Assembly: GCA_029243025.1 (NCBI GenBank)
Contig: JAQWSU010000056.1
Coordinates: 1 to 64,000 of the forward strand
From: Pirellulaceae bacterium
Lineage (GTDB): Bacteria; Planctomycetota; Planctomycetia; Pirellulales; Pirellulaceae
Direction of reading: 5' to 3'
Length of the DNA stretch: 64,000 bases
The notes under the pieces were generated by a model. That model did no database searches. It was not told the DNA's origin and saw only the letters and a list, made by a program, of their open reading frames with translations. Shown here piece after piece: positions 1-64,000 of this stretch; position 1 is the first letter of the stretch, and every line of letters starts with the position of its first letter. The position numbers and the translations under genes were made by a program.

Positions 1-3000
1 CCGACCTCTTCAATGCCCAGTACTTCGCACCAAATCTCAGCCATTCGTCGTTCGGTCGATGTGCTGGGTTTCACAAATCCAGACTCTGCCAACAAACGCG
101 AATTATCCGGTGCAGGCAAGCCGCGACGATCAACCTTACCATTGGTTGTCAGTGGCAGTGATGGCAACGGCACATAAACAGCAGGCAGCATGTATCGAGG
201 CAGTAACTGCTCAATTTCCCGCCGAAGTTCTAACTCAGTCGTTTCATGGATATCGGCAGCAACATAGTAGGCAACGAGCCACGGATCTCCGATTCGATCT
301 TCTCTCAGATCCACAACAGCATCGACGACATTCGGCTGGTCTCGCATCGTCGCTGCAATCTCTTCTAGCTCAATCCGATGCCCCCGCAATTTGATCTGAG
401 CATCCAAGCGACCGAGGAATTCCAGGTTTCCGTCATTCAACCAGCGAACCTGATCACCCGTTCGATAGAGGCGGTCAGAAACTGTTTTTCCGAAGGGGTT
501 TTCGACAAATTTTTCGGCCGTCAATTCTGGCCGATTCCAATAACCTTTCGCCAACCCGTCTCCCCCGAGGTACAACTCACCTTGTGCACCGATCGGAACC
601 GGTCGTAAATCTCGATCAAGTACATACGCCTGTGTGTTCCCAATCGGTCGCCCGATCGGAACCGAACGAGCGGTCTCTGCTAAATCATGGGGAATCGTAT
701 AACAACAAGCAAACGTCGTACATTCCGTCGGTCCATAACCATTGACGAGAGTCTGCTCCGGAGACAAACGGGAAAGGGCCAAACGAACATGGTGAACAGA
801 TAGTGCCTCACCGCCGGTCAGAATCTGACTAACCCCCTGCAACGCTTCTGGCTGAGTCTCTATCACCTGATTAAATAGAGCGGTGGTCAACCAGATCGTA
901 CTGACCTGATGGCGAGCAATCAGCTGAGGTAACTGCTCCAAGTCAGGTGGCCCTGCAGGCGCGAGCACTAACCTCCCTCCGTGTAAGAGTGCTGCCCACA
1001 ATTCAAAGGTTGAGGCATCAAAAGAAATCGTCGCGGCTTGCAGGACAGTTTCGCCAACACCAAATTCTGCGTAATCGACGCCAAACACGAGGCGAGCGAT
1101 CGACCGATGCCGAATCATCACCCCTTTAGGTTTTCCAGTCGTGCCTGAGGTATACATCACGTAGGCAAGATCGTCAGCGGTCACCTCAACCTTAGGATTT
1201 AACGTGGATTGACCTTGAAATGAATCCGTCTCCAAATCAACCACATGCTTGACTTCTTCAGCCAAACGACGGCCGCCATCTCCCCAAGTCACCAAGACAT
1301 CCGCTTCACCATCCCGCAACATGTAGTGCAAGCGATCATCCGGATAGTCGCCCCCCAACGGCAGATAGGTGGCGCCAGCCTTAAGAATACCCAATAGGCC
1401 AATGACCATTTCAAAACGGCGTTCAATGGAAAAGCCAACGAGATCGCCCTTTTCTACTCCCAGACTTTTCAGATGCCAGGCCAGTTGATTCGCTCGCTGA
1501 TTCAGTTCCCGATAGGTCAACGATTGATCTTGGAACACCACGGCGACTGCATCCGGTCTCAATTCCGCTTGGAATTCGAACAACTCATGAACGGTTTTGT
1601 CACAAGGATAATCGGTTGAAGTATCATTCCAGTCGACGATCAACCGCTGTTGCTCAACCTCTTCCAGTAAAGGAATCTCAGCAAGAGTTCGATGGGGGTT
1701 ATTGCTGAACTGGGTCAACAGATGCTGAACTTGGTTTGCCAAACGCTGTATCGCCACATGGTCATAGCGTTTTGGATCGCCTTCGACCTTCAGTAGGATC
1801 TCGGCGTCGTCAAAGCCACTGACCGTCAGTCCGTAATTCGTTTGTCCGTGAAGCTCGAATCTTCGCCGCTTCCAATCGCTGCCCCAAGATTGCACATGAC
1901 TGGTCAATTCATATTTCTCGAAGACAACAAGGCTATCGAACAATTGCGTATCCGGAGAAACTCCAAAATACGATCGGATATCTGTAAGAGAATCCATTCC
2001 GTGATCGCGTAATTCAACCCACTTATTGCGTATCTCGCTCAACCATTCCAACAGATGATTCTGAAGATCCACCTTAACGGTCACCGGGATCGTGCTAATC
2101 AAAAGACCAACGGCATTAGCCAACTCCGGAGGTGCACCATAACGGCCGGCAGACGTTGCCCCAAAAACAACAACTTCTTGTTGCGTATAATGCCGCAACA
2201 GGATTGCCCAGGCACCTTGGAGCAATGTGTTAAGGGTCAAATGATTGTCCTTCGCGAGCGAGCGTAATCGACTACTCAACGTCGATGACAACCGATTTGA
2301 AACCTTACAAAAAAGTTCATTCTCGGTTTTACTTCTACCGCTCCCCAGGTCGATTTCGCATGGAAACTCACAGCCTGAAAAGGTTGCTTTCCAAAAACTC
2401 TCGTCAGCAGATGTCCGCCTACTTTGCAACCAACGAGAAAGATCCTGCAAAGAAGGTATCGCCAAAGAATCTGCCACATGCGTTGAACCGCCGCGTCTAC
2501 CACGCCCATCGTAGAGGCGAAATAGATCACGCAATAAAATCAACCGCGAACGACCATCGAATAACGCATGATGAGAGGTCCAAACTAAACGATAGTGCTC
2601 GTCCTCAAAACGAAGTAAGGACAGACGTAAAGGAGGAGGCGTCGCTAGATCAAACCCACGCTTTCGTTCGTCACGGAGAAACGCTGAAAAACGACTTTGC
2701 TGTTTCTCTCCTGACCAATGACGCCAATCCTGCTCCTCCCAAGGAATAGAAATCTGACCGTGTACAACTTGAACCGGCATACCTGAGGAATCGTGTGCAA
2801 AACTCGTCCGCAAGACATCGTGTCGTTCTACAAGCTCTTTCCAGCTATCGAAAAACGCAACGGAATCGATCGGCTCCTCAAAATCGCAAACCATTATCTG
2901 GAGATAACTATGGTCACCATCTTTCAGACCATGGAATAGCATCGCCTCCTGTAATGGCGTAAGCGGGTGCGAACTTGGGCCTTCTTCCAAAGGATCCCTT

Positions 3001-3023
3001 GGCTGTCTTCTCAAATCACTCAT
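1..3023 (-). CDS. Nonribosomal peptide synthetase, condensation and adenylation domains (3' end outside window)
   Basis: Reading from an ATG at 3023, the open frame runs without a stop to the left edge, so the gene is partial. The first 450 or so residues are a condensation domain. It opens with a LTPLQEAMLF motif, has HDVLRTSF, and carries the catalytic HHALFDG (HHxxxDG) at about 2553-2573, which forms peptide bonds between carrier-bound residues. An adenylation domain follows, with YTSGTTGKPKG (about 1120-1160), NGYGPTE (about 722-748), YRTGD, GRLDAQIKLRGHRIE and NGKVDRRGLP (about 108-150). The last residues look like the start of a carrier domain. The specificity pocket begins D-A-F (FDASTFE), but I do not assign a substrate. 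The frame starts directly with a C domain, so an upstream module must donate an acyl or peptidyl group. No partner NRPS gene is visible. Confidence 0.95.
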   Translation of the reverse strand, partial: MSDLRRQPRDPLEEGPSSHPLTPLQEAMLFHGLKDGDHSYLQIMVCDFEEPIDSVAFFDSWKELVERHDVLRTSFAHDSSGMPVQVVHGQISIPWEEQDWRHWSGEKQQSRFSAFLRDERKRGFDLATPPPLRLSLLRFEDEHYRLVWTSHHALFDGRSRLILLRDLFRLYDGRGRRGGSTHVADSLAIPSLQDLSRWLQSRRTSADESFWKATFSGCEFPCEIDLGSGRSKTENELFCKVSNRLSSTLSSRLRSLAKDNHLTLNTLLQGAWAILLRHYTQQEVVVFGATSAGRYGAPPELANAVGLLISTIPVTVKVDLQNHLLEWLSEIRNKWVELRDHGMDSLTDIRSYFGVSPDTQLFDSLVVFEKYELTSHVQSWGSDWKRRRFELHGQTNYGLTVSGFDDAEILLKVEGDPKRYDHVAIQRLANQVQHLLTQFSNNPHRTLAEIPLLEEVEQQRLIVDWNDTSTDYPCDKTVHELFEFQAELRPDAVAVVFQDQSLTYRELNQRANQLAWHLKSLGVEKGDLVGFSIERRFEMVIGLLGILKAGATYLPLGGDYPDDRLHYMLRDGEADVLVTWGDGGRRLAEEVKHVVDLETDSFQGQSTLNPKVEVTADDLAYVMYTSGTTGKPKGVMIRHRSIARLVFGVDYAEFGVGETVLQAATISFDASTFELWAALLHGGRLVLAPAGPPDLEQLPQLIARHQVSTIWLTTALFNQVIETQPEALQGVSQILTGGEALSVHHVRLALSRLSPEQTLVNGYGPTECTTFACCYTIPHDLAETARSVPIGRPIGNTQAYVLDRDLRPVPIGAQGELYLGGDGLAKGYWNRPELTAEKFVENPFGKTVSDRLYRTGDQVRWLNDGNLEFLGRLDAQIKLRGHRIELEEIAATMRDQPNVVDAVVDLREDRIGDPWLVAYYVAADIHETTELELRREIEQLLPRYMLPAVYVPLPSLPLTTNGKVDRRGLPAPDNSRLLAESGFVKPSTSTERRMAEIWCEVLGIEEV

Positions 3024-3578
3024 GTTACCCGTGAAAAACGATCTGTCTTCTAAAGCCAATCGCACGACATTTTCGAATTCAACTCAGGCTCGAGCTGGTT
3101 CCAAATACCTGCCCTTTCTGTACCTGAGGCCGACAAAAATGTCGGCAGTGCGACAAACGAACGGACGAGGGGTTTCGTTCGACATTTCCGAACCTAAAAC
3201 GGCCCAAAAAACCGCTCTAATCTTAGCTTACGACCGGCAATTCCCGTCTGCAAAAGCAGTGAATCTCGAAAGATTTACCCAAAAAAAACTAAACAAAACA
3301 GCCATTAACAAAACCACTTACAAAGTCACCATCTAGATCAACGTGAATGCTCACGGACACTGACTCCAATCTCATTACTTCAGCACCCGTACTCGTCATC
3401 GAAATACAAATCATCCATCCAAAACAGATCTTCACTCAAAGATCTCCCCAGCCTCTCGGCTTGTATTTGTCTTCAACCGATCGTTAGAATCCAGCTGTAA
3501 AAATCCTTGAACAGTGAAGGGCTGGCGAAAATACGTGCTTCGACTGAATGAACAACCTGTTTTACAAGGAGTCTGAAT
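3024..3578. other. Intergenic region between divergent NRPS and TMEM43-like genes
   Basis: These 555 bases separate two divergently transcribed genes and should hold both promoters. Short frames here lack recognisable protein features. I see no convincing promoter boxes, repeats or RNA genes. The only clear signal is an AAGGAG ribosome-binding site at about 3566-3571, belonging to the next gene. Confidence 0.6.
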
Positions 3579-5030
3579 TTGACGCGATCAAAAAACAGGT
3601 ATTCGGGTGTCGTGATTGGCCCTGTGATCATTGTTGTGGGCGTGCTGGCACTCTGGAAAAATGAGGGGCGTTTCGACTACGCACGCGCCGCACGAAACAC
3701 CACCCCCATGAATGTTCCTGCCCCCAGTTTCAACAACAAACTTATCTCCTACACCGGTTCGATGGAAACCGACCTGAAAATTTCTGGTGAGTATGTGGAA
3801 TCACTCATCGGCTACCTAAGCGTAAACCGCTCGGCAGAAATTTATGCTTGGGACCGAGACGAAGACAGCGATGGACACGTGACGTGGAACCTCAAGTGGA
3901 TGACGCGGCTTGATCGCAACTCTCGAAACAACGATATTCAACAGCGTCTCTCATCAAAACAGTTCCGCCCAAAATCCTACAACGTTGGAAAAATCCAAAT
4001 CAACGAGAAGTGGATTGAATTTGTTGACCCCCAAGAGACGATCTCCCTTTCCAGTCTGAAACTGACCGATACGGGTGAAAAGGACGGCTTGAAAAAACGT
4101 GACGAGTATCTGTATCTCGCGAAAAATCGTCCCCGAAAGCTCGGCGACGAACGGATTAGCTACCGAGGTCTTCGAGTCCCCCCGACCGCAACCTATTTTG
4201 GTGAATACAAAGATGGTCGTGGTGTCGCGTATCAAGCAGAGGTGAAAAGTGGCTTAGTTGATAGTCTAATCCAAGACACAGGCATCCTTCATTTCATTGT
4301 GGCGGGTGAGCGACCTGTTGCCTTGAAGACGATGCAAGCGCACCTAACGCGTCTGCGATGGATCGTCCGCGGAGGCGGTTTTTTAGGCATCAGCGTTGGA
4401 TTCATGATCATGTTTAGTGCCGCCACCGGGTTTTTGTATCACGTGCCGGTGATTGGCGCGATTGCACAATGGGGAACGATGGCGATAAGCTTCATCCTCG
4501 GCGGTCTTTTGAGCATCATCGCGATCTCTTCCAGTTATTTGATCCACCATCCTCTCACGCTTGGCTTTACCGTTGCAGGATGCTGTCTTGTCTTCTGGTT
4601 AGCACGCAAACGAGCAACCCAATCACAAACGAATTTCAAACAAGCCCTCGACACAGATTTCGGACACACACTGAGCTCCACCGAGCTGGAAGAACTGGAA
4701 TTCATTGAGTTGCTACGTGTTTGCTTTGCCGATAAGGAAGTGCATATCGATGAGCGGAAGTATCTCACCAAGTGGGCCAAACAGCATGGTTGGGACCGCG
4801 AAAAGATTGCTGAGATGGTGGCCAAGGCCAAGAGTGGTGACGAAGATCCAACCGAGCCAACCTACACGGACAAACACTTACGAAATCTGATTCGCTTGGC
4901 ACTTGCGGATGGAAAGATCAAGCGTTTCGAACTAAACACTATTTCCAAAGCTGCAAGCGAGATTGGGTACAGCCGATCTGAATTACAGCGTACTATCCAG
5001 CAGGTCCGGACGTCAGGGCCCTTATCGTGA
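3579..5030 (+). CDS. TMEM43-like membrane protein with C-terminal TerB-like domain
   Basis: The frame starts at a TTG, chosen because AAGGAG lies 7 bases upstream. Residues about 10-30 form a membrane helix followed by WKNEGRFDY, which matches the 'NEGR' start of the TMEM43/DUF1625 family. A long extramembrane domain follows, then three or four hydrophobic helices at about 260-345. The last 110 residues (ELLRVCFADKEVHIDERKYL and a second acidic helix with LALADGKIKRFEL) resemble the helical TerB/tellurite-resistance domain, whose acidic motifs can bind metal. The role of bacterial TMEM43 proteins is not established. The TerB-like fusion suggests a membrane-stress or envelope function, but that is inference. 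The gene stands alone, divergent from the NRPS. Confidence 0.8.
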   Translation: MTRSKNRYSGVVIGPVIIVVGVLALWKNEGRFDYARAARNTTPMNVPAPSFNNKLISYTGSMETDLKISGEYVESLIGYLSVNRSAEIYAWDRDEDSDGHVTWNLKWMTRLDRNSRNNDIQQRLSSKQFRPKSYNVGKIQINEKWIEFVDPQETISLSSLKLTDTGEKDGLKKRDEYLYLAKNRPRKLGDERISYRGLRVPPTATYFGEYKDGRGVAYQAEVKSGLVDSLIQDTGILHFIVAGERPVALKTMQAHLTRLRWIVRGGGFLGISVGFMIMFSAATGFLYHVPVIGAIAQWGTMAISFILGGLLSIIAISSSYLIHHPLTLGFTVAGCCLVFWLARKRATQSQTNFKQALDTDFGHTLSSTELEELEFIELLRVCFADKEVHIDERKYLTKWAKQHGWDREKIAEMVAKAKSGDEDPTEPTYTDKHLRNLIRLALADGKIKRFELNTISKAASEIGYSRSELQRTIQQVRTSGPLS

Positions 5031-6060
5031 TGCTTATCGCGAACGTGTCGACCCCACCGGCGACTTTTTCAAATCAAAAGGCCACCGAACCACCTAGGCT
5101 GTCAGCGGCTCAGAAGCATCGGGAACCATCGAGCTAACCAACCTCCGCGACCGACAAAACGCTTTTGCCTTCGGTTGTATGGAAATCAATTATCGCCTAC
5201 ATCCCAGGGTCGTACACACCTTGCCCCCGCGCCCGCCCCGCTTGTCTAACAAGCACGCAAACAATGTGGCATCAGCGGAAAAACTTCGTTCCTTGAAGCA
5301 GCGTTTCTTGAGAGCACCTGAGTTCGGCTCACTTCCTAAAAGTTGCACACTCAACACCGCTGCATAACCAATCGTTTCATCAAACAAGGTGTCGCATTGA
5401 TGGGTTATCAGGCATGTAATGGCGCCTACTTTGCCAAAACCCACTTTGACTTGCAGCAGAAACGATGTTCCAAAACTTATTCGGATACGCAGGGCTTGCA
5501 AAAGAGCGGACAGATAGGTTCGACGGTCATATTCGATTCAGTGCCAAAGGGAATCCAGTTGCGGTTCAACCTTCATTGATGCCAGAGTCGCCGGATTAAA
5601 TTAACGTCGAATATATCAACGGGGGCATACAACCAGCATATTGGGGGTCTGGCTGCCGGAAGCATTTTGCTCTTCGCCAACACCACGTCCATGTTGAAGA
5701 TGCGGAACCCGAAAAAAGAAACGACGATATTTATTTGATTATCATCCATGCGAAAGGCTACAAAGTGCGATATTGTGTAGGCATCACCAGCTATCGGTGT
5801 CTTACCGACTAAGGCAAAACCCGAATCCAAATCCCGTGTTAGACATCAGCGCTCGCCTCGATCACACATCCCCAAATCGGCTCTTACACCTCCTGCCACA
5901 TGTGCAGACAAAAAATCAAACGCTCACCTCGCTCCTCAAGCCGGAACTGTCCATCAAACTCACCAGGCCCCACCAACGCCTTCTCCAAGCCGCTCGTAAT
6001 CAGAGGCCACTGCGAACCCTATTCGACCAGGGCGGCGAAATAGGCACCACATTGACCGCT
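5031..6060. other. Gene-poor stretch with scraps of decayed coding sequence
   Basis: No intact gene is convincing in this 1-kb stretch. Two short segments read like protein. On the plus strand, about 5595-5815 encodes a run including EYINGGIQPAYW and DDIYLIIIHAKGYKVRY before a stop. On the minus strand, about 5890-6020 encodes SQWPLITSGLEKALVGP and FDGQFRLEERGERLIF, bounded by stops on both sides. I recognise neither family. They look like remnants of lost genes, and the region is best treated as decayed. Confidence 0.4.
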
Positions 6061-6855
6061 ATGCTGACCGATGGTCTGTTCACCATCGGGCCCCCCGCTC
6101 CTCCGTTGCCGTCAGATCCAAAAGAGAAATGGCTGGTGCTCGCTCCCCGCCTCGACGATGCCGCCTTATCCGTGGGGGGCGTGCTGCTCCAACGCTCCAA
6201 CAACGTAGAACTCGTCATAAGTAGCTTCACATCGACATATCGCTACTCGGATTCCATTCTTCGTGGAAATAAAGGAGCGGTCACGCGTTTGCGTCACCAA
6301 GAGGAAGAACTTTTTTGCAACATGGTGGGAGCCCGTAAAGTCGATGGAGGACTCGACGATGCCGACATTCGAGTCGACGGGGTCGAACCATTTCGCCCGC
6401 CCACAGCCCATGAACTGGATCTCTATCGAGATCTAGCTGATCGACTGTTCCACAAAGAGAAGCCTGGTCGCATCTATGCCCCCATGGGTGTTGGGGGCCA
6501 TGCGAATCACGTGTCACTGCACGTCGCGATCATAGAACTCATCGCGGCGTGGCGTTCTACCAACCCAGCCGTTCGCGTCTTCATTTATGAAGATCTGCCC
6601 TATGCATCCATTTCCCCCTGCCAAATTTTGGATGGAGTTCGTCGTCTAAAAGAATCGCAGCGAGTGGCTCCCGTATTTGAAGACATCACCGAAATATTGC
6701 CAGATAAACTCTGGTCCATCGGAATCTATCAATCCCAGACAGTACCGACCTTTCAAGAATGCACGAACAGACATGCGAAAAACATGGGGCAGGAAATGAG
6801 CCCCGGAAGCGATCGCCACGCAGAGCGATTATGGGAACTGGACCCAGCAACCTAG
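6061..6855 (+). CDS. PIG-L (LmbE-like) family deacetylase with altered metal-binding motif
   Basis: PIG-L proteins are zinc-dependent N-deacetylases acting on GlcNAc-type substrates or natural-product intermediates. The core reads WLVLAPRLDDAALSVGGVL. Family members have PHxDDE or, in a common subgroup, PHLDDA at this place, so the zinc-ligand His is replaced by Arg (codon CGC instead of CAC, one transition). The second ligand motif GGHANH is intact. The open frame extends upstream to 5773, but that part has no protein character, so I favour the ATG at 6061 (264 residues). There is no signal peptide. The protein may be inactive, may use another metal geometry, or may be an early pseudogene. 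The nearby NRPS gene is a possible but unproven partner. Confidence 0.75.
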   Translation: MLTDGLFTIGPPAPPLPSDPKEKWLVLAPRLDDAALSVGGVLLQRSNNVELVISSFTSTYRYSDSILRGNKGAVTRLRHQEEELFCNMVGARKVDGGLDDADIRVDGVEPFRPPTAHELDLYRDLADRLFHKEKPGRIYAPMGVGGHANHVSLHVAIIELIAAWRSTNPAVRVFIYEDLPYASISPCQILDGVRRLKESQRVAPVFEDITEILPDKLWSIGIYQSQTVPTFQECTNRHAKNMGQEMSPGSDRHAERLWELDPAT

Positions 6856-7209
6856 AGCCGAAAGATCACATCACGTGGCAGACGGCCAGAATAGCGAATG
6901 CAGCAGAGATTGGAGCCAAAAGCGAGGAACATCGAGCGAGCTGAAAGTGAATATCAAATATGCTTTCTGAGCTAGAAAATCCAAGACCAAAAGGTGTGTA
7001 TTCCCGCTCCACACCCTTGGTCGGTTACCTGCCTCGCAGATCTTCAGGAAGCAGCAGAATCGCTTCAATCAGCCAGGAATCTAGCGGCTAATCGAATCAA
7101 ACCATCGGTTAAATTTCTCGTTAGCCCTCCGAATTCGAGACAAGTGTTACTGATATCTTTGCGTGTCACAAGTTTTCAACCTAGGATCTGGACCGAACTA
7201 TTTAGCGGG
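6856..7209. other. Intergenic region between convergent genes
   Basis: These 354 bases lie between the 3' ends of the PIG-L gene and the esterase gene. Short frames here show no protein features, and I see no strong hairpin with a T tract. Nothing can be supported. Confidence 0.5.
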
Positions 7210-8037
7210 TCAGTTTCGGATTGCACGGCGCCAGCCAAGCCAACACAAAAGGCCGAGGATCAGGCTAGCCAATATCGGTGACAGGTTAGGAGCAACTTTT
7301 CCTCCCGGCAGCGGATCCAAATCCCAATCGCGTGTCTGCCTCAGCAACCAGTCGAGCGCTTGATACCGACCCAAAGCGACCGTCCAACAATCGTGGCGAT
7401 CAGAATGGATTAAAGTCAGATGGGCCCGGCCCCCTTCCGCGTTGATATTTCTGATCATTTGGGCGACTGACTTCACGGAGTCGGCACCATCTGCGCTCGA
7501 CTGAAATGCCCAGACAGGGGTCCGGACTAGCGTTCGGGCATCATCCCCCACCATCGTGGTCGCCAATGGAAGCATTGCGGCGAAACGCCCCGGATGGCGC
7601 CGTGCCAACTCCCAACACCCACTCGCGCCAGCAGAAATCCCGCAGAGATAAACACGATCATGATCAATAGCAAAACGTTCCACGGCATCTTCGATGATTG
7701 CCATCAGGCATTCCAAAGGGTCCGAATTGCCTGACGTCGTCAACCAACGGGGTTCAGCCTGCGGTCTTTGCAGCGCCAAAATGTACGCCGGCAGGTGATC
7801 CTGAACAATCAGCTCTAGCCAAGCAAGCTGGTCTTTATTGTTGCAGCCAGCCTCGCCATAACCGTGGAGCCAGACGATTAACGGCATGAGCTGTTTAGCC
7901 TTTGGCCTAAAAAGCCGAAAACGAACCGACTCACCCCCAACAAGGCAATGTTGGACGTGAAATTTCTCGATCACTTCTGATTTTGGCGTAGTTCCCAACA
8001 TGGCGGCGAGACAAACAATCATCGCTTTGGACACCAT
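7210..8037 (-). CDS. Secreted alpha/beta hydrolase (esterase/carboxylesterase type) with C-terminal membrane anchor
   Basis: The mature part shows an alpha/beta-hydrolase fold. PLIVWLHGYGEAG is the oxyanion strand, CGISAGASG is the nucleophile elbow (GxSxG, Ser), and a probable catalytic His lies in SDRHDCW near the end. An N-terminal hydrophobic stretch ends near LGTTPKS and looks like a signal peptide. The last 25 residues are a hydrophobic helix followed by GWRRAIRN, which would anchor the protein by its C terminus. The frame opens at 8043 (ATG AAA ATG). An AGGTGG directly abuts the first ATG but sits 6 bases before the second, so 8037 is preferred. The short sequence TTTTCATCCACCTT occurs twice around the start. 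The substrate is unknown; esterases of this type often act on aryl or polymer esters. Confidence 0.8.
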   Translation of the reverse strand: MVSKAMIVCLAAMLGTTPKSEVIEKFHVQHCLVGGESVRFRLFRPKAKQLMPLIVWLHGYGEAGCNNKDQLAWLELIVQDHLPAYILALQRPQAEPRWLTTSGNSDPLECLMAIIEDAVERFAIDHDRVYLCGISAGASGCWELARRHPGRFAAMLPLATTMVGDDARTLVRTPVWAFQSSADGADSVKSVAQMIRNINAEGGRAHLTLIHSDRHDCWTVALGRYQALDWLLRQTRDWDLDPLPGGKVAPNLSPILASLILGLLCWLGWRRAIRN

Positions 8038-8131
8038 TTTCATCCACCTTTATTTTCATCCACCTTCAGGGAGGGGAAATTTCTTTTCACGACAGACGTC
8101 CTGCCGAAGTCATTTCATCAACTCCGCCATG

Positions 8132-9151
8132 TCATGGAAGGTGCAGTGAAGAAATAACAGGGAACGCTTGCCGAACATCCATACGATTTCCAAACCGTCG
8201 ATGCACTTCCGCGTCGACTTCAAAATCTTTTGCCTGCACCGATCCGTCGCAAAGTACAACCTGCCATACATAAGGATGTGCACTGCCAAATCGATTTTTG
8301 CAGTCTTGACCGTGAGCATCGCGAACCGGAATGGCCGCAGTCGAGCGGCAATTGTCGTTGTTGAATCCGGCGTACAACGTCTCATTGTCTCCCCAATCCT
8401 TCCCACTCAAATATTGATTGGAGTCAACATATTTCTCTGCAATCAGATAGGTCTTTGACATTCCGTCAAGAAGGTCGCGAGGCCGAACACGACTACGTCC
8501 AAAGACGACCCCCGTGTAACGTCGCGTATCAGGCCAAACAAACGTCGCCCGATCGCCTTGAGCAAGTGATTGGGGGCCGCTCCACTTCCAATCGAATTCG
8601 ACAGTCGGTCCATCCCCTGCATTGGCCGCGTAATCGGTTTTTGCTGCCAATGTGAACGGTTTCGAGACCCGTCCCCCAAGGGTCAGTGGCCTCTGATTGG
8701 CGCGATAGGGGTAAGCACAAACAGCCCGACGAGTGGGACAATGGAAAACCGTCAACGGCCGCGAACAACGCTTTGCCAGCGCCTTCCAGCGTTCGATTCC
8801 TTGCAAGCGAGCACCTTGCCGTCGCAAATCACTTTCATGCAAATAGTCCAACAAGTTGAAGGCCCAACTGCCGGGCTGACGTGAATCCGTACCCCGTTCT
8901 GGTTCGCCGATCCAATCAAAATGCCAACCGCCTGAAGGGAAATACCCTTTCACTGCTTGATGCGCATTCATTGCCAGTCCAATTTGTCGAAGATTGGTCG
9001 AACATTGAGTTCGACGGGCAGATTCTCTGACCGCCTGGAGCGCAGGCAACAACAACTGCAATAGCAGCGCCAAAATCGCCACGACAGCAAGCAAATCCAA
9101 GATGGTTTGTCCGAGATCATTTCGTGCACCTTTTTTCCGAATTCGCATCAA
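8132..9151 (-). CDS. DUF1559 domain protein, type II pseudopilin-like, with H-X9-DG motif
   Basis: DUF1559 proteins are abundant in planctomycetes and have a prepilin-like N terminus. Here the processing region reads LGQTILDLLAVVAILALLL followed by LLPALQAVRESARRTQCSTNLRQ, the usual family pattern. The normal GFTLVELL is altered to GQTILDLL, so the conserved Glu at +5 is Asp. The C-terminal region has H-PYVWQVVLC-DG, the H-X9-DG signature. Length (339 residues) is normal for the family. The protein is probably exported and inserted by a type II secretion-like machine. Its precise role is unknown even in the family. It is transcribed towards the esterase gene 95 bases downstream. Confidence 0.9.
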   Translation of the reverse strand: MMRIRKKGARNDLGQTILDLLAVVAILALLLQLLLPALQAVRESARRTQCSTNLRQIGLAMNAHQAVKGYFPSGGWHFDWIGEPERGTDSRQPGSWAFNLLDYLHESDLRRQGARLQGIERWKALAKRCSRPLTVFHCPTRRAVCAYPYRANQRPLTLGGRVSKPFTLAAKTDYAANAGDGPTVEFDWKWSGPQSLAQGDRATFVWPDTRRYTGVVFGRSRVRPRDLLDGMSKTYLIAEKYVDSNQYLSGKDWGDNETLYAGFNNDNCRSTAAIPVRDAHGQDCKNRFGSAHPYVWQVVLCDGSVQAKDFEVDAEVHRRFGNRMDVRQAFPVISSLHLP

Positions 9152-9380
9152 AATTCGCCTTTCTACTGTCTGTCTTCCAACCTGCCAGATTGGTCAAAGC
9201 GAGACACGATATCGACCGACCTTGGAAATCGTCAAACACTCATCAAGACACTCCTGCTTCCGCTTTCGAGCAACTTTTCTCTCTATTCCCCCAACCCGAG
9301 TGTCCGGTTGAACGCTTGGTTTTCGACTTATGGAATAGACAAGCAGATTTTGGCTTTATTGTCATGGAGGATTATCCGGC

Positions 9381-10157
9381 ATGCATGGAACATTCATTCA
9401 GGACGATCACGGAAACATTTCAAACCGAATCCAACAGGTCAGCCACCAATTGACAAGTTGCAAGACCATTCCTGAGATCAAGCAAATCCGAGATACGGCA
9501 GAACAACTGCGAGTTGATGCGCAACAACGCGACTTGGGTCTTAAGCTTCAAAACCGTGCCACGGAGCTCAAGATTCAGGCTGAGCGAAAATTGGGCAAAT
9601 CTCTTGCTGAGATGAAACTGCGTGGCGGTGATCGGAAAACGGGGCGCGAGACCATCCGCCTGAAAGATCTCGGCATTGATAAGAATCAATCGGCCCGTTG
9701 GCAGCAATCGGCATCGGTTCCCGAGTCGAAATTTCGTGCTTACGTGCAACAAACACAGACCGCGGGCAAGGAACTCTCCTCCGCGGGAATGTTGCGACTG
9801 GCAAAACAATGCCGAATCGAGCAGTCATCCATGGCCTGCGAGTCGAACAGCCGAAACAATCTCTCTGCTTCCTCGAGTTCACCGCCGATCTCCATGCCAC
9901 TCCGCCCGCCACAGCATCTGCCTTCGCGCGATTTTTCTGACCTGATTGATGAAGGAAAAAATCACGTCAATACTCTGACCGGTTTACTCGAACAACTCTG
10001 CGAACGGGCAGGTTTTGCCGCCGACACGGGTGAAAGTCGCGCCTGTCGGCGTTACCTGCAAGAGATCAGTCTACATTTCGATTATTTAATGGTGGAAATG
10101 CAGCAACTCGCCAAGGAACGTCGTTTTTTGACCTCCGGAATCCCGTCCAATTTTTGA
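9381..10157 (+). CDS. Hypothetical protein of a phage/ICE-associated family
   Basis: The N-terminal 170 residues contain IPEIKQIRDTAEQLRV, LKLQNRATELKIQAERKLG, LAEMKLRGGDRKTG and LKDLGIDKNQSARWQQ. I recognise this pattern from small proteins of prophages and integrative elements, often near adenine methyltransferases, where it looks like an alpha-helical domain followed by a helix-turn-helix. The C-terminal part (about 175-258) is a separate helical region. No other phage gene flanks it here, so it may be an isolated remnant or a domesticated gene. The biochemical function is not known to me. The frame starts with MHGTFIQDDHG at 9381, and codon use looks like that of its neighbours. Confidence 0.65.
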   Translation: MHGTFIQDDHGNISNRIQQVSHQLTSCKTIPEIKQIRDTAEQLRVDAQQRDLGLKLQNRATELKIQAERKLGKSLAEMKLRGGDRKTGRETIRLKDLGIDKNQSARWQQSASVPESKFRAYVQQTQTAGKELSSAGMLRLAKQCRIEQSSMACESNSRNNLSASSSSPPISMPLRPPQHLPSRDFSDLIDEGKNHVNTLTGLLEQLCERAGFAADTGESRACRRYLQEISLHFDYLMVEMQQLAKERRFLTSGIPSNF

Positions 10158-10237
10158 ACGAAGCTTTGAATCCCACTGTAACTCATCCGTCCCTTTCCTA
10201 GCACCTTCTTCTCCTTTGAATCCGAAAGGCGCTCCAC

Positions 10238-10735
10238 ATGATTATCGTGCTTACTTTGGCCACCGTGACACTCGCAAGTCTAACCAGCCTTCACCAACGA
10301 CTCATCTGCCTACCATTCTCTCCGTGCAACCCCGCACAAATGGAACTGAAAGTGGGTTCGGTCCAGGGAAGTTGCTGTCAACCTGGTCGCCGTTGGGGCT
10401 GTGAACCTCGTAATTTTGAACAATCGGGCTGCGCTCCAATTCTTGGGCCCGCGATTCGATGTACGAGTCGTGACTGGACAGTTGTTCGTTGCTCGTCGGC
10501 AACCTGCACCAAAACAAATCCTGAACACACTTGTGAAGTCGACATTCGTCGGGTGGCCCAAAATCGCTGTCGCCCCACAGGTAATCGCACCACCGTGGGT
10601 TGCCCGGACGAACAATGGCAATGCGAAATTCTTAAAAGGGACTACACGGAAAGTAACAGTCCCACCGTAGATGTTCTGGTTTGCGATTTAGAACTTTCAA
10701 CTCCGTGCGGCGTCAAATACAGCCATTGTGACTAG
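10238..10735 (+). CDS. Cysteine-rich putative secreted protein
   Basis: The 165-residue product starts with a hydrophobic stretch (MIIVLTLATVTLASLTS), consistent with a signal peptide. The rest carries 16 cysteines spread over the whole chain, an even number that suggests a disulfide-bonded extracellular or periplasmic protein. A GAAAGG-like ribosome-binding site lies about 10 bases before the ATG. The gene ends only 12 bases before the LolA-like gene, which overlaps the C39-like peptidase gene, so the three probably form one operon. I recognise no family. It could be a substrate of the adjacent cysteine peptidase, but nothing in the sequence proves this. Confidence 0.6.
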   Translation: MIIVLTLATVTLASLTSLHQRLICLPFSPCNPAQMELKVGSVQGSCCQPGRRWGCEPRNFEQSGCAPILGPAIRCTSRDWTVVRCSSATCTKTNPEHTCEVDIRRVAQNRCRPTGNRTTVGCPDEQWQCEILKRDYTESNSPTVDVLVCDLELSTPCGVKYSHCD

Positions 10736-10747
10736 GAGATAACACAC

Positions 10748-11794
10748 GTGCGCCACCGTAGCCTTCAATTCGTCTTGCTCGGCGCAGCCTCGGCTGTGTG
10801 CCAGTCTGCGTCTTCCGCAACGATCAGCTCGGACAGCACGATCGACGCCCTAATAGCCCGTGCGCGGTCGATTTACAGCGTTCGTGTTGACTTCACTCTC
10901 ACCACGAAAAGCCAGAATGAGGAAACGCAAAACCAATATCGTTTTTCTCAGGCTGGAAACGACTGGGCTCTGCGATATCCAAACAGCCCAGCCATTTTGA
11001 TGAATACCCGTGATGCGACGTTTCGATTCTATGAAACGACCACCCCGTCCGGGAAAATATATCGGGCGTTACACCTCACGCCAGCACAATCGCTCGGCGC
11101 TGCAATCGGGAGCAACTACGCTTGCGCAGCTGCTCGGGTAGGAACATTCTGGTACGACAAACAGTTAGACTTTATCGATCAGAATCGTCACCAAGCCGTA
11201 ATCTTGACGGACCAACGTATCCTTGGTATTCCGACAACGATGCTCGAGTGGCCGGTTCAGTACTCGCAACTCGGCTCTGCATTTGTGATCGTGCCCGGGC
11301 AAGTCGACAAGTCCTTCGCTGGATTCCTACGGATCTTTACGGCCCCCGCGTTCGGGTATGCGATTCCTAGAATGGACTACGTATCCGCTGAAGGAAAGTT
11401 GCTACGACGTTATGAGGCAAACGACTTCGTCGAAATAGGCGATAGTCTATTTTTCCCCCAAGTCGCTCGATGCATTAGCTTTCATCCGCACCACCGCACG
11501 TCGACAACCTTCTCCATCGAGCAGATTGACTTCGTCAACACCGATCTCCCAAAAGACGAATTCGATCTCCAGGTTCCAGGCAATGCCAGAGTGCGCGACT
11601 CGCGTCCTGGCTCAGCGCATTCAGTTTTTCACCTCGAAGAACAGAGCGACCTTGAAGGCATACACAAGCTCATTCAACAGGATCCAAATCAAACATCCGC
11701 TCTGTCGTTTCGATTTCTTGTCTTTGCCATCAACCTTTTGCTGGTCACTTTCCTTATTTTCCTCTGGACCCGACAACAATGCGACTCATCCTGA
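10748..11794 (+). CDS. LolA-like outer-membrane lipoprotein carrier domain protein with C-terminal membrane helix
   Basis: The protein has a signal peptide (QFVLLGAASAVCQSASSA). A region follows that resembles the LolA/LolB-like fold: an early helix (IDALIARARSIYSVRVDFTL), then alternating beta strands such as QYRFSQAGNDWALRYPNSP and LRRYEANDFVEIGDSLFFP. A strong hydrophobic helix near the end (FLVFAINLLLVTFLIFLW) should anchor it in a membrane. LolA-fold proteins bind acyl chains of lipoproteins or other lipids. A canonical LolA is soluble, so this is a variant. The stop codon overlaps the next start by 16 bases, which indicates co-translation with the peptidase-like gene. The family assignment is moderate because it rests on fold-like pattern only. 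Confidence 0.6.
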   Translation: MRHRSLQFVLLGAASAVCQSASSATISSDSTIDALIARARSIYSVRVDFTLTTKSQNEETQNQYRFSQAGNDWALRYPNSPAILMNTRDATFRFYETTTPSGKIYRALHLTPAQSLGAAIGSNYACAAARVGTFWYDKQLDFIDQNRHQAVILTDQRILGIPTTMLEWPVQYSQLGSAFVIVPGQVDKSFAGFLRIFTAPAFGYAIPRMDYVSAEGKLLRRYEANDFVEIGDSLFFPQVARCISFHPHHRTSTTFSIEQIDFVNTDLPKDEFDLQVPGNARVRDSRPGSAHSVFHLEEQSDLEGIHKLIQQDPNQTSALSFRFLVFAINLLLVTFLIFLWTRQQCDSS

Positions 11795-12414
11795 TCCCTT
11801 GGCTCCCAGTTGCAATGCTCCTTCTGTCAACCGCTCATGCGCACGGACATGCAGATCCGCGTTGCCACTCGCTCGAAGAGGTTTTTAAGAAAATCGCTGC
11901 CCACCAACACCTTCGTCAGATGTGTGGCCCTCTTTCAACGATTCGCATCGGCGTCTTGCGAGGGATAGCGATCGATCCGACCGCAGTGTTTGATTACGAT
12001 CCTAGCTCCGGATCGGCAGGGGTCTCTGTGCGGGAAATCATCGATCTTTGTCGAGTCCACGGTCTCAATGGCTGGGCAATTAATTCAGAAGTCCAGACCG
12101 TCAAGAAGCTACCGTTACCCTGTATTCTTTTAGTCAACAACAACCGACACTGTGTCGTTTTGGAATCCGTCGATCAAGCAGGTGCAACCGCTCTCGTCTG
12201 GGATCCATCGGTATTGAAAACCCAACAAGTCAGCCTCAAAAGTCTCAACCAGGTTTGGTCTCAAAAGGCCATCATTTTTGGCGTTCCTCCGGGACTCGAT
12301 CGAATCCTTGATGGGATTAATTTAGTCATTGCGGCAATCTCTCTCGGCCTATTTGCGGCCCGTTTTCGGCATCGTCGAAATCAGCTGCCCCCTACCAAAT
12401 CATCAACGGATTGA
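11779..12414 (+). CDS. C39-like papain-fold cysteine peptidase with C-terminal membrane segment
   Basis: The protein has a signal peptide ending at about residue 21 (STAHA). A C39-type domain follows, with RQMCGPLS (Cys49, the expected nucleophile, preceded by Gln47), LVNNNRHCVVLESV (His124) and VWDPS (Asp142), which together give the Cys-His-Asp triad in the right order. The double-glycine and bacteriocin-leader peptidases of ABC exporters belong to this family, but here there is no ATPase domain. Instead a hydrophobic helix (LVIAAISLGLFAA) and a basic tail anchor the protein. It overlaps the LolA-like gene and lies behind the Cys-rich gene, suggesting a membrane-surface processing role in that operon. 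Confidence 0.65.
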   Translation: MRLILIPWLPVAMLLLSTAHAHGHADPRCHSLEEVFKKIAAHQHLRQMCGPLSTIRIGVLRGIAIDPTAVFDYDPSSGSAGVSVREIIDLCRVHGLNGWAINSEVQTVKKLPLPCILLVNNNRHCVVLESVDQAGATALVWDPSVLKTQQVSLKSLNQVWSQKAIIFGVPPGLDRILDGINLVIAAISLGLFAARFRHRRNQLPPTKSSTD

Positions 12415-12458
12415 TCAGCAATCCATCCTTGCCAAACATCAGGTTCGCACCGTCACAA

Positions 12459-13697
12459 TTACAAATCATCTTTTCGTGTCGCCTCCCGACAACCCAATCC
12501 AATCCACTCGATCTTTCCTTGGGAAAGGCACACTTCGTCGCCCACTGGTTGGCAAGCAACGGATTGCTGTGAACGGCTCCGAAAACAGGCCGCTGCCTCA
12601 GAAGAACGCTGCCTCAGAAGGCATTCCGAACAACCGGCCCCATTCACTCGCAGATTTAGAATCCAAATAAGATCGCAACGAAACGACTGTTCGTCGTTGT
12701 CAGAGGCTAACCAATAGACATCCAAAAAGTCTTTTTCAAACCCCCGATAGGTACCCCACATACCGTAAAATTGCTGATCTTGACTGGGCGTGTCCAACTT
12801 ACTGATGAATCTTCGTAGCGGACGAGTCCAAAACCCGTCGACATGCCAGTTGTCGCTCTGCCACATCAGCTTTCCGCCCTCGAAAGTACGACGTGTGTTG
12901 GCCCAAACAAGCGGAGACACAATTCTCTGAGCGCCATATAACAGCTCTTAACGACCCAACCGCCCCCTGGCCAAGCCGGAATCAATATTCACAAGTAAGG
13001 CATCGACGAAAAAGGTTTGGATGTCGGAACGGCTCTCTTCAATGGGACGCGGATTGTATTTCCCAAATTCACTGACGGCGTCTAGATATTCAACGTAAAA
13101 ACGGATACCGCTCGTCAACTTCACGTTGGTAAAGAGACGCAGGGGTTGCAACAAAAAACTCTCATCGCTGCCCGTCAAGCCGAGCCCTCGAAAGTTCTGC
13201 TCCAACATTTGCCAAGCCCGATATTGCCCGCCAATGTCTAACATGGCGCAATCACCGAGGCATCGTTGCTTGAAACGGTCGCCAGGCCACCACACGTGAT
13301 AACAGGAATCGCAGATGTAGCTAAAATTATTGTTATAGAAAAGTGGCTTATACACGCTCGCAACGGCCCTCTGAATCGCAGCTCGTTCTTTTTCACTGCA
13401 ACAACATTTCTCAATCGAACACGCACATGGCGCCACCGCCCATGAATTCTTGGTGACGGATCCTGGAGTAGAATTTGGCTTCGCAGAAAGCTCTCCGCCC
13501 GTTTCATGCAAAGGGGGCTGCTTCCACATAGAAGTTGGCAAGCCGTTTGCAACCTGACCTGTCACGCTGGAGGGTACCAACAAAAAAGGAAAGAACAGCC
13601 AGTTGCAACTGCCCTCACCGAAAGCGTTGAGATGACATGTTCTTGCCTCTCGAATTTCCGTAGAAAACGGTGTGTGAAATGTCAAAATATTGGTCAC
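12459..13697 (-). pseudogene. Alginate-export-family outer membrane protein, interrupted
   Basis: The N-terminal part (FYNNNFSYICDSCYHVWWPG, CLGDCAMLDIGGQYR, RFYVEYLDAVSEF, PRPIEESRSD) and the following part (LVWANTRRTFEGGKLMW, VDGFWTRP, QFYGMWGTYRG) match successive blocks of planctomycete alginate-export porins. Both lie in the same frame, separated by a TAA at 12948-12950 in the block GRLGR-stop-ELLYGAQRIVSP, where the family has Gln (CAA). After DVYWLASDNDEQSF the sequence no longer resembles the family and stops early at 12459, so the barrel's C-terminal half is missing. A 13-base direct repeat near 12597-12625 marks the divergent end. A nonsense codon plus truncation make a functional porin unlikely. 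Confidence 0.75.
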
Positions 13698-14185
13698 TCA
13701 ACCAAACCCACATTGGTCAGACACAATCGTGAACATAAGAGTGTCGGCTTATGCGATCCTTGAAATAAAGGGAAATGCCATCGCCTTGTGGCAAAGACTA
13801 TTCAACCTTGGCTGTTGTCTGGCTCTATGCGATTACAATTCAGTTCTGGGCAATCGGCGCACCGAGTCTGTATCTCCGAACTCAGCTATTGTGCAAGATT
13901 TCAGCAAAGGGCTTGGCCGTCGCTCGCCAACAATTCAGTACAAACATTCACACCAGAGGGAAGCAGTCTCAGTCTTCTGAGCTCCTGAATTTCCTTCTTC
14001 CCCACACCACATCAAGAACGACTACCGGCCATACATGCCAGTTAGTCAGGCGACACCCTACATCTTATTAGTCGCGCCATGTCCGATTTCTCGTCTGAAT
14101 TTCGACTGATGAATTGCACAGTTCAATAACTGGCGTGTTGACACAAAGGCATACTGTATGTGCAACTCAGTAAGGAACAAGAATC
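13698..14185. other. Intergenic region upstream of DUF1573 gene
   Basis: These 488 bases lie between divergent genes. The short frames read as non-protein. A TTGACA at about 14138-14143 could be a -35 box for the downstream gene, but no good -10 box sits at standard spacing. AAGGAA at about 14172-14177 is the ribosome-binding site for the GTG at 14186. Confidence 0.35.
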
Positions 14186-15307
14186 GTGAGTCCAGCCACC
14201 CAGCAACTCTTCATTCGCATCAACCGATTGGGCATTTCATTCAAATCGCCAGATACGCCAACGGAAAAACGTTGGTTATCGTGCGTCGTTCTTTTTTTGA
14301 TAGTTTTTTGGGGATGTGACGGAGAACCGAACCCGGTTGTCCAGCAACAGGATGATTCACTACCAAACAATCGCGTGACAATCCACGATGCGGGCGATGT
14401 GATGGCGGGCGAATCGATTACCCATCGTTTTCTGTTTCGAAATCCGTTGTCCAGCCCCATTAAGATTGATGCCGAATCGGATATTCAAGAAAGCTGTGGT
14501 TGTTTAAAGGTTCAATTGATTCGACAGGTTCTAGCAGTAGGTGAAGAGACTCCGATATTAGTTGAAGTGGGGACCGACACGAAGCGAGGCAGAATTTCTG
14601 AGACAGTATTAACAAGTTGGAAGTCCCATGACTCCGAAGCGTTGGACCACAGATTTTCCATCCGAGCGAACATTCACTCTGCTCTTATTTGCACGCCAGC
14701 TGAGCTTACCTTCAATCGTGAAGAGGTCGCTCATGGCGTGAGCAAACAAGTGATCTGCAGATCGGATTTAGCGTTAGATTGGAATTCTTTACGGATCAGT
14801 AACAACTCCACAGGAATTGAGCTCAGAGATTCAGAGGTGACAGAAACCGGTTACCGTTTCACGATCCGATGTCCGGCGATGGATTCTGGTCAAGCACAAA
14901 GTGGCGAGCTTCATCTTGCAGTAAATCCAGCGCGTAAATCGGGTTCGGACCCAACCAGCTATACCAATCGGGTCCCTGTCTTCTGGCTATCCCCCCACAA
15001 GCTTCAGGTGTCACCGCCACTCATCACGCTCCAGCCTCACGCCGCAGAATGGCGTGCTTGGTGCATCATAACGGGTAGCGTGATCAAAGCGGGCGTGACC
15101 ATTGAAGCAGTTGAGTTCGAAGGCTGCAAGTTAGATTTTCAGGCCCAAAAAATCGGACAGGCGGCAACACGCATTGACTTTCGTCTTCCGCGACATCCGC
15201 CCCACCTCACGGCAGAGGAACTTACGCTGCGACTTTCCGATGGGAATTCAAAAATCGTCAAGGTAACCTGCCCTCCAGTTCCCGCAAGTCAGGGTCGGTC
15301 AGGATGA
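14186..15307 (+). CDS. DUF1573 domain lipoprotein
   Basis: The start is a GTG with AAGGAA 8 bases upstream. Residues about 29-43 (LSCVVLFLIVFWGC) are a hydrophobic segment ending in a cysteine, consistent with a lipoprotein signal. The domain at about 63-130 contains VTIHDAGDVMAGESITHRF, then SCGCLKVQL and VGEETPILVEVGTDTKRG, which is the DUF1573 pattern including its SCGC motif. The remainder is beta-rich and probably immunoglobulin-like. DUF1573 proteins are exported and of unknown function. The gene is followed 49 bases later by the GT39-like gene. A role in envelope assembly is plausible but not shown. Confidence 0.8.
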   Translation: MSPATQQLFIRINRLGISFKSPDTPTEKRWLSCVVLFLIVFWGCDGEPNPVVQQQDDSLPNNRVTIHDAGDVMAGESITHRFLFRNPLSSPIKIDAESDIQESCGCLKVQLIRQVLAVGEETPILVEVGTDTKRGRISETVLTSWKSHDSEALDHRFSIRANIHSALICTPAELTFNREEVAHGVSKQVICRSDLALDWNSLRISNNSTGIELRDSEVTETGYRFTIRCPAMDSGQAQSGELHLAVNPARKSGSDPTSYTNRVPVFWLSPHKLQVSPPLITLQPHAAEWRAWCIITGSVIKAGVTIEAVEFEGCKLDFQAQKIGQAATRIDFRLPRHPPHLTAEELTLRLSDGNSKIVKVTCPPVPASQGRSG

Positions 15308-15356
15308 TACCCATCTCGTTGCATGTCGGGAACGAATTCTGAAAATCCTTTTCTCT

Positions 15357-17321
15357 TTGCCAATTTCTTACAGCCTCAAGTTCTCTTCTCATCGTGACCA
15401 TGTGGAACTCACCATCGTGCTGGGTAACCCAAGAGTTTTTCTTGCCCAAGACCAAACGACGCCAATCGCCACGCGAACAAATCGTGACGCTGTCCCTGCT
15501 TGCCAGTCACGACGATCCGAAGGCGCGTCTCGACGGATTCTTGCTACCAGCTCCCCCGTGCGACAGAACTTCAACTTGCGTCGTTTTCAAATCCGAGTGC
15601 CCTATCTTTGCCTGATGATTTTGATCGGCCAGTCCGCCATCCTCAGCTCTAACGCATGGCAAGCGAGTCCGAACTGCGATGAACTGGCCCACCTCGCCTC
15701 AGGACTCTATCACTGGCAAACCGGAAAGTTCCATGCCTATAAAGTTAATCCGCCCCTGATCCGCCTCTGGTGTTCGATTCCGTTAGCTCTATCCCGTCCG
15801 AGTATTCCCTGGCACTCTCCTGCCACTACCAAGAGTAAGCGTCCCGAATGGCAGCTTGCACGGCTCTTGTTGCAATACAGAAACCCTCAACAAATACGAT
15901 TTGACCTGTTGGTTGCCCGATTGATGTGCATTCCGTTGGTCTGCCTGGGAAGTGTAACGTGTTATCTGTGGTCAAGACACAACTATGGTGTGTCGTCCGG
16001 GCTGGCAGCCATGTTACTGTGGTCTTTTTCTCCCAATATCTGTTCCTGGGGAGCTACCCTTTGTCCCGATGTCCCAGCGGCTGCGATCGGCGTGCTCGCG
16101 TGTTTCAACATTTCCGCATGGTTTAACCGACCAACCGTGTTGAACGCAACAATTGTTGGCATATTGCTGGGATTCGCGTTTCTTGCAAAAACAACTTGGA
16201 TCATACTCTTCGGACTCCTACCGATCATGGTGGTAGGCCATCTATGTCTTATGCAGACCGGTCGCAATCATGCCAGTCGAATGTTAATCCAAAGCGTGTA
16301 TGCATCTTTGACAGGCCTCCTCGTACTTAACGCGGGATATGGTTTTCAAGACACATTTTCTTTCTTGAACGAGTTCGATTTTCACTCGGAGATATTCCGA
16401 AGCTACGTCAATTCGATCAAATCATTTCACAAAACATCTTTGACCTCTCTGCCGATCCCTTTACCTCAAGCTTTTGTTGAGGGGATTGACCTCCAACAAT
16501 TCGAATTTGAGCGAGGCAAACGATCTTTTCTCTGCGGCCAATGGAAGGATGGCGGATGGTGGTATTACTATGCCTTTGCCGCTCTGGTAAAGATGCCCAT
16601 TGGCTTTTGGATTCTTACGATCGTGTCAGCTTGGTACCCTGCTCCGGCTCGCTTGATAAAAACACCACATCTCACGGTGCCCTCAACTCGTTCGAGTTTG
16701 TTAGCCATGTTGTTACCTTTCGCTGCTATGGCCGTGCTAATCAGCTCGCAAACAGGTTTCTCTCGACACTTACGTTACGCTTTCCCATGCTTTCCATTTT
16801 GTTATATCTGGGTCAGTCAAACGGCAGTTTGGACGAAAACAAATACACGTTTGAGATACATTGTATCTTTTGCCCTTATAAGTTTCGTAATCGGCAGTCT
16901 GCTGTGCTGGCCCTTTCAGCATTCCTATTTCAATCTTTTGGCTGGGGGACCTTTAGGCGGCCATCGCTTCCTACTCGATGCCAATATCGATTGGGGAGAA
17001 GATGTTCTTCACGCGGAACGGTGGGCAAAGGACCACCCCACTTGTCGCCCACTTTATCGAGCTTTCGTCAGTGATGAATTCGCGGCGCACCGCCAATTCC
17101 ATTGGAACCGTGCGACTCAGCTTCGAACGGGCTGGTATTTGGTCAGCATCCATCGATTACTGGATCCCACGGACTCCTTTTCCTGTTTCCAAAGCCTTCG
17201 TCCCATCGATAGGATTGGATTCTCGACCTTGGTTTACAAGATCCAATCGAAAGAGGCGTCTTTGACAGCCCATACCGAGCAAGAATTTCAACGATCATTA
17301 GTCGCGGCAGCTAGTCGCTAG
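15357..17321 (+). CDS. GT39/PMT-like membrane glycosyltransferase
   Basis: The protein has a hydrophobic helix (YLCLMILIGQSAIL), then ASPNCDELAHLASGLYHWQTG, then VNPPLIRL. This resembles the first periplasmic loop of GT-C enzymes (ArnT/PMT), where an acidic residue is catalytic. Many further helices follow (for example LWSFSPNICSWGATLCPD and GILLGFAFLAKTTW). Such enzymes transfer sugars from polyprenyl-phosphate donors at the outer face of the inner membrane. The open frame starts at a TTG at 15357, but its first 65-80 residues have no protein character. A GTG at 15558 or the ATG at 15615 is a more likely start. The 3' end (LVYKIQ) is normal. The acceptor is unknown. Confidence 0.8.
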   Translation: MPISYSLKFSSHRDHVELTIVLGNPRVFLAQDQTTPIATRTNRDAVPACQSRRSEGASRRILATSSPVRQNFNLRRFQIRVPYLCLMILIGQSAILSSNAWQASPNCDELAHLASGLYHWQTGKFHAYKVNPPLIRLWCSIPLALSRPSIPWHSPATTKSKRPEWQLARLLLQYRNPQQIRFDLLVARLMCIPLVCLGSVTCYLWSRHNYGVSSGLAAMLLWSFSPNICSWGATLCPDVPAAAIGVLACFNISAWFNRPTVLNATIVGILLGFAFLAKTTWIILFGLLPIMVVGHLCLMQTGRNHASRMLIQSVYASLTGLLVLNAGYGFQDTFSFLNEFDFHSEIFRSYVNSIKSFHKTSLTSLPIPLPQAFVEGIDLQQFEFERGKRSFLCGQWKDGGWWYYYAFAALVKMPIGFWILTIVSAWYPAPARLIKTPHLTVPSTRSSLLAMLLPFAAMAVLISSQTGFSRHLRYAFPCFPFCYIWVSQTAVWTKTNTRLRYIVSFALISFVIGSLLCWPFQHSYFNLLAGGPLGGHRFLLDANIDWGEDVLHAERWAKDHPTCRPLYRAFVSDEFAAHRQFHWNRATQLRTGWYLVSIHRLLDPTDSFSCFQSLRPIDRIGFSTLVYKIQSKEASLTAHTEQEFQRSLVAAASR

Positions 17322-17372
17322 GATTACAATACAACAAGTTAAAAAGAAACTTCTCGCCAGGATCGTAACGAC

Positions 17373-18578
17373 ATGTCTCGTCTCGCAATGACCTTGATAG
17401 TTGTCTTGACTTCGCAAGTATCTTACGCCGAATCATGGACACTTAATTTATCAGCTGGTAAGTACGATCGTCACGATACGCCAGTCTCCGTCAGGCTACC
17501 GGACTTTGCTCCCAACCTTTCGACATTTCAGCTAATCGACGCCGAAACCAACCAGACGATTCCTGTACAAATCTCAACAAGGGCTCCTGTCGCCACTTGG
17601 ATCCTAAAACGCCCCTTGAAGGCAAACCATCAGCGAGAATATGTACTCCGTGCGTCCGTTACTGCTCCCAACAAGAATCAAACCACCGCCGTCCAATGTT
17701 CGCAGAAAGATGGTCATCTGCAAATTTCGGTCGGCAATCGCACGGTACTCCAATACAACATGGCGGTCAATCAAGCACCGGATGGGCTCGAAGAGATTCA
17801 ATCACGCAACGCATACATCCACCCGGTATACACTCCCAATGGAAAAACAATCACAGACGATTTTGCGCCGGACCATCCGCATCAGAGAGGCATTTTTTTT
17901 GCTTGGACCAAAAGTCTATTCAATGGCAAGGACATCAATTTCTGGGAACTACAACAGGGTGTTGGTCGAATCGAATTTGAACGATTGGATTCGACCATTG
18001 ATGGCTCTGTGTATGGCGAAGCAACCATTAAGCAACGTTTTCTTGATGTTCGTCAACCGGAACAACCGATCGAGATTCTCAGCGAAACATGGACGATCCG
18101 AGTTTTCAATATTTCGGACGGATTCCTGTTCGACTTGCAATCGGACCAGGTTTGCACCGCGACCACTCCCTTGGTAATTGGCCCCTATCATTACGGCGGA
18201 TTAGGGGTACGCGGTCGGCGGGAATGGCTGGCTCCTAACCCCGACTTTGAAATGATCACGAGCAATGGTTTTGATCGAATCCGTGGAAACCATACGCGTC
18301 CCCAATGGGTGGATTTTGGCGATTCATCAGCGGGTATGACATCGCTTGACCATCCTGACAACTTTCGTTTTCCTCAGCCCGTGCGACTGCATCCCAAAAA
18401 ACCCTACTTCTGTTTCGCCCCCTTGGTGGTCGGCCAGTTCGAAATCGGTCCTCAACAAAGGTTTCGCTCAAAATATCGATTCCATGTTTACGATGGGGCA
18501 AAGGTAACAGCAAGAAACGAACGAATTTGGGCAGATTATGCGACCCCACCTGATCTGAGCGTCACGGTGCAACCTTAA
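17373..18578 (+). CDS. DUF6807 (PmoA-like) family secreted protein
   Basis: The first 19 residues are a typical signal peptide (ending VSYA-ES). The body contains LQYNMAVNQAPDGLE, RNAYIHPVYTPNGKTITDDF, DHPHQRGIFFAWT and GPYHYGGLGVRGRREW, the conserved core of the DUF6807 family of planctomycete and Bacteroidota secreted proteins, often named PmoA-like although unrelated to methane monooxygenase activity. The DHPHQRG histidines could bind a ligand or metal. The family has no firm biochemical role. Its members commonly sit in carbohydrate-degrading loci, which fits the glycoside hydrolase nearby. Length (401 residues) is normal. The gene begins 51 bases after the GT39-like gene. Confidence 0.85.
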   Translation: MSRLAMTLIVVLTSQVSYAESWTLNLSAGKYDRHDTPVSVRLPDFAPNLSTFQLIDAETNQTIPVQISTRAPVATWILKRPLKANHQREYVLRASVTAPNKNQTTAVQCSQKDGHLQISVGNRTVLQYNMAVNQAPDGLEEIQSRNAYIHPVYTPNGKTITDDFAPDHPHQRGIFFAWTKSLFNGKDINFWELQQGVGRIEFERLDSTIDGSVYGEATIKQRFLDVRQPEQPIEILSETWTIRVFNISDGFLFDLQSDQVCTATTPLVIGPYHYGGLGVRGRREWLAPNPDFEMITSNGFDRIRGNHTRPQWVDFGDSSAGMTSLDHPDNFRFPQPVRLHPKKPYFCFAPLVVGQFEIGPQQRFRSKYRFHVYDGAKVTARNERIWADYATPPDLSVTVQP

Positions 18579-18894
18579 GCGGCTGCCTTCTCAAACCGAC
18601 ACCTGACGACCGCCGCGACATGCCAAACTGCGCGGACGGCGTTTGGGCAAACAGTCTACTCGCAATCATCCGGCCAAGACGTTACGCTTGTGCTCGAGAG
18701 CGTCAGTAATCTTGGCAACACCTGCCATGCTGGAGTTCCCCGTTGGCGTTTTAAAGCAGTTCATCATCGTTTGATACGACACAACCAAGTTGCTCACGAT
18801 GAGAATGCATTTCACAAGATCGCTGCACCTATCCAACTTGTTAACCACAATCAGCGAAACCCAATCGAACCTCTGAAGTTAGGAGAACGGATCA
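18579..18894. other. Intergenic region
   Basis: These 316 bases hold no supportable gene. An AGGAG at about 18881-18885 is the ribosome-binding site for the NIPSNAP gene. Confidence 0.5.
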
Positions 18895-19347
18895 ATGGTA
18901 AATTCTCAGACAACGAAGCAACTGGCTTATTTTTTGTCGGTGTGTGCAATCTGCACCTTGGGCAATCAGGGAGCTCAAGCCGACGACGATTCAAAAGCAA
19001 CAGCTGCGGCCAAAAGCCCGCAAGTATTCGAGCAACGAATCTACACAACAGCAGATGGTAAGCTACCGAACTTACACAGCCGTTTTCGTGACCACACGAA
19101 TTACCTCTTCGTCAAGCACGGCATGCATCTCATCGGTTACTGGACCCCAAAAGACAAGCCAAACACGTTGATCTACATCTTGGCTTACCCCAATCAAGAG
19201 GCCAGAGAAGCCTCGTGGAAGGCATTTATGTCCGACCCAGAATGGCAACGCGTCTGGGCCGAATCCAAAGAAAATGCGGGAGGATCGATCGTGACCAAGG
19301 TCGAATCAATCTTCATGACGCCAACCGACTACTCACCAATTCGCTAG
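18895..19347 (+). CDS. NIPSNAP family protein, secreted
   Basis: After a signal peptide (LSVCAICTLGNQGAQA) the protein reads VFEQRIYTTADGKLPNLHSRFRD, KHGMHLIGYWTP, LIYILAYPNQEAREASWKAF and DPEWQRVWAESKEN. This is the conserved single ferredoxin-like domain of NIPSNAP proteins, usual length about 100 residues plus the signal. The family is widespread in planctomycetes and its molecular role is unclear. A strong AGGAG sits at a good distance before the ATG. It is a single gene that converges on the glycoside hydrolase gene. Confidence 0.9.
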   Translation: MVNSQTTKQLAYFLSVCAICTLGNQGAQADDDSKATAAAKSPQVFEQRIYTTADGKLPNLHSRFRDHTNYLFVKHGMHLIGYWTPKDKPNTLIYILAYPNQEAREASWKAFMSDPEWQRVWAESKENAGGSIVTKVESIFMTPTDYSPIR

Positions 19348-19372
19348 GAAGGGCAAATTCGGTTCCCCTTCC
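19347..19372. terminator. Possible bidirectional terminator hairpin between convergent genes
   Basis: GGAAGGG (19347-19353) pairs with CCCTTCC (19366-19372) around a 12-base loop, exactly between the ends of two convergent genes. No T tract follows, so the call is weak. Confidence 0.3.
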
Positions 19373-19401
19373 ATGCTGAAATCGAAAGAAAAGGGGATGG
19401 G

Positions 19402-20535
19402 CTATTTGGCGCCCGTCACCTTTTTTATGTAGCGGACTTCAGCTGGATCATAGGGGGATCCATCAGCGCGTAAGATTTCGTGAAACCAAACCTTGGGCTC
19501 AGCCGTGTAGCGTTTCTGCCATGAATCCCAGGGATAATTCGTTTGGGTTTTACCGGCGACAAATCCCCAATTAAATGCCGCAATTTTCTGATCCTTAAAA
19601 TAGCCGAGCAGCGGATCAAACCGACTCCCAGTCGGTCTCGCCATATACTCGGTGCAGAAAATCGGGCGATTATAGCGTCGTAATTGTTTGACACGAGGTT
19701 CCACGTGGGAAAGGTCGCCATAATTGTGGAAACTGATCAGATCTGACTGGTCAATCATCAATCGATCGATCTCAGACATCTCTCCGTGTTTTGGCCAAGG
19801 CCCTAACCATACAGCCGCAGTCAATGGCTGACTGGGATCCGCCTCACGTGCCCAAACAAACACTTTGCTCAATAATTGAGTTGCCATTTCAGCCTTATTT
19901 TCAAGTTCAGTCTTTGCCCCTTGTTCGCCGTATGCGTTCGTATTTGCATTGTCTGGTTCATTAAATAGATCCCAAGCAATCACGCGACGATCTTCTCGAA
20001 ATGCCCGAATCACACCGTAAATGTAGGGGCGTAATTCATCATGTCGCTTTGCATCCCCCAACAAGTCCGCACCGGGTGACTGCACCCAACCAGAATTGTG
20101 CACATGCGGGCGCGGAACCGGTTGCTTGCCCAATTTCGGCTGCGGATCCCATACTCCATCCAACAATACAAACATCACTTGAATCTCATGCTTATTGGCA
20201 ATTTCCAGAAAACGATCAATTCGCTGGATAAATCCTGCTGAGTCTTGCTTCCACAGCAGATCATGAAGATAGACACGAACACAGTTGAAACCGAGTCCCC
20301 CGGCCCAACTAAGCTCTCGTTCCATCGCCTCCGGATCGAACGAATCAGCCTGCCACATTTCCAATTGATTGATCGCGGTACTCGGCGAGAAATTACAGCC
20401 GACAAACCAGGGTTGCTTTGCATACCAGGCATTTACTTTCTCGGTACTCCAACGCTCGGCGCCGCTGACACTCGAGTCTGGAATGCTCACAAATAGTAAA
20501 AGCACCCAAATCAATTGGACGGTACGCTGATTCAT
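19402..20535 (-). CDS. Secreted glycoside hydrolase, GH5-like (beta/alpha)8 barrel
   Basis: A signal peptide (VQLIWVLLLFVSIPDSSVSGA) precedes a TIM-barrel hydrolase. Successive strands read GFNCVRVYLHD, QVMFVLLDGVW, VIAWDLFNEPDN and PIFCTEYMARP. The Glu in FNEP is the expected acid/base at the end of strand 4, and the Glu in CTEYM is the expected nucleophile at the end of strand 7, so it is a retaining clan GH-A enzyme. The insert around WDPQPKLGKQPVPRPH is typical of planctomycete and Bacteroidota members. The substrate cannot be told from sequence alone. The neighbouring DUF6807 and NIPSNAP genes fit a polysaccharide-degradation context. Confidence 0.85.
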   Translation of the reverse strand: MNQRTVQLIWVLLLFVSIPDSSVSGAERWSTEKVNAWYAKQPWFVGCNFSPSTAINQLEMWQADSFDPEAMERELSWAGGLGFNCVRVYLHDLLWKQDSAGFIQRIDRFLEIANKHEIQVMFVLLDGVWDPQPKLGKQPVPRPHVHNSGWVQSPGADLLGDAKRHDELRPYIYGVIRAFREDRRVIAWDLFNEPDNANTNAYGEQGAKTELENKAEMATQLLSKVFVWAREADPSQPLTAAVWLGPWPKHGEMSEIDRLMIDQSDLISFHNYGDLSHVEPRVKQLRRYNRPIFCTEYMARPTGSRFDPLLGYFKDQKIAAFNWGFVAGKTQTNYPWDSWQKRYTAEPKVWFHEILRADGSPYDPAEVRYIKKVTGAK

Positions 20536-21339
20536 CGTCGCTCCTTTTTATCGCCTCATAGGATCTATTCGCAGAAACTTCTTATCGAAAATTAGACGCG
20601 GTCTTCACCCTAAACGCAACCGGCGAAGATCATCCCATCGGTGACTCGACGATAAACATCGTCGAGAGCAGCAATTCATTGACGATTCTTTGATCGACTC
20701 ACGACCACCAGCGGTTGGCGAACAGGTCTGCGTAGCGAACGCCGTTAAGTAACACCAACGCAAATTGGTGATGGATTAATGACGTACTTGTAGCTGGTTG
20801 CATTTTGACAAAGCTTCATTTTAAAAGTAGGCAAGCCGGTTCGTTCCAATCTCCGTGCTTGAGCAGAGTTCTGCTGATTTGCTGCGGGGAATCTCGGCCG
20901 AGCACGCCCACCATTGCAGAGTCGACGCAACCGTGGCAACCGCCATGAACGCAAATCGCGACCCCTCGAATTCATGTGAAAGGACAGATGGCAGTTGACG
21001 TGACAAGGCCCGCGATCCCCAACCACCAAGAACTTACAGACTCGGATTATTGACGCTTCTCAGTTGACGCTTCTCAGTCATCAGGTGAACAACGCCTTGA
21101 AAAAAAGCGATCAACCACTTTAAATTACCCCCGACAGGAAAACGGCGGCTTCATACTGCCATCGGGTTCAACGATCCATTCCCAATCGGCTTCCATTTTC
21201 CACCGATTCCGAGGCAGCTTTCCACTCAAAAGCAAACCGAACATCGGTGAAGCAAAGCGATTTCCAGCTCAAACATAGTCCAAAAGGTTCGCATTCCTGT
21301 TTTATCGACTCATAATGAAACGCGAGGTTATTACGCCAT
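20536..21339. other. Long intergenic region with a probable gene remnant
   Basis: About 800 bases without an intact gene. On the minus strand near 21130-21240 a short frame reads MFGLLLSGKLPRNRWKMEA and EPDGSMKPPF before a stop. It looks like the end of a lost protein that I do not recognise. The region also holds a short tandem repeat (listed separately). Confidence 0.4.
21050..21077. repeat. 14-base tandem direct repeat, two units
   Basis: TTGACGCTTCTCAG occurs twice back to back (21050-21063 and 21064-21077) in non-coding sequence. The function is unknown and may be none. Confidence 0.8.
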
Positions 21340-22791
21340 TCACGCAATAACGTCTTCGACAACATCACCGTGGACATCGGTGAGTCGGAAGTCGCGGCCC
21401 TGGAATCGATAGGTCAGCCGAGTGTGATCAATGCCTAATAGATGCAGAATCGTGGCCTGCAGGTCATGCACATGTACTCCGTTCTCGGCGACACTGTATC
21501 CGAAGTCGTCACTAGAACCATAAGTAATACCAGGTTTAACTCCACCGCCGGCCATCCACATCGTAAAAACACGACCGTGATGATCTCGGCCATAAACCTC
21601 ACGAGTAAATTCCCCCTGACTAAACGTTGTCCGACCAAACTCACCACCCCAGATAACCAACGTATCCTCAAGCAACCCGCGTTGTTTCAAATCGATTAAT
21701 AGCGCAGCCGATGCCTTATCGACATCGCCACACATCAGTGGCAAATCACGTGGAATATTTTGATGATGATCCCAACCAACGTGATAGAGCTGAATGAATC
21801 GTACACCACGTTCGACCATGCGGCGGGCAATCAGGCAATTCGCTGCGTAGGTTCCTCGCGTCTTTGCATCTTCGCCGTAGAGTTGAAAGGTTGCTTCCGA
21901 TTCATCGGCAGTGTTCATCAGCTCCGGCACACTGGCCTGCATCCGAAAGGCCATCTCATATTGTCGGATGCGAGCCTCGATCTCGGGGTCACCGGCCTGT
22001 TCAACTTTGATTTGATTCAAACGGCTCAAAGAATCGAGGGACGCACGTTGTGATTCCCGACTGATGCCGGTGGGATTCGATACGTAGAGAACCGGATCGC
22101 CAACAGATTGCAGTTTCACCCCCTGATACTGTGATGGTAAGAATCCGCTGCCCCAAAGTCGCCCGGAAACCGGCTGAGGCGTACGTTTACAGCTTCCAAA
22201 AGAGTTCAGCACCATGAATGCGGGCAATTCTTGAGCCTCACTGCCCAGCCCATATGACAACCAAGCTCCCATGCTGGGCCGCCCCGCCAATTGGTGCCCC
22301 GTCTGCAGAAATGTCCGGGCCGGATCATGGTTAATGGCCTCGGTATGGATCGACGGTATGAAACAGATATCATCGGCGACCGACCCAATGTGCGGCAGCA
22401 GTTCCGTGTTCACCCAGGATCCGCTCTCACCGCACTGCTGAAATCGGAATTTGGTCGGAGTGATCGGCAGCGATTTTTGATTTTTCGTGAAGCCTGTAAG
22501 ACGCTGTCCACCTCGAACGCTCTCTGGTAAATCTTCACCAAAACGTTCCTGCAACAACGGTTTGTAATCATAGAGGTCGAGATGCGAAGGACCGCCGGAT
22601 TGAAACAGATAGACGACTCGTTTGGCCCGAGGTGCAATCGAGCGAATCCCCGGAATGGCAGCAATACCATTGTCAGGCAGAAGTGCGCCGAGTGCAGCCG
22701 TACCAAGACCGAGTGTAGATCGCATTAGAAAGTCACGACGTGGTTCGTTCATTTTTATCGTCCGATTTGTACTTTCTTCTTTGTCGGTCAC
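21340..22791 (-). CDS. DUF1501 family protein, Tat-exported
   Basis: DUF1501 proteins resemble alkaline-phosphatase/sulfatase-fold proteins and are very common in planctomycetes, nearly always beside a DUF1553 gene, as here. The N terminus has a twin-arginine motif (EPRRDFLMRSTLGLG). The body has VYLFQSGGPSHLDLYDYKP, SFGSCKRTPQP, QLYHVGWDHHQN and TLVIWGGEFGRTTFSQ, all typical of the family. The frame opens at a GTG at 22791 that overlaps the upstream stop by four bases (GTGA). The ATG at 22752 (MNEPRRDF) is a good alternative start. The catalytic activity of the family is not established. Confidence 0.92.
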   Translation of the reverse strand: MTDKEESTNRTIKMNEPRRDFLMRSTLGLGTAALGALLPDNGIAAIPGIRSIAPRAKRVVYLFQSGGPSHLDLYDYKPLLQERFGEDLPESVRGGQRLTGFTKNQKSLPITPTKFRFQQCGESGSWVNTELLPHIGSVADDICFIPSIHTEAINHDPARTFLQTGHQLAGRPSMGAWLSYGLGSEAQELPAFMVLNSFGSCKRTPQPVSGRLWGSGFLPSQYQGVKLQSVGDPVLYVSNPTGISRESQRASLDSLSRLNQIKVEQAGDPEIEARIRQYEMAFRMQASVPELMNTADESEATFQLYGEDAKTRGTYAANCLIARRMVERGVRFIQLYHVGWDHHQNIPRDLPLMCGDVDKASAALLIDLKQRGLLEDTLVIWGGEFGRTTFSQGEFTREVYGRDHHGRVFTMWMAGGGVKPGITYGSSDDFGYSVAENGVHVHDLQATILHLLGIDHTRLTYRFQGRDFRLTDVHGDVVEDVIA

Positions 22792-25271
22792 TCTCTGGTC
22801 AATGTCTCATCGAGATTCAACAATACGCGAGCAACATTTGTCATGGCAGCAAGTTCGACAGGGTCGAGACCTGGATCAACGGCCAAATCTCCCACGGTCA
22901 AGAAAGTCTTGGCGGCATCGGGATTAGATTTGAAATATTTCCGTTGCGCATTGAGTTCTTCGCTCAGAATCTCCACTTCACTTTCTCGAGCATGGCGTCC
23001 GAGGACCAACAACAAACCGTGACGGATTCGCTGCGCATCGGCCTCGGCATTCAACTGGAGCATACGAGTGGCCAACCCACGAGCATGTTCCACAAACGTT
23101 TCATCATTAAGCAGCAACAGCGCCTGCAGCGGAGTATTCGTCCGTTTCAAGTCGACAGCACAAGTATCGCGACCGTTGGCATCGAGCAGACTCATCAGGG
23201 GTGGCTTCACGGCACGCCGCCACAAAGTATAAAGGCTGCGGCGATAAAGTTTGTCGCCCGTATCCCGTTGATAAACCACTTGACCTTTAATGATTTCCTT
23301 CCATAGCCCAGCCGGTTGATAAGGCTTCACCGGATTGCCCCCTATCTTTTCCACCAGAAGACCGCTCGCCGCCAACGCCTGATCACGGATCACAGCAGCC
23401 GGTAGACGGTAACGTGGTCCCCGCGCTAACAGACGGTTAGCCGGATCTCTTACTAATAGATCAGGCACCATATGTGAACTCTGCTGGTAGGTCGCGCTCA
23501 TCAGGATGAGTTTCTGTAACGCCTGCAAATCCCATCCGGATTCGATGAAACGATTAGCGAGATAATCGAGTAACTGAGGATGTGACGGGGCCTCACCTTG
23601 TGCCCCAAAATCTTCCGATGTCTTCACGATACCGGTACCAAAGAAACGCTCCCAAGTCCGATTGACGGCGACGCGCGCCGTGAGCGGATGTTCCGGATCG
23701 ACAAGCCATTTCGCCAGTCCCAGCCGATTTTTGGGCAGCGTTTCCTTCATGGGAGGTAAACAGGCTGGTGTATTCGCACTTACTTCTTCACGTGGTTGAT
23801 CGAAAGTCCCTCGATGCAGAACAAACGACTTTCGACGATTCGGGCCATCTCCCATCACCATGACTTTTGACCCGGTCGCTTTCAATCGTGCCTCTCGTTC
23901 TTCCAACGGGCGCATTGCCGTCCGCAGCTTGGTTGCCGGTTGATAGACATTCCGCAAAAAATGTTCCCGGGCTTGCGTTTTGAGCTTCGCATCCCATTGC
24001 GCCACCTCTTTTTTGCCCAGCTCTCCCGGTAGTTTTTCACGGTCGGCTGTCGACTGCGGCAGAGACTCAAGCCACTCTGCGTGAGCGGTCTTGAATTGCT
24101 CACTCTTCGAGTGTGTAACGAGTTCCTGTCTTAGCGGGTCTAACAAAGCAACAAATTCGGAGAACTCTTCCAGATGAGGCAGATCCGATACTTCGATCAT
24201 CGGCGGGGCATTATTCGCGCCGCCTCCGTTACCAATCTCAGGCAGTTGATGAAAGAAATCAAAAAGCTGATAGTACTCCTTCGTGGTAATGGGATCGTAC
24301 TTGTGGTCATGACACCGCACACACTGCCAGGTAAGTCCCATGAAAACGGTAGCCGTCGTTTCCGCCCGATCGCAAACATACTCAACAAGCCACTCTTCCG
24401 GATCAATCCCACCCTCGTTGTTCAACCGATGATTGCGGTTAAAGCCCGTTGCAAGCACCTGTCGCAGCGACGGATTTTCAAGCTGGTCGCCGGCAAGCTG
24501 TTCGATAATGAATTCGTCATAAGGCATATGTCGATTAAATGCATCTACCACCCAATCCCGCCATGGCCACATATTACGTAAAGGATCACTCTCGTAGCCG
24601 TCGCTGTCCGCATAGCGGGCCGCATCAAGCCAGCGCCACGCCATATGTTCTCCATAACGAGGAGAGTCCATTAAGCGTTCAATCGTTTTTCCAAGATCAG
24701 GCCGTTCAAGAAATGTTTCATACTCCAAAGGCGTCGGCGGTACGCCGGTCAGGTCAAGCGTCAGTCGTCGCAACAAAGTTCGCGGATCAGTCTTTGGCGA
24801 CGGCTGTAATCCTTCCTGCTCAAGTCGGTGAAGAATAAAGCGATCAATATCATTCTGCACCCATCCAGCGTGAGACACCAGCGGTGGCTCCGGCTGCGAA
24901 ATTGCTTGGAACGACCAGTGGTCGGCGAATTCTGCTCCTTCGGCAATCCACTGACGAAGTATGGCAATCTCGTCTGCAGTAAGTTGCTTCGGTGAGTCGC
25001 GTGGCGGCATCCGTTCGTCGAGATCCGTTGCAACAATTCGATGGTACAACTCGCTCGTATCAGGCTTTCCTGCCGAGATCACACGACTGGCGTCCTCGCG
25101 TCGATCCAACCGCAGATCAGCTTCCCGACTCTCACCATCCGGACCATGGCATTGATAACATTTATCCGAGAGTATCGGGCGCACATCACGATTAAATTCA
25201 ATCTCACCGGCCTGCGCGTTACTGAGGACACAGCACAATGAAAAAACGGTTGAAGTGATTCGATACAGCAT
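22788..25271 (-). CDS. DUF1549/DUF1553 protein with PSCyt1 planctomycete cytochrome c domain
   Basis: A signal peptide is followed at once by a cytochrome-like site CYQCH (Cys38, Cys41, His42) in the PSCyt1 domain, with [10 protein letters not shown] and [13 protein letters not shown]-type sequence. The DUF1549 region ([37 protein letters not shown]) and the DUF1553 region ([41 protein letters not shown]) follow in the usual order, and the 827-residue length is normal. It is presumably a periplasmic, heme-bearing partner of the DUF1501 protein, with which it overlaps. The pair is thought to take part in degradation of complex organic compounds, but no reaction is proven. Confidence 0.95.
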
Positions 25272-25435
25272 AGTTTACATTCCACTCTTACCCGGAGCGG
25301 GCCAAGGTTTTAATCGTTGACGTTCCGCCAAATGCGAGGCGACATTATTCTCCAAATCAACTCGAAATCCGACTGCCTGCTTGCTCAGGTGATCACCACA
25401 GTCACCACCAATAAAAGTTCGAAGAACGCGCATGA

Positions 25436-28342
25436 TCAATTTTCACTCGAACGATCGCTCGGCAAAGATGTATCATTCCTCAGAGATCCCAAATACGCGA
25501 CAAGGTCAGCAACCTGCTGCGCGGTCATATCGCGCACAAGCAATTCCGGCATTAATGACGTACTCAAGGAAACAAGTTCTTCGATATTCGCTCGCTCGAT
25601 CTTATGCGATTGGGCTTTTCCATCTTGAAGTATGACGAACTCATCGGTCTTTTCGGAAAGCACACCCGTGTAGCTCTTTCCATCATTTGTAATGCATTGA
25701 TACTGCAAATACTCCGCATCAATTTTTTTCGAAGGCTCCAGAATACTCTCCAATAACTGGGATCGATTGTATTTCTTCCCGATCTGGTCGAGGTCTGGCC
25801 CGACAGCCATTCCACGGCCACCAATACGATGACAACTTTTGCATTGAACACCTGATTGCTCAAAGAACATTCGCTGACCGTGTGATGCGTCGCCATTAAG
25901 CTGCAAAATCGCTGGCGGATCGATGGAACTGCCGAGCCGTTTACTTCGCTTCGATTCAGGTAGAAACCGCTCAAACAAGTCGCGGATATGCGGTTCTTTG
26001 GTGACGGCCTGTTCGATGATCCGCTGAGCCGAATCGCCTGACAAGTCTCCACGTTCGATTAATCGAACCAAATGGAGCGCACCGACGGTCGTTTCCAAGC
26101 CCGTATCAGGATCGATCGTTGGTTCGATACTCTTGATCCATTCATAAATTAAATCCACACCAGCATCATCCACGACAGTCGAACCCAATCGAGGCATGCG
26201 TCCGCTCCCCAAGCTGCTCATGCGATAGTAGACCATTGACTTAAACGGATTGCCAGCAAGAACAATCTTGGCAGCGGGAACATGAAACGATCCGTGTCTT
26301 GGCGACGCGTTTAGCATTTTCAATTGGTCAAACTTCAATGAGGCGAGTGCGAAAAAATCTGAGTTACCACCACCACCGTTACGATGGCAGTGCGAACAAT
26401 TCGCATGGAGATACGAACGAGCGCGCTTTGCCAGCTTCTGACTGTCGTCACGATAGTCAACCAAACTGGGCATTTCTGCAACTGGCTTTGGCAGTGGCTC
26501 AGCAAAAAGGCCCAACTGCTGAAAATAATCAAGCTGATTACTGGTCTCTCCTGCATATTCACGAGTATGATTCGTCTGCATTGTCTGACAGCCTAACACG
26601 TACTTTGCGGCCATGGTGTGACAAGACGAACACTCGGTGCGTCCGGGAAAATGCCACGTCTGCTTTCGTTCCCCCTCAGGCCACGCGGGATCGCGAATGG
26701 TAAATTGCCTATCGAATCCACGCGTATCAACTAACAGATCCGCATCGGTTTGGTCATCATTCCAAACGTAGGTGTAACCCCGCCACAATTGATCACCAAC
26801 ATTTTCTGACCCCGGCAACCGCTCATGATGGAGAATACGCGTTTCCATTCGTCGCTGACTGAGCGGATTGTCTTGCTCCATCGCCAGAAAATGCGTTTCT
26901 ACTAACACCGTTCCATCGGGAAATTTCCAGCCATCCCGACCACCACGGAACGGAAACCGCACCGCTTCAAACTCAATCTGCCCCGCATTCGGCAATGCCA
27001 TGTAACGTTGCTTTGTGGCGCCGTCACACCACTGGGGAGCAATCACGCTGTACGGAATGACTCCGGTCTCCGGAATCAATTCAGCAGTCGATGCAAAAAG
27101 GCCCGTTTCGCTCAATTGACGCGGAAAAACCGCGGATACATCCGGCCGTTCGTTCACTACAAGTTTGTGAATGTAACCCCCGATGTGATCAATCAAGAAA
27201 AGTTCGCCCTCGTGATCTTCTGCAAATCCGACTAAACGCAGGTTCGTATCACTCAACTCTTCATGAAACGTCACATTCTTTCCATCGTAACCAAGTCCCC
27301 AGATAATTCCGGTGTCGTAGTCACCATAGATGTAGTGCCCGATGAGCTCGGTATTTTGTTGACCCCGATAGACAAAACCTCCTGTAATCGAGCGAGCTTC
27401 GGAATGATCATGAGCGACAACTGGCTTCTGGATCGGCGTCGGGCCCCGTTGACGCGCCGGCCGAAACGGTCGCCCTCCTTCTTCGACACTCCAGCCATAA
27501 TTCCCACCTCGCTCGATTTTGTGCACTGATTCCCATAAATCCTCGCCAACGTCAGCGGCCCAAAGGTCACCTGTCTTGCGGTCGAAGCTAAATTTCCAGG
27601 CATTGCGAAGCCCATAAGCCCAAACCTCATGCCGAGCCGTTTCGATTTCGACGAACGGATTATCAGCGGGAATTCGATAGGGAAGTTCGCCATCAGCCAC
27701 ATCTATATCAATCCGCAAAATAGAGGCCTGCAGGTTGTTAACGGTTTGCCCCACCTGGTAAGAATCGTGCAATCCTCCCCGATCGCCATTGGAGATATAG
27801 AGATAACCGTCTTGGCCGAACTTCACACAGCCGCCATTGTGGCCTCCGGGCCAAGCAATCAGCAATTTCTCACTCGTCGGGTCGACCTGCCATTGATTTT
27901 GGTCCCTCCGAAGAAAGGACGATACACGGGTCGGAAGTTTTTGGTCACCCCGATTGTGATGAATGAAAAGCCGACCGTTCTCAACAAATTTCGGATGAAA
28001 CGCGATCCCAAAGGCCTCGGCCCGATCAACACCGAGCGCTTGCGGCAAATCAAAAAACAACTCAGCTTTCTCCACGCTAGGGTCATTTTCAAAAGTGTAA
28101 ATCTTGCCAAAACGCTGGACCACGACCATCCGATTCGAACCCGGCACGAAGGTCATTGCGACGGGTTCGTCAAACTGTAGATTTGGAAAGGCAATCTCGG
28201 TTTGATATCGAGACGGCGGATCAGGAGAACCATGAATCCGTGAGGTCGTCCAACCGAGTCGCTCGGCAACAACGTTGCCACAACAAGCCATCAGGCAGAA
28301 CGCTGACATCGCCAAAGGGTGAATTCGTCGAAAAATATTCAT
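25436..28342 (-). CDS. PQQ-dependent sugar dehydrogenase-like protein with multiple c-type heme sites
   Basis: After a signal peptide the first 400 residues form a soluble glucose/sorbosone dehydrogenase-type beta-propeller (GIAFHPKFVENGRLFIHH, WPGGHNGGCVKFGQDGYLYIS, EVWAYGLRNAWKFSFDR, GGNYGWSVEEG). The middle and C-terminal parts carry three heme c sites, CSSCH at 571-575, CSHCH at 649-653 and CKSCH at 834-838. The last belongs to a planctomycete heme-binding domain ending DLVAYLGSLRND. The probable role is periplasmic oxidation of a sugar or alcohol with electrons passed through the hemes. It starts by sharing one base with the stop of the upstream gene (TGATG), so the two are co-translated. 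Confidence 0.9.
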   Translation of the reverse strand: MNIFRRIHPLAMSAFCLMACCGNVVAERLGWTTSRIHGSPDPPSRYQTEIAFPNLQFDEPVAMTFVPGSNRMVVVQRFGKIYTFENDPSVEKAELFFDLPQALGVDRAEAFGIAFHPKFVENGRLFIHHNRGDQKLPTRVSSFLRRDQNQWQVDPTSEKLLIAWPGGHNGGCVKFGQDGYLYISNGDRGGLHDSYQVGQTVNNLQASILRIDIDVADGELPYRIPADNPFVEIETARHEVWAYGLRNAWKFSFDRKTGDLWAADVGEDLWESVHKIERGGNYGWSVEEGGRPFRPARQRGPTPIQKPVVAHDHSEARSITGGFVYRGQQNTELIGHYIYGDYDTGIIWGLGYDGKNVTFHEELSDTNLRLVGFAEDHEGELFLIDHIGGYIHKLVVNERPDVSAVFPRQLSETGLFASTAELIPETGVIPYSVIAPQWCDGATKQRYMALPNAGQIEFEAVRFPFRGGRDGWKFPDGTVLVETHFLAMEQDNPLSQRRMETRILHHERLPGSENVGDQLWRGYTYVWNDDQTDADLLVDTRGFDRQFTIRDPAWPEGERKQTWHFPGRTECSSCHTMAAKYVLGCQTMQTNHTREYAGETSNQLDYFQQLGLFAEPLPKPVAEMPSLVDYRDDSQKLAKRARSYLHANCSHCHRNGGGGNSDFFALASLKFDQLKMLNASPRHGSFHVPAAKIVLAGNPFKSMVYYRMSSLGSGRMPRLGSTVVDDAGVDLIYEWIKSIEPTIDPDTGLETTVGALHLVRLIERGDLSGDSAQRIIEQAVTKEPHIRDLFERFLPESKRSKRLGSSIDPPAILQLNGDASHGQRMFFEQSGVQCKSCHRIGGRGMAVGPDLDQIGKKYNRSQLLESILEPSKKIDAEYLQYQCITNDGKSYTGVLSEKTDEFVILQDGKAQSHKIERANIEELVSLSTSLMPELLVRDMTAQQVADLVAYLGSLRNDTSLPSDRSSEN

Positions 28343-29301
28343 CAGTCAAGCGAATAAAAGGTGTATTGGTTGGACCAGCGATCGGAATGCCCTGGTTCGA
28401 CATTCAGCTTTAGAAAGGGTTCTGGGCATAATGTCGTACGCGGCGACCAATATTGCATTTTTTCGATCGGTCGATCCCATCGGGAGCGTACACCTGCTGC
28501 GATCTTTCGATTCTCAATTGAAAATGCACTGTCATCGAGCCCCGAGCCGAAACCTGTCAACAACGTAAATATCTGACGTCCCAGTTCTATTTCGCGAACA
28601 TAAGATAACTCCTTGCCATGCAATTCGGCCAATCCATTCAAATCACGGTCGGCAACTGGGTGAAACGGAAATCGAACGACAAAATCAGGGCCTGTCGGCT
28701 GGCCATCCATGACAAAAAAATTGTGGTTGTAAACACTCGTCTCGATCGTGTGCTTCCCTAAGTTTTCCAAAGCATGATCAATGACCAGTTCCGCCTTATT
28801 AGGTGTCAACGTCATTCGTTTCACATAGCGGTAGGCATGCCCAGTTGCTTCGTCGTTCAGCTGATGGATGAACTCAATCCAATTCGCACCTTGTCTTATC
28901 TTCCAGCTGCCAGAATTGACAATACGAAACGGATGTTTGATCACTGATTGATCCGTTCGTTTGGCGCATACACCAACTCCAATTCGCAGAAAAATCTCAT
29001 CGTCTTCAATTTCTGTATTAACATCAAAAGAATCGACCGGCCCTGTAATGCGGTCATGGAGATAAGGATCGTCAGACTGCTGCCATTCCCCAAAGTATTC
29101 GTGACCATCATGCTGCAAGCTATAGATGACACCCGACCAATCAAACCGAGTCCCTCGGTAATAACCGGTCGTCGCATTCGGCAAATACACCTTCGCTGTA
29201 ATAATTTCGTTACGAATAGCGGTCTTCGGATGATCGCCAAACGCAGGCATTATTACAGCAAGCAGGAAAAACAACGCTGCTAGAGCTAAGACTTTTCTCA
29301 T
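28342..29301 (-). CDS. Secreted aldose-epimerase-like (galactose mutarotase fold) hypothetical protein
   Basis: AGGAGG lies 4 bases upstream of the ATG at 29301, so this start is preferred over the longer frame to 29322. A signal peptide (LALAALFFLLAVIMPAFG) is followed by a beta-sandwich-like chain with NGTTGYYRGTRFDWSGVI-type sequence, GHEYFGEW, AYRYVKRMTLTPNKAELVIDHALEN and VYNHNFFVMDG. This resembles exported mutarotase-fold proteins in planctomycetes. No catalytic pair can be assigned safely, although conserved His and Glu residues are present. It is cotranscribed with the PQQ/heme dehydrogenase downstream, so a role in binding or converting the same sugar is reasonable inference. Confidence 0.65.
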   Translation of the reverse strand: MRKVLALAALFFLLAVIMPAFGDHPKTAIRNEIITAKVYLPNATTGYYRGTRFDWSGVIYSLQHDGHEYFGEWQQSDDPYLHDRITGPVDSFDVNTEIEDDEIFLRIGVGVCAKRTDQSVIKHPFRIVNSGSWKIRQGANWIEFIHQLNDEATGHAYRYVKRMTLTPNKAELVIDHALENLGKHTIETSVYNHNFFVMDGQPTGPDFVVRFPFHPVADRDLNGLAELHGKELSYVREIELGRQIFTLLTGFGSGLDDSAFSIENRKIAAGVRSRWDRPIEKMQYWSPRTTLCPEPFLKLNVEPGHSDRWSNQYTFYSLD

Positions 29302-29857
29302 CGATCCTCCTATCAACTCCATGATGCAACCGGATATTTTACCTTAGATCATCGTACCGTTCGAACTGAAGTTGCGATTTTTTGGCGAGCAATCTCGCCA
29401 AAAACAGCTCATGGAGCTCTGGTTTCGTTCGCCATCCCACTTCCAGCTGTAATACGTATGTTTTTAAAAAGATGGTGCGGCAATTCGAGCCAAAAATCTG
29501 CACTCTTCTATCTCAAATCGCACTACGCTGCGATCACAACTTCCCAACAGTGGCTTGAAATGTTTGACAGAACAATCGCCGATTTCGTGGCTCCCCATGC
29601 TACGAGAATTCCGTTTCGTCGACAGCCACGACCAGCAGCAACAGCAAAAGGGGACGCTGTTCTTCGCGTCAAAATCCTTGTGCAAAACGCCTCAGCCCGC
29701 TGGCTGTAGAGAGAAAAGGATATCTCCGTCTACTTGGCCTAACTCAACCGGCGTGAACCCTCACTGTTTTCGTTGGTGGTTATCTGACTTTGCCGACTAA
29801 TGACTGCGCGGCGAAAGCAGTCCCAAATCATCGACGATTGAGATTTATGGATCGCAC
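29302..29857. other. Intergenic region
   Basis: About 550 bases with no convincing gene on either strand. The longest frames (29458-29709 on plus, 29464-29685 on minus) overlap each other and lack protein character. It should contain the promoter of the mutarotase-like/dehydrogenase pair. Confidence 0.5.
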
Positions 29858-30598
29858 TCACTTCAGAAACGGAACAACAAGATGCATGGGTTGATTGTCT
29901 TCCGGTCGAACGATCGGCTGCGGCGAGTATTGCGTCACATAGGCTCGTCGCATCCGGTCGGTTGTGTTCGCTCCGCTGCGGTGAAACGTCAACGAACTGA
30001 AGACGACAAGGCTGCCGGCGGGAACGATCGCAGGCAGCCCTGGCTCGCTACCAAAGTAACCGACTTTGTCCCCCGTTTTCTGATCACGAAGATGTTCGAC
30101 CAGCGATCGTATACCAATTCGTGAATAAGGCATCACATAAGCGGTTCCATTCTCAATGGTCATGTCATCAACCGCAGCCCAAACGGTCACGTAGGGAGTG
30201 TGCGGAAAGCCAAGATATCCCCCATCCTGGTGCCACGAGAACTTGATGCCTTGTTCCGCCGCTTTGACGACGTATTGATCATAGAAAAGATAGGCCGTCT
30301 CTCCGATCGTCGCCCTGCAAACCGCAGCCATTAAGTCGCTGAATACGTATTCCGACAATCGTGGTGCCTGATCATAGCATTTCGCAATGTGATATCGCTT
30401 GCCGCGATGGCTGATATGGATGTGGTCCGTTCCCAATCGGTCCATTTCCTGATGCATTAGATCGATCAAATAATCACACGCATCACGAAGAATCTGCAAA
30501 TGTTCCTCGGGAACCACCCTCTCTAGAATGAAGTAGCCCTCGTCAATAAACTGTTGACGATGCTGATCAGTGATCGGTGAAACCGCTGATGATTTCAT
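29858..30598 (-). CDS. Phytanoyl-CoA dioxygenase (PhyH) family Fe(II)/2-oxoglutarate oxygenase
   Basis: The iron triad of the family is visible: His123 and Asp125 in [11 protein letters not shown] and His206 in LTFHRSGAN. An Arg for 2-oxoglutarate binding lies in [10 protein letters not shown]. The N-terminal [19 protein letters not shown] is the usual opening helix-strand. Length (246 residues) is normal. The enzyme is cytoplasmic, without a signal peptide, and should hydroxylate a small molecule using O2 and 2-oxoglutarate. The substrate is unknown; planctomycetes have many such paralogues. The stop of a small ORF lies just upstream (30604). Confidence 0.9.
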
Positions 30599-30603
30599 AT
30601 CCG

Positions 30604-30765
30604 CTATTCCCTATCGGCTGGATCTCCGGTTGACGTAAACGCGACACTCATTATCCTACCCGTTAAGTGACAGACCTGCATGGCGTCAACCTCTCCGTCG
30701 ATCAAGAACCGCTCACCAAGGTGGAATCCCATGACAACGGTCTCTCCCGAGTCCTTGACAGTCAT
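30604..30765 (-). CDS. Possible small protein, 53 residues
   Basis: An ATG-initiated frame on the minus strand encodes [20 protein letters not shown], then [20 protein letters not shown], and stops 5 bases before the PhyH start. The alternation of hydrophobic and polar residues looks protein-like. The reading frame also continues upstream for six codons (EYHLVM) before a stop. There is no clear ribosome-binding site. It could be a real small gene cotranscribed with PhyH, or the tail of a decayed gene. I recognise no family. Confidence 0.3.
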
Positions 30766-31283
30766 GACGAGATGGTATTCCTATCCCGATGACACGTGAT
30801 CTTCAATGGGCACATTGCAACCGTTCATCCTCCTAAAAAATCTGACTGCCCCTTAACGGTGCTTGGTAACGCACCGACTCAGTTTAGGCAACGCACCTGG
30901 GAACCGACGCGATCAAAAAAGAAAGGGACCACTTAGGGAGTTGAAAATGAGCGAAAGCCCATGCGAGCCAACCGACGGGATATTTCGATCGTGATTCGCC
31001 TCTTTCATGACGTTGAACATGAACTAGAACAAACTCTTGATTGAACTCAGAGAGACCACAGGGTCGGGTGGAACGTGTGATTCCGTGAATGAGTCACGTT
31101 GTTTGCCGTATACTAGCTGGCTGACCGACTGATAATTAATTTTTGTCCGGCCAGTGCGCTAAGCGAAGATTGCCCTAGGCGAATCCGCTTTGCAATGCGA
31201 AGCGCGATCATCTGCTGGCCTGCTGCGTTAGGTACGGGGTTTTGGCCACTCGATTTCAACCCAACTAGGCTTCGGAGCTAACG
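30766..31283. other. Intergenic region between divergent genes
   Basis: About 520 bases without a supportable gene. The stretch ends with GGAG at about 31276-31279, shortly before the EF-hand gene start. No convincing promoter boxes are seen. Confidence 0.45.
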
Positions 31284-31748
31284 ATGCGACTTACCATCGC
31301 CTTCTTCTTACTTCTTGCCCATTGCCGATTCTGTGCCGGTCAGGAAGACAGGGAAAATCCCGTTGCGGTTTCGCGTGGCACGATACATGCGTCGCACAAA
31401 TCCAAACTTCAAATCACAGGGGAGGGAAAAATCACTCGCGATGAGTTTCAGGCATCCCTGGACAAAACATTCGACAAACTGGACAGAAACAGTGACCGTC
31501 AGTTGAGCTCGCTCGAATATTCGATGTCGGCTCTTATTCCACCCGCTGACACCAATATGGACGGCGTTATCTCAGCCAACGAGTTCCGAAAGTATCACAG
31601 CCAACGATTCCACCATTTGAACATTCCCACGGGTACTGCAACGGTTGGTAATACCGTGGCTCCTCTTTCAACCGAGTCAGAGGAACAGGTTTTAAATCCG
31701 AAAAATGGTGGTGCCACTCTACAAATGTCACCTGAATTATTGGAGTAA
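31284..31748 (+). CDS. Secreted EF-hand calcium-binding protein
   Basis: After a signal peptide (IAFFLLLAHCRFCAG) the 154-residue protein holds two full EF-hand loops. The first is DRNSDRQLSSLE (67-78, ligands Asp67, Asn69, Asp71, Ser75, Glu78). The second is DTNMDGVISANE (89-100, Asp89, Asn91, Asp93, Ser97, Glu100). A partial third loop (TGEGKITRDEF) lies before them. Such small exported EF-hand proteins are frequent in planctomycetes and probably bind Ca2+ at the cell surface. The C-terminal 50 residues are low-complexity. It is followed closely by an interrupted gene. Confidence 0.85.
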   Translation: MRLTIAFFLLLAHCRFCAGQEDRENPVAVSRGTIHASHKSKLQITGEGKITRDEFQASLDKTFDKLDRNSDRQLSSLEYSMSALIPPADTNMDGVISANEFRKYHSQRFHHLNIPTGTATVGNTVAPLSTESEEQVLNPKNGGATLQMSPELLE

Positions 31749-31757
31749 AATGGCATC

Positions 31758-32237
31758 ATGGCGCTGGCGCTTAATTATGACGTCACAGGGGTCACTAAGG
31801 CGTTCAATCAACCGGTCTTAGACTTCGATAAGAAAATAGCGATCCCACTCACTGAGGTGCTCGACTTGAGCTGTGGGACAGTAAATTGGGCGCCATAGAA
31901 AGAACAGGGATTGGTTGGGGCGGGCAGTAAGTTCTTAGTCAACACTAAGGAACAATGGGGACGTACCGAATATATATTGAGGGTCGACGATAAGGTGATT
32001 GGCATGGTTGGAGTCATTGGAAGCAACTCAATGATAAATCCTCGTTATCTCGGCGAAGCCCAAGCATTTCTCGGGCTAGATGATGGCCGTTTGTTCGTGA
32101 ATATTCTCCCGCCTATTGAGGGAAGCGGCGGAACAAGTTTTCGAGTATTCATCGCGCCAATTGAGGAGAGCCAGAAAAAAACTTTCCGCTTCTTGATCGG
32201 ATCCGCCGATCCTCCGGCCCGACTGGGAACAAATTAG
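31758..32237 (+). pseudogene. Hypothetical protein gene interrupted by an in-frame TAG
   Basis: From the ATG at 31758 the frame encodes MALALNYDVTGVTKAFNQPV through CGTVNWAP and then meets TAG at 31896-31898. The same frame continues with protein-like sequence (KEQGLVGAGSKFLVNTKEQW, YILRVDDKVIGMVGV, YLGEAQAFLGLDDGR) to a stop at 32237. Both halves have similar composition, and together they would give about 159 residues. I do not recognise the family. A downstream TTG could re-initiate translation of the second half. A sequencing error cannot be excluded. Confidence 0.4.
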
Positions 32238-32261
32238 ACAGGCCGCACGGTCAATCACCAT

Positions 32262-32530
32262 GTGACGGGTCGGACCCCACGCGTGTCCCGGGTGATGGCG
32301 TTGGCGATTGAATGGGAACCACTGATCCTCGATGACGTGATCGAAAACCAGCCTGCTCTCTCTAACTACGTCCCAATGAGGACCTCACACCGATTGCACA
32401 CCGGTTACAAATCATTTGTCGCATCAACCTTGCTCTTGAGATCAAGAATTCATTCTGTTTCTGACTCCCGTTGAGTCAGGGCCTAAGACTGGAAGCACGC
32501 GTGTCGGACGGCTGCCATTCACGAGTCAGT
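32262..32530 (+). pseudogene. Decayed copy of the small HTH protein gene found intact at 49571-49978
   Basis: The first 35 codons (TGRTPRVSRVMALAIEWEPL, ILDDVIENQPALSNYV) match residues about 32-66 of the intact paralogue (GRIPRVSRVMALAMQCEQLI...). Further down, another frame reads ICRINLALEIKNSFCF, stop, LPLSQGL, which corresponds to MWLVNLAPNIQETILFLPRVESG. Frameshifts and a stop show that the copy is dead. Its N terminus is missing. It is one of three copies in this window. Confidence 0.7.
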
Positions 32531-32992
32531 TCGAATCTCACTCGCTTTCACCACGAATTGATCATGCAAGAGTCATGCCTAACGACAAAAGGTCCGTCGC
32601 CCGTTCAGGCAGTGCAAGAAAGGAGGCAAGTACTCGCCACCGCAAAGTAAAGTCGATCCACCGTGACTCCTGGAAGTTAACAGCGCCGCATCGAAATCAT
32701 TACTGAGAGCTAATGCATTCTTCGTGCTGACATCGTCCCACCGAGGGAACTCGATTGTATTACCTGCAATTTCCGCGATGGCACGAGTACACAACGAAGG
32801 CTGACGACAAAAAATTTTATTGATGTTTAACGTTCCGTCGCCGCTTTTACTTTAAATTCGCCAATCTCTTTCATATATCCCAAAGATTTATATACTCAAA
32901 AGAGCTATTGGATCAGTTGGCTCGGGCAGACGGACGGCATCGATAGTTGCCCACGAGCTCCGATCGTTATTTCCGCGAAGGCCCACCCTATC
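32531..32992. other. Intergenic region
   Basis: About 460 bases with no convincing gene. The short minus-strand frame at 32579-32794 has no recognisable features. Confidence 0.4.
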
Positions 32993-33796
32993 ATGAACGA
33001 TACACCGGCAATTCAAACTTTCCCCGCGCCTTGGGAAAAAAGGAATCTTGGCTTAGATGCCGTGGAGATCGAAGTCCTTTCTGATTCGGCGTCGCTCGAA
33101 GAAATCCAGCGTTCCAGCCTTGGATTCGAACTTGCGACCGTCAAGGTGCCCAACGGAAACCTAGCTCTTGTGCACGCTTTAGAGGCGAACGGATTTCGTT
33201 TCTTGGAATCGCAATTCTCGATCAGCCTTGAATTATCGTCGCTTCCAGCTCAGTGCCCTTTGCATGATAAGATCCTACGAAATTACGTCTTATCTCCAGT
33301 GAGCTCCAATGAAGTTGGACGCCTGCAGAAATTCGTGAATCGTGGTCTTTTTACAACTGATCGCATTGCGCTCGATCCAGAGTTGGGCCTGGACCTTGCG
33401 AATCGGCGATACAATCACTGGATTGCAGATATGGCGGCCAGACAGGCCGATTCTTTACAGTGGATCATGACCGCCGCCGAACCTTCGCGGCATGCGGGAT
33501 TTATGATGTTTCAGGAAGACGGCCAAACCATCAACGCGCTCTTGGGCGGGATATTTCCGCAATTCCAAAAACGGGGTGCCGGGCTTGCGATGGCGGTCCG
33601 GCCGCCGCACCACTTCGCGGCCAAAGGATTCGCGCACTACCGGACGAAGGTCTCATCGAACAACGTTCCGATCTTGAGGTTATATCAGAGCGTCGGCTTC
33701 AGGATTAACGAGATTGTTTACGTATTGAGGCGGCTTGAGTCACGGAACTCGGAACACGCAATTCAGCGAAAAAACTCGACCCGTGAACCTGTTTGA
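32993..33796 (+). CDS. GNAT family N-acetyltransferase, dTDP-amino-sugar acetyltransferase-like
   Basis: The N-terminal block FPAPWEKRNLGLDAVEIEV resembles the 'PWDxxxFG' opening of WecD-like amino-sugar acetyltransferases. The C-terminal half has the GNAT core, with INALLGGIFPQFQKRGAGLAMA at the acetyl-CoA pyrophosphate site (QxxGxG-like: QKRGAG) and SNNVPILRLYQSVGFR as the last strand-helix motif. It should transfer acetyl from acetyl-CoA to an amine, perhaps on a nucleotide sugar. No sugar-biosynthesis genes are adjacent, so the substrate is open. The gene stands alone in a decayed region but is itself intact. Confidence 0.75.
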   Translation: MNDTPAIQTFPAPWEKRNLGLDAVEIEVLSDSASLEEIQRSSLGFELATVKVPNGNLALVHALEANGFRFLESQFSISLELSSLPAQCPLHDKILRNYVLSPVSSNEVGRLQKFVNRGLFTTDRIALDPELGLDLANRRYNHWIADMAARQADSLQWIMTAAEPSRHAGFMMFQEDGQTINALLGGIFPQFQKRGAGLAMAVRPPHHFAAKGFAHYRTKVSSNNVPILRLYQSVGFRINEIVYVLRRLESRNSEHAIQRKNSTREPV

Positions 33797-33907
33797 TTTT
33801 CCACACGCAAATCAGCACAGACCGCAGCTATCTATCGACCACGGCTACTCTCCGTCAATTAGCTAAATTCGCTGCGCCATTGGCGCTCGGCTGGCAAACA
33901 GTGTTGG

Positions 33908-34045
33908 TTACCTGAGGATCATCTTGATGCCGAGTATCAACAACAGCAAAAGCAAGCCGATAAGAATTTCCCACGCTGTCCAATGGAGGAGCGGTGGTAT
34001 TTTTTTATATTCATTCGCCTCAAAGTGGCTTGGGCCTGTAATTTT
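33908..34045 (-). other. Possible remnant of a small membrane protein
   Basis: A minus-strand frame without a normal start codon encodes EANEYKKIPPLLHWTAWEIL followed by IGLLLLLLILGIKMILR and a stop, an obvious single membrane helix. In another frame an ATG upstream gives MKNYRPKPL and then a stop, so a frameshift may separate start and body. Function unknown. Confidence 0.35.
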
Positions 34046-34291
34046 TCATTTTGTTAGAAGTAGATTCTCAGCACCCGCCTGGGGCCGCGGTTGTCCACGG
34101 GATCATTCTCAGCCCTTATCTTCAAGATTTCTTGCTCTTTTCACAAACCGATACAGCAGAAAAAGAATGACGAAAGAACAAAACAACAAACCATTATTAC
34201 TTGCACTCATACAATATTTCACCCAAAGAACGCAAAGCAATACAGCAATGAAGTTAGCGTACCGTAGTTTCTGTAAATAGCATTGGGATAG

Positions 34292-34338
34292 AACCCGGCT
34301 TCGCCTTTTTTGCGTAGCGAAAAAGGCGAAGCCGGGTT
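34292..34338. repeat. Perfect 19-bp inverted repeat (hairpin) inside the left end of the insertion sequence
   Basis: AACCCGGCTTCGCCTTTTT (34292-34310) is exactly complementary to 34320-34338 around a 9-base loop. It lies between the left terminal repeat and the transposase start. It could terminate transcription entering from outside or mask the ribosome-binding site, keeping transposase low. Confidence 0.85.
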
Positions 34339-34413
34339 GGGCCGCTTGCAAGGGCGGGCCACGGTCGGTTTCCTAGATCGTTTGTTACCACGCAAGCGAA
34401 AGGAGACCCACGC

Positions 34414-35580
34414 ATGACCCGCCAGGTCGAATCTAACCCGTTTGAGCTGATGGTCCAAGTCCTCGAGGAACAAGGCTTCGACGGCATGGCCAACGCCCTG
34501 CAGATCCTCGTCAACGAGGCGATGTTGATCGAGCGGAGCGAAGCGCTTCGAGCAGAGCCGTACGAGCGGACGAGCGAGCGACGCGGCTACGCCAACGGCT
34601 TCAAACCCAAGACGCTCAACACGCGCGTCGGCCAGCTCGAGTTGCAAGTGCCGCAGACCCGCGGCGTCGAGTTCTATCCGAAATCGCTCGAGCGGGGCGT
34701 TCGCAGCGAACGGGCTCTCAAGTTGGCGGTTGCCGAGATGTACGTCCAGGGCGTCTCCACGCGCAAAGTGACCGAGATCACGCAACAACTCTGCGGGTTG
34801 GAGGTCTCGAGCAGCCAGGTCAGCCGGGCCGCGGCGCTGCTCGATGAAGAACTCCAGTCGTGGCGCACGCGGCCGTTGGGCAAACTTCCTTATCTGATTA
34901 TCGACGCCCGTTATGAAAAGGTCCGCCACGGCGGCAGCGTCGTCGATTGCGCCGTATTGGTCGCCGTCGGCGTGTTGCCCAATGGAAAACGGACCGTGCT
35001 GGGCGTCAGCGCCAAACTCTCCGAGGCGGAGGTCCATTGGCGAGCATTTCTCAGCTCGTTGGTCGAACGCGGATTGCATGGCGTCGAGTTGATCACGAGC
35101 GACGCCCACGAAGGTCTCAAGGCAGCCCGCCAGGCGGTCTTTCCCGGCGTGCCGTGGCAGCGTTGTCAGTTCCATCTCCAGCAGAACGCCGCCGCATACG
35201 TTCCCAAAGTCGACATGCGAACCGGCGCCGCCGCCGACTTGCGCGGCGTCTTCAACGCGCCCAATGCGAGCGAAGCCCAGCGGCTTCTCAAGCTTGCGGT
35301 GGAAAGATATCGTTCGTCCGCGCCGAAGCTGGCCGACTGGATGGAAGCGAACGTCCCCGAGGGACTGACCGTGCTGGAGCGACCGACCGCCCATCGCCGC
35401 CGACTACGAACGACCAACATGCTCGAACGACTCAACAAAGAAATCCACCGACGCACACGCGTCGCCACGCTCTTTCCCAACGAACCGTCCCTGCTCCGAC
35501 TCGTCAGCGCCGTACTCGCCGAAGTCGACGAAGAATGGCAAACCGCCAAATGTTACTTAACCATCGAAACCGACTCGTAA
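34414..35580 (+). CDS. IS256-family transposase (mutator type)
   Basis: This DDE transposase catalyses copy-and-paste movement of the element. The catalytic residues are Asp164 (LIIDARYEKVR), Asp230 (LITSDAHEGL) and Glu338 (TTNMLERLNKE), with the IS256 signature Cys251-x2-His254 (RCQFHLQQ) between the second and third. The N-terminal region has RSERRGYANGFKPKTL and VSTRKVTEITQ, typical of the DNA-binding part. At 388 residues it is close to the usual 390-400. A GAAAGGAG ribosome-binding site precedes the ATG. The long open frame on the opposite strand is an artefact of G+C-rich codons. Confidence 0.97.
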   Translation: MTRQVESNPFELMVQVLEEQGFDGMANALQILVNEAMLIERSEALRAEPYERTSERRGYANGFKPKTLNTRVGQLELQVPQTRGVEFYPKSLERGVRSERALKLAVAEMYVQGVSTRKVTEITQQLCGLEVSSSQVSRAAALLDEELQSWRTRPLGKLPYLIIDARYEKVRHGGSVVDCAVLVAVGVLPNGKRTVLGVSAKLSEAEVHWRAFLSSLVERGLHGVELITSDAHEGLKAARQAVFPGVPWQRCQFHLQQNAAAYVPKVDMRTGAAADLRGVFNAPNASEAQRLLKLAVERYRSSAPKLADWMEANVPEGLTVLERPTAHRRRLRTTNMLERLNKEIHRRTRVATLFPNEPSLLRLVSAVLAEVDEEWQTAKCYLTIETDS

Positions 35581-35605
35581 ATCGCTCCGCGATTTACAGA
35601 ACTAC

Positions 35606-36364
35606 TGTTGCTTAATCGCAATGAACCAGATTAACACCTTGGTTTTAAATCCCATTTTCAATTTCTCCTTAATCAAAGGGTAGGATACTCTTTCAATTTC
35701 AAAATCGACAAGTCATTCCATTTAATGAATATTAAGTTGCCCACCTACAGACGCATTAAAAGAGACAAACGCCTCAAGGCGTCTATTCGCTCCCCAAGGC
35801 GTTCAACTTAAAGACCTGATACCAGAGGGTTTAACTGTATGACGCAGGAAATTGCGTTCTAGTGCGTCTTCCAGGGTCAGACCTCCTCGCTTTCTCATCG
35901 GATTGAAGAATTTGTTCCAATAATCTTCCTGGTTGGCTGCCTACAGCATCGACCTCTTGCTTATGGTGATGGACGATTGCAATGAAACGTCTCTAACGCA
36001 CTTGGATTATTAGTTTCTAAGGAAGGGGGAGTTCTTGGTTTGTTTCGATTGAGGCTACCCATTCGAATATTGGCAAGGTGGTACCGACGAGGTGGGACTC
36101 TTTCTTACAGGAAGTTCGCGAACCTCTTCACCGCCCCGCTAGTAACCTCAATGTGTAAACACAGGGAAGAAGAGATAGATATTAGCCTAGAGTTAGGTCA
36201 CTAAATTAAGGATCGATACCGAACAGAGAAGTTCCTTGCACGCACACCGAAAAGCGAGCTGCTTAGCTTGGTCCGTCTTTCACTCGTTCCCGTCCGCCCG
36301 ATCTCGATAGACCCGTGTGGGCCCCGCTGCGGTACCGCGGTTTTGCCTCACTTTTTGGCCAGCT
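35606..36364. other. Gene-free region right of the insertion sequence
   Basis: About 760 bases without a convincing gene. A small palindrome (ACGCC-TCA-AGGCGT, near 35770-35785) and a nearby AAGGCG repeat are visible. The last 100 bases resemble, weakly, the sequence before the repeat at 49.3 kb (GCTGCGGTACCGCGGTTTTGCC against GCTGCCGTAAGGCGTTGCCC). Confidence 0.4.
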
Positions 36365-36697
36365 CCGTGCTGGCTTGTCAACCAAACAAAACACGCCGAA
36401 AGCAACCCTCTTCGAACCGATTCTCTTCCGATATTTTGACGTCGCGTGTTTATTCGCCAAGAGTTGTGTCGCGAGTGTTGCTTTTGGTGTCCAAAAAACG
36501 AATCGGATTCGAAGATTAGACATGCCACTTCGGAGCGTTCAACCCGATTCACCACGGCCTGCATGACACACATCATGTGGCTGATCAACTTGGCTCCCAA
36601 CCTGCAAGAGGCAATTCTGTTTCTGCCGCCGATCGAGTCAGGTCCGGACATCTTCAAGGAAATCGAGATGCGAAGGATTGCTCGGGTGATAAATTGA
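36365..36697 (+). pseudogene. Decayed second copy of the small HTH protein gene with its upstream repeat
   Basis: The last 45 codons before the stop at 36697 (MTHIMWLINLAPNLQEAILF, LPPIESGPDIFKEIEMRRIA) match residues about 78-118 of the intact protein at 49571-49978. The 170 bases before them match the non-coding repeat upstream of that intact gene (49385-49560), including the CCGAAAGCAACCCTCTTCGAA block. The first two thirds of the coding region are deleted. The copy is therefore an internal-deletion remnant. Confidence 0.75.
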
Positions 36698-37059
36698 GTT
36701 AAGCAGTGGCGGCGGTAAACTGATTTCCTTGGTTCGATAACGCCTCTTGCCATGACCCATTCTCTCTTTTGAAGCGTCCAACACGCCGAAAACAAACGCA
36801 GCACGTGGACTCAGCACCGGGGGGCAAGGTCACTCGGCGGATAGAAGGCGCTCACCAGACGTGAAAATCTCGTTTACAGCGATGTTTGAATGTCGGCCAG
36901 TTTTTTGACCTCGCGCGTTCTACTCCCTTCATCAAAAAACATGTTTTTTTGGGGATAGGCGGTTTTTTACGCTCGCAAAGTCCGATATCAACAACGAAAA
37001 TGAGTATAAATGCCGGCGGCTAGAATGGCTGCCCCACGAATGGATGGCATTAGCGAGCA
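36698..37059. other. Upstream region of the 37-kb operon
   Basis: About 360 bases preceding the S51-like gene. It contains poly-T and poly-A runs (about 36935-36975) but no recognisable gene. The promoter of the operon probably lies here, though I cannot define it. A short frame ending inside the next gene's start has no ATG of its own. Confidence 0.4.
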
Positions 37060-37893
37060 ATGAAAAAACCGGCCGTTGAACCCATACCACAGATCATTGC
37101 CTTTGGTGGCTGTGGGGCTGCAGATCCCTGGGTTGACCCAAGAATATTTCGCTATGTTCTTCACGCAACCAAAGTCAGTCGCCCTCGAATCGCCTTACTC
37201 ACTTGCGCTTCGGGAGATGACCAACGTGTTCTGGCCAGGCTCCATCGGCTGTACCGCCGCATGGGTGCCGTGACGCAACAACTCAAACTTGGCAAAGGTC
37301 AAGAGTGGCATCGTCCCGGTCTTCTTTCACAGCATTTTGATCTGATTCATGTTGAGGGAGGGAACACGGGATTTCTTATGCATCAATTGCAACAAAACAG
37401 CATGAGATCGGCGTTGCACGAAGCCTGGCTCAACGGCGTCGTCTTAACGGGCACGAGTGCTGGTGCGTCCTGTTGGTTTGCCCACGCCATGAGTGCTTCA
37501 CTCTTTTCCTTTGTCGAGGAGGACGAGACGATCGTCGCCCAGCCGGGTCTGGGCTTTCTTCCTCATAGTATTTGTGTCCATTACGATCGCTCCGAGCGAC
37601 GAAGAGAAGCCTACAAGACCGGCCTTGCCGATGGACTGCAAGCCGGATTCGGTTTGGACCACCATGCTGGTCTGCATTTCCATGGCGGAGAATTGACGCG
37701 AATTATTGCCTTGCGACCTAATGCCGGCACTTTTGAAGTGACAAAGCAGGCCCACCGGATTATGATGAATCGCCTGGAGGGAGAATCTCCAGAGCGATTG
37801 GCATGGAACGCAATCCTAAACAAAGTCGTCAATACATTGATTCGCCGACTACGAAAAAAAATCCCACTAATACTGCAGCCCAAAGCTCATTAA
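37060..37893 (+). CDS. Peptidase S51 (peptidase E/cyanophycinase-like) family protein
   Basis: The family uses a Ser nucleophile in a nucleophile elbow: here VLTGTSAGASCWF with Ser133. Other family marks are ALLTCASGDD, HVEGGNTGFLMHQL (100-110) and FGLDHHAGLHFHGGEL, which supplies the likely His and acidic partners. Peptidase E removes N-terminal Asp from dipeptides, and cyanophycinases cut beta-Asp-Arg. Related proteins occur in RiPP clusters as maturation proteases, but this one could equally be a stand-alone dipeptidase. It is the first gene of a tight plus-strand operon. Only one base separates its stop from the next start. Confidence 0.8.
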   Translation: MKKPAVEPIPQIIAFGGCGAADPWVDPRIFRYVLHATKVSRPRIALLTCASGDDQRVLARLHRLYRRMGAVTQQLKLGKGQEWHRPGLLSQHFDLIHVEGGNTGFLMHQLQQNSMRSALHEAWLNGVVLTGTSAGASCWFAHAMSASLFSFVEEDETIVAQPGLGFLPHSICVHYDRSERRREAYKTGLADGLQAGFGLDHHAGLHFHGGELTRIIALRPNAGTFEVTKQAHRIMMNRLEGESPERLAWNAILNKVVNTLIRRLRKKIPLILQPKAH

Positions 37894-37894
37894 C

Positions 37895-38854
37895 GTGACT
37901 GCACGAAAATCCGTTTTCTATAACCTCTTCGGTCAACTTCTTGAACTCCGATGTCAGCGACCGTCTATCCTCGACGCCCTGACAGAGAGAGAGTCGTGCT
38001 GGAAACCTCTACTGAGTTCACCTTGTTCGGGGGATCCTGACGTTGTCGTTAACGTGCTCATACATCCCCCACCGTGTCCTTTGACCCAAGTACAGCACTT
38101 CAGCAACGAGCATTTTTTTTTTCACGGCAGCAGCTCCCGCCTGCTGACGGGCTATCTGTACGCCCGACCCTGGCAAATCCATGTTCAGAGCTATGTCGAG
38201 GATGACGAAACGACCCTGGACAATATGATTCTGCCAACGTTGAACAATATCCTGCTACGGCTGGGGCTGGTCAATGTTCATTGTGCAGCCGTGGCCCGGG
38301 AAGGCCGCGGATTATTGCTCATGGGGCCCAGTCAATCAGGGAAAAGTACCACCTCGCTATTGCTCGCACGTGCGGGTTACGATTTTCTTGGTGACAATGA
38401 CATCTACCTGCGGCAGGTAAATGATGAGATTGTTGCGCTGTCAAACACCAAGGAGCTTTTCCTGCTCGATAATACGGCTGAGAGATTTGCCGAATTGAGT
38501 TTCACCCGGGACTTACCGATCCGTGATCGTGGCGGCACCGCCAAACGCGTTCTGACCATGGACAAGACCTCACCCGGGCAATGTATCCAGGAATCTGTAA
38601 CGCGGGCACTGGTTTTTCCACAGGTAGGTGAAACACCCAATACGGAGGTGGAAGCGATCGAGCCTTTCGACTGTCTTCAACAACTAATGCAGCTGGTTCC
38701 GGCCCGGGGGTTGCCTGCCTTGATCAAAGACGAACGAGCGCTCAATGTGCTCTTTGAGTTACTTTCAAACTTATCTCTGACGACCAAGACTTATCGGGTT
38801 CGGCTCGGCCGTGATCCGAAACAGCTTGTTGAAACTTTCGGGACATTGCTCTGA
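37895..38854 (+). CDS. HPr kinase/phosphorylase-like P-loop kinase
   Basis: The C-terminal two thirds resemble the kinase domain of HprK. VNVHCAAVAREGRGLLLMGP leads into a Walker A motif GPSQSGKST (144-152), then LLLARAGYDFLGDND where HprK has an Asp pair. The regulatory N-terminal half differs from true HprK, and no HPr or PTS gene is present, so classical catabolite control is unlikely. HprK-like proteins are found in two contexts. One is certain lasso-peptide clusters, where they phosphorylate the peptide C terminus. The other is exopolysaccharide/exosortase-linked gene sets with PqqD-like and nucleotidyltransferase proteins. Both partners occur in this locus, so its substrate may be a peptide or a sugar. 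Confidence 0.8.
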   Translation: MTARKSVFYNLFGQLLELRCQRPSILDALTERESCWKPLLSSPCSGDPDVVVNVLIHPPPCPLTQVQHFSNEHFFFHGSSSRLLTGYLYARPWQIHVQSYVEDDETTLDNMILPTLNNILLRLGLVNVHCAAVAREGRGLLLMGPSQSGKSTTSLLLARAGYDFLGDNDIYLRQVNDEIVALSNTKELFLLDNTAERFAELSFTRDLPIRDRGGTAKRVLTMDKTSPGQCIQESVTRALVFPQVGETPNTEVEAIEPFDCLQQLMQLVPARGLPALIKDERALNVLFELLSNLSLTTKTYRVRLGRDPKQLVETFGTLL

Positions 38855-38865
38855 GAAAGTCACCG

Positions 38866-40026
38866 ATGGACCCTGGCACTCTAGATCGACCTATCCGCAT
38901 CGGCTGGTACATCCATCCCTTACGACTTGGAGGCATGGAATATTTCCTGTTACGCCTGGCCAAAAAGCTTACCCCGAGGAACGTGCAGATTGTCGGCATC
39001 TTTGCAAGAAAAGGTGAAGTTGTTGACGAATTCACAACCTGCGGAATCGAAACACAAATCCTTAATTTCCGTTCTTTTCGACATGGTTTTGAAACCCTCT
39101 CCGAGTCGCTGCTGTCGCATCGAATCGATATTGTTCAAACAAATATGTTTACTCCCCTGGCCGCCATTGCCGCAGGGCACGTGGGTCTCCCGCATATTTG
39201 GAGGGTAGGTGGACATCCGGATGTTGCGCTACGACGGATGAACTCAGATGACAGACGAATGCACTTGGAGGTCGTGGCAGCACAGTCTGTGGCTATCGTC
39301 TGTAATTCACAGTTCGTGGCAGAACCATTTGCTGGCTTGTCAGGACCTGAGCCCGTCATCATTCGGAATGGAGTGGCAAACCACCGAGAAAATCACGTGA
39401 TGGAAGCGTCGAAAAACCGTTCATGGAGCCCTCCTCGAATATGCATGCTGGCCCATTTTGACCCGCAGAAACGCCATGAAGACCTGATTCGTGCAGCAGC
39501 ACTGGTAATCACACGATTCCCGCAAGCACGCTTCGCGCTTTACGGCTCCACTTTTGGTGAAACATCCATGGTCGCCTACCGTAAAGATCTGCGAAAACTG
39601 ATCAAATCTCTAGGGCTGGAAGGTGTAGTTATCATGCGAAGGACAAAGGATGCATTCGCTGAGTTATCGCGTGCAACCGTCTCGGTGATGCCCTCCATTG
39701 ATGAAAGTTCCAGCAACGCGATACTTGAATCGATGGCTTGCGGCACACCGGTGATCGCTGCAGATTCAGGTGGAAACAAAGAAATGATCGATTCCAACAC
39801 CAATGGGTTGCTGATCACAATGCGTGCGCCTGAGGAACTGGCAAATGCGATCCTGAATCTGCTCCAGGAACCAGCGCTCGCCCGCAAGATCGCAATCAAG
39901 GCAAACCAGAAAATCCGTCACGACTATGACCTTGATCTCTGCGCAACCCATTATCAAACACTTTACCAACGCTGCTTGAAAGACCTGAAGACTGTCGATC
40001 CCGGGAATTCAAAATGTGCGGTATAG
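38866..40026 (+). CDS. Glycosyltransferase family 4
   Basis: This is a GT-B fold transferase. The N-terminal domain opens IRIGWYIHPLRLGGMEYFLL, with the usual glycine-rich loop (LRLGGME). The C-terminal domain holds PRICMLAHFDPQKRHEDLIR, then VSVMPSIDESSSNAILESMACGTPVIAADSGGNKEMI, which carries the donor-binding E-x7-E type motif (ESSSNAILE). It should transfer a hexose from a nucleotide sugar with retention. Length (386 residues) is typical. It overlaps the amidotransferase gene by 13 bases and follows the kinase-like gene by 11, so it belongs to the same operon. Confidence 0.92.
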   Translation: MDPGTLDRPIRIGWYIHPLRLGGMEYFLLRLAKKLTPRNVQIVGIFARKGEVVDEFTTCGIETQILNFRSFRHGFETLSESLLSHRIDIVQTNMFTPLAAIAAGHVGLPHIWRVGGHPDVALRRMNSDDRRMHLEVVAAQSVAIVCNSQFVAEPFAGLSGPEPVIIRNGVANHRENHVMEASKNRSWSPPRICMLAHFDPQKRHEDLIRAAALVITRFPQARFALYGSTFGETSMVAYRKDLRKLIKSLGLEGVVIMRRTKDAFAELSRATVSVMPSIDESSSNAILESMACGTPVIAADSGGNKEMIDSNTNGLLITMRAPEELANAILNLLQEPALARKIAIKANQKIRHDYDLDLCATHYQTLYQRCLKDLKTVDPGNSKCAV

Positions 40027-41828
40027 TCGGGCAGCTGCGATTTGATGGGAGCCCGGTCGATCGAGCCCTCGTCAAACGTATGACTGCCCATCTTCGGCGT
40101 CGAGGGCCTGACGGCAAAGGTTTCCATTTCGAACGCTGTATCGGAATGGGGCACCGCCGCCTGGCCCTGGTAGATCCCTCCGGGCCCGGTCAACCCGTTA
40201 GCAACGAAGATGGAAGCCTGTGGCTTGTAGGCAACAATGAGATCTACAACCACCTCGAATTACGTCGGGAGTTAGAAAATCTTGGCCACCAATTTCAGAC
40301 GGCAGGTGATGCTGAGGTTATCCTGCACCTCTTCGAGGAGATCGGCGAGGCTGCGTTTGAAAGAATAGTCGGAATGTTCGCCTTCGCCCTCTGGGATGTT
40401 CTGAACGAAACCCTCTATTTGGTTCGTGACCCCTTTGGTATCAAACCACTGCACTACACCCGTGGTTCCATGGGGACATTTCTATTCGCTTCTGAGCTCG
40501 GAGCCCTGCTGTGCGACAAGTCGATTGATCGATCCATCAACCCCGTGGCAGTGGACGGCTACCTTCGTAGCCTGACGGTTCCCGAGCCTCACTGTATCAT
40601 CCGATCAGTGCACAAGGTTCCTGCTGGGCACTTCGTACGTCGGACGAGAGAGGGAGTTGAGACCCATCGCTACTTCGAGCTGGAGATCGGTCGTGGCAGG
40701 ACCATGCAGCAGGAAGAACTTGCTGACCAACTGCGTGCTGCACTCAAGGAGACCGTTAGTATGAGCCTGCGTGGCGATACCGAAGTTGGCTGTTTCCTGA
40801 GTGGCGGTGTCGATTCAAGTGCTCTGGTGGCCACGGCCAGTCAAATTGTTGATGGTCCTCTACGGACCTATTCCTTGGGATTCGAGGAAAAATCCTTTGA
40901 CGAAAGTCCGTACAGTCAGCTGGTCAGCCAGACATTCAAAAGCCGGCATTGCGAAATCCGTCTTTCCAGAAACCAGGCCGTTGATGTTACAGCTCGCATC
41001 ATCGATTGCCTGGACGAACCCTTTGCAGATTCGTCGGCGTTGCCGACCTTTGTGCTTGCGGAGCGGGCAGCTCAAGATGTCAAAGCTGTGCTGTCCGGAG
41101 AAGGTCTGGACGAACTTTTCGCGGGAAACGCCTGGCATCTTCCTTTGAAAGGAACTTTAACTGCTGAGCAGAATGACGATCCGTTAGATGACCCTCGGCG
41201 AAACATTTTTTCGCGGGAGACTCTTGCTGAACTTTGCCAAAGCAGTCATCGTCAACTTCTCGCGTACAAACAAAACGGAAACCTTGCCCCTGCCCGGCAA
41301 TGGGGAGCCATATTTGCAAAAAGTCCCATCGACAAAAGATTGGCCTTTGACCTCGGCAGCTATCTGCCCTCCGACATGCTGGTAAAAATGGATCGCCTGC
41401 CGATGGTTTCTTCCCTTGAAGTGCGAGTTCCGTATCTGAACGCGCCGTTCGCGGGGTTGGTTGCCGGGATGAACCTATCCATGAAGATTCGAGAGAACGT
41501 GCAGAAATACCTGATGAAAACCATCCTCAGAGGTGTCGTACCGGATGTGGTACTTGATCGACCCAAGCAGGGATTTGCCATCCCTATCGACATTTGGATT
41601 TGGCAGGACGGACGCTTCCGAGACATGGTCTACGATGTCTTAAGCGATTCGCAGACACGGCAGCGCGGACTCTTTAACACTGCTGCTATTCAAACCATGC
41701 TGGACCAGCATGATCGGTTCGAACAACTTCACGGTCACCGCCTCTGGACACTTTTTATGTTCGAAATGTGGTATCGACGCATTTCAGATATCTCTGACCG
41801 ACAAGACGTGGTGAGCAAGCATGAGTAA
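40014..41828 (+). CDS. Asparagine synthetase B-like glutamine amidotransferase
   Basis: The protein begins MCGIVGQLRF, so Cys2 is the glutaminase nucleophile after Met removal. RRRGPDGKG and GDAEVILHLFEE follow in the N-terminal domain. The synthetase domain has the PP-loop SGGVDSSALVA (263-273), GEGLDELFAG and VPYLNAPF. The enzyme class activates a carboxylate with ATP and amidates it with ammonia from glutamine, or forms a lactam as in lasso cyclases. The usual NGEIYN is GNNEIYN here, so the oxyanion-hole Gly is replaced by Asn, which may weaken glutaminase activity. At 604 residues it matches amidotransferases of exopolysaccharide clusters. The gene overlaps both neighbours. Confidence 0.9.
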   Translation: MCGIVGQLRFDGSPVDRALVKRMTAHLRRRGPDGKGFHFERCIGMGHRRLALVDPSGPGQPVSNEDGSLWLVGNNEIYNHLELRRELENLGHQFQTAGDAEVILHLFEEIGEAAFERIVGMFAFALWDVLNETLYLVRDPFGIKPLHYTRGSMGTFLFASELGALLCDKSIDRSINPVAVDGYLRSLTVPEPHCIIRSVHKVPAGHFVRRTREGVETHRYFELEIGRGRTMQQEELADQLRAALKETVSMSLRGDTEVGCFLSGGVDSSALVATASQIVDGPLRTYSLGFEEKSFDESPYSQLVSQTFKSRHCEIRLSRNQAVDVTARIIDCLDEPFADSSALPTFVLAERAAQDVKAVLSGEGLDELFAGNAWHLPLKGTLTAEQNDDPLDDPRRNIFSRETLAELCQSSHRQLLAYKQNGNLAPARQWGAIFAKSPIDKRLAFDLGSYLPSDMLVKMDRLPMVSSLEVRVPYLNAPFAGLVAGMNLSMKIRENVQKYLMKTILRGVVPDVVLDRPKQGFAIPIDIWIWQDGRFRDMVYDVLSDSQTRQRGLFNTAAIQTMLDQHDRFEQLHGHRLWTLFMFEMWYRRISDISDRQDVVSKHE

Positions 41829-42525
41829 CATTAAAGTCACAGTCGCAATGCCAGCTTACAATGCGGCCAACTACATCGAAGATGCAATAGAGAGTGTGCT
41901 TGCACAGGACTTTGATGCGTTCGAACTCATCATCATAGACGATGGGTCATCTGATGGCACGGGCGACAAGCTTGCTTGCTACACCGGGCATCCACGTGTA
42001 CATCTTGTCGATCATGCTTCAAACCAGGGATCGGGAGTTACTCGCAATCGCATACTTGAAATGGCCCGTGGGGAGTATTTCCTGCCATGCGACGCTGACG
42101 ACTTGCTGCTTCCCGGGGCCTTGCAGAATTTGAGTCAATTCCTCGATGACAACCATGAATTTGGCGTTGTCTATGGGGATTTACTTCGGCTTGAAACAGA
42201 AGAAAATACTCTTCAAAATCCGCCCTCCATCATTGGAGTTGACGCCAAACAAGTATGGGATCTCTTTGAGAATGCTGTAAACCATGGCGGCAGCATGATG
42301 CGTAGAGACTTAGTAAGGCAGGTTGGAGGTTATGCAGTTGGCTCCGTACCAGATGACTGGGGCCTGTTTCTGAAACTGGCAGAGATTACACGGATCCACT
42401 ATCTCAAGGGATTCGTTTATTACATCTGGCGTATTAACGCCGGTAGCCAATCGCGAGCACCCTCGTGGTCCGAGAACAGCCATCTCCTGATTGAGGCAGC
42501 CATCGAACGCCGTGCCAAGCGATGA
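41821..42525 (+). CDS. Glycosyltransferase family 2 (first of a pair)
   Basis: This is a GT-A fold enzyme: VTVAMPAYNAANYIEDAIES, ELIIIDDGSSDGTG, then the DxD-type metal motif in LPCDADDLLLPGA. GGSMMRRDLVRQVGGY is the acceptor-side helix. It should transfer a sugar from a nucleotide donor. It overlaps the amidotransferase gene by 8 bases. The protein is clearly paralogous to the product of 43710-44417; the two share many blocks and flank a nucleotidyltransferase-like gene, so a local duplication is likely. No membrane segment is present. Confidence 0.92.
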   Translation: MSNIKVTVAMPAYNAANYIEDAIESVLAQDFDAFELIIIDDGSSDGTGDKLACYTGHPRVHLVDHASNQGSGVTRNRILEMARGEYFLPCDADDLLLPGALQNLSQFLDDNHEFGVVYGDLLRLETEENTLQNPPSIIGVDAKQVWDLFENAVNHGGSMMRRDLVRQVGGYAVGSVPDDWGLFLKLAEITRIHYLKGFVYYIWRINAGSQSRAPSWSENSHLLIEAAIERRAKR

Positions 42526-42576
42526 TACCAACCAGTACCTGGCCCCCCCTAGCACCCAATGATATTCTCGCAAGAA

Positions 42577-43707
42577 CTACAACACGACGCGAATCGGCCC
42601 ACTGAACAAGAGATAAGGAACCGTGACCCATCGAGACATTTCATACAATGACAGGCGATAAGACCAGAGTGCGTGCCAGCGATTCCCGGGTCGCAAAACC
42701 ATTTCCAGCCCCTGGCACTCTTTCGGCGCTTGTGTTTTAAGGTTTGAGACAAGAGTCGGGAGTAGGTTGTGGGCATCGAACAATTTCAGGATCAGCATGA
42801 GGACGTCGATTGTGATTCGATAAAGGTGTTCTGTTTTTCTCCTGGCGAAGAATCCCTGCCAGTCCATGGAATGATCGACGACACGCAGGATCAGAAAGGC
42901 GTCAATAAGATCCTTGACGGTAAGTTCAAGACGGGACAAGTCATCAAAGATTTCGAGCAATGTAAGAACAAGGGTGTATTCATCGTCCAGGACGTCAATT
43001 CTGTCACCTAGTTCAGGCAGGGTGAATGCTTGCCGAGTCTGCCAGATCCGGGGTTCATCAATGGCATAAGAAGGATGACAACGAAGTGCCCAATGCAAAT
43101 CCACGATCAAGCCCTCCCCACTCAAAACCTGTGCGTGGGTAAGATGCGAGCGAAGTGAATAAAGGAGCATCGGACTCAAAAGCTTCAGGTCATTTTTCAA
43201 CCATCGAAGGTAAGACTTGGCAGACCCGGAGGGAACCAGAAGATCAATGTCTTCAAACTTCCGTTGTGCTAAATCGCCATAATAGCTTGTAGCCAGGTGG
43301 GGTCCTTTGAGTAGAATGACGTTCTTTCCAGTACGGGTAAATGCCTGATGCAGTCGATGAAGATCACGCGCGAGGTTGCTATTGGCCAGCCACTGTCGGA
43401 CATAGGCTTGTTGCCATTGATTGCGAAGTGTCTCAGGCAAGCTGTCACGGACCGCGATGGAATCTGTCCGGGGCCACAGCAGTGGGCCCAGATGATGTGT
43501 TGCAGCAAACTGTGCCAGCTGTTCTGCCGTTGGCGTACCACAATTGAGACCATGGACTGCGGCATCCACATCGTCGGCGAGCAGTTGAGCCAACCATGGA
43601 AGCGTCGAAAGCCCTTCCAGCGGTTTACGATAAAGATGTCCTATGCCTGTCATAGCGTGCTGGGTCTCCCGGAAGTCTCCACCGGCCAAGTCAAAAAAGG
43701 ATCTCAT
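42577..43707 (-). CDS. Nucleotidyltransferase-fold family protein (PF14907-like)
   Basis: The motif VILLKGPHLATSYYGDLAQRKFEDIDLLV contains the K-G...R-x-x-x-D-[IL]-D-L pattern of this uncharacterised nucleotidyltransferase family. The two Asp of DID would bind metal. The family is frequently encoded with PqqD-like, HprK-like and asparagine-synthase-like proteins. The rest is helical and 376 residues is usual. The frame starts at 43707, only 2 bases from the divergent GT2 start, so the ATG at 43653 (MTGIGHLYRK) may be the true start. It is the only minus-strand gene within the plus-strand block. Its target is unknown. Confidence 0.8.
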   Translation of the reverse strand: MRSFFDLAGGDFRETQHAMTGIGHLYRKPLEGLSTLPWLAQLLADDVDAAVHGLNCGTPTAEQLAQFAATHHLGPLLWPRTDSIAVRDSLPETLRNQWQQAYVRQWLANSNLARDLHRLHQAFTRTGKNVILLKGPHLATSYYGDLAQRKFEDIDLLVPSGSAKSYLRWLKNDLKLLSPMLLYSLRSHLTHAQVLSGEGLIVDLHWALRCHPSYAIDEPRIWQTRQAFTLPELGDRIDVLDDEYTLVLTLLEIFDDLSRLELTVKDLIDAFLILRVVDHSMDWQGFFARRKTEHLYRITIDVLMLILKLFDAHNLLPTLVSNLKTQAPKECQGLEMVLRPGNRWHALWSYRLSLYEMSRWVTVPYLLFSGPIRVVL

Positions 43708-43709
43708 TC

Positions 43710-44417
43710 ATGACAGATGTTGAAGTCTCGGTGGTCATGCCGGCCTATAATGCCGAGCGTTTCATCGGTGAACAGATTGAAAGCATTTTGGCACAAGACT
43801 GCGACAAGTTCGAGTTGCTGGTTGGGGACGATCTATCCGAGGACCAGACGCTGAGCATCGCTAAGAGCTACGAAAGCTCTCCCAGGGTCCGTATCTTTGC
43901 AAACAAGGTGCACCTTGGGGCTGGGGCAACCAGAAACCAACTTAACCGGCTTGCCCGAGGCAGATATCTGACCCCATGCGATGCAGATGACCTGATGTTA
44001 CCTGGTAATCTTAGCCGATTGCGAGCTTATCTGGATAGTCATCCGGAAACTGGGATGGCCTATGCGTCTTTCCTGATGCTGGAGGCCGATGGTGGGGACC
44101 GGCTCCTTCGTCCGCCCTGGTTACGTGGGAAACAACATAGCGAAAGTTGGGACTTCGTAGAGTTCGTGGCCAACCACGCCGGGTCAATGATGCGCCGAGA
44201 CATCGTCATGCAGGTAGGTGGGTATGATGAGGATATCCCGATTCTCGACAGTGTCAGTTTGACTTTGAAGCTGGCGGAGGTGAGCCGGCTGGAGTTACTC
44301 GAAGGAGAGGTACTCTATGCGTACCGACGACATCCCTGGAGCTCCAGTGCGCGTCATCCTGATTGGTATCCCACGTTTCAAAAACTGGTTAATGCCGCGA
44401 TGCAACGGCGCGCCTAA
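43710..44417 (+). CDS. Glycosyltransferase family 2 (second of a pair)
   Basis: This is a GT-A transferase with VSVVMPAYNAERFIGEQIES, ELLVGDDLSEDQT and TPCDADDLMLPGN (DxD-type metal site), then NHAGSMMRRDIVMQVGGY. It is paralogous to the enzyme at 41821-42525 and nearly the same length (235 against 234 residues). An AAGGA ribosome-binding site lies 9 to 10 bases before the ATG, inside the start region of the divergent nucleotidyltransferase gene. The donor and acceptor are unknown. The small differences in the first Asp motif (GDDLSED against DDGSSDG) suggest different donor sugars. Confidence 0.92.
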   Translation: MTDVEVSVVMPAYNAERFIGEQIESILAQDCDKFELLVGDDLSEDQTLSIAKSYESSPRVRIFANKVHLGAGATRNQLNRLARGRYLTPCDADDLMLPGNLSRLRAYLDSHPETGMAYASFLMLEADGGDRLLRPPWLRGKQHSESWDFVEFVANHAGSMMRRDIVMQVGGYDEDIPILDSVSLTLKLAEVSRLELLEGEVLYAYRRHPWSSSARHPDWYPTFQKLVNAAMQRRA

Positions 44418-44535
44418 TGAGTGACTGCATAAGATCAGTACCACTACCCGTGATCGTAACGTTAACCTGGGTGGAAACCCCAGTTGCCGCGATGAAGACT
44501 CCCACGCGGCGGTGGCCCGCTCAACCATTTTCCTA

Positions 44536-46680
44536 TCATTCCTGTGACACCCGGTTTGTGATTTGTGACACCGGTTCTGTGATTTGTGGCATTTTGAGCA
44601 TGTGAGCATGCTTGACATCCGGTCCAACCAGATCCAGCGTCTGGTGGCAGTCCTGACATTCTTTGAGAACGTTCTCTCCGGAGAATGCGCTGCAACTTCT
44701 TCGGGCGCGAATATAGCCTTCACTATTCACCACGTTGAGGATGTGTTCATTGATGAGGTTTCCGAAGTTGATCGCTCCACTTTGGACTTTGTTTCGGAAC
44801 CATACTTCGCCTCCCAGGCAAGGGTAAACAGTGCCATCGAAGTCGACAAGGACGCGTTCCCAAGGCTCCCGGCATGAGCGACTCTTTTTTTTCTGGCCAA
44901 ACATTGGGTCGTGCCCAAATTCAACTCCGACAGATTTGGCGAGGGTGTGTGCTCGCTCAATAACTCGGTTGTACCTTTGTTGGTCGTAGTAAAGAGATTC
45001 TTCCTGCTTCGGTCGCTGGCCGTTTTGACTACGGTACTGATCCCAGGGATAGTAGCGGCATAACGCAGCATAAACTCGTCCAACTCCAAACTCATTCGCC
45101 CGGCTTATCAGGGCCGGCAGTTCTTCGATGTTGTCTTGTGAAACGACCATGTAAAAAACCTTGTTCATCGAGGTATTTCCAACGCGAACCAACTCTCGCT
45201 CGAGGATTGGTAACGCTCCGAACACATCTTCGCTTGCCCATGTTTGCAGAATCCGGTTATTGGTCTCGGTCGTTGCGCCGTGCACGGCGAGCCAAAGTTC
45301 GTCCAGGCTGGTTCTGGCCAGATCCGCTGCGTGGCGTTTCAGCAGAAACCCGTTCGTCGTCAGCGAAGTGCGAATCTCGGGGCGGTTCTTTTCTACGTGG
45401 TGAATGATTTCGATCAGATCCTGGCACAGCAACGGATCTCCGCCGCCGCTGAAGCTGAAATAGCAGGGTGTCACTGATGGGATGTGCGACAGGATTTTCT
45501 CAAATGATGCGAGCCTCATTTGGTCTTTGCTCGCAGGGTTGAAATCCTGATTACAGAAGTTGCAGCGGACATTGCAGAAATTTGTCATCAGGAAATGGTA
45601 GCGAGTCGGAACACGATGCAGAACGATCGGTTGAGCAGCAACCGTTTCTTCGTTTACCGGCTGAAAAAGGGGCAGGTTCGGAGTTGGCGGTTTTTTTTTC
45701 GTGCTGGCCCCAAAGAAACCCCGCAGCTTTCGGCGCAACGCACGCCGGGGATCGAATCGTACGATCCGAGACCGATACGCCAAACTGTCCCAAAAGTTTT
45801 TGGTGTAGAAGAACATCCGCCGACGTTGGGCGAAGATAAACTCGAAGAGCGGTTTTAATGCCATTCGAATGCTAAACGATCGACGTGAAATCTGCAGTCT
45901 GTTTAGATCATAGAGCCACAAATTATTGGGATCGCGAACGAAATCTTTTTGGATGGGGAGCAGGTGGAGATGGTGAGAAAAATACCGACCACCACCCGGA
46001 AGATCTACATAGCGTGCGCGACGGTTGGTGAAGACTTTTGTCACCCCATGTTCGAAAGACAACCAAATATAGTGTTCGTAGATAAACTTGAGCGGGCATT
46101 CTCGCAATTTGCTTCCGTAAAGACGATGCGCGCAGTCACTATAAAAGTCGATGTCCGGCTGATATCGAAAAATCCGCTGCTGGACTGGCGGTTGATTGGG
46201 AAAGGGTTGGCAGTAACGCAAACGTTCCCGATGATTTTTGATGGAATTATCATCATTGAGAGTCGGATAAAAGGCGTATAACGCACCGTCGATCATGTTA
46301 AAGCCGTGACGCCCTGCCTCGTTGAGAAACTCGAGCAGGGTGAGCCCACGCACCGGAGAATGATAGAAACCGTCCGCATCAATCAGCAAGATCCAGTCGT
46401 AGTCAGAGAGTTCCTTATGCATGTAGGCACAGGCAAACTGCAGTATCTTGCACCATTCGTATCCTTCGGTCGAAATGCTGAGGACATCCCTGATCTGCCC
46501 GGGATATCGGCTCCCATTCTGCCGAAAAGAGTCGATAATCCGGGAGCTGTCATCAGTGGATTCATTGTCGAAGACGACCAGGTCAATCCCCTGCGATAGG
46601 TAGAACGCGATGGTGTCTCCAATGATTTCTTCTTCGTTAAAGCAGAAAAGAAGGCCACAGGATTGATTGACTTGGTTCAT
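44536..46680 (-). CDS. Fusion of GT2-type glycosyltransferase and radical SAM/SPASM-like enzyme
   Basis: The first 320 residues form a glycosyltransferase domain (GLLFCFNEEEIIGDTIAFYL, VVFDNESTDDS, DWILLIDADGFY with a DxD at 100-102). The second half is a radical SAM domain, with the 4Fe-4S site FCNVRCNFC (Cys369, 373, 376), then SFSGGGDPLL and SLTTNGFLL. C-terminal cysteines 603, 621, 663, 675 and 678 (SCREPWERVLVDFDGTVYPC, ECQDC) form a SPASM-like auxiliary cluster region. SPASM enzymes commonly modify peptides. Joining this to a glycosyltransferase in one chain is unusual. The start chosen is the ATG at 46680, which overlaps the SGNH stop (ATGA), rather than 46752. The last codons encode a short 7-residue tandem repeat. 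Confidence 0.9.
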   Translation of the reverse strand: MNQVNQSCGLLFCFNEEEIIGDTIAFYLSQGIDLVVFDNESTDDSSRIIDSFRQNGSRYPGQIRDVLSISTEGYEWCKILQFACAYMHKELSDYDWILLIDADGFYHSPVRGLTLLEFLNEAGRHGFNMIDGALYAFYPTLNDDNSIKNHRERLRYCQPFPNQPPVQQRIFRYQPDIDFYSDCAHRLYGSKLRECPLKFIYEHYIWLSFEHGVTKVFTNRRARYVDLPGGGRYFSHHLHLLPIQKDFVRDPNNLWLYDLNRLQISRRSFSIRMALKPLFEFIFAQRRRMFFYTKNFWDSLAYRSRIVRFDPRRALRRKLRGFFGASTKKKPPTPNLPLFQPVNEETVAAQPIVLHRVPTRYHFLMTNFCNVRCNFCNQDFNPASKDQMRLASFEKILSHIPSVTPCYFSFSGGGDPLLCQDLIEIIHHVEKNRPEIRTSLTTNGFLLKRHAADLARTSLDELWLAVHGATTETNNRILQTWASEDVFGALPILERELVRVGNTSMNKVFYMVVSQDNIEELPALISRANEFGVGRVYAALCRYYPWDQYRSQNGQRPKQEESLYYDQQRYNRVIERAHTLAKSVGVEFGHDPMFGQKKKSRSCREPWERVLVDFDGTVYPCLGGEVWFRNKVQSGAINFGNLINEHILNVVNSEGYIRARRSCSAFSGENVLKECQDCHQTLDLVGPDVKHAHMLKMPQITEPVSQITNRVSQE
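44543..44584. repeat. 21-bp tandem repeat, two units
   Basis: Two imperfect 21-base units (44543-44563 and 44564-44584) lie at the 3' end of the radical SAM gene and encode QITEPVS-QITNRVS. A partial third unit begins after them. Confidence 0.75.
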
Positions 46681-48407
46681 TTGCTTCTTACGACGATTTG
46701 TCGATGGCCTATTGGGTGAGAGAAAACCGTTTTGATAGCGATCTGGATCCATGCAGCCACCTTCCGGGCTGCCTGTTCGTGCCCTATCTCATTAGGATGC
46801 CCGTCAAATGGGAGAAAAATGTTGTCATTTTCTGCTGCTTGCTTGAAAGAACCGGTTAGGTCGACAAAGGATATGCCATGCTTTGAACAGAATCGCCCGA
46901 TTGTTTTGGCTTCGTAGTCCAGGTCAAAATCATCCAGATCGAGGTTCCACCTCTGCCGCATCATTTCCCAATCCTGTTTTTGAACCTGATGCCGTTGCGG
47001 AAAATAGACAACAAGGAAGTCCGCGCCGATGCTTGACGCTTTGTGTTCCATTGACTCGAGCAGTCCAAAAAGCATCGCCAGAGCGGCCTTTTTGGGTGGT
47101 AATTCTTTGCGATACGCCATTCCAAGATTTGGAAATCCGTCAAAAAGACGCTTATGACCATCATCCCCTTCGAGTCTCATCGCAGACGACGCAGTCAACT
47201 CCCCAGCACGTTGTGAAGAGACAATCTCTTGATTGCGCGTGATAAAGGCATCGCCTAGCCGATCGATAAGTCTTAGCTGCAAAATGCTCTGCAAGATTTC
47301 ATTTGTCATGTAGCCTGCGGTGAGCGAGTTTTCTTTACTGACATTTCCCTGGACTGGATAGACGTATTCGTCCCAATACTCATGGCGGTGCCCGTGGCTT
47401 AAGTTTCGATCTTCTCTTAGCTGCAGGTTACCTGCGGGATCGAGTCGGAATACTCCGTTGGGACCGCAGCCCCAAAGCGATTGTACGGCATCATTTCCGG
47501 ATAGGTTGTAGATGATTAACTTCGGGCGATATGCAATGCCATGAGCTTCGAGAAAGTGTAGCCCATAACAAGGGTCCGATACTTCAGCATTCATGACAAA
47601 AGTGCTGGGGTCAAAAGAACGTCGCAATATCGATTGCAGTCGTGAACCGTAGAACTGAGTTTGGTCGATGCCAAAACCGTTGCTGAAGGAGTCGCCAAGA
47701 CTAAGGATGGAAAACATGGATTGCGTTAGGGGAATCTTGAATTCAGCTTCATTTCTGAAGCCCTTGCTGTTGGTGTGGATCCAAACCCGATGTGGATTCT
47801 CCGCAGCACTCCGAATCATCCAATTGTCGAGACCGGGATTGAGACGCCCCCCTGGACCGATAAAGGGACTAACTCGCGGGAAGGTTCTCGACATGGTTGA
47901 CGATGCACCCCAGATCACTGGGCGAGCTTTCGCATCAATCGCTTCAAACAACACCACAAGGCTGAACAGCAACGCAAACATTGCCGCGCTCAGAAGCAAC
48001 TTGCGCAATCGAAATAAAAGACTTGCCCATTCAAGTGAGCAAATGACGATTAGAACAATCGCCATGAGCTGCCGTCTTCCAGAAGGAAATCGGTACGCCC
48101 AATAGCAGGCAGTCGCGAGCAGTGTGGCAGCCAGCAAAGCGAAAAAAACAGGACGGGCTCGATACCATCTTTCTGCCGACTCTAAGCGGAGCGGTATTAG
48201 AAAACAGATGCCACCCAGAATAATAGCGGGAGCAATGCCCAGGGCCCAATAACGAAATACCCCCACACCTCGCCAAGGCTCCCGGCTTATCATGAAAGAT
48301 AAAGTCAGGATTACAAGGACTGCCACCGGAACAGCCATGACGCGATAGAACAACACGGCCCGGGATGGGAGCTGATCAGCATCCATTTCTAATCCGCGTT
48401 GCGTCAT
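46677..48407 (-). CDS. Membrane protein with SGNH/GDSL hydrolase domain
   Basis: Five or so hydrophobic helices occupy the first 160 residues (for example VMAVPVAVLVILTLSF and LLSAAMFALLFSLVVLF). The rest is a large periplasmic domain with ILSLGDSFSNGFGID (GDSxS block I, Ser nucleophile), YNLSGNDAV (block III Asn) and PFDGHPNEIGHEQAA (Asp-x-x-His block V). SGNH domains in this setting act as acyl esterases or acyltransferases on glycans, as in AlgX/AlgJ-like proteins. The start is the ATG at 48407 with GGGGA just before it. It overlaps a small upstream ORF and the downstream radical SAM gene by ATGA, giving strict translational coupling. Confidence 0.85.
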   Translation of the reverse strand: MTQRGLEMDADQLPSRAVLFYRVMAVPVAVLVILTLSFMISREPWRGVGVFRYWALGIAPAIILGGICFLIPLRLESAERWYRARPVFFALLAATLLATACYWAYRFPSGRRQLMAIVLIVICSLEWASLLFRLRKLLLSAAMFALLFSLVVLFEAIDAKARPVIWGASSTMSRTFPRVSPFIGPGGRLNPGLDNWMIRSAAENPHRVWIHTNSKGFRNEAEFKIPLTQSMFSILSLGDSFSNGFGIDQTQFYGSRLQSILRRSFDPSTFVMNAEVSDPCYGLHFLEAHGIAYRPKLIIYNLSGNDAVQSLWGCGPNGVFRLDPAGNLQLREDRNLSHGHRHEYWDEYVYPVQGNVSKENSLTAGYMTNEILQSILQLRLIDRLGDAFITRNQEIVSSQRAGELTASSAMRLEGDDGHKRLFDGFPNLGMAYRKELPPKKAALAMLFGLLESMEHKASSIGADFLVVYFPQRHQVQKQDWEMMRQRWNLDLDDFDLDYEAKTIGRFCSKHGISFVDLTGSFKQAAENDNIFLPFDGHPNEIGHEQAARKVAAWIQIAIKTVFSHPIGHRQIVVRSK

Positions 48408-48574
48408 GAAGATCCCCAAACAGCGTGGCGGTCACTTACTAGAAAGGAAGTCTTTATATGTATCGACGCCATTGCCGGGAACTCGGAGTGCGTCATCCTA
48501 ACTGGTAATCGACATTTTAAAAGTTCGTTTAGGCCGTGTGGAATCAACATATATCCGGAACGGATGTCATGCAT
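48404..48574 (-). CDS. Candidate small peptide gene, 56 residues, coupled between PqqD-like and SGNH genes
   Basis: The ATG follows the PqqD-like stop without any gap (TGAATG), and the stop overlaps the SGNH start (ATGA). The product begins MHDIRSGYMLIPHGLNELLK and ends with DRHAVWGSS. It has a single Cys and no recognisable leader or core motif. The perfect fit to both neighbours, in an operon where every junction is coupled, argues for translation. A chance frame of this length is still possible. If real, it could be the substrate of the PqqD-like protein and the radical SAM enzyme. Confidence 0.4.
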   Translation of the reverse strand: MHDIRSGYMLIPHGLNELLKCRLPVRMTHSEFPAMASIHIKTSFLVSDRHAVWGSS

Positions 48575-48967
48575 TCAATCCAGTTGACCAAGGTACTTGA
48601 GATTGCCTTTGTTACTGACCGTAGGTGTCTCATAGGGCATTTCTCTCGTTGCAATGTTTTTTCCGTCTGACAGATCATCTGCGCCCGGACCGTTTGCCGA
48701 ATTGGCCAACAGACTGTTGCTATTCAAATCGTTAATCAGTGCGTTCAAGTCGTTTCGAGCTCGGCTCTCATCGATTCCATAAACGCTGACCAATTTTTGG
48801 GCAATTTCCTCCAGGGACATCTTGCCATCGAGATGAATCCAGATGTACGGCGCCGCACCTCGAAGCTCGTAGTACTCTCCGCTGTCAAGATTGAGTAACA
48901 TAGAGCGATCTTCGGCAAGTTGTCGCCATGGCATGTTTGAGCGGAGAGGCAAAGATTTGATTGACAT
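48575..48967 (-). CDS. PqqD-like peptide-binding protein with RiPP-leader-like C-terminal tail
   Basis: Residues about 12-88 match the PqqD/RRE family: RQLAEDRSMLLNLDSGEYYEL, RGAAPYIWIHLDG, SLEEIAQKLVSVYGID and DLNALINDLNSNSLL. This winged-helix domain binds leader peptides and presents them to modifying enzymes. The remaining 42 residues are an extension not needed for the fold, ending PYETPTVSNKGNLKYLGQLD. This has the spacing Y-x2-P-x-[L/V]-x3-G-x5 seen in lasso-peptide leaders, but almost nothing follows it. The open frame extends to 49180, yet the upstream part lacks protein character, so the ATG at 48967 (MSIKSLPL) is preferred. It heads the minus-strand operon. Confidence 0.8.
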   Translation of the reverse strand: MSIKSLPLRSNMPWRQLAEDRSMLLNLDSGEYYELRGAAPYIWIHLDGKMSLEEIAQKLVSVYGIDESRARNDLNALINDLNSNSLLANSANGPGADDLSDGKNIATREMPYETPTVSNKGNLKYLGQLD

Positions 48968-49225
48968 GGGTGTTGTAACCGTCTGGTTGGTTGACTTTAC
49001 TTTCAAGCCACTTATTGGTTGACCTATTACTTTCAAGTCACATAATAGCCGCGCAATTCTCCATTTATCAAACTGATTCCTCAGAAAAAGTAAATTCAAC
49101 CTGACTAGGTCAGAAGAAGGCAAATAAGAGGCATTGTGAGTGACCTTGCCTCTTCTAACGCCCGATCTCACCCGACCCACCGAGAAGCGATCAGGCTAAC
49201 TGATACAGCTAAAATGAGACGAGAG

Positions 49226-49350
49226 TCTGAGCGTGAAGGCGACGGAGTTCGGAATTAGACGCCGATTGGCAGCGCAGGAGCGGCGAAAACGGGCAAAATA
49301 GAGAGTCGTTTGAGACGTACTGCTGCCGTAAGGCGTTGCCCTAAATGGCT
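49226..49350. repeat. Diverged direct repeat, left copy
   Basis: The segment starts GAGTCTGAGCG, continues CGGAGTTCG and later AGAGTCGTTTGAG and GTAAGGCGTTGCCC. Corresponding blocks in the same order occur at 51131-51260. The two copies flank the HTH gene and the duplicated-anchor gene. Confidence 0.5.
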
Positions 49351-49413
49351 TTCACTGCGTTGTTTTTTAAAGCCTATGAAAGCAGTGTCGCGCTGGCTTG
49401 TTGACCCAACAAA

Positions 49414-49515
49414 GAACACCGAAAACTACCCTCTTCGAAGCGGCTCTATTTCGAAAGTTTGACGCAAGATGTTTGGCGACAGGAGCTGACGACGAAGGGG
49501 TTGCTTTCGGTGTTC
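49414..49515. repeat. Inverted-repeat element upstream of the HTH gene, conserved in the 36.4-kb copy
   Basis: GAACACCGAAAACTACCC (49414-49431) is nearly complementary to GGGTTGCTTTCGGTGTTC (49498-49515), with 66 bases between. The equivalent arms are recognisable in the decayed copy near 36390-36500. It could be an RNA hairpin, a protein-binding site or a recombination site. Confidence 0.55.
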
Positions 49516-49570
49516 AAAAACGAATGCGTCACGAAATCAGACATCCCACTTCGCAATCACGTGCGACGCA

Positions 49571-49978
49571 ATGAACGGCGCTATCACCATCAAACGCCAG
49601 TTCCAAATGAACCGGCAAAGTCACGGTCGCAAGGTCATGAGCGAAGACGTTCCCGCCGAGCGACCCACCGGCCGGATCCCGCGTGTGTCCCGTGTCATGG
49701 CGTTGGCGATGCAGTGCGAACAGCTGATTCGTAACGGCGTGATTAAGAATCAGTCGGAGCTTGCCCACTACGCTCAGGTCACAACGGCCCGCATGACGCA
49801 CATTATGTGGCTGGTCAATTTGGCTCCCAACATTCAGGAGACGATTCTGTTCTTGCCTCGCGTCGAGTCGGGGTCGGACCCAATCACGGAGATCGAGGTG
49901 CGGCGGATCGTTCGGGTGATGGATTGGAGTGTGCAGCAAAGCAGGTGGGGGAACAAATTGGCGGATTTGTCGCCATGA
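49571..49978 (+). CDS. Small helix-turn-helix protein of a recombinase-associated family
   Basis: The central region reads GRIPRVSRVMALAMQCEQLI, KNQSELAHYAQVTTARMTHI and MWLVNLAPNIQETILFLPRV. I recognise this as a KorB/ParB-like helix-turn-helix (here AELAHYAQVTTARMTHIM-type spacing) in small proteins usually encoded next to site-specific recombinases in planctomycetes and other bacteria. Length (135 residues) and the ending VMDWSVQQSRW are normal, so this copy looks intact, but no recombinase gene is adjacent. Two decayed copies lie at 32262-32530 and 36365-36697. It is probably DNA-binding; the function within its element is unknown. Confidence 0.7.
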   Translation: MNGAITIKRQFQMNRQSHGRKVMSEDVPAERPTGRIPRVSRVMALAMQCEQLIRNGVIKNQSELAHYAQVTTARMTHIMWLVNLAPNIQETILFLPRVESGSDPITEIEVRRIVRVMDWSVQQSRWGNKLADLSP

Positions 49979-50134
49979 CGTCGATTCACGCAAGTGTCGG
50001 CGGTGTCTGAGACCGACGGCGGCCGCCGGAGTAAATCCAGTCGGTTGGTCCAACCGTTTTCAGCTAGTCGTTACGCAAACACGCATCAGTCCCTCTGTGA
50101 TTGAATGTCGATGCTACCGCCGATAACACGTCAT

Positions 50135-50698
50135 CTACGAGGAGTTTTCAGGCGGATAAGTGTCGAACGTTCTACGCCAGTACACTCGCTCACGGGTCTG
50201 GTTTTCCGAGGAGTACTCCAATGAGTACTCTTCAACCTCGACCCGTTCTACCTCCAATTCTGGGCTGCTTTCCAAGAATGCCGTCATCTTGCGATGCAAG
50301 AGTTCCATTTTCTCCTCGCGATTCCAATACGTTGCCTTCGTCTTGAACCAAAAACTATGAAATGCGGGTTTGATTCCGACCCCACCACCAAGATCAGCGA
50401 AAAACACCCCCATCTGCGCTGCACTCTTTCGCTCCTCTGGCGGCAGTTGAAATTGCATCATCTCCGCAAGGCGATCTGGGTCCGTGTTCAGCATTTCCCA
50501 GTTGTGCAGGTACACCGCAGCTCTAATCGAATGTTCCTCGACGTTGAGGTACCGCACCCATACGAACATAGCCAAAGCTGCGAGTGAAACAACGGACAGA
50601 AACGTTTTTAGACTGAAACGCAGATTTGAAACGCGGGGGTAATCAATACCCGTCGCCTTGGAAACAACGGACAGAAACGTTTTTAGACTGAAACGCAT
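50135..50698 (-). CDS. Hypothetical membrane-anchored protein with duplicated N-terminal segment
   Basis: From the ATG at 50698 the product begins MRFSLKTFLSVVS, then 12 residues later repeats LRFSLKTFLSVVS before a real membrane helix (LAALAMFVWV). The repeat is a 37-base direct duplication in the DNA with a 75-base period, so it inserts 25 codons in frame. The original protein probably started at the second copy. The rest is a soluble domain (RAAVYLHNWEMLNTDPDRLA, LGGGVGIKPAFHSFWFKTKA) that I do not recognise. The open frame extends further upstream to 50842 without protein character. Confidence 0.55.
   Translation of the reverse strand: MRFSLKTFLSVVSKATGIDYPRVSNLRFSLKTFLSVVSLAALAMFVWVRYLNVEEHSIRAAVYLHNWEMLNTDPDRLAEMMQFQLPPEERKSAAQMGVFFADLGGGVGIKPAFHSFWFKTKATYWNREEKMELLHRKMTAFLESSPELEVERVEVEEYSLEYSSENQTRERVYWRRTFDTYPPENSS
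50586..50697. repeat. 37-bp direct repeat, 75-bp period
   Basis: GAAACAACGGACAGAAACG and the following 18 bases occur identically at 50586-50622 and 50661-50697. The pair duplicates the start region of the gene at 50135-50698. Confidence 0.85.
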
Positions 50699-51130
50699 AG
50701 CGTGTCTTTTCGTTGAAGGGCTTTTGGAAAATCTCTTGGTGATTGTACGCATTGAGTACAAAATCGACACTAATGGGCACGCGAGATGCGAGACGCCGAA
50801 ACGATAGACGCCACGTATTGAAAGCCCGCGCAGCCCGATCACTCATCACGAATTCTCGACGTTCTCGAAATTCTCTCCGGGCAATAGGCAAGATGACTGC
50901 TGCAAGACCGACGCAAGTTGCGCGGAACCCAAAGCCGCGGCGGTTGCATCGACCGACCAGATTTCGGCTGGTAGCCAAGTCGCTTCGGTCCTTTGACCGC
51001 GGCACCATATTGTGCGATTACGATCATCGCGCAGGATTCTTGCTCGCAGGTCATCGCCGTTCGCGATGGTTCGAATCACAGTCGCACTACCGAATAGCGA
51101 CATCGCTAACTTACGCAGCCTAAAACAGGA
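50699..51130. other. Gene-free stretch
   Basis: About 430 bases with overlapping open frames on both strands but no recognisable protein. The frames at 50743-51123 (plus) and 50643-51008 (minus) are Arg-rich and look like chance frames. Confidence 0.4.
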
Positions 51131-51260
51131 GAGAGTCTGAGAGCAGGGGTGCCGGAGTTCGAACTTTGACGGCAGTCAGCGGCCCGTGATCGAATGTGGC
51201 GACCAACCCAGAGAGTCTTACTCAACCAGCCGTCGACGTAAGTCGCTGCCATAAAACACG
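51131..51260. repeat. Diverged direct repeat, right copy
   Basis: Blocks GAGAGTCTGAG, GCCGGAGTTCG, AGAGTCTTACTCAA and GTAAGTCGCTGCC follow the same order as in 49226-49350. The spacing is a little longer here. Confidence 0.5.
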
Positions 51261-51343
51261 TTATAACGCGGCTTTCAAAAATGCTTTGTGACCACGGTTG
51301 AGAGTCAACTCGCGGTGCGTGGTCTAGCGGTGACCAGAGGAAG

Positions 51344-51417
<74 letters not shown>

Positions 51418-51567
51418 TTTTGCTTTATTTCCCGGGATACAGTCGGATTGACGTTGCTTCGGGCGGTTGCCATGGTCCCGAAAGTACACCGAGTGTCATA
51501 AAAGTGCCCTACCAGTCATTACCTAGCAGGGCTGCCAGTTGCGTCTTTGAACAAGGAAGGATCACAG

Positions 51568-51835
51568 ATGGCAAGACGCAATTCTACCAAGTCATGGAAG
51601 CCCGCAAAACCGTACCCCGACTTCCCTCTCACATGGTAGAAAACGGGTTATTAGTCGAAAAAGATCGGGAGGGAAGCGACACGATGAAGATCAACCGGCG
51701 GACTATCTGCTTCGGACCGAAATGGAAAACCGCCCAAGAAGAATCTGAGCGATACTAGGAGACGATGCGCGATTATCGAGATCGCAACGATCGGCTGCTG
51801 GCCGGCCTCCCCCATTTGGCCACCGACTGAAAAGA
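51568..51835 (+). pseudogene. Tyrosine integrase, N-terminal remnant
   Basis: An ATG with AAGGAAGG upstream begins MARRNSTKSWKPAKPYPDFP, then LTW, stop, KTGY, stop, SKKI. Planctomycete integrases start in this way (KPxKPYPDFPLxxHxxGxWxKKIRGK). In another frame the sequence continues KINRRTICFGPKWKTAQEES and DYRDRNDRLLAGLP, the next block of the same N-terminal domain. Two nonsense codons, a frameshift and the absence of the catalytic domain show it is dead. Its presence 150 bases from a tRNA gene suggests a past integration event. Confidence 0.6.
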
Positions 51836-51928
51836 CCAAAACGCTCGACGCGATACCAAAGCTACCGAAGTCGAACGACTTACCGCTATCACAGATCACG
51901 TCCACATCTGGCTGCTTGGAGGCCTACT

Positions 51929-53224
51929 GTGAAAGACGACCTTAAGACAGCAATTGACGCACAGGTTTACCTCGCCGCCAAGCGACTTTTGTATCGCGGT
52001 GAACTTCTACATCAGCGAGCCAATCTGGGGCCAGCGTTTCGCCTTGATGCACCAGACGATCAAGGGCATTCGGTGAGAGTCTCATTATCAACCGCAATCT
52101 GCGGCAGTGGCTTATCAGAGCTTTCGGGGGAAAGCGCATTAGCTGGTCTCGCAGCGGATATGACGACAGTCATTCGGTATGCGAAAGATCATTTGTCCGA
52201 CAAGGAAAAAACTCGGGTATTGCTGAATCATTGGGACTGGAGTCATGCCAAGTGTCCCATGTGCTGGCCGGATAAAGACGGATGGCATGTTGACGAAATC
52301 GACCCCTTGGACTTTCACGAAGAAGGTCTTGAAACTCTCCTTGAAGCTCAACCCACCACACCGCCTAGCTTCGTCCAAATGCTTCAATTGGAGGGATACG
52401 CGCACGCCTTGCGTCAAAATCCCCGCACCGGACCGGTAGCGATCTTCGGCGACGGCGACGGCGAAGACCCTAAGTCATTCAAGATGTTCTTTTCGCCGGA
52501 TTTTGTTGGATTCGACAACCTTGGGGCAAGAACGGCCAAGAGGTTTAAAGCTGTCGTGTGGTGCGATGAAACGACTCAGCAGTTGATGTATAAAACCGGT
52601 TATCCAGGAAGCTTTTCAAATTCGATCTTCAGTCGATCCAGCAAGCCTCAAGCAGGCGAGACGGAGAGACGCTTGGTCAGGGTAGGGATGGATTCGAAAA
52701 GCGGTTACTGGCAGCCCGTATGTGAGACCGTTGATCCAAAACTCCTTTCAGGGCAGACAGTCCAAGCCATCGAATGGGCAGACGGCCTACTGGACACAAT
52801 GACTGGACTCTTGGAACGCCGCGATCAGTGGCAACCGAGTGGCTCTTGTTATCACTGTTGCGGTAGTGGGGCCTTCCAGCTAACCGCCGAAGATCGAGTC
52901 TGGGTGCAAAGCGTCTTAGCAGAGCAAGTGATTGATTGCATCGAAGCAGGCTCTGAACCAGACGCTGCTATCACAGAGCATGGTGAACAAATAATTAAGA
53001 ATCTTTGGTTTCACTCTACCGGTGACAAGCCGAAAGAGATGACTCTTAATGCGATAGCGAATGACGTGAAGACACCTTCTCGCCCGACGATAATAAACAA
53101 CCTTCCTGGGCTACTCGAAACCGGGCTAGTCCAACGAGAGCGGGAGGGTAAGCCAATGAGTTTGACGGAAAAGGGTATGCGATATAGCAAAGAGCGAGAA
53201 TGGCCGCAGAAGCTGAATGGTTAG
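51929..53224 (+). CDS. Orphan protein with Cys pairs and possible C-terminal winged helix
   Basis: The 431-residue frame begins at a GTG (MKDDLKTAIDAQVYLAAKRL). I do not recognise the family. Visible features are a CPMC pair at 109-112 in HAKCPMCWPDKDGWH, a CYHCC cluster at 307-311, and a C-terminal stretch (about 375-425: LNAIANDVKTPSRPTIINNL, LLETGLVQREREGKPMSLTE). The last looks like a winged-helix DNA-binding domain. The cysteines may form a zinc site. There is no signal peptide or membrane helix, so it is cytoplasmic. It lies just after the integrase remnant and probably arrived with the same element. Confidence 0.6.
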   Translation: MKDDLKTAIDAQVYLAAKRLLYRGELLHQRANLGPAFRLDAPDDQGHSVRVSLSTAICGSGLSELSGESALAGLAADMTTVIRYAKDHLSDKEKTRVLLNHWDWSHAKCPMCWPDKDGWHVDEIDPLDFHEEGLETLLEAQPTTPPSFVQMLQLEGYAHALRQNPRTGPVAIFGDGDGEDPKSFKMFFSPDFVGFDNLGARTAKRFKAVVWCDETTQQLMYKTGYPGSFSNSIFSRSSKPQAGETERRLVRVGMDSKSGYWQPVCETVDPKLLSGQTVQAIEWADGLLDTMTGLLERRDQWQPSGSCYHCCGSGAFQLTAEDRVWVQSVLAEQVIDCIEAGSEPDAAITEHGEQIIKNLWFHSTGDKPKEMTLNAIANDVKTPSRPTIINNLPGLLETGLVQREREGKPMSLTEKGMRYSKEREWPQKLNG

Positions 53225-53526
53225 CGGTTTACAAATTTTTGGCGCTAGCTTTGTGCGCCTTTGCTGCAGCGATCGATTCAGCGGACTCATCGAATATTCC
53301 CCTTCAAAACAACCCCACAACGAAACGAGGTAACCAATGGAAAGGAGACGTTCAGGCGAAACGATGATTTGCCGAGTCATCACCCCGCCTGGATTGGCCG
53401 AGGAGCGGGGTGCGAAGATCTATCCCCCCGAACTTGTTACGGAGAAATCCCGGTAACCGGAATGTCAAAGGACGATCAGGTTTGGGACGATGCTTGGAAG
53501 TCGTCCGTTGTTTGGCAACGAACAAA
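53225..53526. other. Short intergenic region with a possible 39-codon frame
   Basis: A frame at 53337-53456 with GAGG six bases upstream would encode MERRRSGETMICRVITPPGL and continue through KIYPPELVTEKSR. It looks plausible but is too short to support firmly. Nothing else is seen. Confidence 0.25.
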
Positions 53527-54227
53527 TCAGCCAGCTTTGCGGCGACGATTCCACAACGTACCGATGTATCCGACGATACCTAGCAACGTCCAAGTGATCA
53601 CCGAGCCGGCTCGGGGACGGCTTCTGGCTCTACCGTCTGCACAGTGCTCATCCCATAGAAGCTGTCGAGGACGGAAAGAGGGTTGTTGTTGTTCTTTAAG
53701 GACCAAGCAGCGTCTCCCAACGATGATCCCCGAGAACTAGTAGTGCTCGGGCTACCAACGCCGTCACTTAACGCTGTCCCATCACTGGAAGTCCCGGTCC
53801 ATACCCAGCTGAATAGCTCCGTTCCCTCCTCATTGTATTTAATTGGTAACTTGAGTTCTCCTCCCCATAAATCCGAGTAGTCGTCCGCGACCAACTCACC
53901 CATTAGATTGTAAATTGGGACGCCTACGCCGTCCGTAGTCGGGTTTGAAGAGGTGTTATCCCTCGCATCCACCGTGGCGGTCGACACAATTGCCTTCCAA
54001 TTAGAAACGACTGCTTGATCGCCATAAGATTTAACGAAGTCGTTGTAATCTTCAATATTCGCCGATGACGCATCCCTCGCCCCCGACGTCACAAAGACCA
54101 ACCGGTATTGGTCACCGGGGCTTAAGCCGGACGGCAAGACATATGACGCATGGATATGTCCGGCCAGACCGACAAACAAAGTGGTAACAAGAGCATGGAC
54201 AAGCACCAGTGTGGATCGATTCATCAA
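53527..54227 (-). pseudogene. PEP-CTERM surface protein with frameshift at the sorting signal
   Basis: A signal peptide (ALVTTLFVGLAGHIHA) leads into an exported domain (LSPGDQYRLVFVTSGARDAS, ELVADDYSDLWGGELKLPIK, WVWTGTSSDG). At the end the frame reads VEPEAVPEPAR and stops at 53598. One base out of frame, the sequence continues SVITWTLLGIVGYIGTLWNR RRKAG with a stop at 53527. This is the membrane helix and Arg cluster of a PEP-CTERM signal. A single-base deletion just after the PEP motif (near 53603) therefore separates motif and anchor. Either it is a sequencing error, or the protein is released instead of sorted by exosortase. Confidence 0.75.
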
Positions 54228-54625
54228 TAAACGCTCCTCAAGGTTTCTAGCTTGCTGAAGACAACGACTACGACCATTTCAGGCTAAGATCATATCCAGT
54301 CAGGGTACGAAATGCAAAGAATCCTTAACTCAATCGCAAACCCGGCTTAACATCATCCACCCTGGCAATAGCTATTAAGCAATACAACGCCGGCCCCCAA
54401 CTGGCCAACTCTCACGCACGCTTCGACCGCCGGCCATCCCCTTGCATGTTTACTTTTAAACATTCGTGCAAAAACATCGAGCGTAGGGATGGCCTGTGCG
54501 ATTGGTCACAACCCCATGAGTGGCGTTTCCTGATTTCTCGAAAGCCGAGTAACGCCCAGGTTACCTCGCCAAGAAAGCGTAGGTGCTCGCGAGCAGGCAA
54601 CACCATCGCTATCTAAGTTCCCTGA
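54228..54625. other. Intergenic region
   Basis: About 400 bases without a supportable gene. The lost 5' part of the following substrate-binding-protein gene may once have extended here, but I cannot trace it in any frame. Confidence 0.4.
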
Positions 54626-55636
54626 ATGATCGGTGCCCGTCGCAGTCGTCCCGCTAGACGCGTTCGACGTTGCGAGGCATTGAGCCGATTACCTGCTGTC
54701 GTCAACTACATATCCAGCCCGACGTTGGAGGAAGGTCAAGCGGGCACTCTGGCTGGATTGCAGGAAGCCGGTTTCGTTGATGGTGAAAACCTTAACCTCC
54801 AATTTTACAACGCAGAAGGTGATCGACCGACCGCCATCCTCATCGCAAAAGAAGCGACCTCAGGTACTTTCGATAGGGTGATCACGCTTTCAACACCAGT
54901 GCTTCAGGCGGTTGCTGGATCCAATCAAGACACGCAAATGCACCACATATTCACCCTTACCACAGATCCCTGGGGCGCCGGCATCGGTATTGATCGCGAA
55001 GCCCCATCAAAGCATCCGCCCTATATGACAGGTATTGGTACACTCCAACCCATTGAGGCTGTTCTCAGGGCAGCCTTACAGGCAAACCCAAAGTTAAATC
55101 GAGTCGGCGTGGTCTGGAACCCCGCTGAACCCAACTCCGAAGCCTCCACGATAAAAGCGAGGGAAGTCTGCAAGAAATTAGGGATTGAATCACTCGAATC
55201 GACCGTCGAATCCTCAACCGCAGTGCTCGATGGGACGAAGGCATTAATGGCTCGCGACGTGCAAGCATTCTGGGTCGGTGGAGACAGCACCGTTTCAGCT
55301 GCCTTGGACACCCTCATTGCGAACGCCCGCGACGGGGACGTACCGGTCTTCACGAGCATGCCTGCCGACATCGAACGAGGCGCCCTCTTTTGCTTAGGAG
55401 CTGACTACGAAACAGTGGGGCATGCCAGCGGTTTGATAGCCGGCCGTGTCCTAGCAGGCGCAGATCCGGCACAAATTCCGGTCGAGAATTATGCACCGGA
55501 AGAATTTGCAATCAATGCAGTCGAAATCAAAAACTTCCAGCCAACTTGGAAATTCCCCTCAGATTGGCGCTCCCGGGCCCAGACGATTGTGGACTCGCGT
55601 GGCGTCAACGAGCAGCTCACCAATCCCAATCAATAA
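54626..55636 (+). CDS. ABC transporter substrate-binding domain protein (ABC_sub_bind family), signal peptide missing
   Basis: The domain reads AVVNYISSPTLEEGQAGTLA, GLQEAGFVDGENLNLQFYNA, then LTTDPWGAGIGI, LNRVGVVWNPAEPNSE, DVQAFWVGGDSTVSAALDTL and RGALFCLGADYETVGHASGL. This is the two-lobed ABC_sub_bind fold (TrpX-like). Such proteins normally carry a signal peptide or lipobox, but here the first 25 residues (MIGARRSRPARRVRRCEALS) are Arg-rich and not hydrophobic. No permease or ATPase gene is adjacent. The gene may be truncated at its 5' end, or the domain may work in the cytoplasm. The ligand is unknown; relatives bind aromatic amino acids. Confidence 0.75.
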   Translation: MIGARRSRPARRVRRCEALSRLPAVVNYISSPTLEEGQAGTLAGLQEAGFVDGENLNLQFYNAEGDRPTAILIAKEATSGTFDRVITLSTPVLQAVAGSNQDTQMHHIFTLTTDPWGAGIGIDREAPSKHPPYMTGIGTLQPIEAVLRAALQANPKLNRVGVVWNPAEPNSEASTIKAREVCKKLGIESLESTVESSTAVLDGTKALMARDVQAFWVGGDSTVSAALDTLIANARDGDVPVFTSMPADIERGALFCLGADYETVGHASGLIAGRVLAGADPAQIPVENYAPEEFAINAVEIKNFQPTWKFPSDWRSRAQTIVDSRGVNEQLTNPNQ

Positions 55637-55751
55637 ACAGCTACCATCGGCCGTTTTTCGCACCGGCTACCAACTGCATCAGGTCGGTACACGGAATCAC
55701 TCAGGCTTCGTTCGATCTGCAGAAAGCCCGAATCGCCGTTGAGCATCATGC

Positions 55752-57038
55752 TCAGTCTGCACTGATTCGCGTCAGTTCCTGTCTCGCCAAGACAGCCATC
55801 ATCAAGTACATCCCGATCACAGGAATCGCGTAAGAGACCGCGGCCCCAGTTGCACCAAACCAATAACCTAGTGGCACACAAAATAAGACGTGGATCAATA
55901 CAGTCAACGTGGTCGTAATCACAACCAGTTTTTGCCGATGAAGATATTTAAGGAAGGCGGGGGTGAGTGAATTCATCGTCCACACACTCGAGGAGACCGC
56001 GACGACACACAATGCAGCATATCCTTCCACAAATTCCTCACCAAACATGGCGAGTATTTGCTTGCCAAAAAAGAAGGTTGCACTCAGAAACAACAAGGTG
56101 ATCGACCCGATCCACAGCCATCGGACTCGCGCTAAATGCTTTAATCCATCCAGATCTCGACGCTCGAGCAACGTGGAGACATTCGACAGATACAGCTTGT
56201 CAGTCGATTTAGCTACGATCCCAATGAACATGCCGGTTTCCGCAGCAACAGAATAGATGGAAACAATCGCTTCATTCTGAGCAACGACCTCGAGTATGAT
56301 CACCCCGATCTTCGCCAGCACGCTAATCAACAGAGCAAAATATAAGAAAGGCCAAATACTCTTGAGCCACTCACTATTTTTGAACACAGGGGTCGCGTTC
56401 AGTATCTCTTTCCGCGTTGTACGTAAAACAAGACAGTAAACCGCGATGACGCCTGCCAACCACCCCAAGCCGTAGCAAATACCGCCGGAAGTTGCCGTCA
56501 GTGTGAAGCGAGATTCGATCCACAGCAGGGCAAGTAAGAGTGTAACCCCCGGAACAAGCAAACGAGTTACAAAACCGGATCGAATGGCCGCTTGATTCGC
56601 AGTGACAAATTCGCTTCCTGCACCGACCCAAGCCATCGCCGGCAGAAACAGCAAAACAACGCCCAAGGCATAATTCCCAAAAACTCCGTCCCTTGAATAT
56701 TCCCAAACGGCTCCGATTATTGCCAACGAAAGGCTCGCGATCAAAGTCCAACGCATACTAAAACGAAGATAGCCGCGAGCTGCGGACCAGTCGTGACGTT
56801 CGCTATATGCCGGCATGATCCTTAACGCATACTTTCCAGTGCCCATTTCTGCCAACGTGGCCAGAATGGCTGCAAACGATACAGCCACGGCGTAATTGTC
56901 ATAGCCATCTGCTCCCAATCCACGTGCCAAGACGATCGCCGTCGCATACGACAAAGCAAAAGAAAGCATCGAAAACACTAACAACCAAACCTTTTGTCTT
57001 CTCTGAATTCGCCGCATGTTCGCCAAATCGTTTGCCAT
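55752..57038 (-). CDS. Polysaccharide flippase (Wzx/MOP superfamily)
   Basis: Twelve or so hydrophobic helices fill the 428 residues. The opening RRQKVWLLVFSMLSFALSYA followed by LARGLGADGYDNYAVAVSFA is characteristic of Wzx-type flippases (the 'ARxLGxxxYGxYA' pattern). Such proteins move lipid-linked oligosaccharides across the inner membrane. The last helices (LTPAFLKYLHRQKLVVI, LGYWFGATGAAVSYA) also fit. The gene is isolated from glycosyltransferase genes by several kilobases. It faces the ABC substrate-binding gene tail to tail. Confidence 0.9.
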   Translation of the reverse strand: MANDLANMRRIQRRQKVWLLVFSMLSFALSYATAIVLARGLGADGYDNYAVAVSFAAILATLAEMGTGKYALRIMPAYSERHDWSAARGYLRFSMRWTLIASLSLAIIGAVWEYSRDGVFGNYALGVVLLFLPAMAWVGAGSEFVTANQAAIRSGFVTRLLVPGVTLLLALLWIESRFTLTATSGGICYGLGWLAGVIAVYCLVLRTTRKEILNATPVFKNSEWLKSIWPFLYFALLISVLAKIGVIILEVVAQNEAIVSIYSVAAETGMFIGIVAKSTDKLYLSNVSTLLERRDLDGLKHLARVRWLWIGSITLLFLSATFFFGKQILAMFGEEFVEGYAALCVVAVSSSVWTMNSLTPAFLKYLHRQKLVVITTTLTVLIHVLFCVPLGYWFGATGAAVSYAIPVIGMYLMMAVLARQELTRISAD

Positions 57039-57420
57039 CTACTTTATCGCTGCCTGGGATGTTCATCAAAAAGAGGCTTCAACGCAGGTTAACCGGCCAT
57101 GATCGTACTGCCAATTCCCCTAAGCTTTCGAATAAGTTAACAAACGAACGGCCTTCTTCGTACTGCAATTCCAGCACCCTACCAGATTACCGTTTTCCTC
57201 AACGATCACAAAAACCAAATTGTGAGTGCTCATCAACCTCTTTTTTGCTAGAGCACCATCAGAGGGAAAACAAAGTCACAAGATCAGCTGTAAGCCATGC
57301 GGTGGGCTAACCGAAGGATTGCATCGATAAAAAGTCTTTCATGGAGTGCTTAAGATAATTCAAGAAAATCCAGCTTTACGTGTGACCATCACGAAAAATC
57401 AGCAAACTCTTCTCCGACGA
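57039..57420. other. Intergenic region
   Basis: About 380 bases between the flippase start and the sigma-factor end. No gene, RNA or strong hairpin is supported. Confidence 0.45.
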
Positions 57421-58061
57421 CTACAGGGTCAAAACCTCTCGCAGGCGACGAAGCACCCGTGACTTTGCTTTACGAACAGCCGCATGAGTCATTCCTAACT
57501 CCTCTGCAATCACATTGGCCTGCTGACCGTCAATGGCCGTGCGATAAAAGGCAAGCCAACTACGAGGCTCGAACTCTAACTTCACGCGTTCGATCATCGC
57601 AGTCAAATCTGGATTACATTGAGTGCTTCGTTCATCTTGCTGTTCCGCACTTACCATTGTAGTCAACTGCCGACACGGAATTTGGCTGAGTACTTGTTGA
57701 TGCGTTGCCCCCCCAACCGCATTCACACGACGCGATTTTCGTCGAAAGTAATCGCGAACTTTATTCTGGGTTATCGTGCGCAACCAACCGCAAAACTGTC
57801 TCCCTTTTGATTGAAGTGAAAACGACTAATTCCATTGGCGACCGCCCGAAAAATATCCTGTTGCAGATCCGGTACGTCATCACGAGCAACATTCATTTGA
57901 TGACACCAATATCGAATCAGTGGACTGTAACGACGCACCAACTGCTCCCAAGCGTCCAGCCGAGACTCTTTAACGGCATCGATCAATTCGTAACATTCGC
58001 GGGAAAAGTGCTGCGGTGCTGGGTGGTCTCTGTCACTCGTTGACGCTGAACGATTCAACAT
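57421..58061 (-). pseudogene. ECF-type RNA polymerase sigma factor, frameshifted
   Basis: The first frame (ATG at 58061 with GGGGGAAA upstream) encodes region 2: LIDAVKESRLDAWEQLVRRY, RYWCHQMNVARDDVPDLQQD and FRAVANGISRFHFNQKGDSF. It then runs into a stop. The next frame continues GWLRTITQNKVRDYFRRKSR and region 4, with PRSWLAFYRTAIDGQQANVI, AEELGMTHAAVRKAKSRVLR. The switch occurs at AGTTTTGCGG (about 57795), a run of four T where a -1 slip restores the family sequence F-x-GWLR. The intact protein would resemble planctomycete ECF factors of about 210 residues. A sequencing deletion, a real mutation and programmed slippage are all possible. Confidence 0.8.
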
Positions 58062-58124
58062 AAAGTTTCCCCCTAACTGGCTCCAGAACACGGAATACAA
58101 GACAGCTTTCCGCGCGGCGTTCAC

Positions 58125-58441
58125 TTCGATATTCGCTCCGCTTTGCAGCGGGAATCAAGAGCAAGCATCACTTACTCTTAACGAGGAATCGTTCGCGTTA
58201 ATCCTGCAGGAGAAACAGCAGGCGAGTTGCCCAAATAGCGGCTTATCTTGTCACTTAATCAGGCATCTGAACGACCAGAATCTACCGAGCCGATCTTTCG
58301 CCGACTCCAAGCATCCTCAACAAACCATTCGCATCGGAAATCGTTTTCTTGTTAAGAAAACAGATTCCCACCCAAAAAAACTTTGGCTAACGGCGGAGAG
58401 TCGCCAAGATGGGTCCTATCGCAATTTGACCGGTGAATGAG
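58125..58441. other. Intergenic region
   Basis: About 320 bases between the sigma-factor region and the end of the tup operon. No gene or clear terminator is seen. Confidence 0.45.
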
Positions 58442-59038
58442 TTAGCTTCGTGCTTGACTTTCCAAGTGGATTTCTCGTGTCGTACACCCGACGGGGAGTT
58501 GTGTCGGCGATGCAATTAAGATTGTGCATTCCGACATTTCTTCCAACACAGTCGCCACTGCGGCGACAGCTGTCTCATCCAAGTCGGCGAAGGGTTCGTC
58601 TAGCAAAGCCAACCGAGGCTGAACGATGAGACCACGAGCGATCGCGACGCGTTTTTTCTCACCCCCAGAGAGTCCGCTGACAGGACGATTCGCAAGATCG
58701 CTTAAAGCCAATCGATCAAGCCAATGCTGCTTTCGCTGTTCACATTCCGGTTGGCTGACGCCTCGTGCTTTCAAGCCATACAACAGATTGGAGGCAACGG
58801 TACCGCGAAACAACAATGGATCCTGCTGCACATACACTCGCTCTCGCCAAGCAGCATCAAGCGAACATTCGCCCCGATAGTCATCTTCGAGTCCAGCCAA
58901 AAGACGAAGCAAAGTCGACTTACCGGAACCGTTAGCACCGCGAATGGCGACTCGCTCACCCGTTCGAACGAACAGATCTGGTATCGCACAAATTGTACGA
59001 CCCTCTTTCTGCACTCGCAGTTGCTTGATGGTAATCAT
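58442..59038 (-). CDS. tupC: Tungstate ABC transporter ATP-binding protein
   Basis: This is the ATPase of a tungstate uptake system. It has Walker A GANGSGKST, the Q loop (YVQQDPLLF), the signature LSGGEKKRV, Walker B RLALLDEPFAD and a late switch region. The frame opens at a TTG at 59098, but MITIKQLRVQKEGRTICAIP at 59038 is the natural start of the ATPase fold. It follows the permease gene by about 70 bases (12 bases if the TTG is used). It should drive import of tungstate, or possibly molybdate, into the cytoplasm with TupA and TupB. At about 198 residues it is compact but complete. Confidence 0.88.
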   Translation of the reverse strand: MITIKQLRVQKEGRTICAIPDLFVRTGERVAIRGANGSGKSTLLRLLAGLEDDYRGECSLDAAWRERVYVQQDPLLFRGTVASNLLYGLKARGVSQPECEQRKQHWLDRLALSDLANRPVSGLSGGEKKRVAIARGLIVQPRLALLDEPFADLDETAVAAVATVLEEMSECTILIASPTQLPVGCTTREIHLESQARS

Positions 59039-59109
59039 GAGAGGCTGAGACCGTTGGAAAAGGTCAGTTTGAAATTTAAGACGTAAGAATTCAGGCAAGC
59101 TCAGATATC

Positions 59110-59805
59110 TCAGTCCTCCTCACGACTGAGCAGAACAATGAAAAAGGTGACTCCCATTGCAATCGTTAATAAGATGAGGCTCATCGCCATCCCACGTCCA
59201 AATTCTCCCTTTCCGGTTTCCAACGCGGTTGCTGTAGCCAAAGTGCGAGTTCGGTCTTTGATATTGCCGCCCACCATCATTGCAATGCCTAATTCGGTAA
59301 CACATCTCGAAAAGGCAGTTAACACAGCCAAAACTACTCCCACGCGTGCTTCAGAAACGTAGGTTCCCCAGCGACGGAATCTATTCGCTCCAAGGGTCCA
59401 AGCAGTTTCGCTAACCCGGGGATCCAATGATTTGATTGCACCGTGTGTAATCGAAACAATCATCGGCAGAGCAAGTAGAAACTCCCCCCAGACAATCACC
59501 CAAGGTGTGTACAGGAGTTCCAAAGGTCCCAAAGGTCCCCGACGAGAGAAAAGAGCAAAACAGACAAGCCCGACAAAAACGGTCGGAAACGCCATGCATG
59601 ACCGACATCCTACGACCAACAACCGTTTACACGGGAAGTTCACACGAGCCAAACCGATTCCGAGAGGTACCCCGATAAACGTTGCCACACTGACCGCAAA
59701 TACCGAAATCCAGAGACTCCGGAATGCGGCATCCAAAACCGCGGAATCCAAATGGATCAGCAATCGAAACGCTTCACGACTTCCGTTCCAAATTAAGTCC
59801 ATCAA
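59110..59805 (-). CDS. tupB: Tungstate ABC transporter permease
   Basis: The 231-residue membrane protein has about five helices (LWISVFAVSVATFIGVPLGI, FVGLVCFALFS, TPWVIVWGEFLLALPMIV and a last helix near ILLTIAMGVTFFIVLL). The TupB marker SRRGPLGPLELLYTPW is present. The EAA-type loop that contacts the ATPase reads SETAWTLGANRFRRW. Length and order in the operon (A-B-C) match known tungstate systems. Its start overlaps the end of tupA by four bases. Confidence 0.92.
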   Translation of the reverse strand: MMDLIWNGSREAFRLLIHLDSAVLDAAFRSLWISVFAVSVATFIGVPLGIGLARVNFPCKRLLVVGCRSCMAFPTVFVGLVCFALFSRRGPLGPLELLYTPWVIVWGEFLLALPMIVSITHGAIKSLDPRVSETAWTLGANRFRRWGTYVSEARVGVVLAVLTAFSRCVTELGIAMMVGGNIKDRTRTLATATALETGKGEFGRGMAMSLILLTIAMGVTFFIVLLSREED

Positions 59806-60653
59806 AGACTCTTTGTTCGAGGGGAAAGTCTTAACGGATAAAAAAGCGACTCTCCAGCAACCCGATATTCAAGAATCTGCTCTTGAACATCGCGTGAAAT
59901 CATAAAGTCAACAAATCGATGAGCCACCTTACTGTTGGTACCCACATGTTTTTCAGGGTTAACAACCATGATTCCATACGGATTCTTCAGCAACTCGGAC
60001 GACTTGATTAAGGGCACCAATGCAAGCTTCGACTTGAACCGCAAATAGGTGCCCCGGTCACTCAATACATAGGCGTTTAATTGATCCGCCATCACGAGCG
60101 TCGCTCCCATCCCTCGGCCAGTCTCGATGTAATCTAACCAAGACGGTACTTCTCCCGAATGCTTCCAGAGCTGAAGCTCTCGCTGATGCGTACCGCTTCG
60201 ATCTCCTCGAGATACAAATGGATGTGCACCGCTGGCAATCGCCTTCAAGGCCTGAACAGGATCGAGTGAGCCGATTTCGCTAGGATCGTGCTTCGGCCCC
60301 AACAACTCAAAGGTGTTGTACATCACTTCTTCGTATCGACTACCATGCCCAGCTCGCATAAATGCATCTTCCGCTTCGCGGGCATGCACCAACACAACAT
60401 CTGCATCACCCGTTTCACCAAGTTTCAATGCAGCTCCCGTACCGACGGCCACAACATCCACCCGGACTGAATTTGCTTTTTCAAATTGCGGGATCAAAAC
60501 ATCCAATAGGCCGGAGTCTCTGGTACTTGTCGTAACAGCCAAACGCAGTGCGGCCGTCGTTTCAGCTCGTGGCTCACATCCTCCACAGAACCCGGTAAGA
60601 GCTGCCAATAGAAGCGACAAAAAATTCCGTTCGAAACGACAAACCGCAACCAT
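59802..60653 (-). CDS. tupA: Tungstate-binding lipoprotein
   Basis: The periplasmic binding protein is recognised by LAVTTSTRDSGLLDVLIPQF, VAVGTGAALKLGETGDADVV, LVHAREAEDAF, MYNTFELLGPKHDP and FVSRGDRSGTHQREL, which are the TupA anion-site blocks (TSTxDSG and SRGDxSGTH). The preferred start is the ATG at 60653. It gives a signal (LSLLLAALTGFCGGC) ending in a lipobox Cys, so the protein is lipid-anchored. The longer frame to 60752 adds no credible sequence. Tungstate serves as cofactor for pterin enzymes such as aldehyde or formate oxidoreductases; none is encoded here. Confidence 0.92.
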   Translation of the reverse strand: MVAVCRFERNFLSLLLAALTGFCGGCEPRAETTAALRLAVTTSTRDSGLLDVLIPQFEKANSVRVDVVAVGTGAALKLGETGDADVVLVHAREAEDAFMRAGHGSRYEEVMYNTFELLGPKHDPSEIGSLDPVQALKAIASGAHPFVSRGDRSGTHQRELQLWKHSGEVPSWLDYIETGRGMGATLVMADQLNAYVLSDRGTYLRFKSKLALVPLIKSSELLKNPYGIMVVNPEKHVGTNSKVAHRFVDFMISRDVQEQILEYRVAGESLFYPLRLSPRTKSL

Positions 60654-60800
60654 TCCACTCTTTCCAACAAGCATTTCAACGTGAATCACGGCGGCAATCA
60701 ACCGCAACTCGGCTACCTGGCCAATCATGACGCAGTGGGGAAAGATGTTCAACCCATATCAAAGCACGACGATCCATCGCATGAACTTGAACGAACGATG

Positions 60801-62849
60801 CTATTTAAACCGCCAATCTTCATCAAAGAAGTTCGCCTCGACGATTTCCCCCGGCCACAGCGAATTTGCAGAGGTTTTGAAATCGACCACCGCCCAGTCG
60901 GGTAGCTTTGGCACCTGCCTCGCATTATTCAAATACGCATAGTCGCGATAGGTAAAACCGCTATTGAGTACGATGTACTTGTGAGGATTCTTCGGATTTG
61001 GATAGATCAACACAGGCGCGTGCGTCGTGGCATCATAACTCTTTCCGTCCAGCGTTAACTGCTTGGCAGTCCATGTAACAGGCAACCGATCAATCAGGGA
61101 TTGTAAAATCAAATTACTTTGGGGATCACCAAACAAAATCAGATGACTCGATTCGATATCTGCAGCGGTAATCTCATCATCTCGCTTGACGACCGCATCG
61201 CCCCGAAAATGTCGTCGCCACTCCTTCACGAGCCGATTCATTTCGGATTCTGACCAATTCGCCAACGCGTCTGAGTAGGATTTCCCTGTCGGTCGAACGA
61301 TCACAAACGAATCCATGAAGGCATCGTCGATCGGCCCTTGCAATCCGTGACGCTTTCGCAAACCAGAGTTTTCCAACGAACCTTGCTGCCACTGAACGCC
61401 ATCCCAACGGAGATCACATTCCCAGGATTGATCACTCCCAGGGCGGTCGGTCAGCAGGGTTTGTCGAGTGACCTGTTCTGCTGAAGAAGATCCGGTCGTC
61501 TCCAGTACAATGGTCACTGGACGATCCGCAGCGAAAGGACTGTGGCCGGCAGGAATTCGCAGTTGGCACCCCGTAACGTTATCCATCTCCAACGCAATTC
61601 GATTCTCAGCCGGCAAAATACGCCCTGTCACCCTTGCTGGCTCCCAGTGTTCGGCCAGGGAGGTCAACGTCAACCAGAAATTGCGATTGTACTTGAGCGT
61701 GTAGGTGGTAAATCGAATTTCCTGAGGAAGCTGAGGGCGGCCCCGTTCAGCGATCTGGGCAAGCTTACTTTCGATGATTTGCATCGAATCCGGATGAATG
61801 GAATGCTTGGTTGCGGGGCCAATGACATGAGTCAGGCGCAAGCCTTCATCGGCTAATGCCTGTTCCATGATATCGGCGGCCTGTTTTTGGATATCGAATT
61901 CACCACTGTAGGCAATGGTCGGCAATTGAAACAAATTCGTTGCATACCCGGTGCAATCATACATTTGCCACAATTTTTTTTCGTACCAAGTCGGCCGCAG
62001 CGTCTCTTGCTGAAACGACTTGAGAAACTCCGGGGTTTCCGAAAAGCCGGCCCCCGGATTGGCGGCAAAAAACATGTCAGGATAGTGGACTGCCATCTGC
62101 CAACAGCCGGCCCCTCCCATAGAAAAACCGCGAACGGCAACACGATTGTCATCTACACGGTATTGCTGTTTTGCATGTGCCAAAGATTCGAGCACGTCCA
62201 CTTCGCCGGCAAATTTAAACGCATTGCAATAACGGCCATACGGATGAAGCACGATTGTATTTTCCGGTTGACAGCGTCCGATCTTCGACATCCGCTCTGC
62301 AATGAACACGGATTCGCTTGACCGTTCACCTCGACCGTGAAACCACAAATCCAAGCGATACCGATCGTTTCCAGCTTCGCGATATGATTTGGGAATCACA
62401 AGACCATAAGGCTGTACCGTTTGATCGATTCTTGATCGATAACCTCGAACAACTAAGCCCGTCTTTTTTGTCCAAGGAGCCTTACCCGCCAACAACGCTT
62501 CGGCCCGTTGCTGTCCCTCACGAACGACTCGCATTGCATTTTCCACATCGGTTTTCGAAAAAAACTCACGATGCCGCAGTCCTTGCTGAACGGCTCGTGC
62601 AAAGATCTCCACATCGGGCAATAACTCTAAAGGCGCGTTCGGGAGCGTTTGCAACTTTTCAATGGCGTGCTCCAGCTTGGAAAGCTCCTCGGCCAACCGG
62701 TGACGGTCTTTGGCCTCAACCGCGACGCCCATCGGCGGCACAGGCCGGACCTGATCGGGATGATTATCCTTCACCCCATCGGCATGGACTGCCGTTACAC
62801 AAACACCCAAGAGGAAACTTAACAGTACGTAGTGAACGGTATTTGACAT
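60801..62849 (-). CDS. Large secreted alpha/beta hydrolase (prolyl-oligopeptidase/PHB-depolymerase-like)
   Basis: From the ATG at 62849 the protein has a signal peptide (YVLLSFLLGVCVTAVHA). A helical N-terminal region follows, then an alpha/beta-hydrolase domain: PYGLVIPKSYREAG, RLDLWFHGRGERSSE, nucleophile elbow VRGFSMGGAGCW (Ser in GFSMGG), and IGPATKHSIHPDSMQ with the likely catalytic His. The C-terminal third (SSHLILFGDPQSNLILQSLI, HKYIVLNSGFTYRDYA) resembles a domain found in planctomycete hydrolases of this type. The substrate is unknown, perhaps a polyester or feruloyl ester. The longer frame to 62984 is Cys-rich and not credible. Confidence 0.85.
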   Translation of the reverse strand: MSNTVHYVLLSFLLGVCVTAVHADGVKDNHPDQVRPVPPMGVAVEAKDRHRLAEELSKLEHAIEKLQTLPNAPLELLPDVEIFARAVQQGLRHREFFSKTDVENAMRVVREGQQRAEALLAGKAPWTKKTGLVVRGYRSRIDQTVQPYGLVIPKSYREAGNDRYRLDLWFHGRGERSSESVFIAERMSKIGRCQPENTIVLHPYGRYCNAFKFAGEVDVLESLAHAKQQYRVDDNRVAVRGFSMGGAGCWQMAVHYPDMFFAANPGAGFSETPEFLKSFQQETLRPTWYEKKLWQMYDCTGYATNLFQLPTIAYSGEFDIQKQAADIMEQALADEGLRLTHVIGPATKHSIHPDSMQIIESKLAQIAERGRPQLPQEIRFTTYTLKYNRNFWLTLTSLAEHWEPARVTGRILPAENRIALEMDNVTGCQLRIPAGHSPFAADRPVTIVLETTGSSSAEQVTRQTLLTDRPGSDQSWECDLRWDGVQWQQGSLENSGLRKRHGLQGPIDDAFMDSFVIVRPTGKSYSDALANWSESEMNRLVKEWRRHFRGDAVVKRDDEITAADIESSHLILFGDPQSNLILQSLIDRLPVTWTAKQLTLDGKSYDATTHAPVLIYPNPKNPHKYIVLNSGFTYRDYAYLNNARQVPKLPDWAVVDFKTSANSLWPGEIVEANFFDEDWRFK

Positions 62850-63027
62850 GACTTGCTTAGATATGTTGAGAAAGCTGTTCTGAAATAACAGCTGGCCAGT
62901 TTTTAAATGACAGCAACTCAGTGTCCTACAACCCTGGCAACTTAGCAAGTGATTTTGGTCACCAAGCGTCGATTCACAATGCATTCTTTAGATTTGACGT
63001 GTAGTGAGCCGGCAAAGACGGACTCGA

Positions 63028-63375
63028 TCAACCGTAAGCAGCCGGTCGATCAAATCCCCAACTCGCGGCGAGTGCATCGGCCGCTTGCTCTACATCAGAG
63101 ATAGTCCCCCAACCTCCGTTCCGTAGGTAGGCATGCGCGAACTCATGAGCGATCACGTACAACGCGAAAGGCTCAGAGCAATCATTCAGGTTCTGCCTCA
63201 AGACAACACAACGGGTTACGTGCTCACCAGGCCCTGGCGAAGGTACGAGCAGACTCCAACCTTTGCCGGGTTCGTAGTTGTCCAATTCAACTCGAAAACG
63301 TTGATCGTCCAGAAAATCACGCTGTACTTCGGTCGGCAGTGCGTTGAGAACGAACAACACTCGTTGATGTAACAA
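63028..63375 (-). CDS. Small zinc-metalloprotease-like protein with HExxH motif
   Basis: The motif ALYVIAHEFAHAYLRNGGWG gives the zinc ligands HEFAH, and the downstream SDVEQAADALAASWGF supplies the third, a Glu in the E-x2-A-D pattern. This layout resembles minimal gluzincin-like domains. The frame begins at a TTG (63375), and in-frame protein-like sequence (IFSAYLQAFKNHDLL) continues upstream without a standard start, so the true start is uncertain. There is no signal peptide. The role is unknown; it could cleave a regulatory protein. It lies alone between the large hydrolase and the CBS protein. Confidence 0.65.
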   Translation of the reverse strand: MLHQRVLFVLNALPTEVQRDFLDDQRFRVELDNYEPGKGWSLLVPSPGPGEHVTRCVVLRQNLNDCSEPFALYVIAHEFAHAYLRNGGWGTISDVEQAADALAASWGFDRPAAYG

Positions 63376-63532
63376 ATCGTGATTCTTAAAAGCTTGCAGA
63401 TAGGCGGAAAAGATGACGCATCTCCTTTTGCTTGCTTAACAGCAACACGCTTGCTCAAACAAAACATTTCTCTGACTCGGCCATGTCAAGCGTTAGATAT
63501 CCCGTGGAGCAATAAGATGAAAGACTCTTGAC

Positions 63533-64000
63533 CTACTGAAACGGAGATTCATCCGCGTCGCGTAACGCACTCAAATAGAGCATTGCAGCGGTGTGATCCT
63601 GGGTCGGCTCAATCAAGCGAACGACACTTTCGAGCACATCCCGTCTGCTTATTTGCCCAACAAGCTTACCTTCAGTCACGACCGGAAGGCGTCGAAACGG
63701 TTTTGTCTGAAAAATTTGCACAATCGAGAGGATGCCCATATCTTCCGCAACGGTCAATGGTTTGACATTCATGTAGGAGCGAACTTTTGTCGAGGGCAAA
63801 TTTTCATAGACTGCGTCAATTAAGGCCGTCATGAGATCCTTCTCGGTGAGAATCCCTTCCAACGTTGCGTGCTCATCGACAACCGGCGCACCCGATATCT
63901 TGTGCCGCATCAAAAATTTGGCCGCATCATGCAGATCCATGTCCTGACTGAGTGTGAAGATCTTTGATTTCATAATGTCGCGAGCGACTCGTGGACCCGT
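63533..64000 (-). CDS. CBS-domain protein (5' end outside window)
   Basis: Two CBS repeats are visible. The first runs VARDIMKSKIFTLSQDMDLH with DAAKFLMRHKISGAPVVDEH and GILTEKDLM. The second runs VRSYMNVKPLTVAEDMGILS with QTKPFRRLPVVTEGKLVGQI and SRRDVLESV. CBS pairs bind adenosine nucleotides and regulate partner proteins. An ATG at 63973 would give 146 residues, but the codons before it (TGPRVARDI) are the canonical start of the first CBS motif, so the real gene begins beyond the right edge. No other domain can be seen within the window. Confidence 0.9.
   Translation of the reverse strand, partial: TGPRVARDIMKSKIFTLSQDMDLHDAAKFLMRHKISGAPVVDEHATLEGILTEKDLMTALIDAVYENLPSTKVRSYMNVKPLTVAEDMGILSIVQIFQTKPFRRLPVVTEGKLVGQISRRDVLESVVRLIEPTQDHTAAMLYLSALRDADESPFQ

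Follow-up and report, generated by a model that had tools for sequence, protein, structure and literature searches.

The locus at positions 37060 to 48967 of the window (the whole 64,000-nucleotide stretch of Pirellulaceae DNA analysed here) is tentatively read as a lineage-specific surface-glycan cluster holding a divergent member of a recurring cassette that encodes a PqqD-like RRE protein, an HprK-like kinase, an NTP_transf_5 nucleotidyltransferase-like protein and a GT2 glycosyltransferase; the member would be a derived phospho-glycosylation cassette. Each enzymatic step of this reading, and the peptide acceptor itself, we infer from sequence. The PqqD-like protein would hold a peptide or protein acceptor, the kinase would phosphorylate it, and the NTP_transf_5 protein would add a hexose to the phosphate, as reported for pseudomycoidin, whose peptide is phosphorylated by the kinase PsmK, while the addition of hexoses is attributed to PsmN, a nucleotidyltransferase homologue (PMC9266682). 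The sugar would then be extended by the GT2 and GT4 enzymes, the SGNH protein would edit acyl groups, and the AsnB-type protein and the radical SAM-glycosyltransferase fusion (rSAM-GT) would alter the glycan; the S51 peptidase would either trim or be a bystander.

A Pfam scan of the locus assigned families to all ten genes (Table 1). Every family named in the original prediction is present, HprK at a sub-threshold score only. The same prediction described two converging operons; genes do lie on both strands, but they form more than two transcription units. Five plus-strand genes (37060 to 42525; S51, HprK-like, GT4, AsnB and GT2) make up one operon, with gaps of 1 and 11 nt followed by overlaps of 13 and 8 nt. 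On its 3' side lie single genes for NTP_transf_5 (minus strand) and GT2 (plus strand), followed by the minus-strand set of PqqD, SGNH and rSAM-GT. With this split into several transcription units, joint action of the genes is only presumed, a point against the preferred reading. The PqqD gene is best read as starting at the ATG at 48967, and 46680 is the most likely start of the rSAM-GT gene, preferred over 46752 because of its ATGA overlap with the SGNH stop and the homologous starts in P0015 and L096. A genomic island at tRNA-Arg (51343-51417) was rejected, since there is no repeated tRNA end and both GC and GC3 are native. Anti-phage defence was likewise rejected, PADLOC yielding only a viperin-type radical SAM similarity for P0008.

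Table 1. Features of the locus and of its surroundings in the window
Feature	Position	Strand	Evidence
S51 peptidase, peptidase E/cyanophycinase-like	37060..37893	+	PF03575 3e-27; nucleophile motif GTSAGA intact
HprK-like kinase	37895..38854	+	PF07475 2e-4, sub-threshold; P-loop GPSQSGKST; GDN
GT4 glycosyltransferase	38866..40026	+	PF13692 3e-28
AsnB-type glutamine amidotransferase/asparagine synthetase	40014..41828	+	Asn_synthase PF00733 8e-88, plus GATase_7
GT2 glycosyltransferase	41821..42525	+	PF00535 3e-30
NTP_transf_5 nucleotidyltransferase-like protein	42577..43707	-	PF14907 7e-31; KG...DIDLLV motif intact
Second GT2 glycosyltransferase	43710..44417	+	PF00535 2e-27; paralogue, 45% identity to GT2 41821-42525 (blastp)
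GT2-like/radical SAM/SPASM fusion (rSAM-GT)	44536..46680	-	PF00535, PF13704, PF04055, PF13186
Membrane SGNH/AlgX-like esterase or acyltransferase	46677..48419	-	PF13472 4e-8, PF16822 4e-6
Stop TGA and in-frame MHDI after PqqD	48563..48577	-	Register of the P-x-H-[ED]-V part of related PqqD tails
PqqD-like RRE protein, 130 aa	48575..48967	-	PF05402 5e-14; cassette PqqD profile A1 62.5 bits
Leader-like C-terminal tail of PqqD, YETPTVSNKGNLKYLGQLD	48578..48634	-	Translation; pattern Y..P.V...G.L
Wzx-type polysaccharide flippase-like protein	55752..57038	-	PF01943 4e-7; about 7 kb from the locus

The glycan side of the preferred reading rests on the three glycosyltransferases, the glycosyltransferase fusion, the SGNH/AlgX-like protein, the amidotransferase and the flippase-like gene, which possibly belongs to the same glycan locus. 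The AsnB protein carries the N-terminal MCGIVG and the SGGVDSS motifs and passes the asparagine synthase model TIGR01536 (430.9 bits, cut-off 267.1); its closest approach is to the XrtA system amidotransferase TIGR03108 (495 bits, below the cut-off of 817), and it falls far below the lasso cyclase model NF033535 (216 bits, cut-off 525). It thus scores as an ordinary glutamine-hydrolysing or XrtA-EPS-type amidotransferase and not as a lasso cyclase. The S51 protein reaches neither the cyanophycinase nor the PepE cut-off of NCBIfam; its relatives are annotated as peptidase E, and in other planctomycetes they stand in unrelated neighbourhoods.

The rSAM-GT protein has the radical SAM motif CxxxCxxC as CNVRCNFC (PF04055 2e-15) and a SPASM domain (PF13186 1.5e-9), and its radical SAM/SPASM half scores under every named maturase model. 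Among 197 genomes of the order it occurs in this genome alone, in two copies, and a four-sequence profile found no match in the other genomes of the phylum (392 genomes). A pattern scan of contigs from one genome per species (about 85,000 species) found it outside this genome in only two Candidatus Omnitrophota assemblies. One of these copies lies between B12-binding radical SAM genes, and the other adjoins polysaccharide-type genes for a GT2 and a CpsD-like kinase; neither contig, both being short, shows a PqqD or HprK gene. Among plasmids, the radical SAM half is closest to a radical SAM protein in an rfb sugar cluster of Brachyspira pBHWA1. The Brachyspira protein and the Omnitrophota relative beside the GT2 gene lend further weight to the glycan side.

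The peptide side is carried by the recurrence of the core. Loci were collected with PF05402, PF14907 and a PqqD profile as queries, and were re-annotated by six-frame profile searches, because a simple gene caller misses or mis-starts genes in these high-GC loci. The four families occur together in about 18 other cassettes, PqqD and the nucleotidyltransferase being enriched by design because loci were picked by a match to one or the other, and some loci end at contig edges. Four of these cassettes are in the same genome (C49, C14, C34 and C53, the PqqD of C53 being fused to a GT2); others are elsewhere in the phylum (G022, G048, G077, G105, G176, G188, G070, G083, G395 and G228), and G542 has HprK and GT2. 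HprK was also found in six of seven tailed-PqqD loci (L129-L135) that the PqqD profile alone had picked, without use of HprK; the seventh, L131, has its cassette at the end of a contig. Outside the phylum, plasmid pCRI9333.04 of the cyanobacterium Crinalium epipsammum carries, in order, PqqD, nucleotidyltransferase, HPr kinase, FkbM methyltransferase and glycosyltransferase genes, and, close by, an ABC exporter and one more gene each for a glycosyltransferase and a nucleotidyltransferase. Given that the core turns up across the Planctomycetota and again in Crinalium, peptide-glycan modification is a plausible role for the recurring cassette, which probably adds phosphate and sugars to a peptide, as the pseudomycoidin and LPP precedents also suggest.

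A less probable reading, which we nevertheless regard as the leading alternative, is a plain exopolysaccharide or surface-glycan cluster in which the PqqD, HprK-like and NTP_transf_5 proteins would work on a sugar-lipid or lack a peptide partner, and the resemblance to peptide modification would be a coincidence. The many glycosyltransferase and glycan-editing genes, the XrtA-EPS kind of AsnB and the rSAM-GT relatives that have no PqqD association fit it. So does the search of the window for small precursor ORFs (YxxP and SRR types), which was negative, with no gene for an acceptor peptide or protein identified there. Against it, PqqD, HprK and NTP_transf_5 recur together, also in known RiPP systems, and wherever PqqD domains have been tested they bind peptides.

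The PqqD proteins of the recurring cassettes share a C-terminal tail, [YWF]xxPxL followed after about 13 residues by DP[IV]H[ED]V and, 2-4 residues on, GWP. Among 18 PqqD proteins the mean pairwise identity is 61% in the DPIH..GWP segment, compared with 24% in the RRE, 10% in the linker and 8% after GWP. A leave-one-out profile recovered nine of nine tails (3e-7 to 2e-17), and the Crinalium PqqD carries the tail too (66.6 bits). In the 16 genomes searched the tail is always attached to PqqD and never stands alone. No description of it was found in the open literature searched, and it may be undescribed. YxxPxL is the leader-peptide motif bound by lasso and LPP RREs (PMC13381572).

A speculative and rather unlikely explanation of this tail is that the cassette PqqDs combine a RiPP precursor and its recognition element in a single chain, with a lasso-like YxxPxL leader and a near-invariant core, DPIHEVDxxGWP, that would be phosphorylated and glycosylated by HprK, NTP_transf_5 and GT2; in that case the window would hold a derived or decaying copy. 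The tail being the most conserved part, its never standing alone and the rarity of SRR-type ORFs in tailed cassettes are compatible with this. If true, this arrangement, with a substrate and the domain that recognises it in one protein, would be new among peptide-modifying pathways, and it would account for the lack of an obvious precursor in the cassettes. In place of the tail, HPr-rel-A type loci have a small ORF of the form SRRxLx...P..xTL....A[FW], and next to the C53 cassette a similar ORF occurs three times in tandem. Strong matches to the SRR-type profile are confined to such cassettes; these ORFs accompany one of 18 tailed cassettes and six of nine tail-less non-lasso ones (Fisher p 0.002), although the tailed cassettes form one HprK clade and the counts are therefore not independent. 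They could encode substrates or Tat-type secreted proteins.

The window copy diverges from this family. Its PqqD does have the leader-like tail that the original prediction reported (PYETPTVSNKGNLKYLGQLD, then the stop), and within the locus this tail, ending in LGQLD, is the only match to a YxxPxL...G leader; as a sign of a precursor it fails, since it ends without a core. The tail reads YETPTVSNKGNLKYLGQLD, TGA and then, in frame, MHDIRSGYM. Reading through the TGA puts the sequence in register with the DPIHEVD tail of related PqqDs, the stop sitting at the invariant Pro (p 0.0024 by shuffling, in a fixed register and post hoc). The tail HMM alone gives the read-through tail no significant score, and in the leave-one-out test it missed the window tail and recovered all others at 3e-7 or better. 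Homology of the window tail to the DPIHEVD tail is therefore left as possible, the register match holding in a fixed register only; the tail may be a decayed one or a chance lasso-like leader. Elsewhere in the same genome, C52 holds a shortened relic of PqqD (57% identity over 68 aa) that has no partner genes.

The HprK of the window is the weakest family call, under the Hpr_kinase_C family cut-off and below all NCBIfam HprK cut-offs, but it keeps the P-loop, can be aligned to the HprK of related cassettes and has a short match to the solved HPr kinase PDB 1ko7 (E 0.01). At the acid pair it reads GDN, where all 21 aligned homologues show [GS]D[DE] or a similar pair. Its identity to any other HprK is at most 24%, and in the order it has only three distant matches (E 1e-8). 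In the HprK tree, a branch with 97/94 support separates 17 tailed-cassette kinases from the window copy, which sits on a long branch that makes its placement uncertain. With GDN for GDD and this position outside the cassette-kinase clade, the window kinase may have another role or none. These two features, the absence of a precursor or acceptor peptide from the window search, and the failure to find a close relative of the locus in 196 other genomes of the order, count against the preferred reading. Single-sequence AlphaFold2 models (mean pLDDT 36 for HprK and 44 for PqqD) were set aside.

Another reading, which we think unlikely, is a former PqqD-HprK-nucleotidyltransferase-GT2 cassette losing its function inside a glycan locus. 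The TGA in place of the invariant Pro with MHDI in frame after it, the GDN of the kinase, the C52 relic and the spread of the genes over both strands speak for decay. Yet the reading frames are otherwise intact, the nucleotidyltransferase and P-loop motifs are kept, and GC3 is native; the ancestral tail is itself uncertain because the tail HMM alone misses it, and the tree sets the window kinase outside the tailed clade.

Still less likely is the original proposal that all ten genes form one integrated peptide-glycan system, for which one can cite the proximity of the genes and the close packing of the plus-strand operon and of the SGNH/rSAM-GT pair. In six-frame profile searches, S51, AsnB, rSAM-GT and SGNH genes were found in none of the other PqqD/HprK/nucleotidyltransferase/GT2 cassettes; the rSAM-GT distribution described above, in the phylum and on the two Omnitrophota contigs, points the same way. 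The neighbourhood comparison proposed for this system thus bore out the four-family core and not the ten-gene set, and peptide-glycan modification is plausible for the core but unsupported for the full combination.

A lasso-peptide cluster is very improbable and was rejected: the PqqD, AsnB, HprK and nucleotidyltransferase families of the locus do overlap with those of phosphorylated lasso clusters and the YETPTV of the tail resembles the YxxPxL leader motif, but AsnB falls well short of the lasso cyclase cut-off, no precursor was found, and the B2 peptidase (PF13471/NF033537) is missing from both locus and genome, as the original prediction had said of the locus. The only genome-wide PF13471 matches are ORFs of 531 and 604 aa, and B2 is also absent from all tailed cassettes.

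Several known systems share parts of this gene content. No paper joining an HprK-related kinase, PqqD and a nucleotidyltransferase, or PqqD with an exosortase, was found in a literature search that took in few subscription papers, and no publication on the HPr-rel-A system was found. The SynChlorMet cassette resembles the window in its HprK-like (ScmC), PqqD (ScmD) and radical SAM/SPASM (ScmE) proteins, but all window proteins are far below the Scm cut-offs. XrtA/PEP-CTERM exopolysaccharide loci share the TIGR03108 type of AsnB, a stp2-like GT4 and a richness in glycosyltransferases, whereas in the window no exosortase gene was seen and AsnB is below the TIGR03108 cut-off. In the phosphorylated or glycosylated lasso peptides paeninodin and pseudomycoidin, an HprK-like kinase and a nucleotidyltransferase act on the peptide beside a PqqD-type B1 and an AsnB-fold protein, families common to the window; such phosphorylated clusters occur in the phylum (L136, L138 and L140), and the window differs from them in having no B2, lasso-type cyclase or precursor.

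HPr-rel-A loci (TIGR04352 and TIGR04353, with PF14907) likewise bring together PqqD-like, HprK-related and PF14907 genes. Four loci of our survey are of this type (L081, L082, L084 and L085), of which L081 passes both models. The window kinase reaches 24.7 of the 200 required by HprK_rel_A (TIGR04352), nothing in the window matches TIGR04353, and the tailed-cassette proteins are also below the cut-offs; unlike these loci, the window has no small SRR-type ORF. The LPP family of RiPPs in Bacillota, a precedent for a kinase paired with a nucleotidyltransferase (PMC13381572), resembles the window in combining a discrete RRE, an HprK-like kinase (sub-threshold in the window) and an NTP transferase; LPP systems are mostly without a lasso cyclase, and their RRE recognises a YxxP leader motif (PMC13381572). 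They differ in having an SpI-like peptidase, an MsbA-like exporter and separate precursor ORFs, and neither such a peptidase, an exporter nor a precursor of the form YxxPxVLxHQxIxFET was found in the 36-50 kb part of the window, which instead has the glycosyltransferases, S51, AsnB, rSAM-GT and SGNH. The window locus, a lineage-specific mosaic, matters less than the PqqD tail found outside it, which is the stronger lead. The chemistry of the kinase and PF14907 pair, a sugar on a peptide phosphate, is poorly understood in lasso, LPP and HPr-rel-A loci alike, and a phylum-wide family with a hyperconserved tail is a clear place to test it.

The C-terminal tail of PqqD, [YWF]xxPxL...DPIHEVD..GWP, is hyperconserved in the PqqD proteins of L009, L010, L077, L024 and companion loci, and L131 (G551) is the only locus in which a tailed PqqD is combined with an SRR-type small ORF. 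The window's own genome also contains a shortened PqqD relic, on C52, which shares 57% identity with the PqqD of the window across 68 aa and has no cassette genes nearby. A second radical SAM-GT fusion, on C20, is 36–37% identical to that of the window; the contig ends there, and the side that is available carries no cassette genes. On an Omnitrophota contig (L096:21-6771), three B12-binding-type radical SAM proteins flank such a fusion. The window transposase gene has a GC3 of 0.77, compared with about 0.5 in neighbouring genes, and is probably a recent arrival.

Coordinates of the features compared (L, loci; C, contigs of the window's own genome; G, other genomes of the phylum)
Feature	Position	Remarks
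Tailed PqqD, own genome	L009 (C49), L010 (C14), L077 (C34)	adjoining HprK, NTP_transf_5, GT2 genes
Tailed PqqD, other loci	L024, L058, L070, L073, L074, L075, L023, L078, L129-L135	adjoining HprK, NTP_transf_5, GT2 genes
Tailed PqqD	L196:5896-6360	adjoining HprK, NTP_transf_5, GT2 genes
Tailed PqqD with SRR-type ORF	L131:37-189 and 1405-1875	
Three tandem small ORFs	L011:6456-6638, 7032-7211, about 7346-7495	own genome, C53:118.4-119.5 kb
HPr-rel-A locus small ORFs	L081:4315-4659, L082:7572-7910, L084:6979-7257, L085:9496-10128, L076 from 3107	
Shortened PqqD relic	L012:8193-8396	own genome, C52
Second radical SAM-GT fusion	L008:278-2461	own genome, C20, contig end
Mutator/IS256-type transposase	window 34414-35580	
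NRPS protein, condensation + adenylation	window 3-2942 (-)	at window edge
Lasso-like set	L071:13235-13357 with 8981-9812	G040; PqqD, B2 (leader peptidase), HprK, NTase, 40-aa ORF
Lasso-type clusters with HprK	L136:6851-7030, L138:6738-6929	other phylum genomes; clear precursors

The tandem small ORFs of C53, which have an NTP_transf_5 gene on one side and a GT2-PqqD fusion on the other, share the C-terminal sequence SRRELLGKLRKAAIAVPIATALALKxxTAF.. and are candidate substrates or Tat-type proteins. A related motif, SRRxL..P..xTL..A[FW], occurs in a small ORF of each of the HPr-rel-A type loci listed, immediately upstream of PqqD/HprK/NTase. In the lasso-like set of G040 no cyclase was seen, and the 40-aa ORF reads MGGDVTFHKEPEMSTTYETPAVTAEAKLTDVTGASKVSGS; the precursors of the HprK-bearing lasso-type clusters L136 and L138 read YRKPGLVSYGSLGKLTLGGG... 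and YRTPELVVHGSMEKLTG..., respectively.
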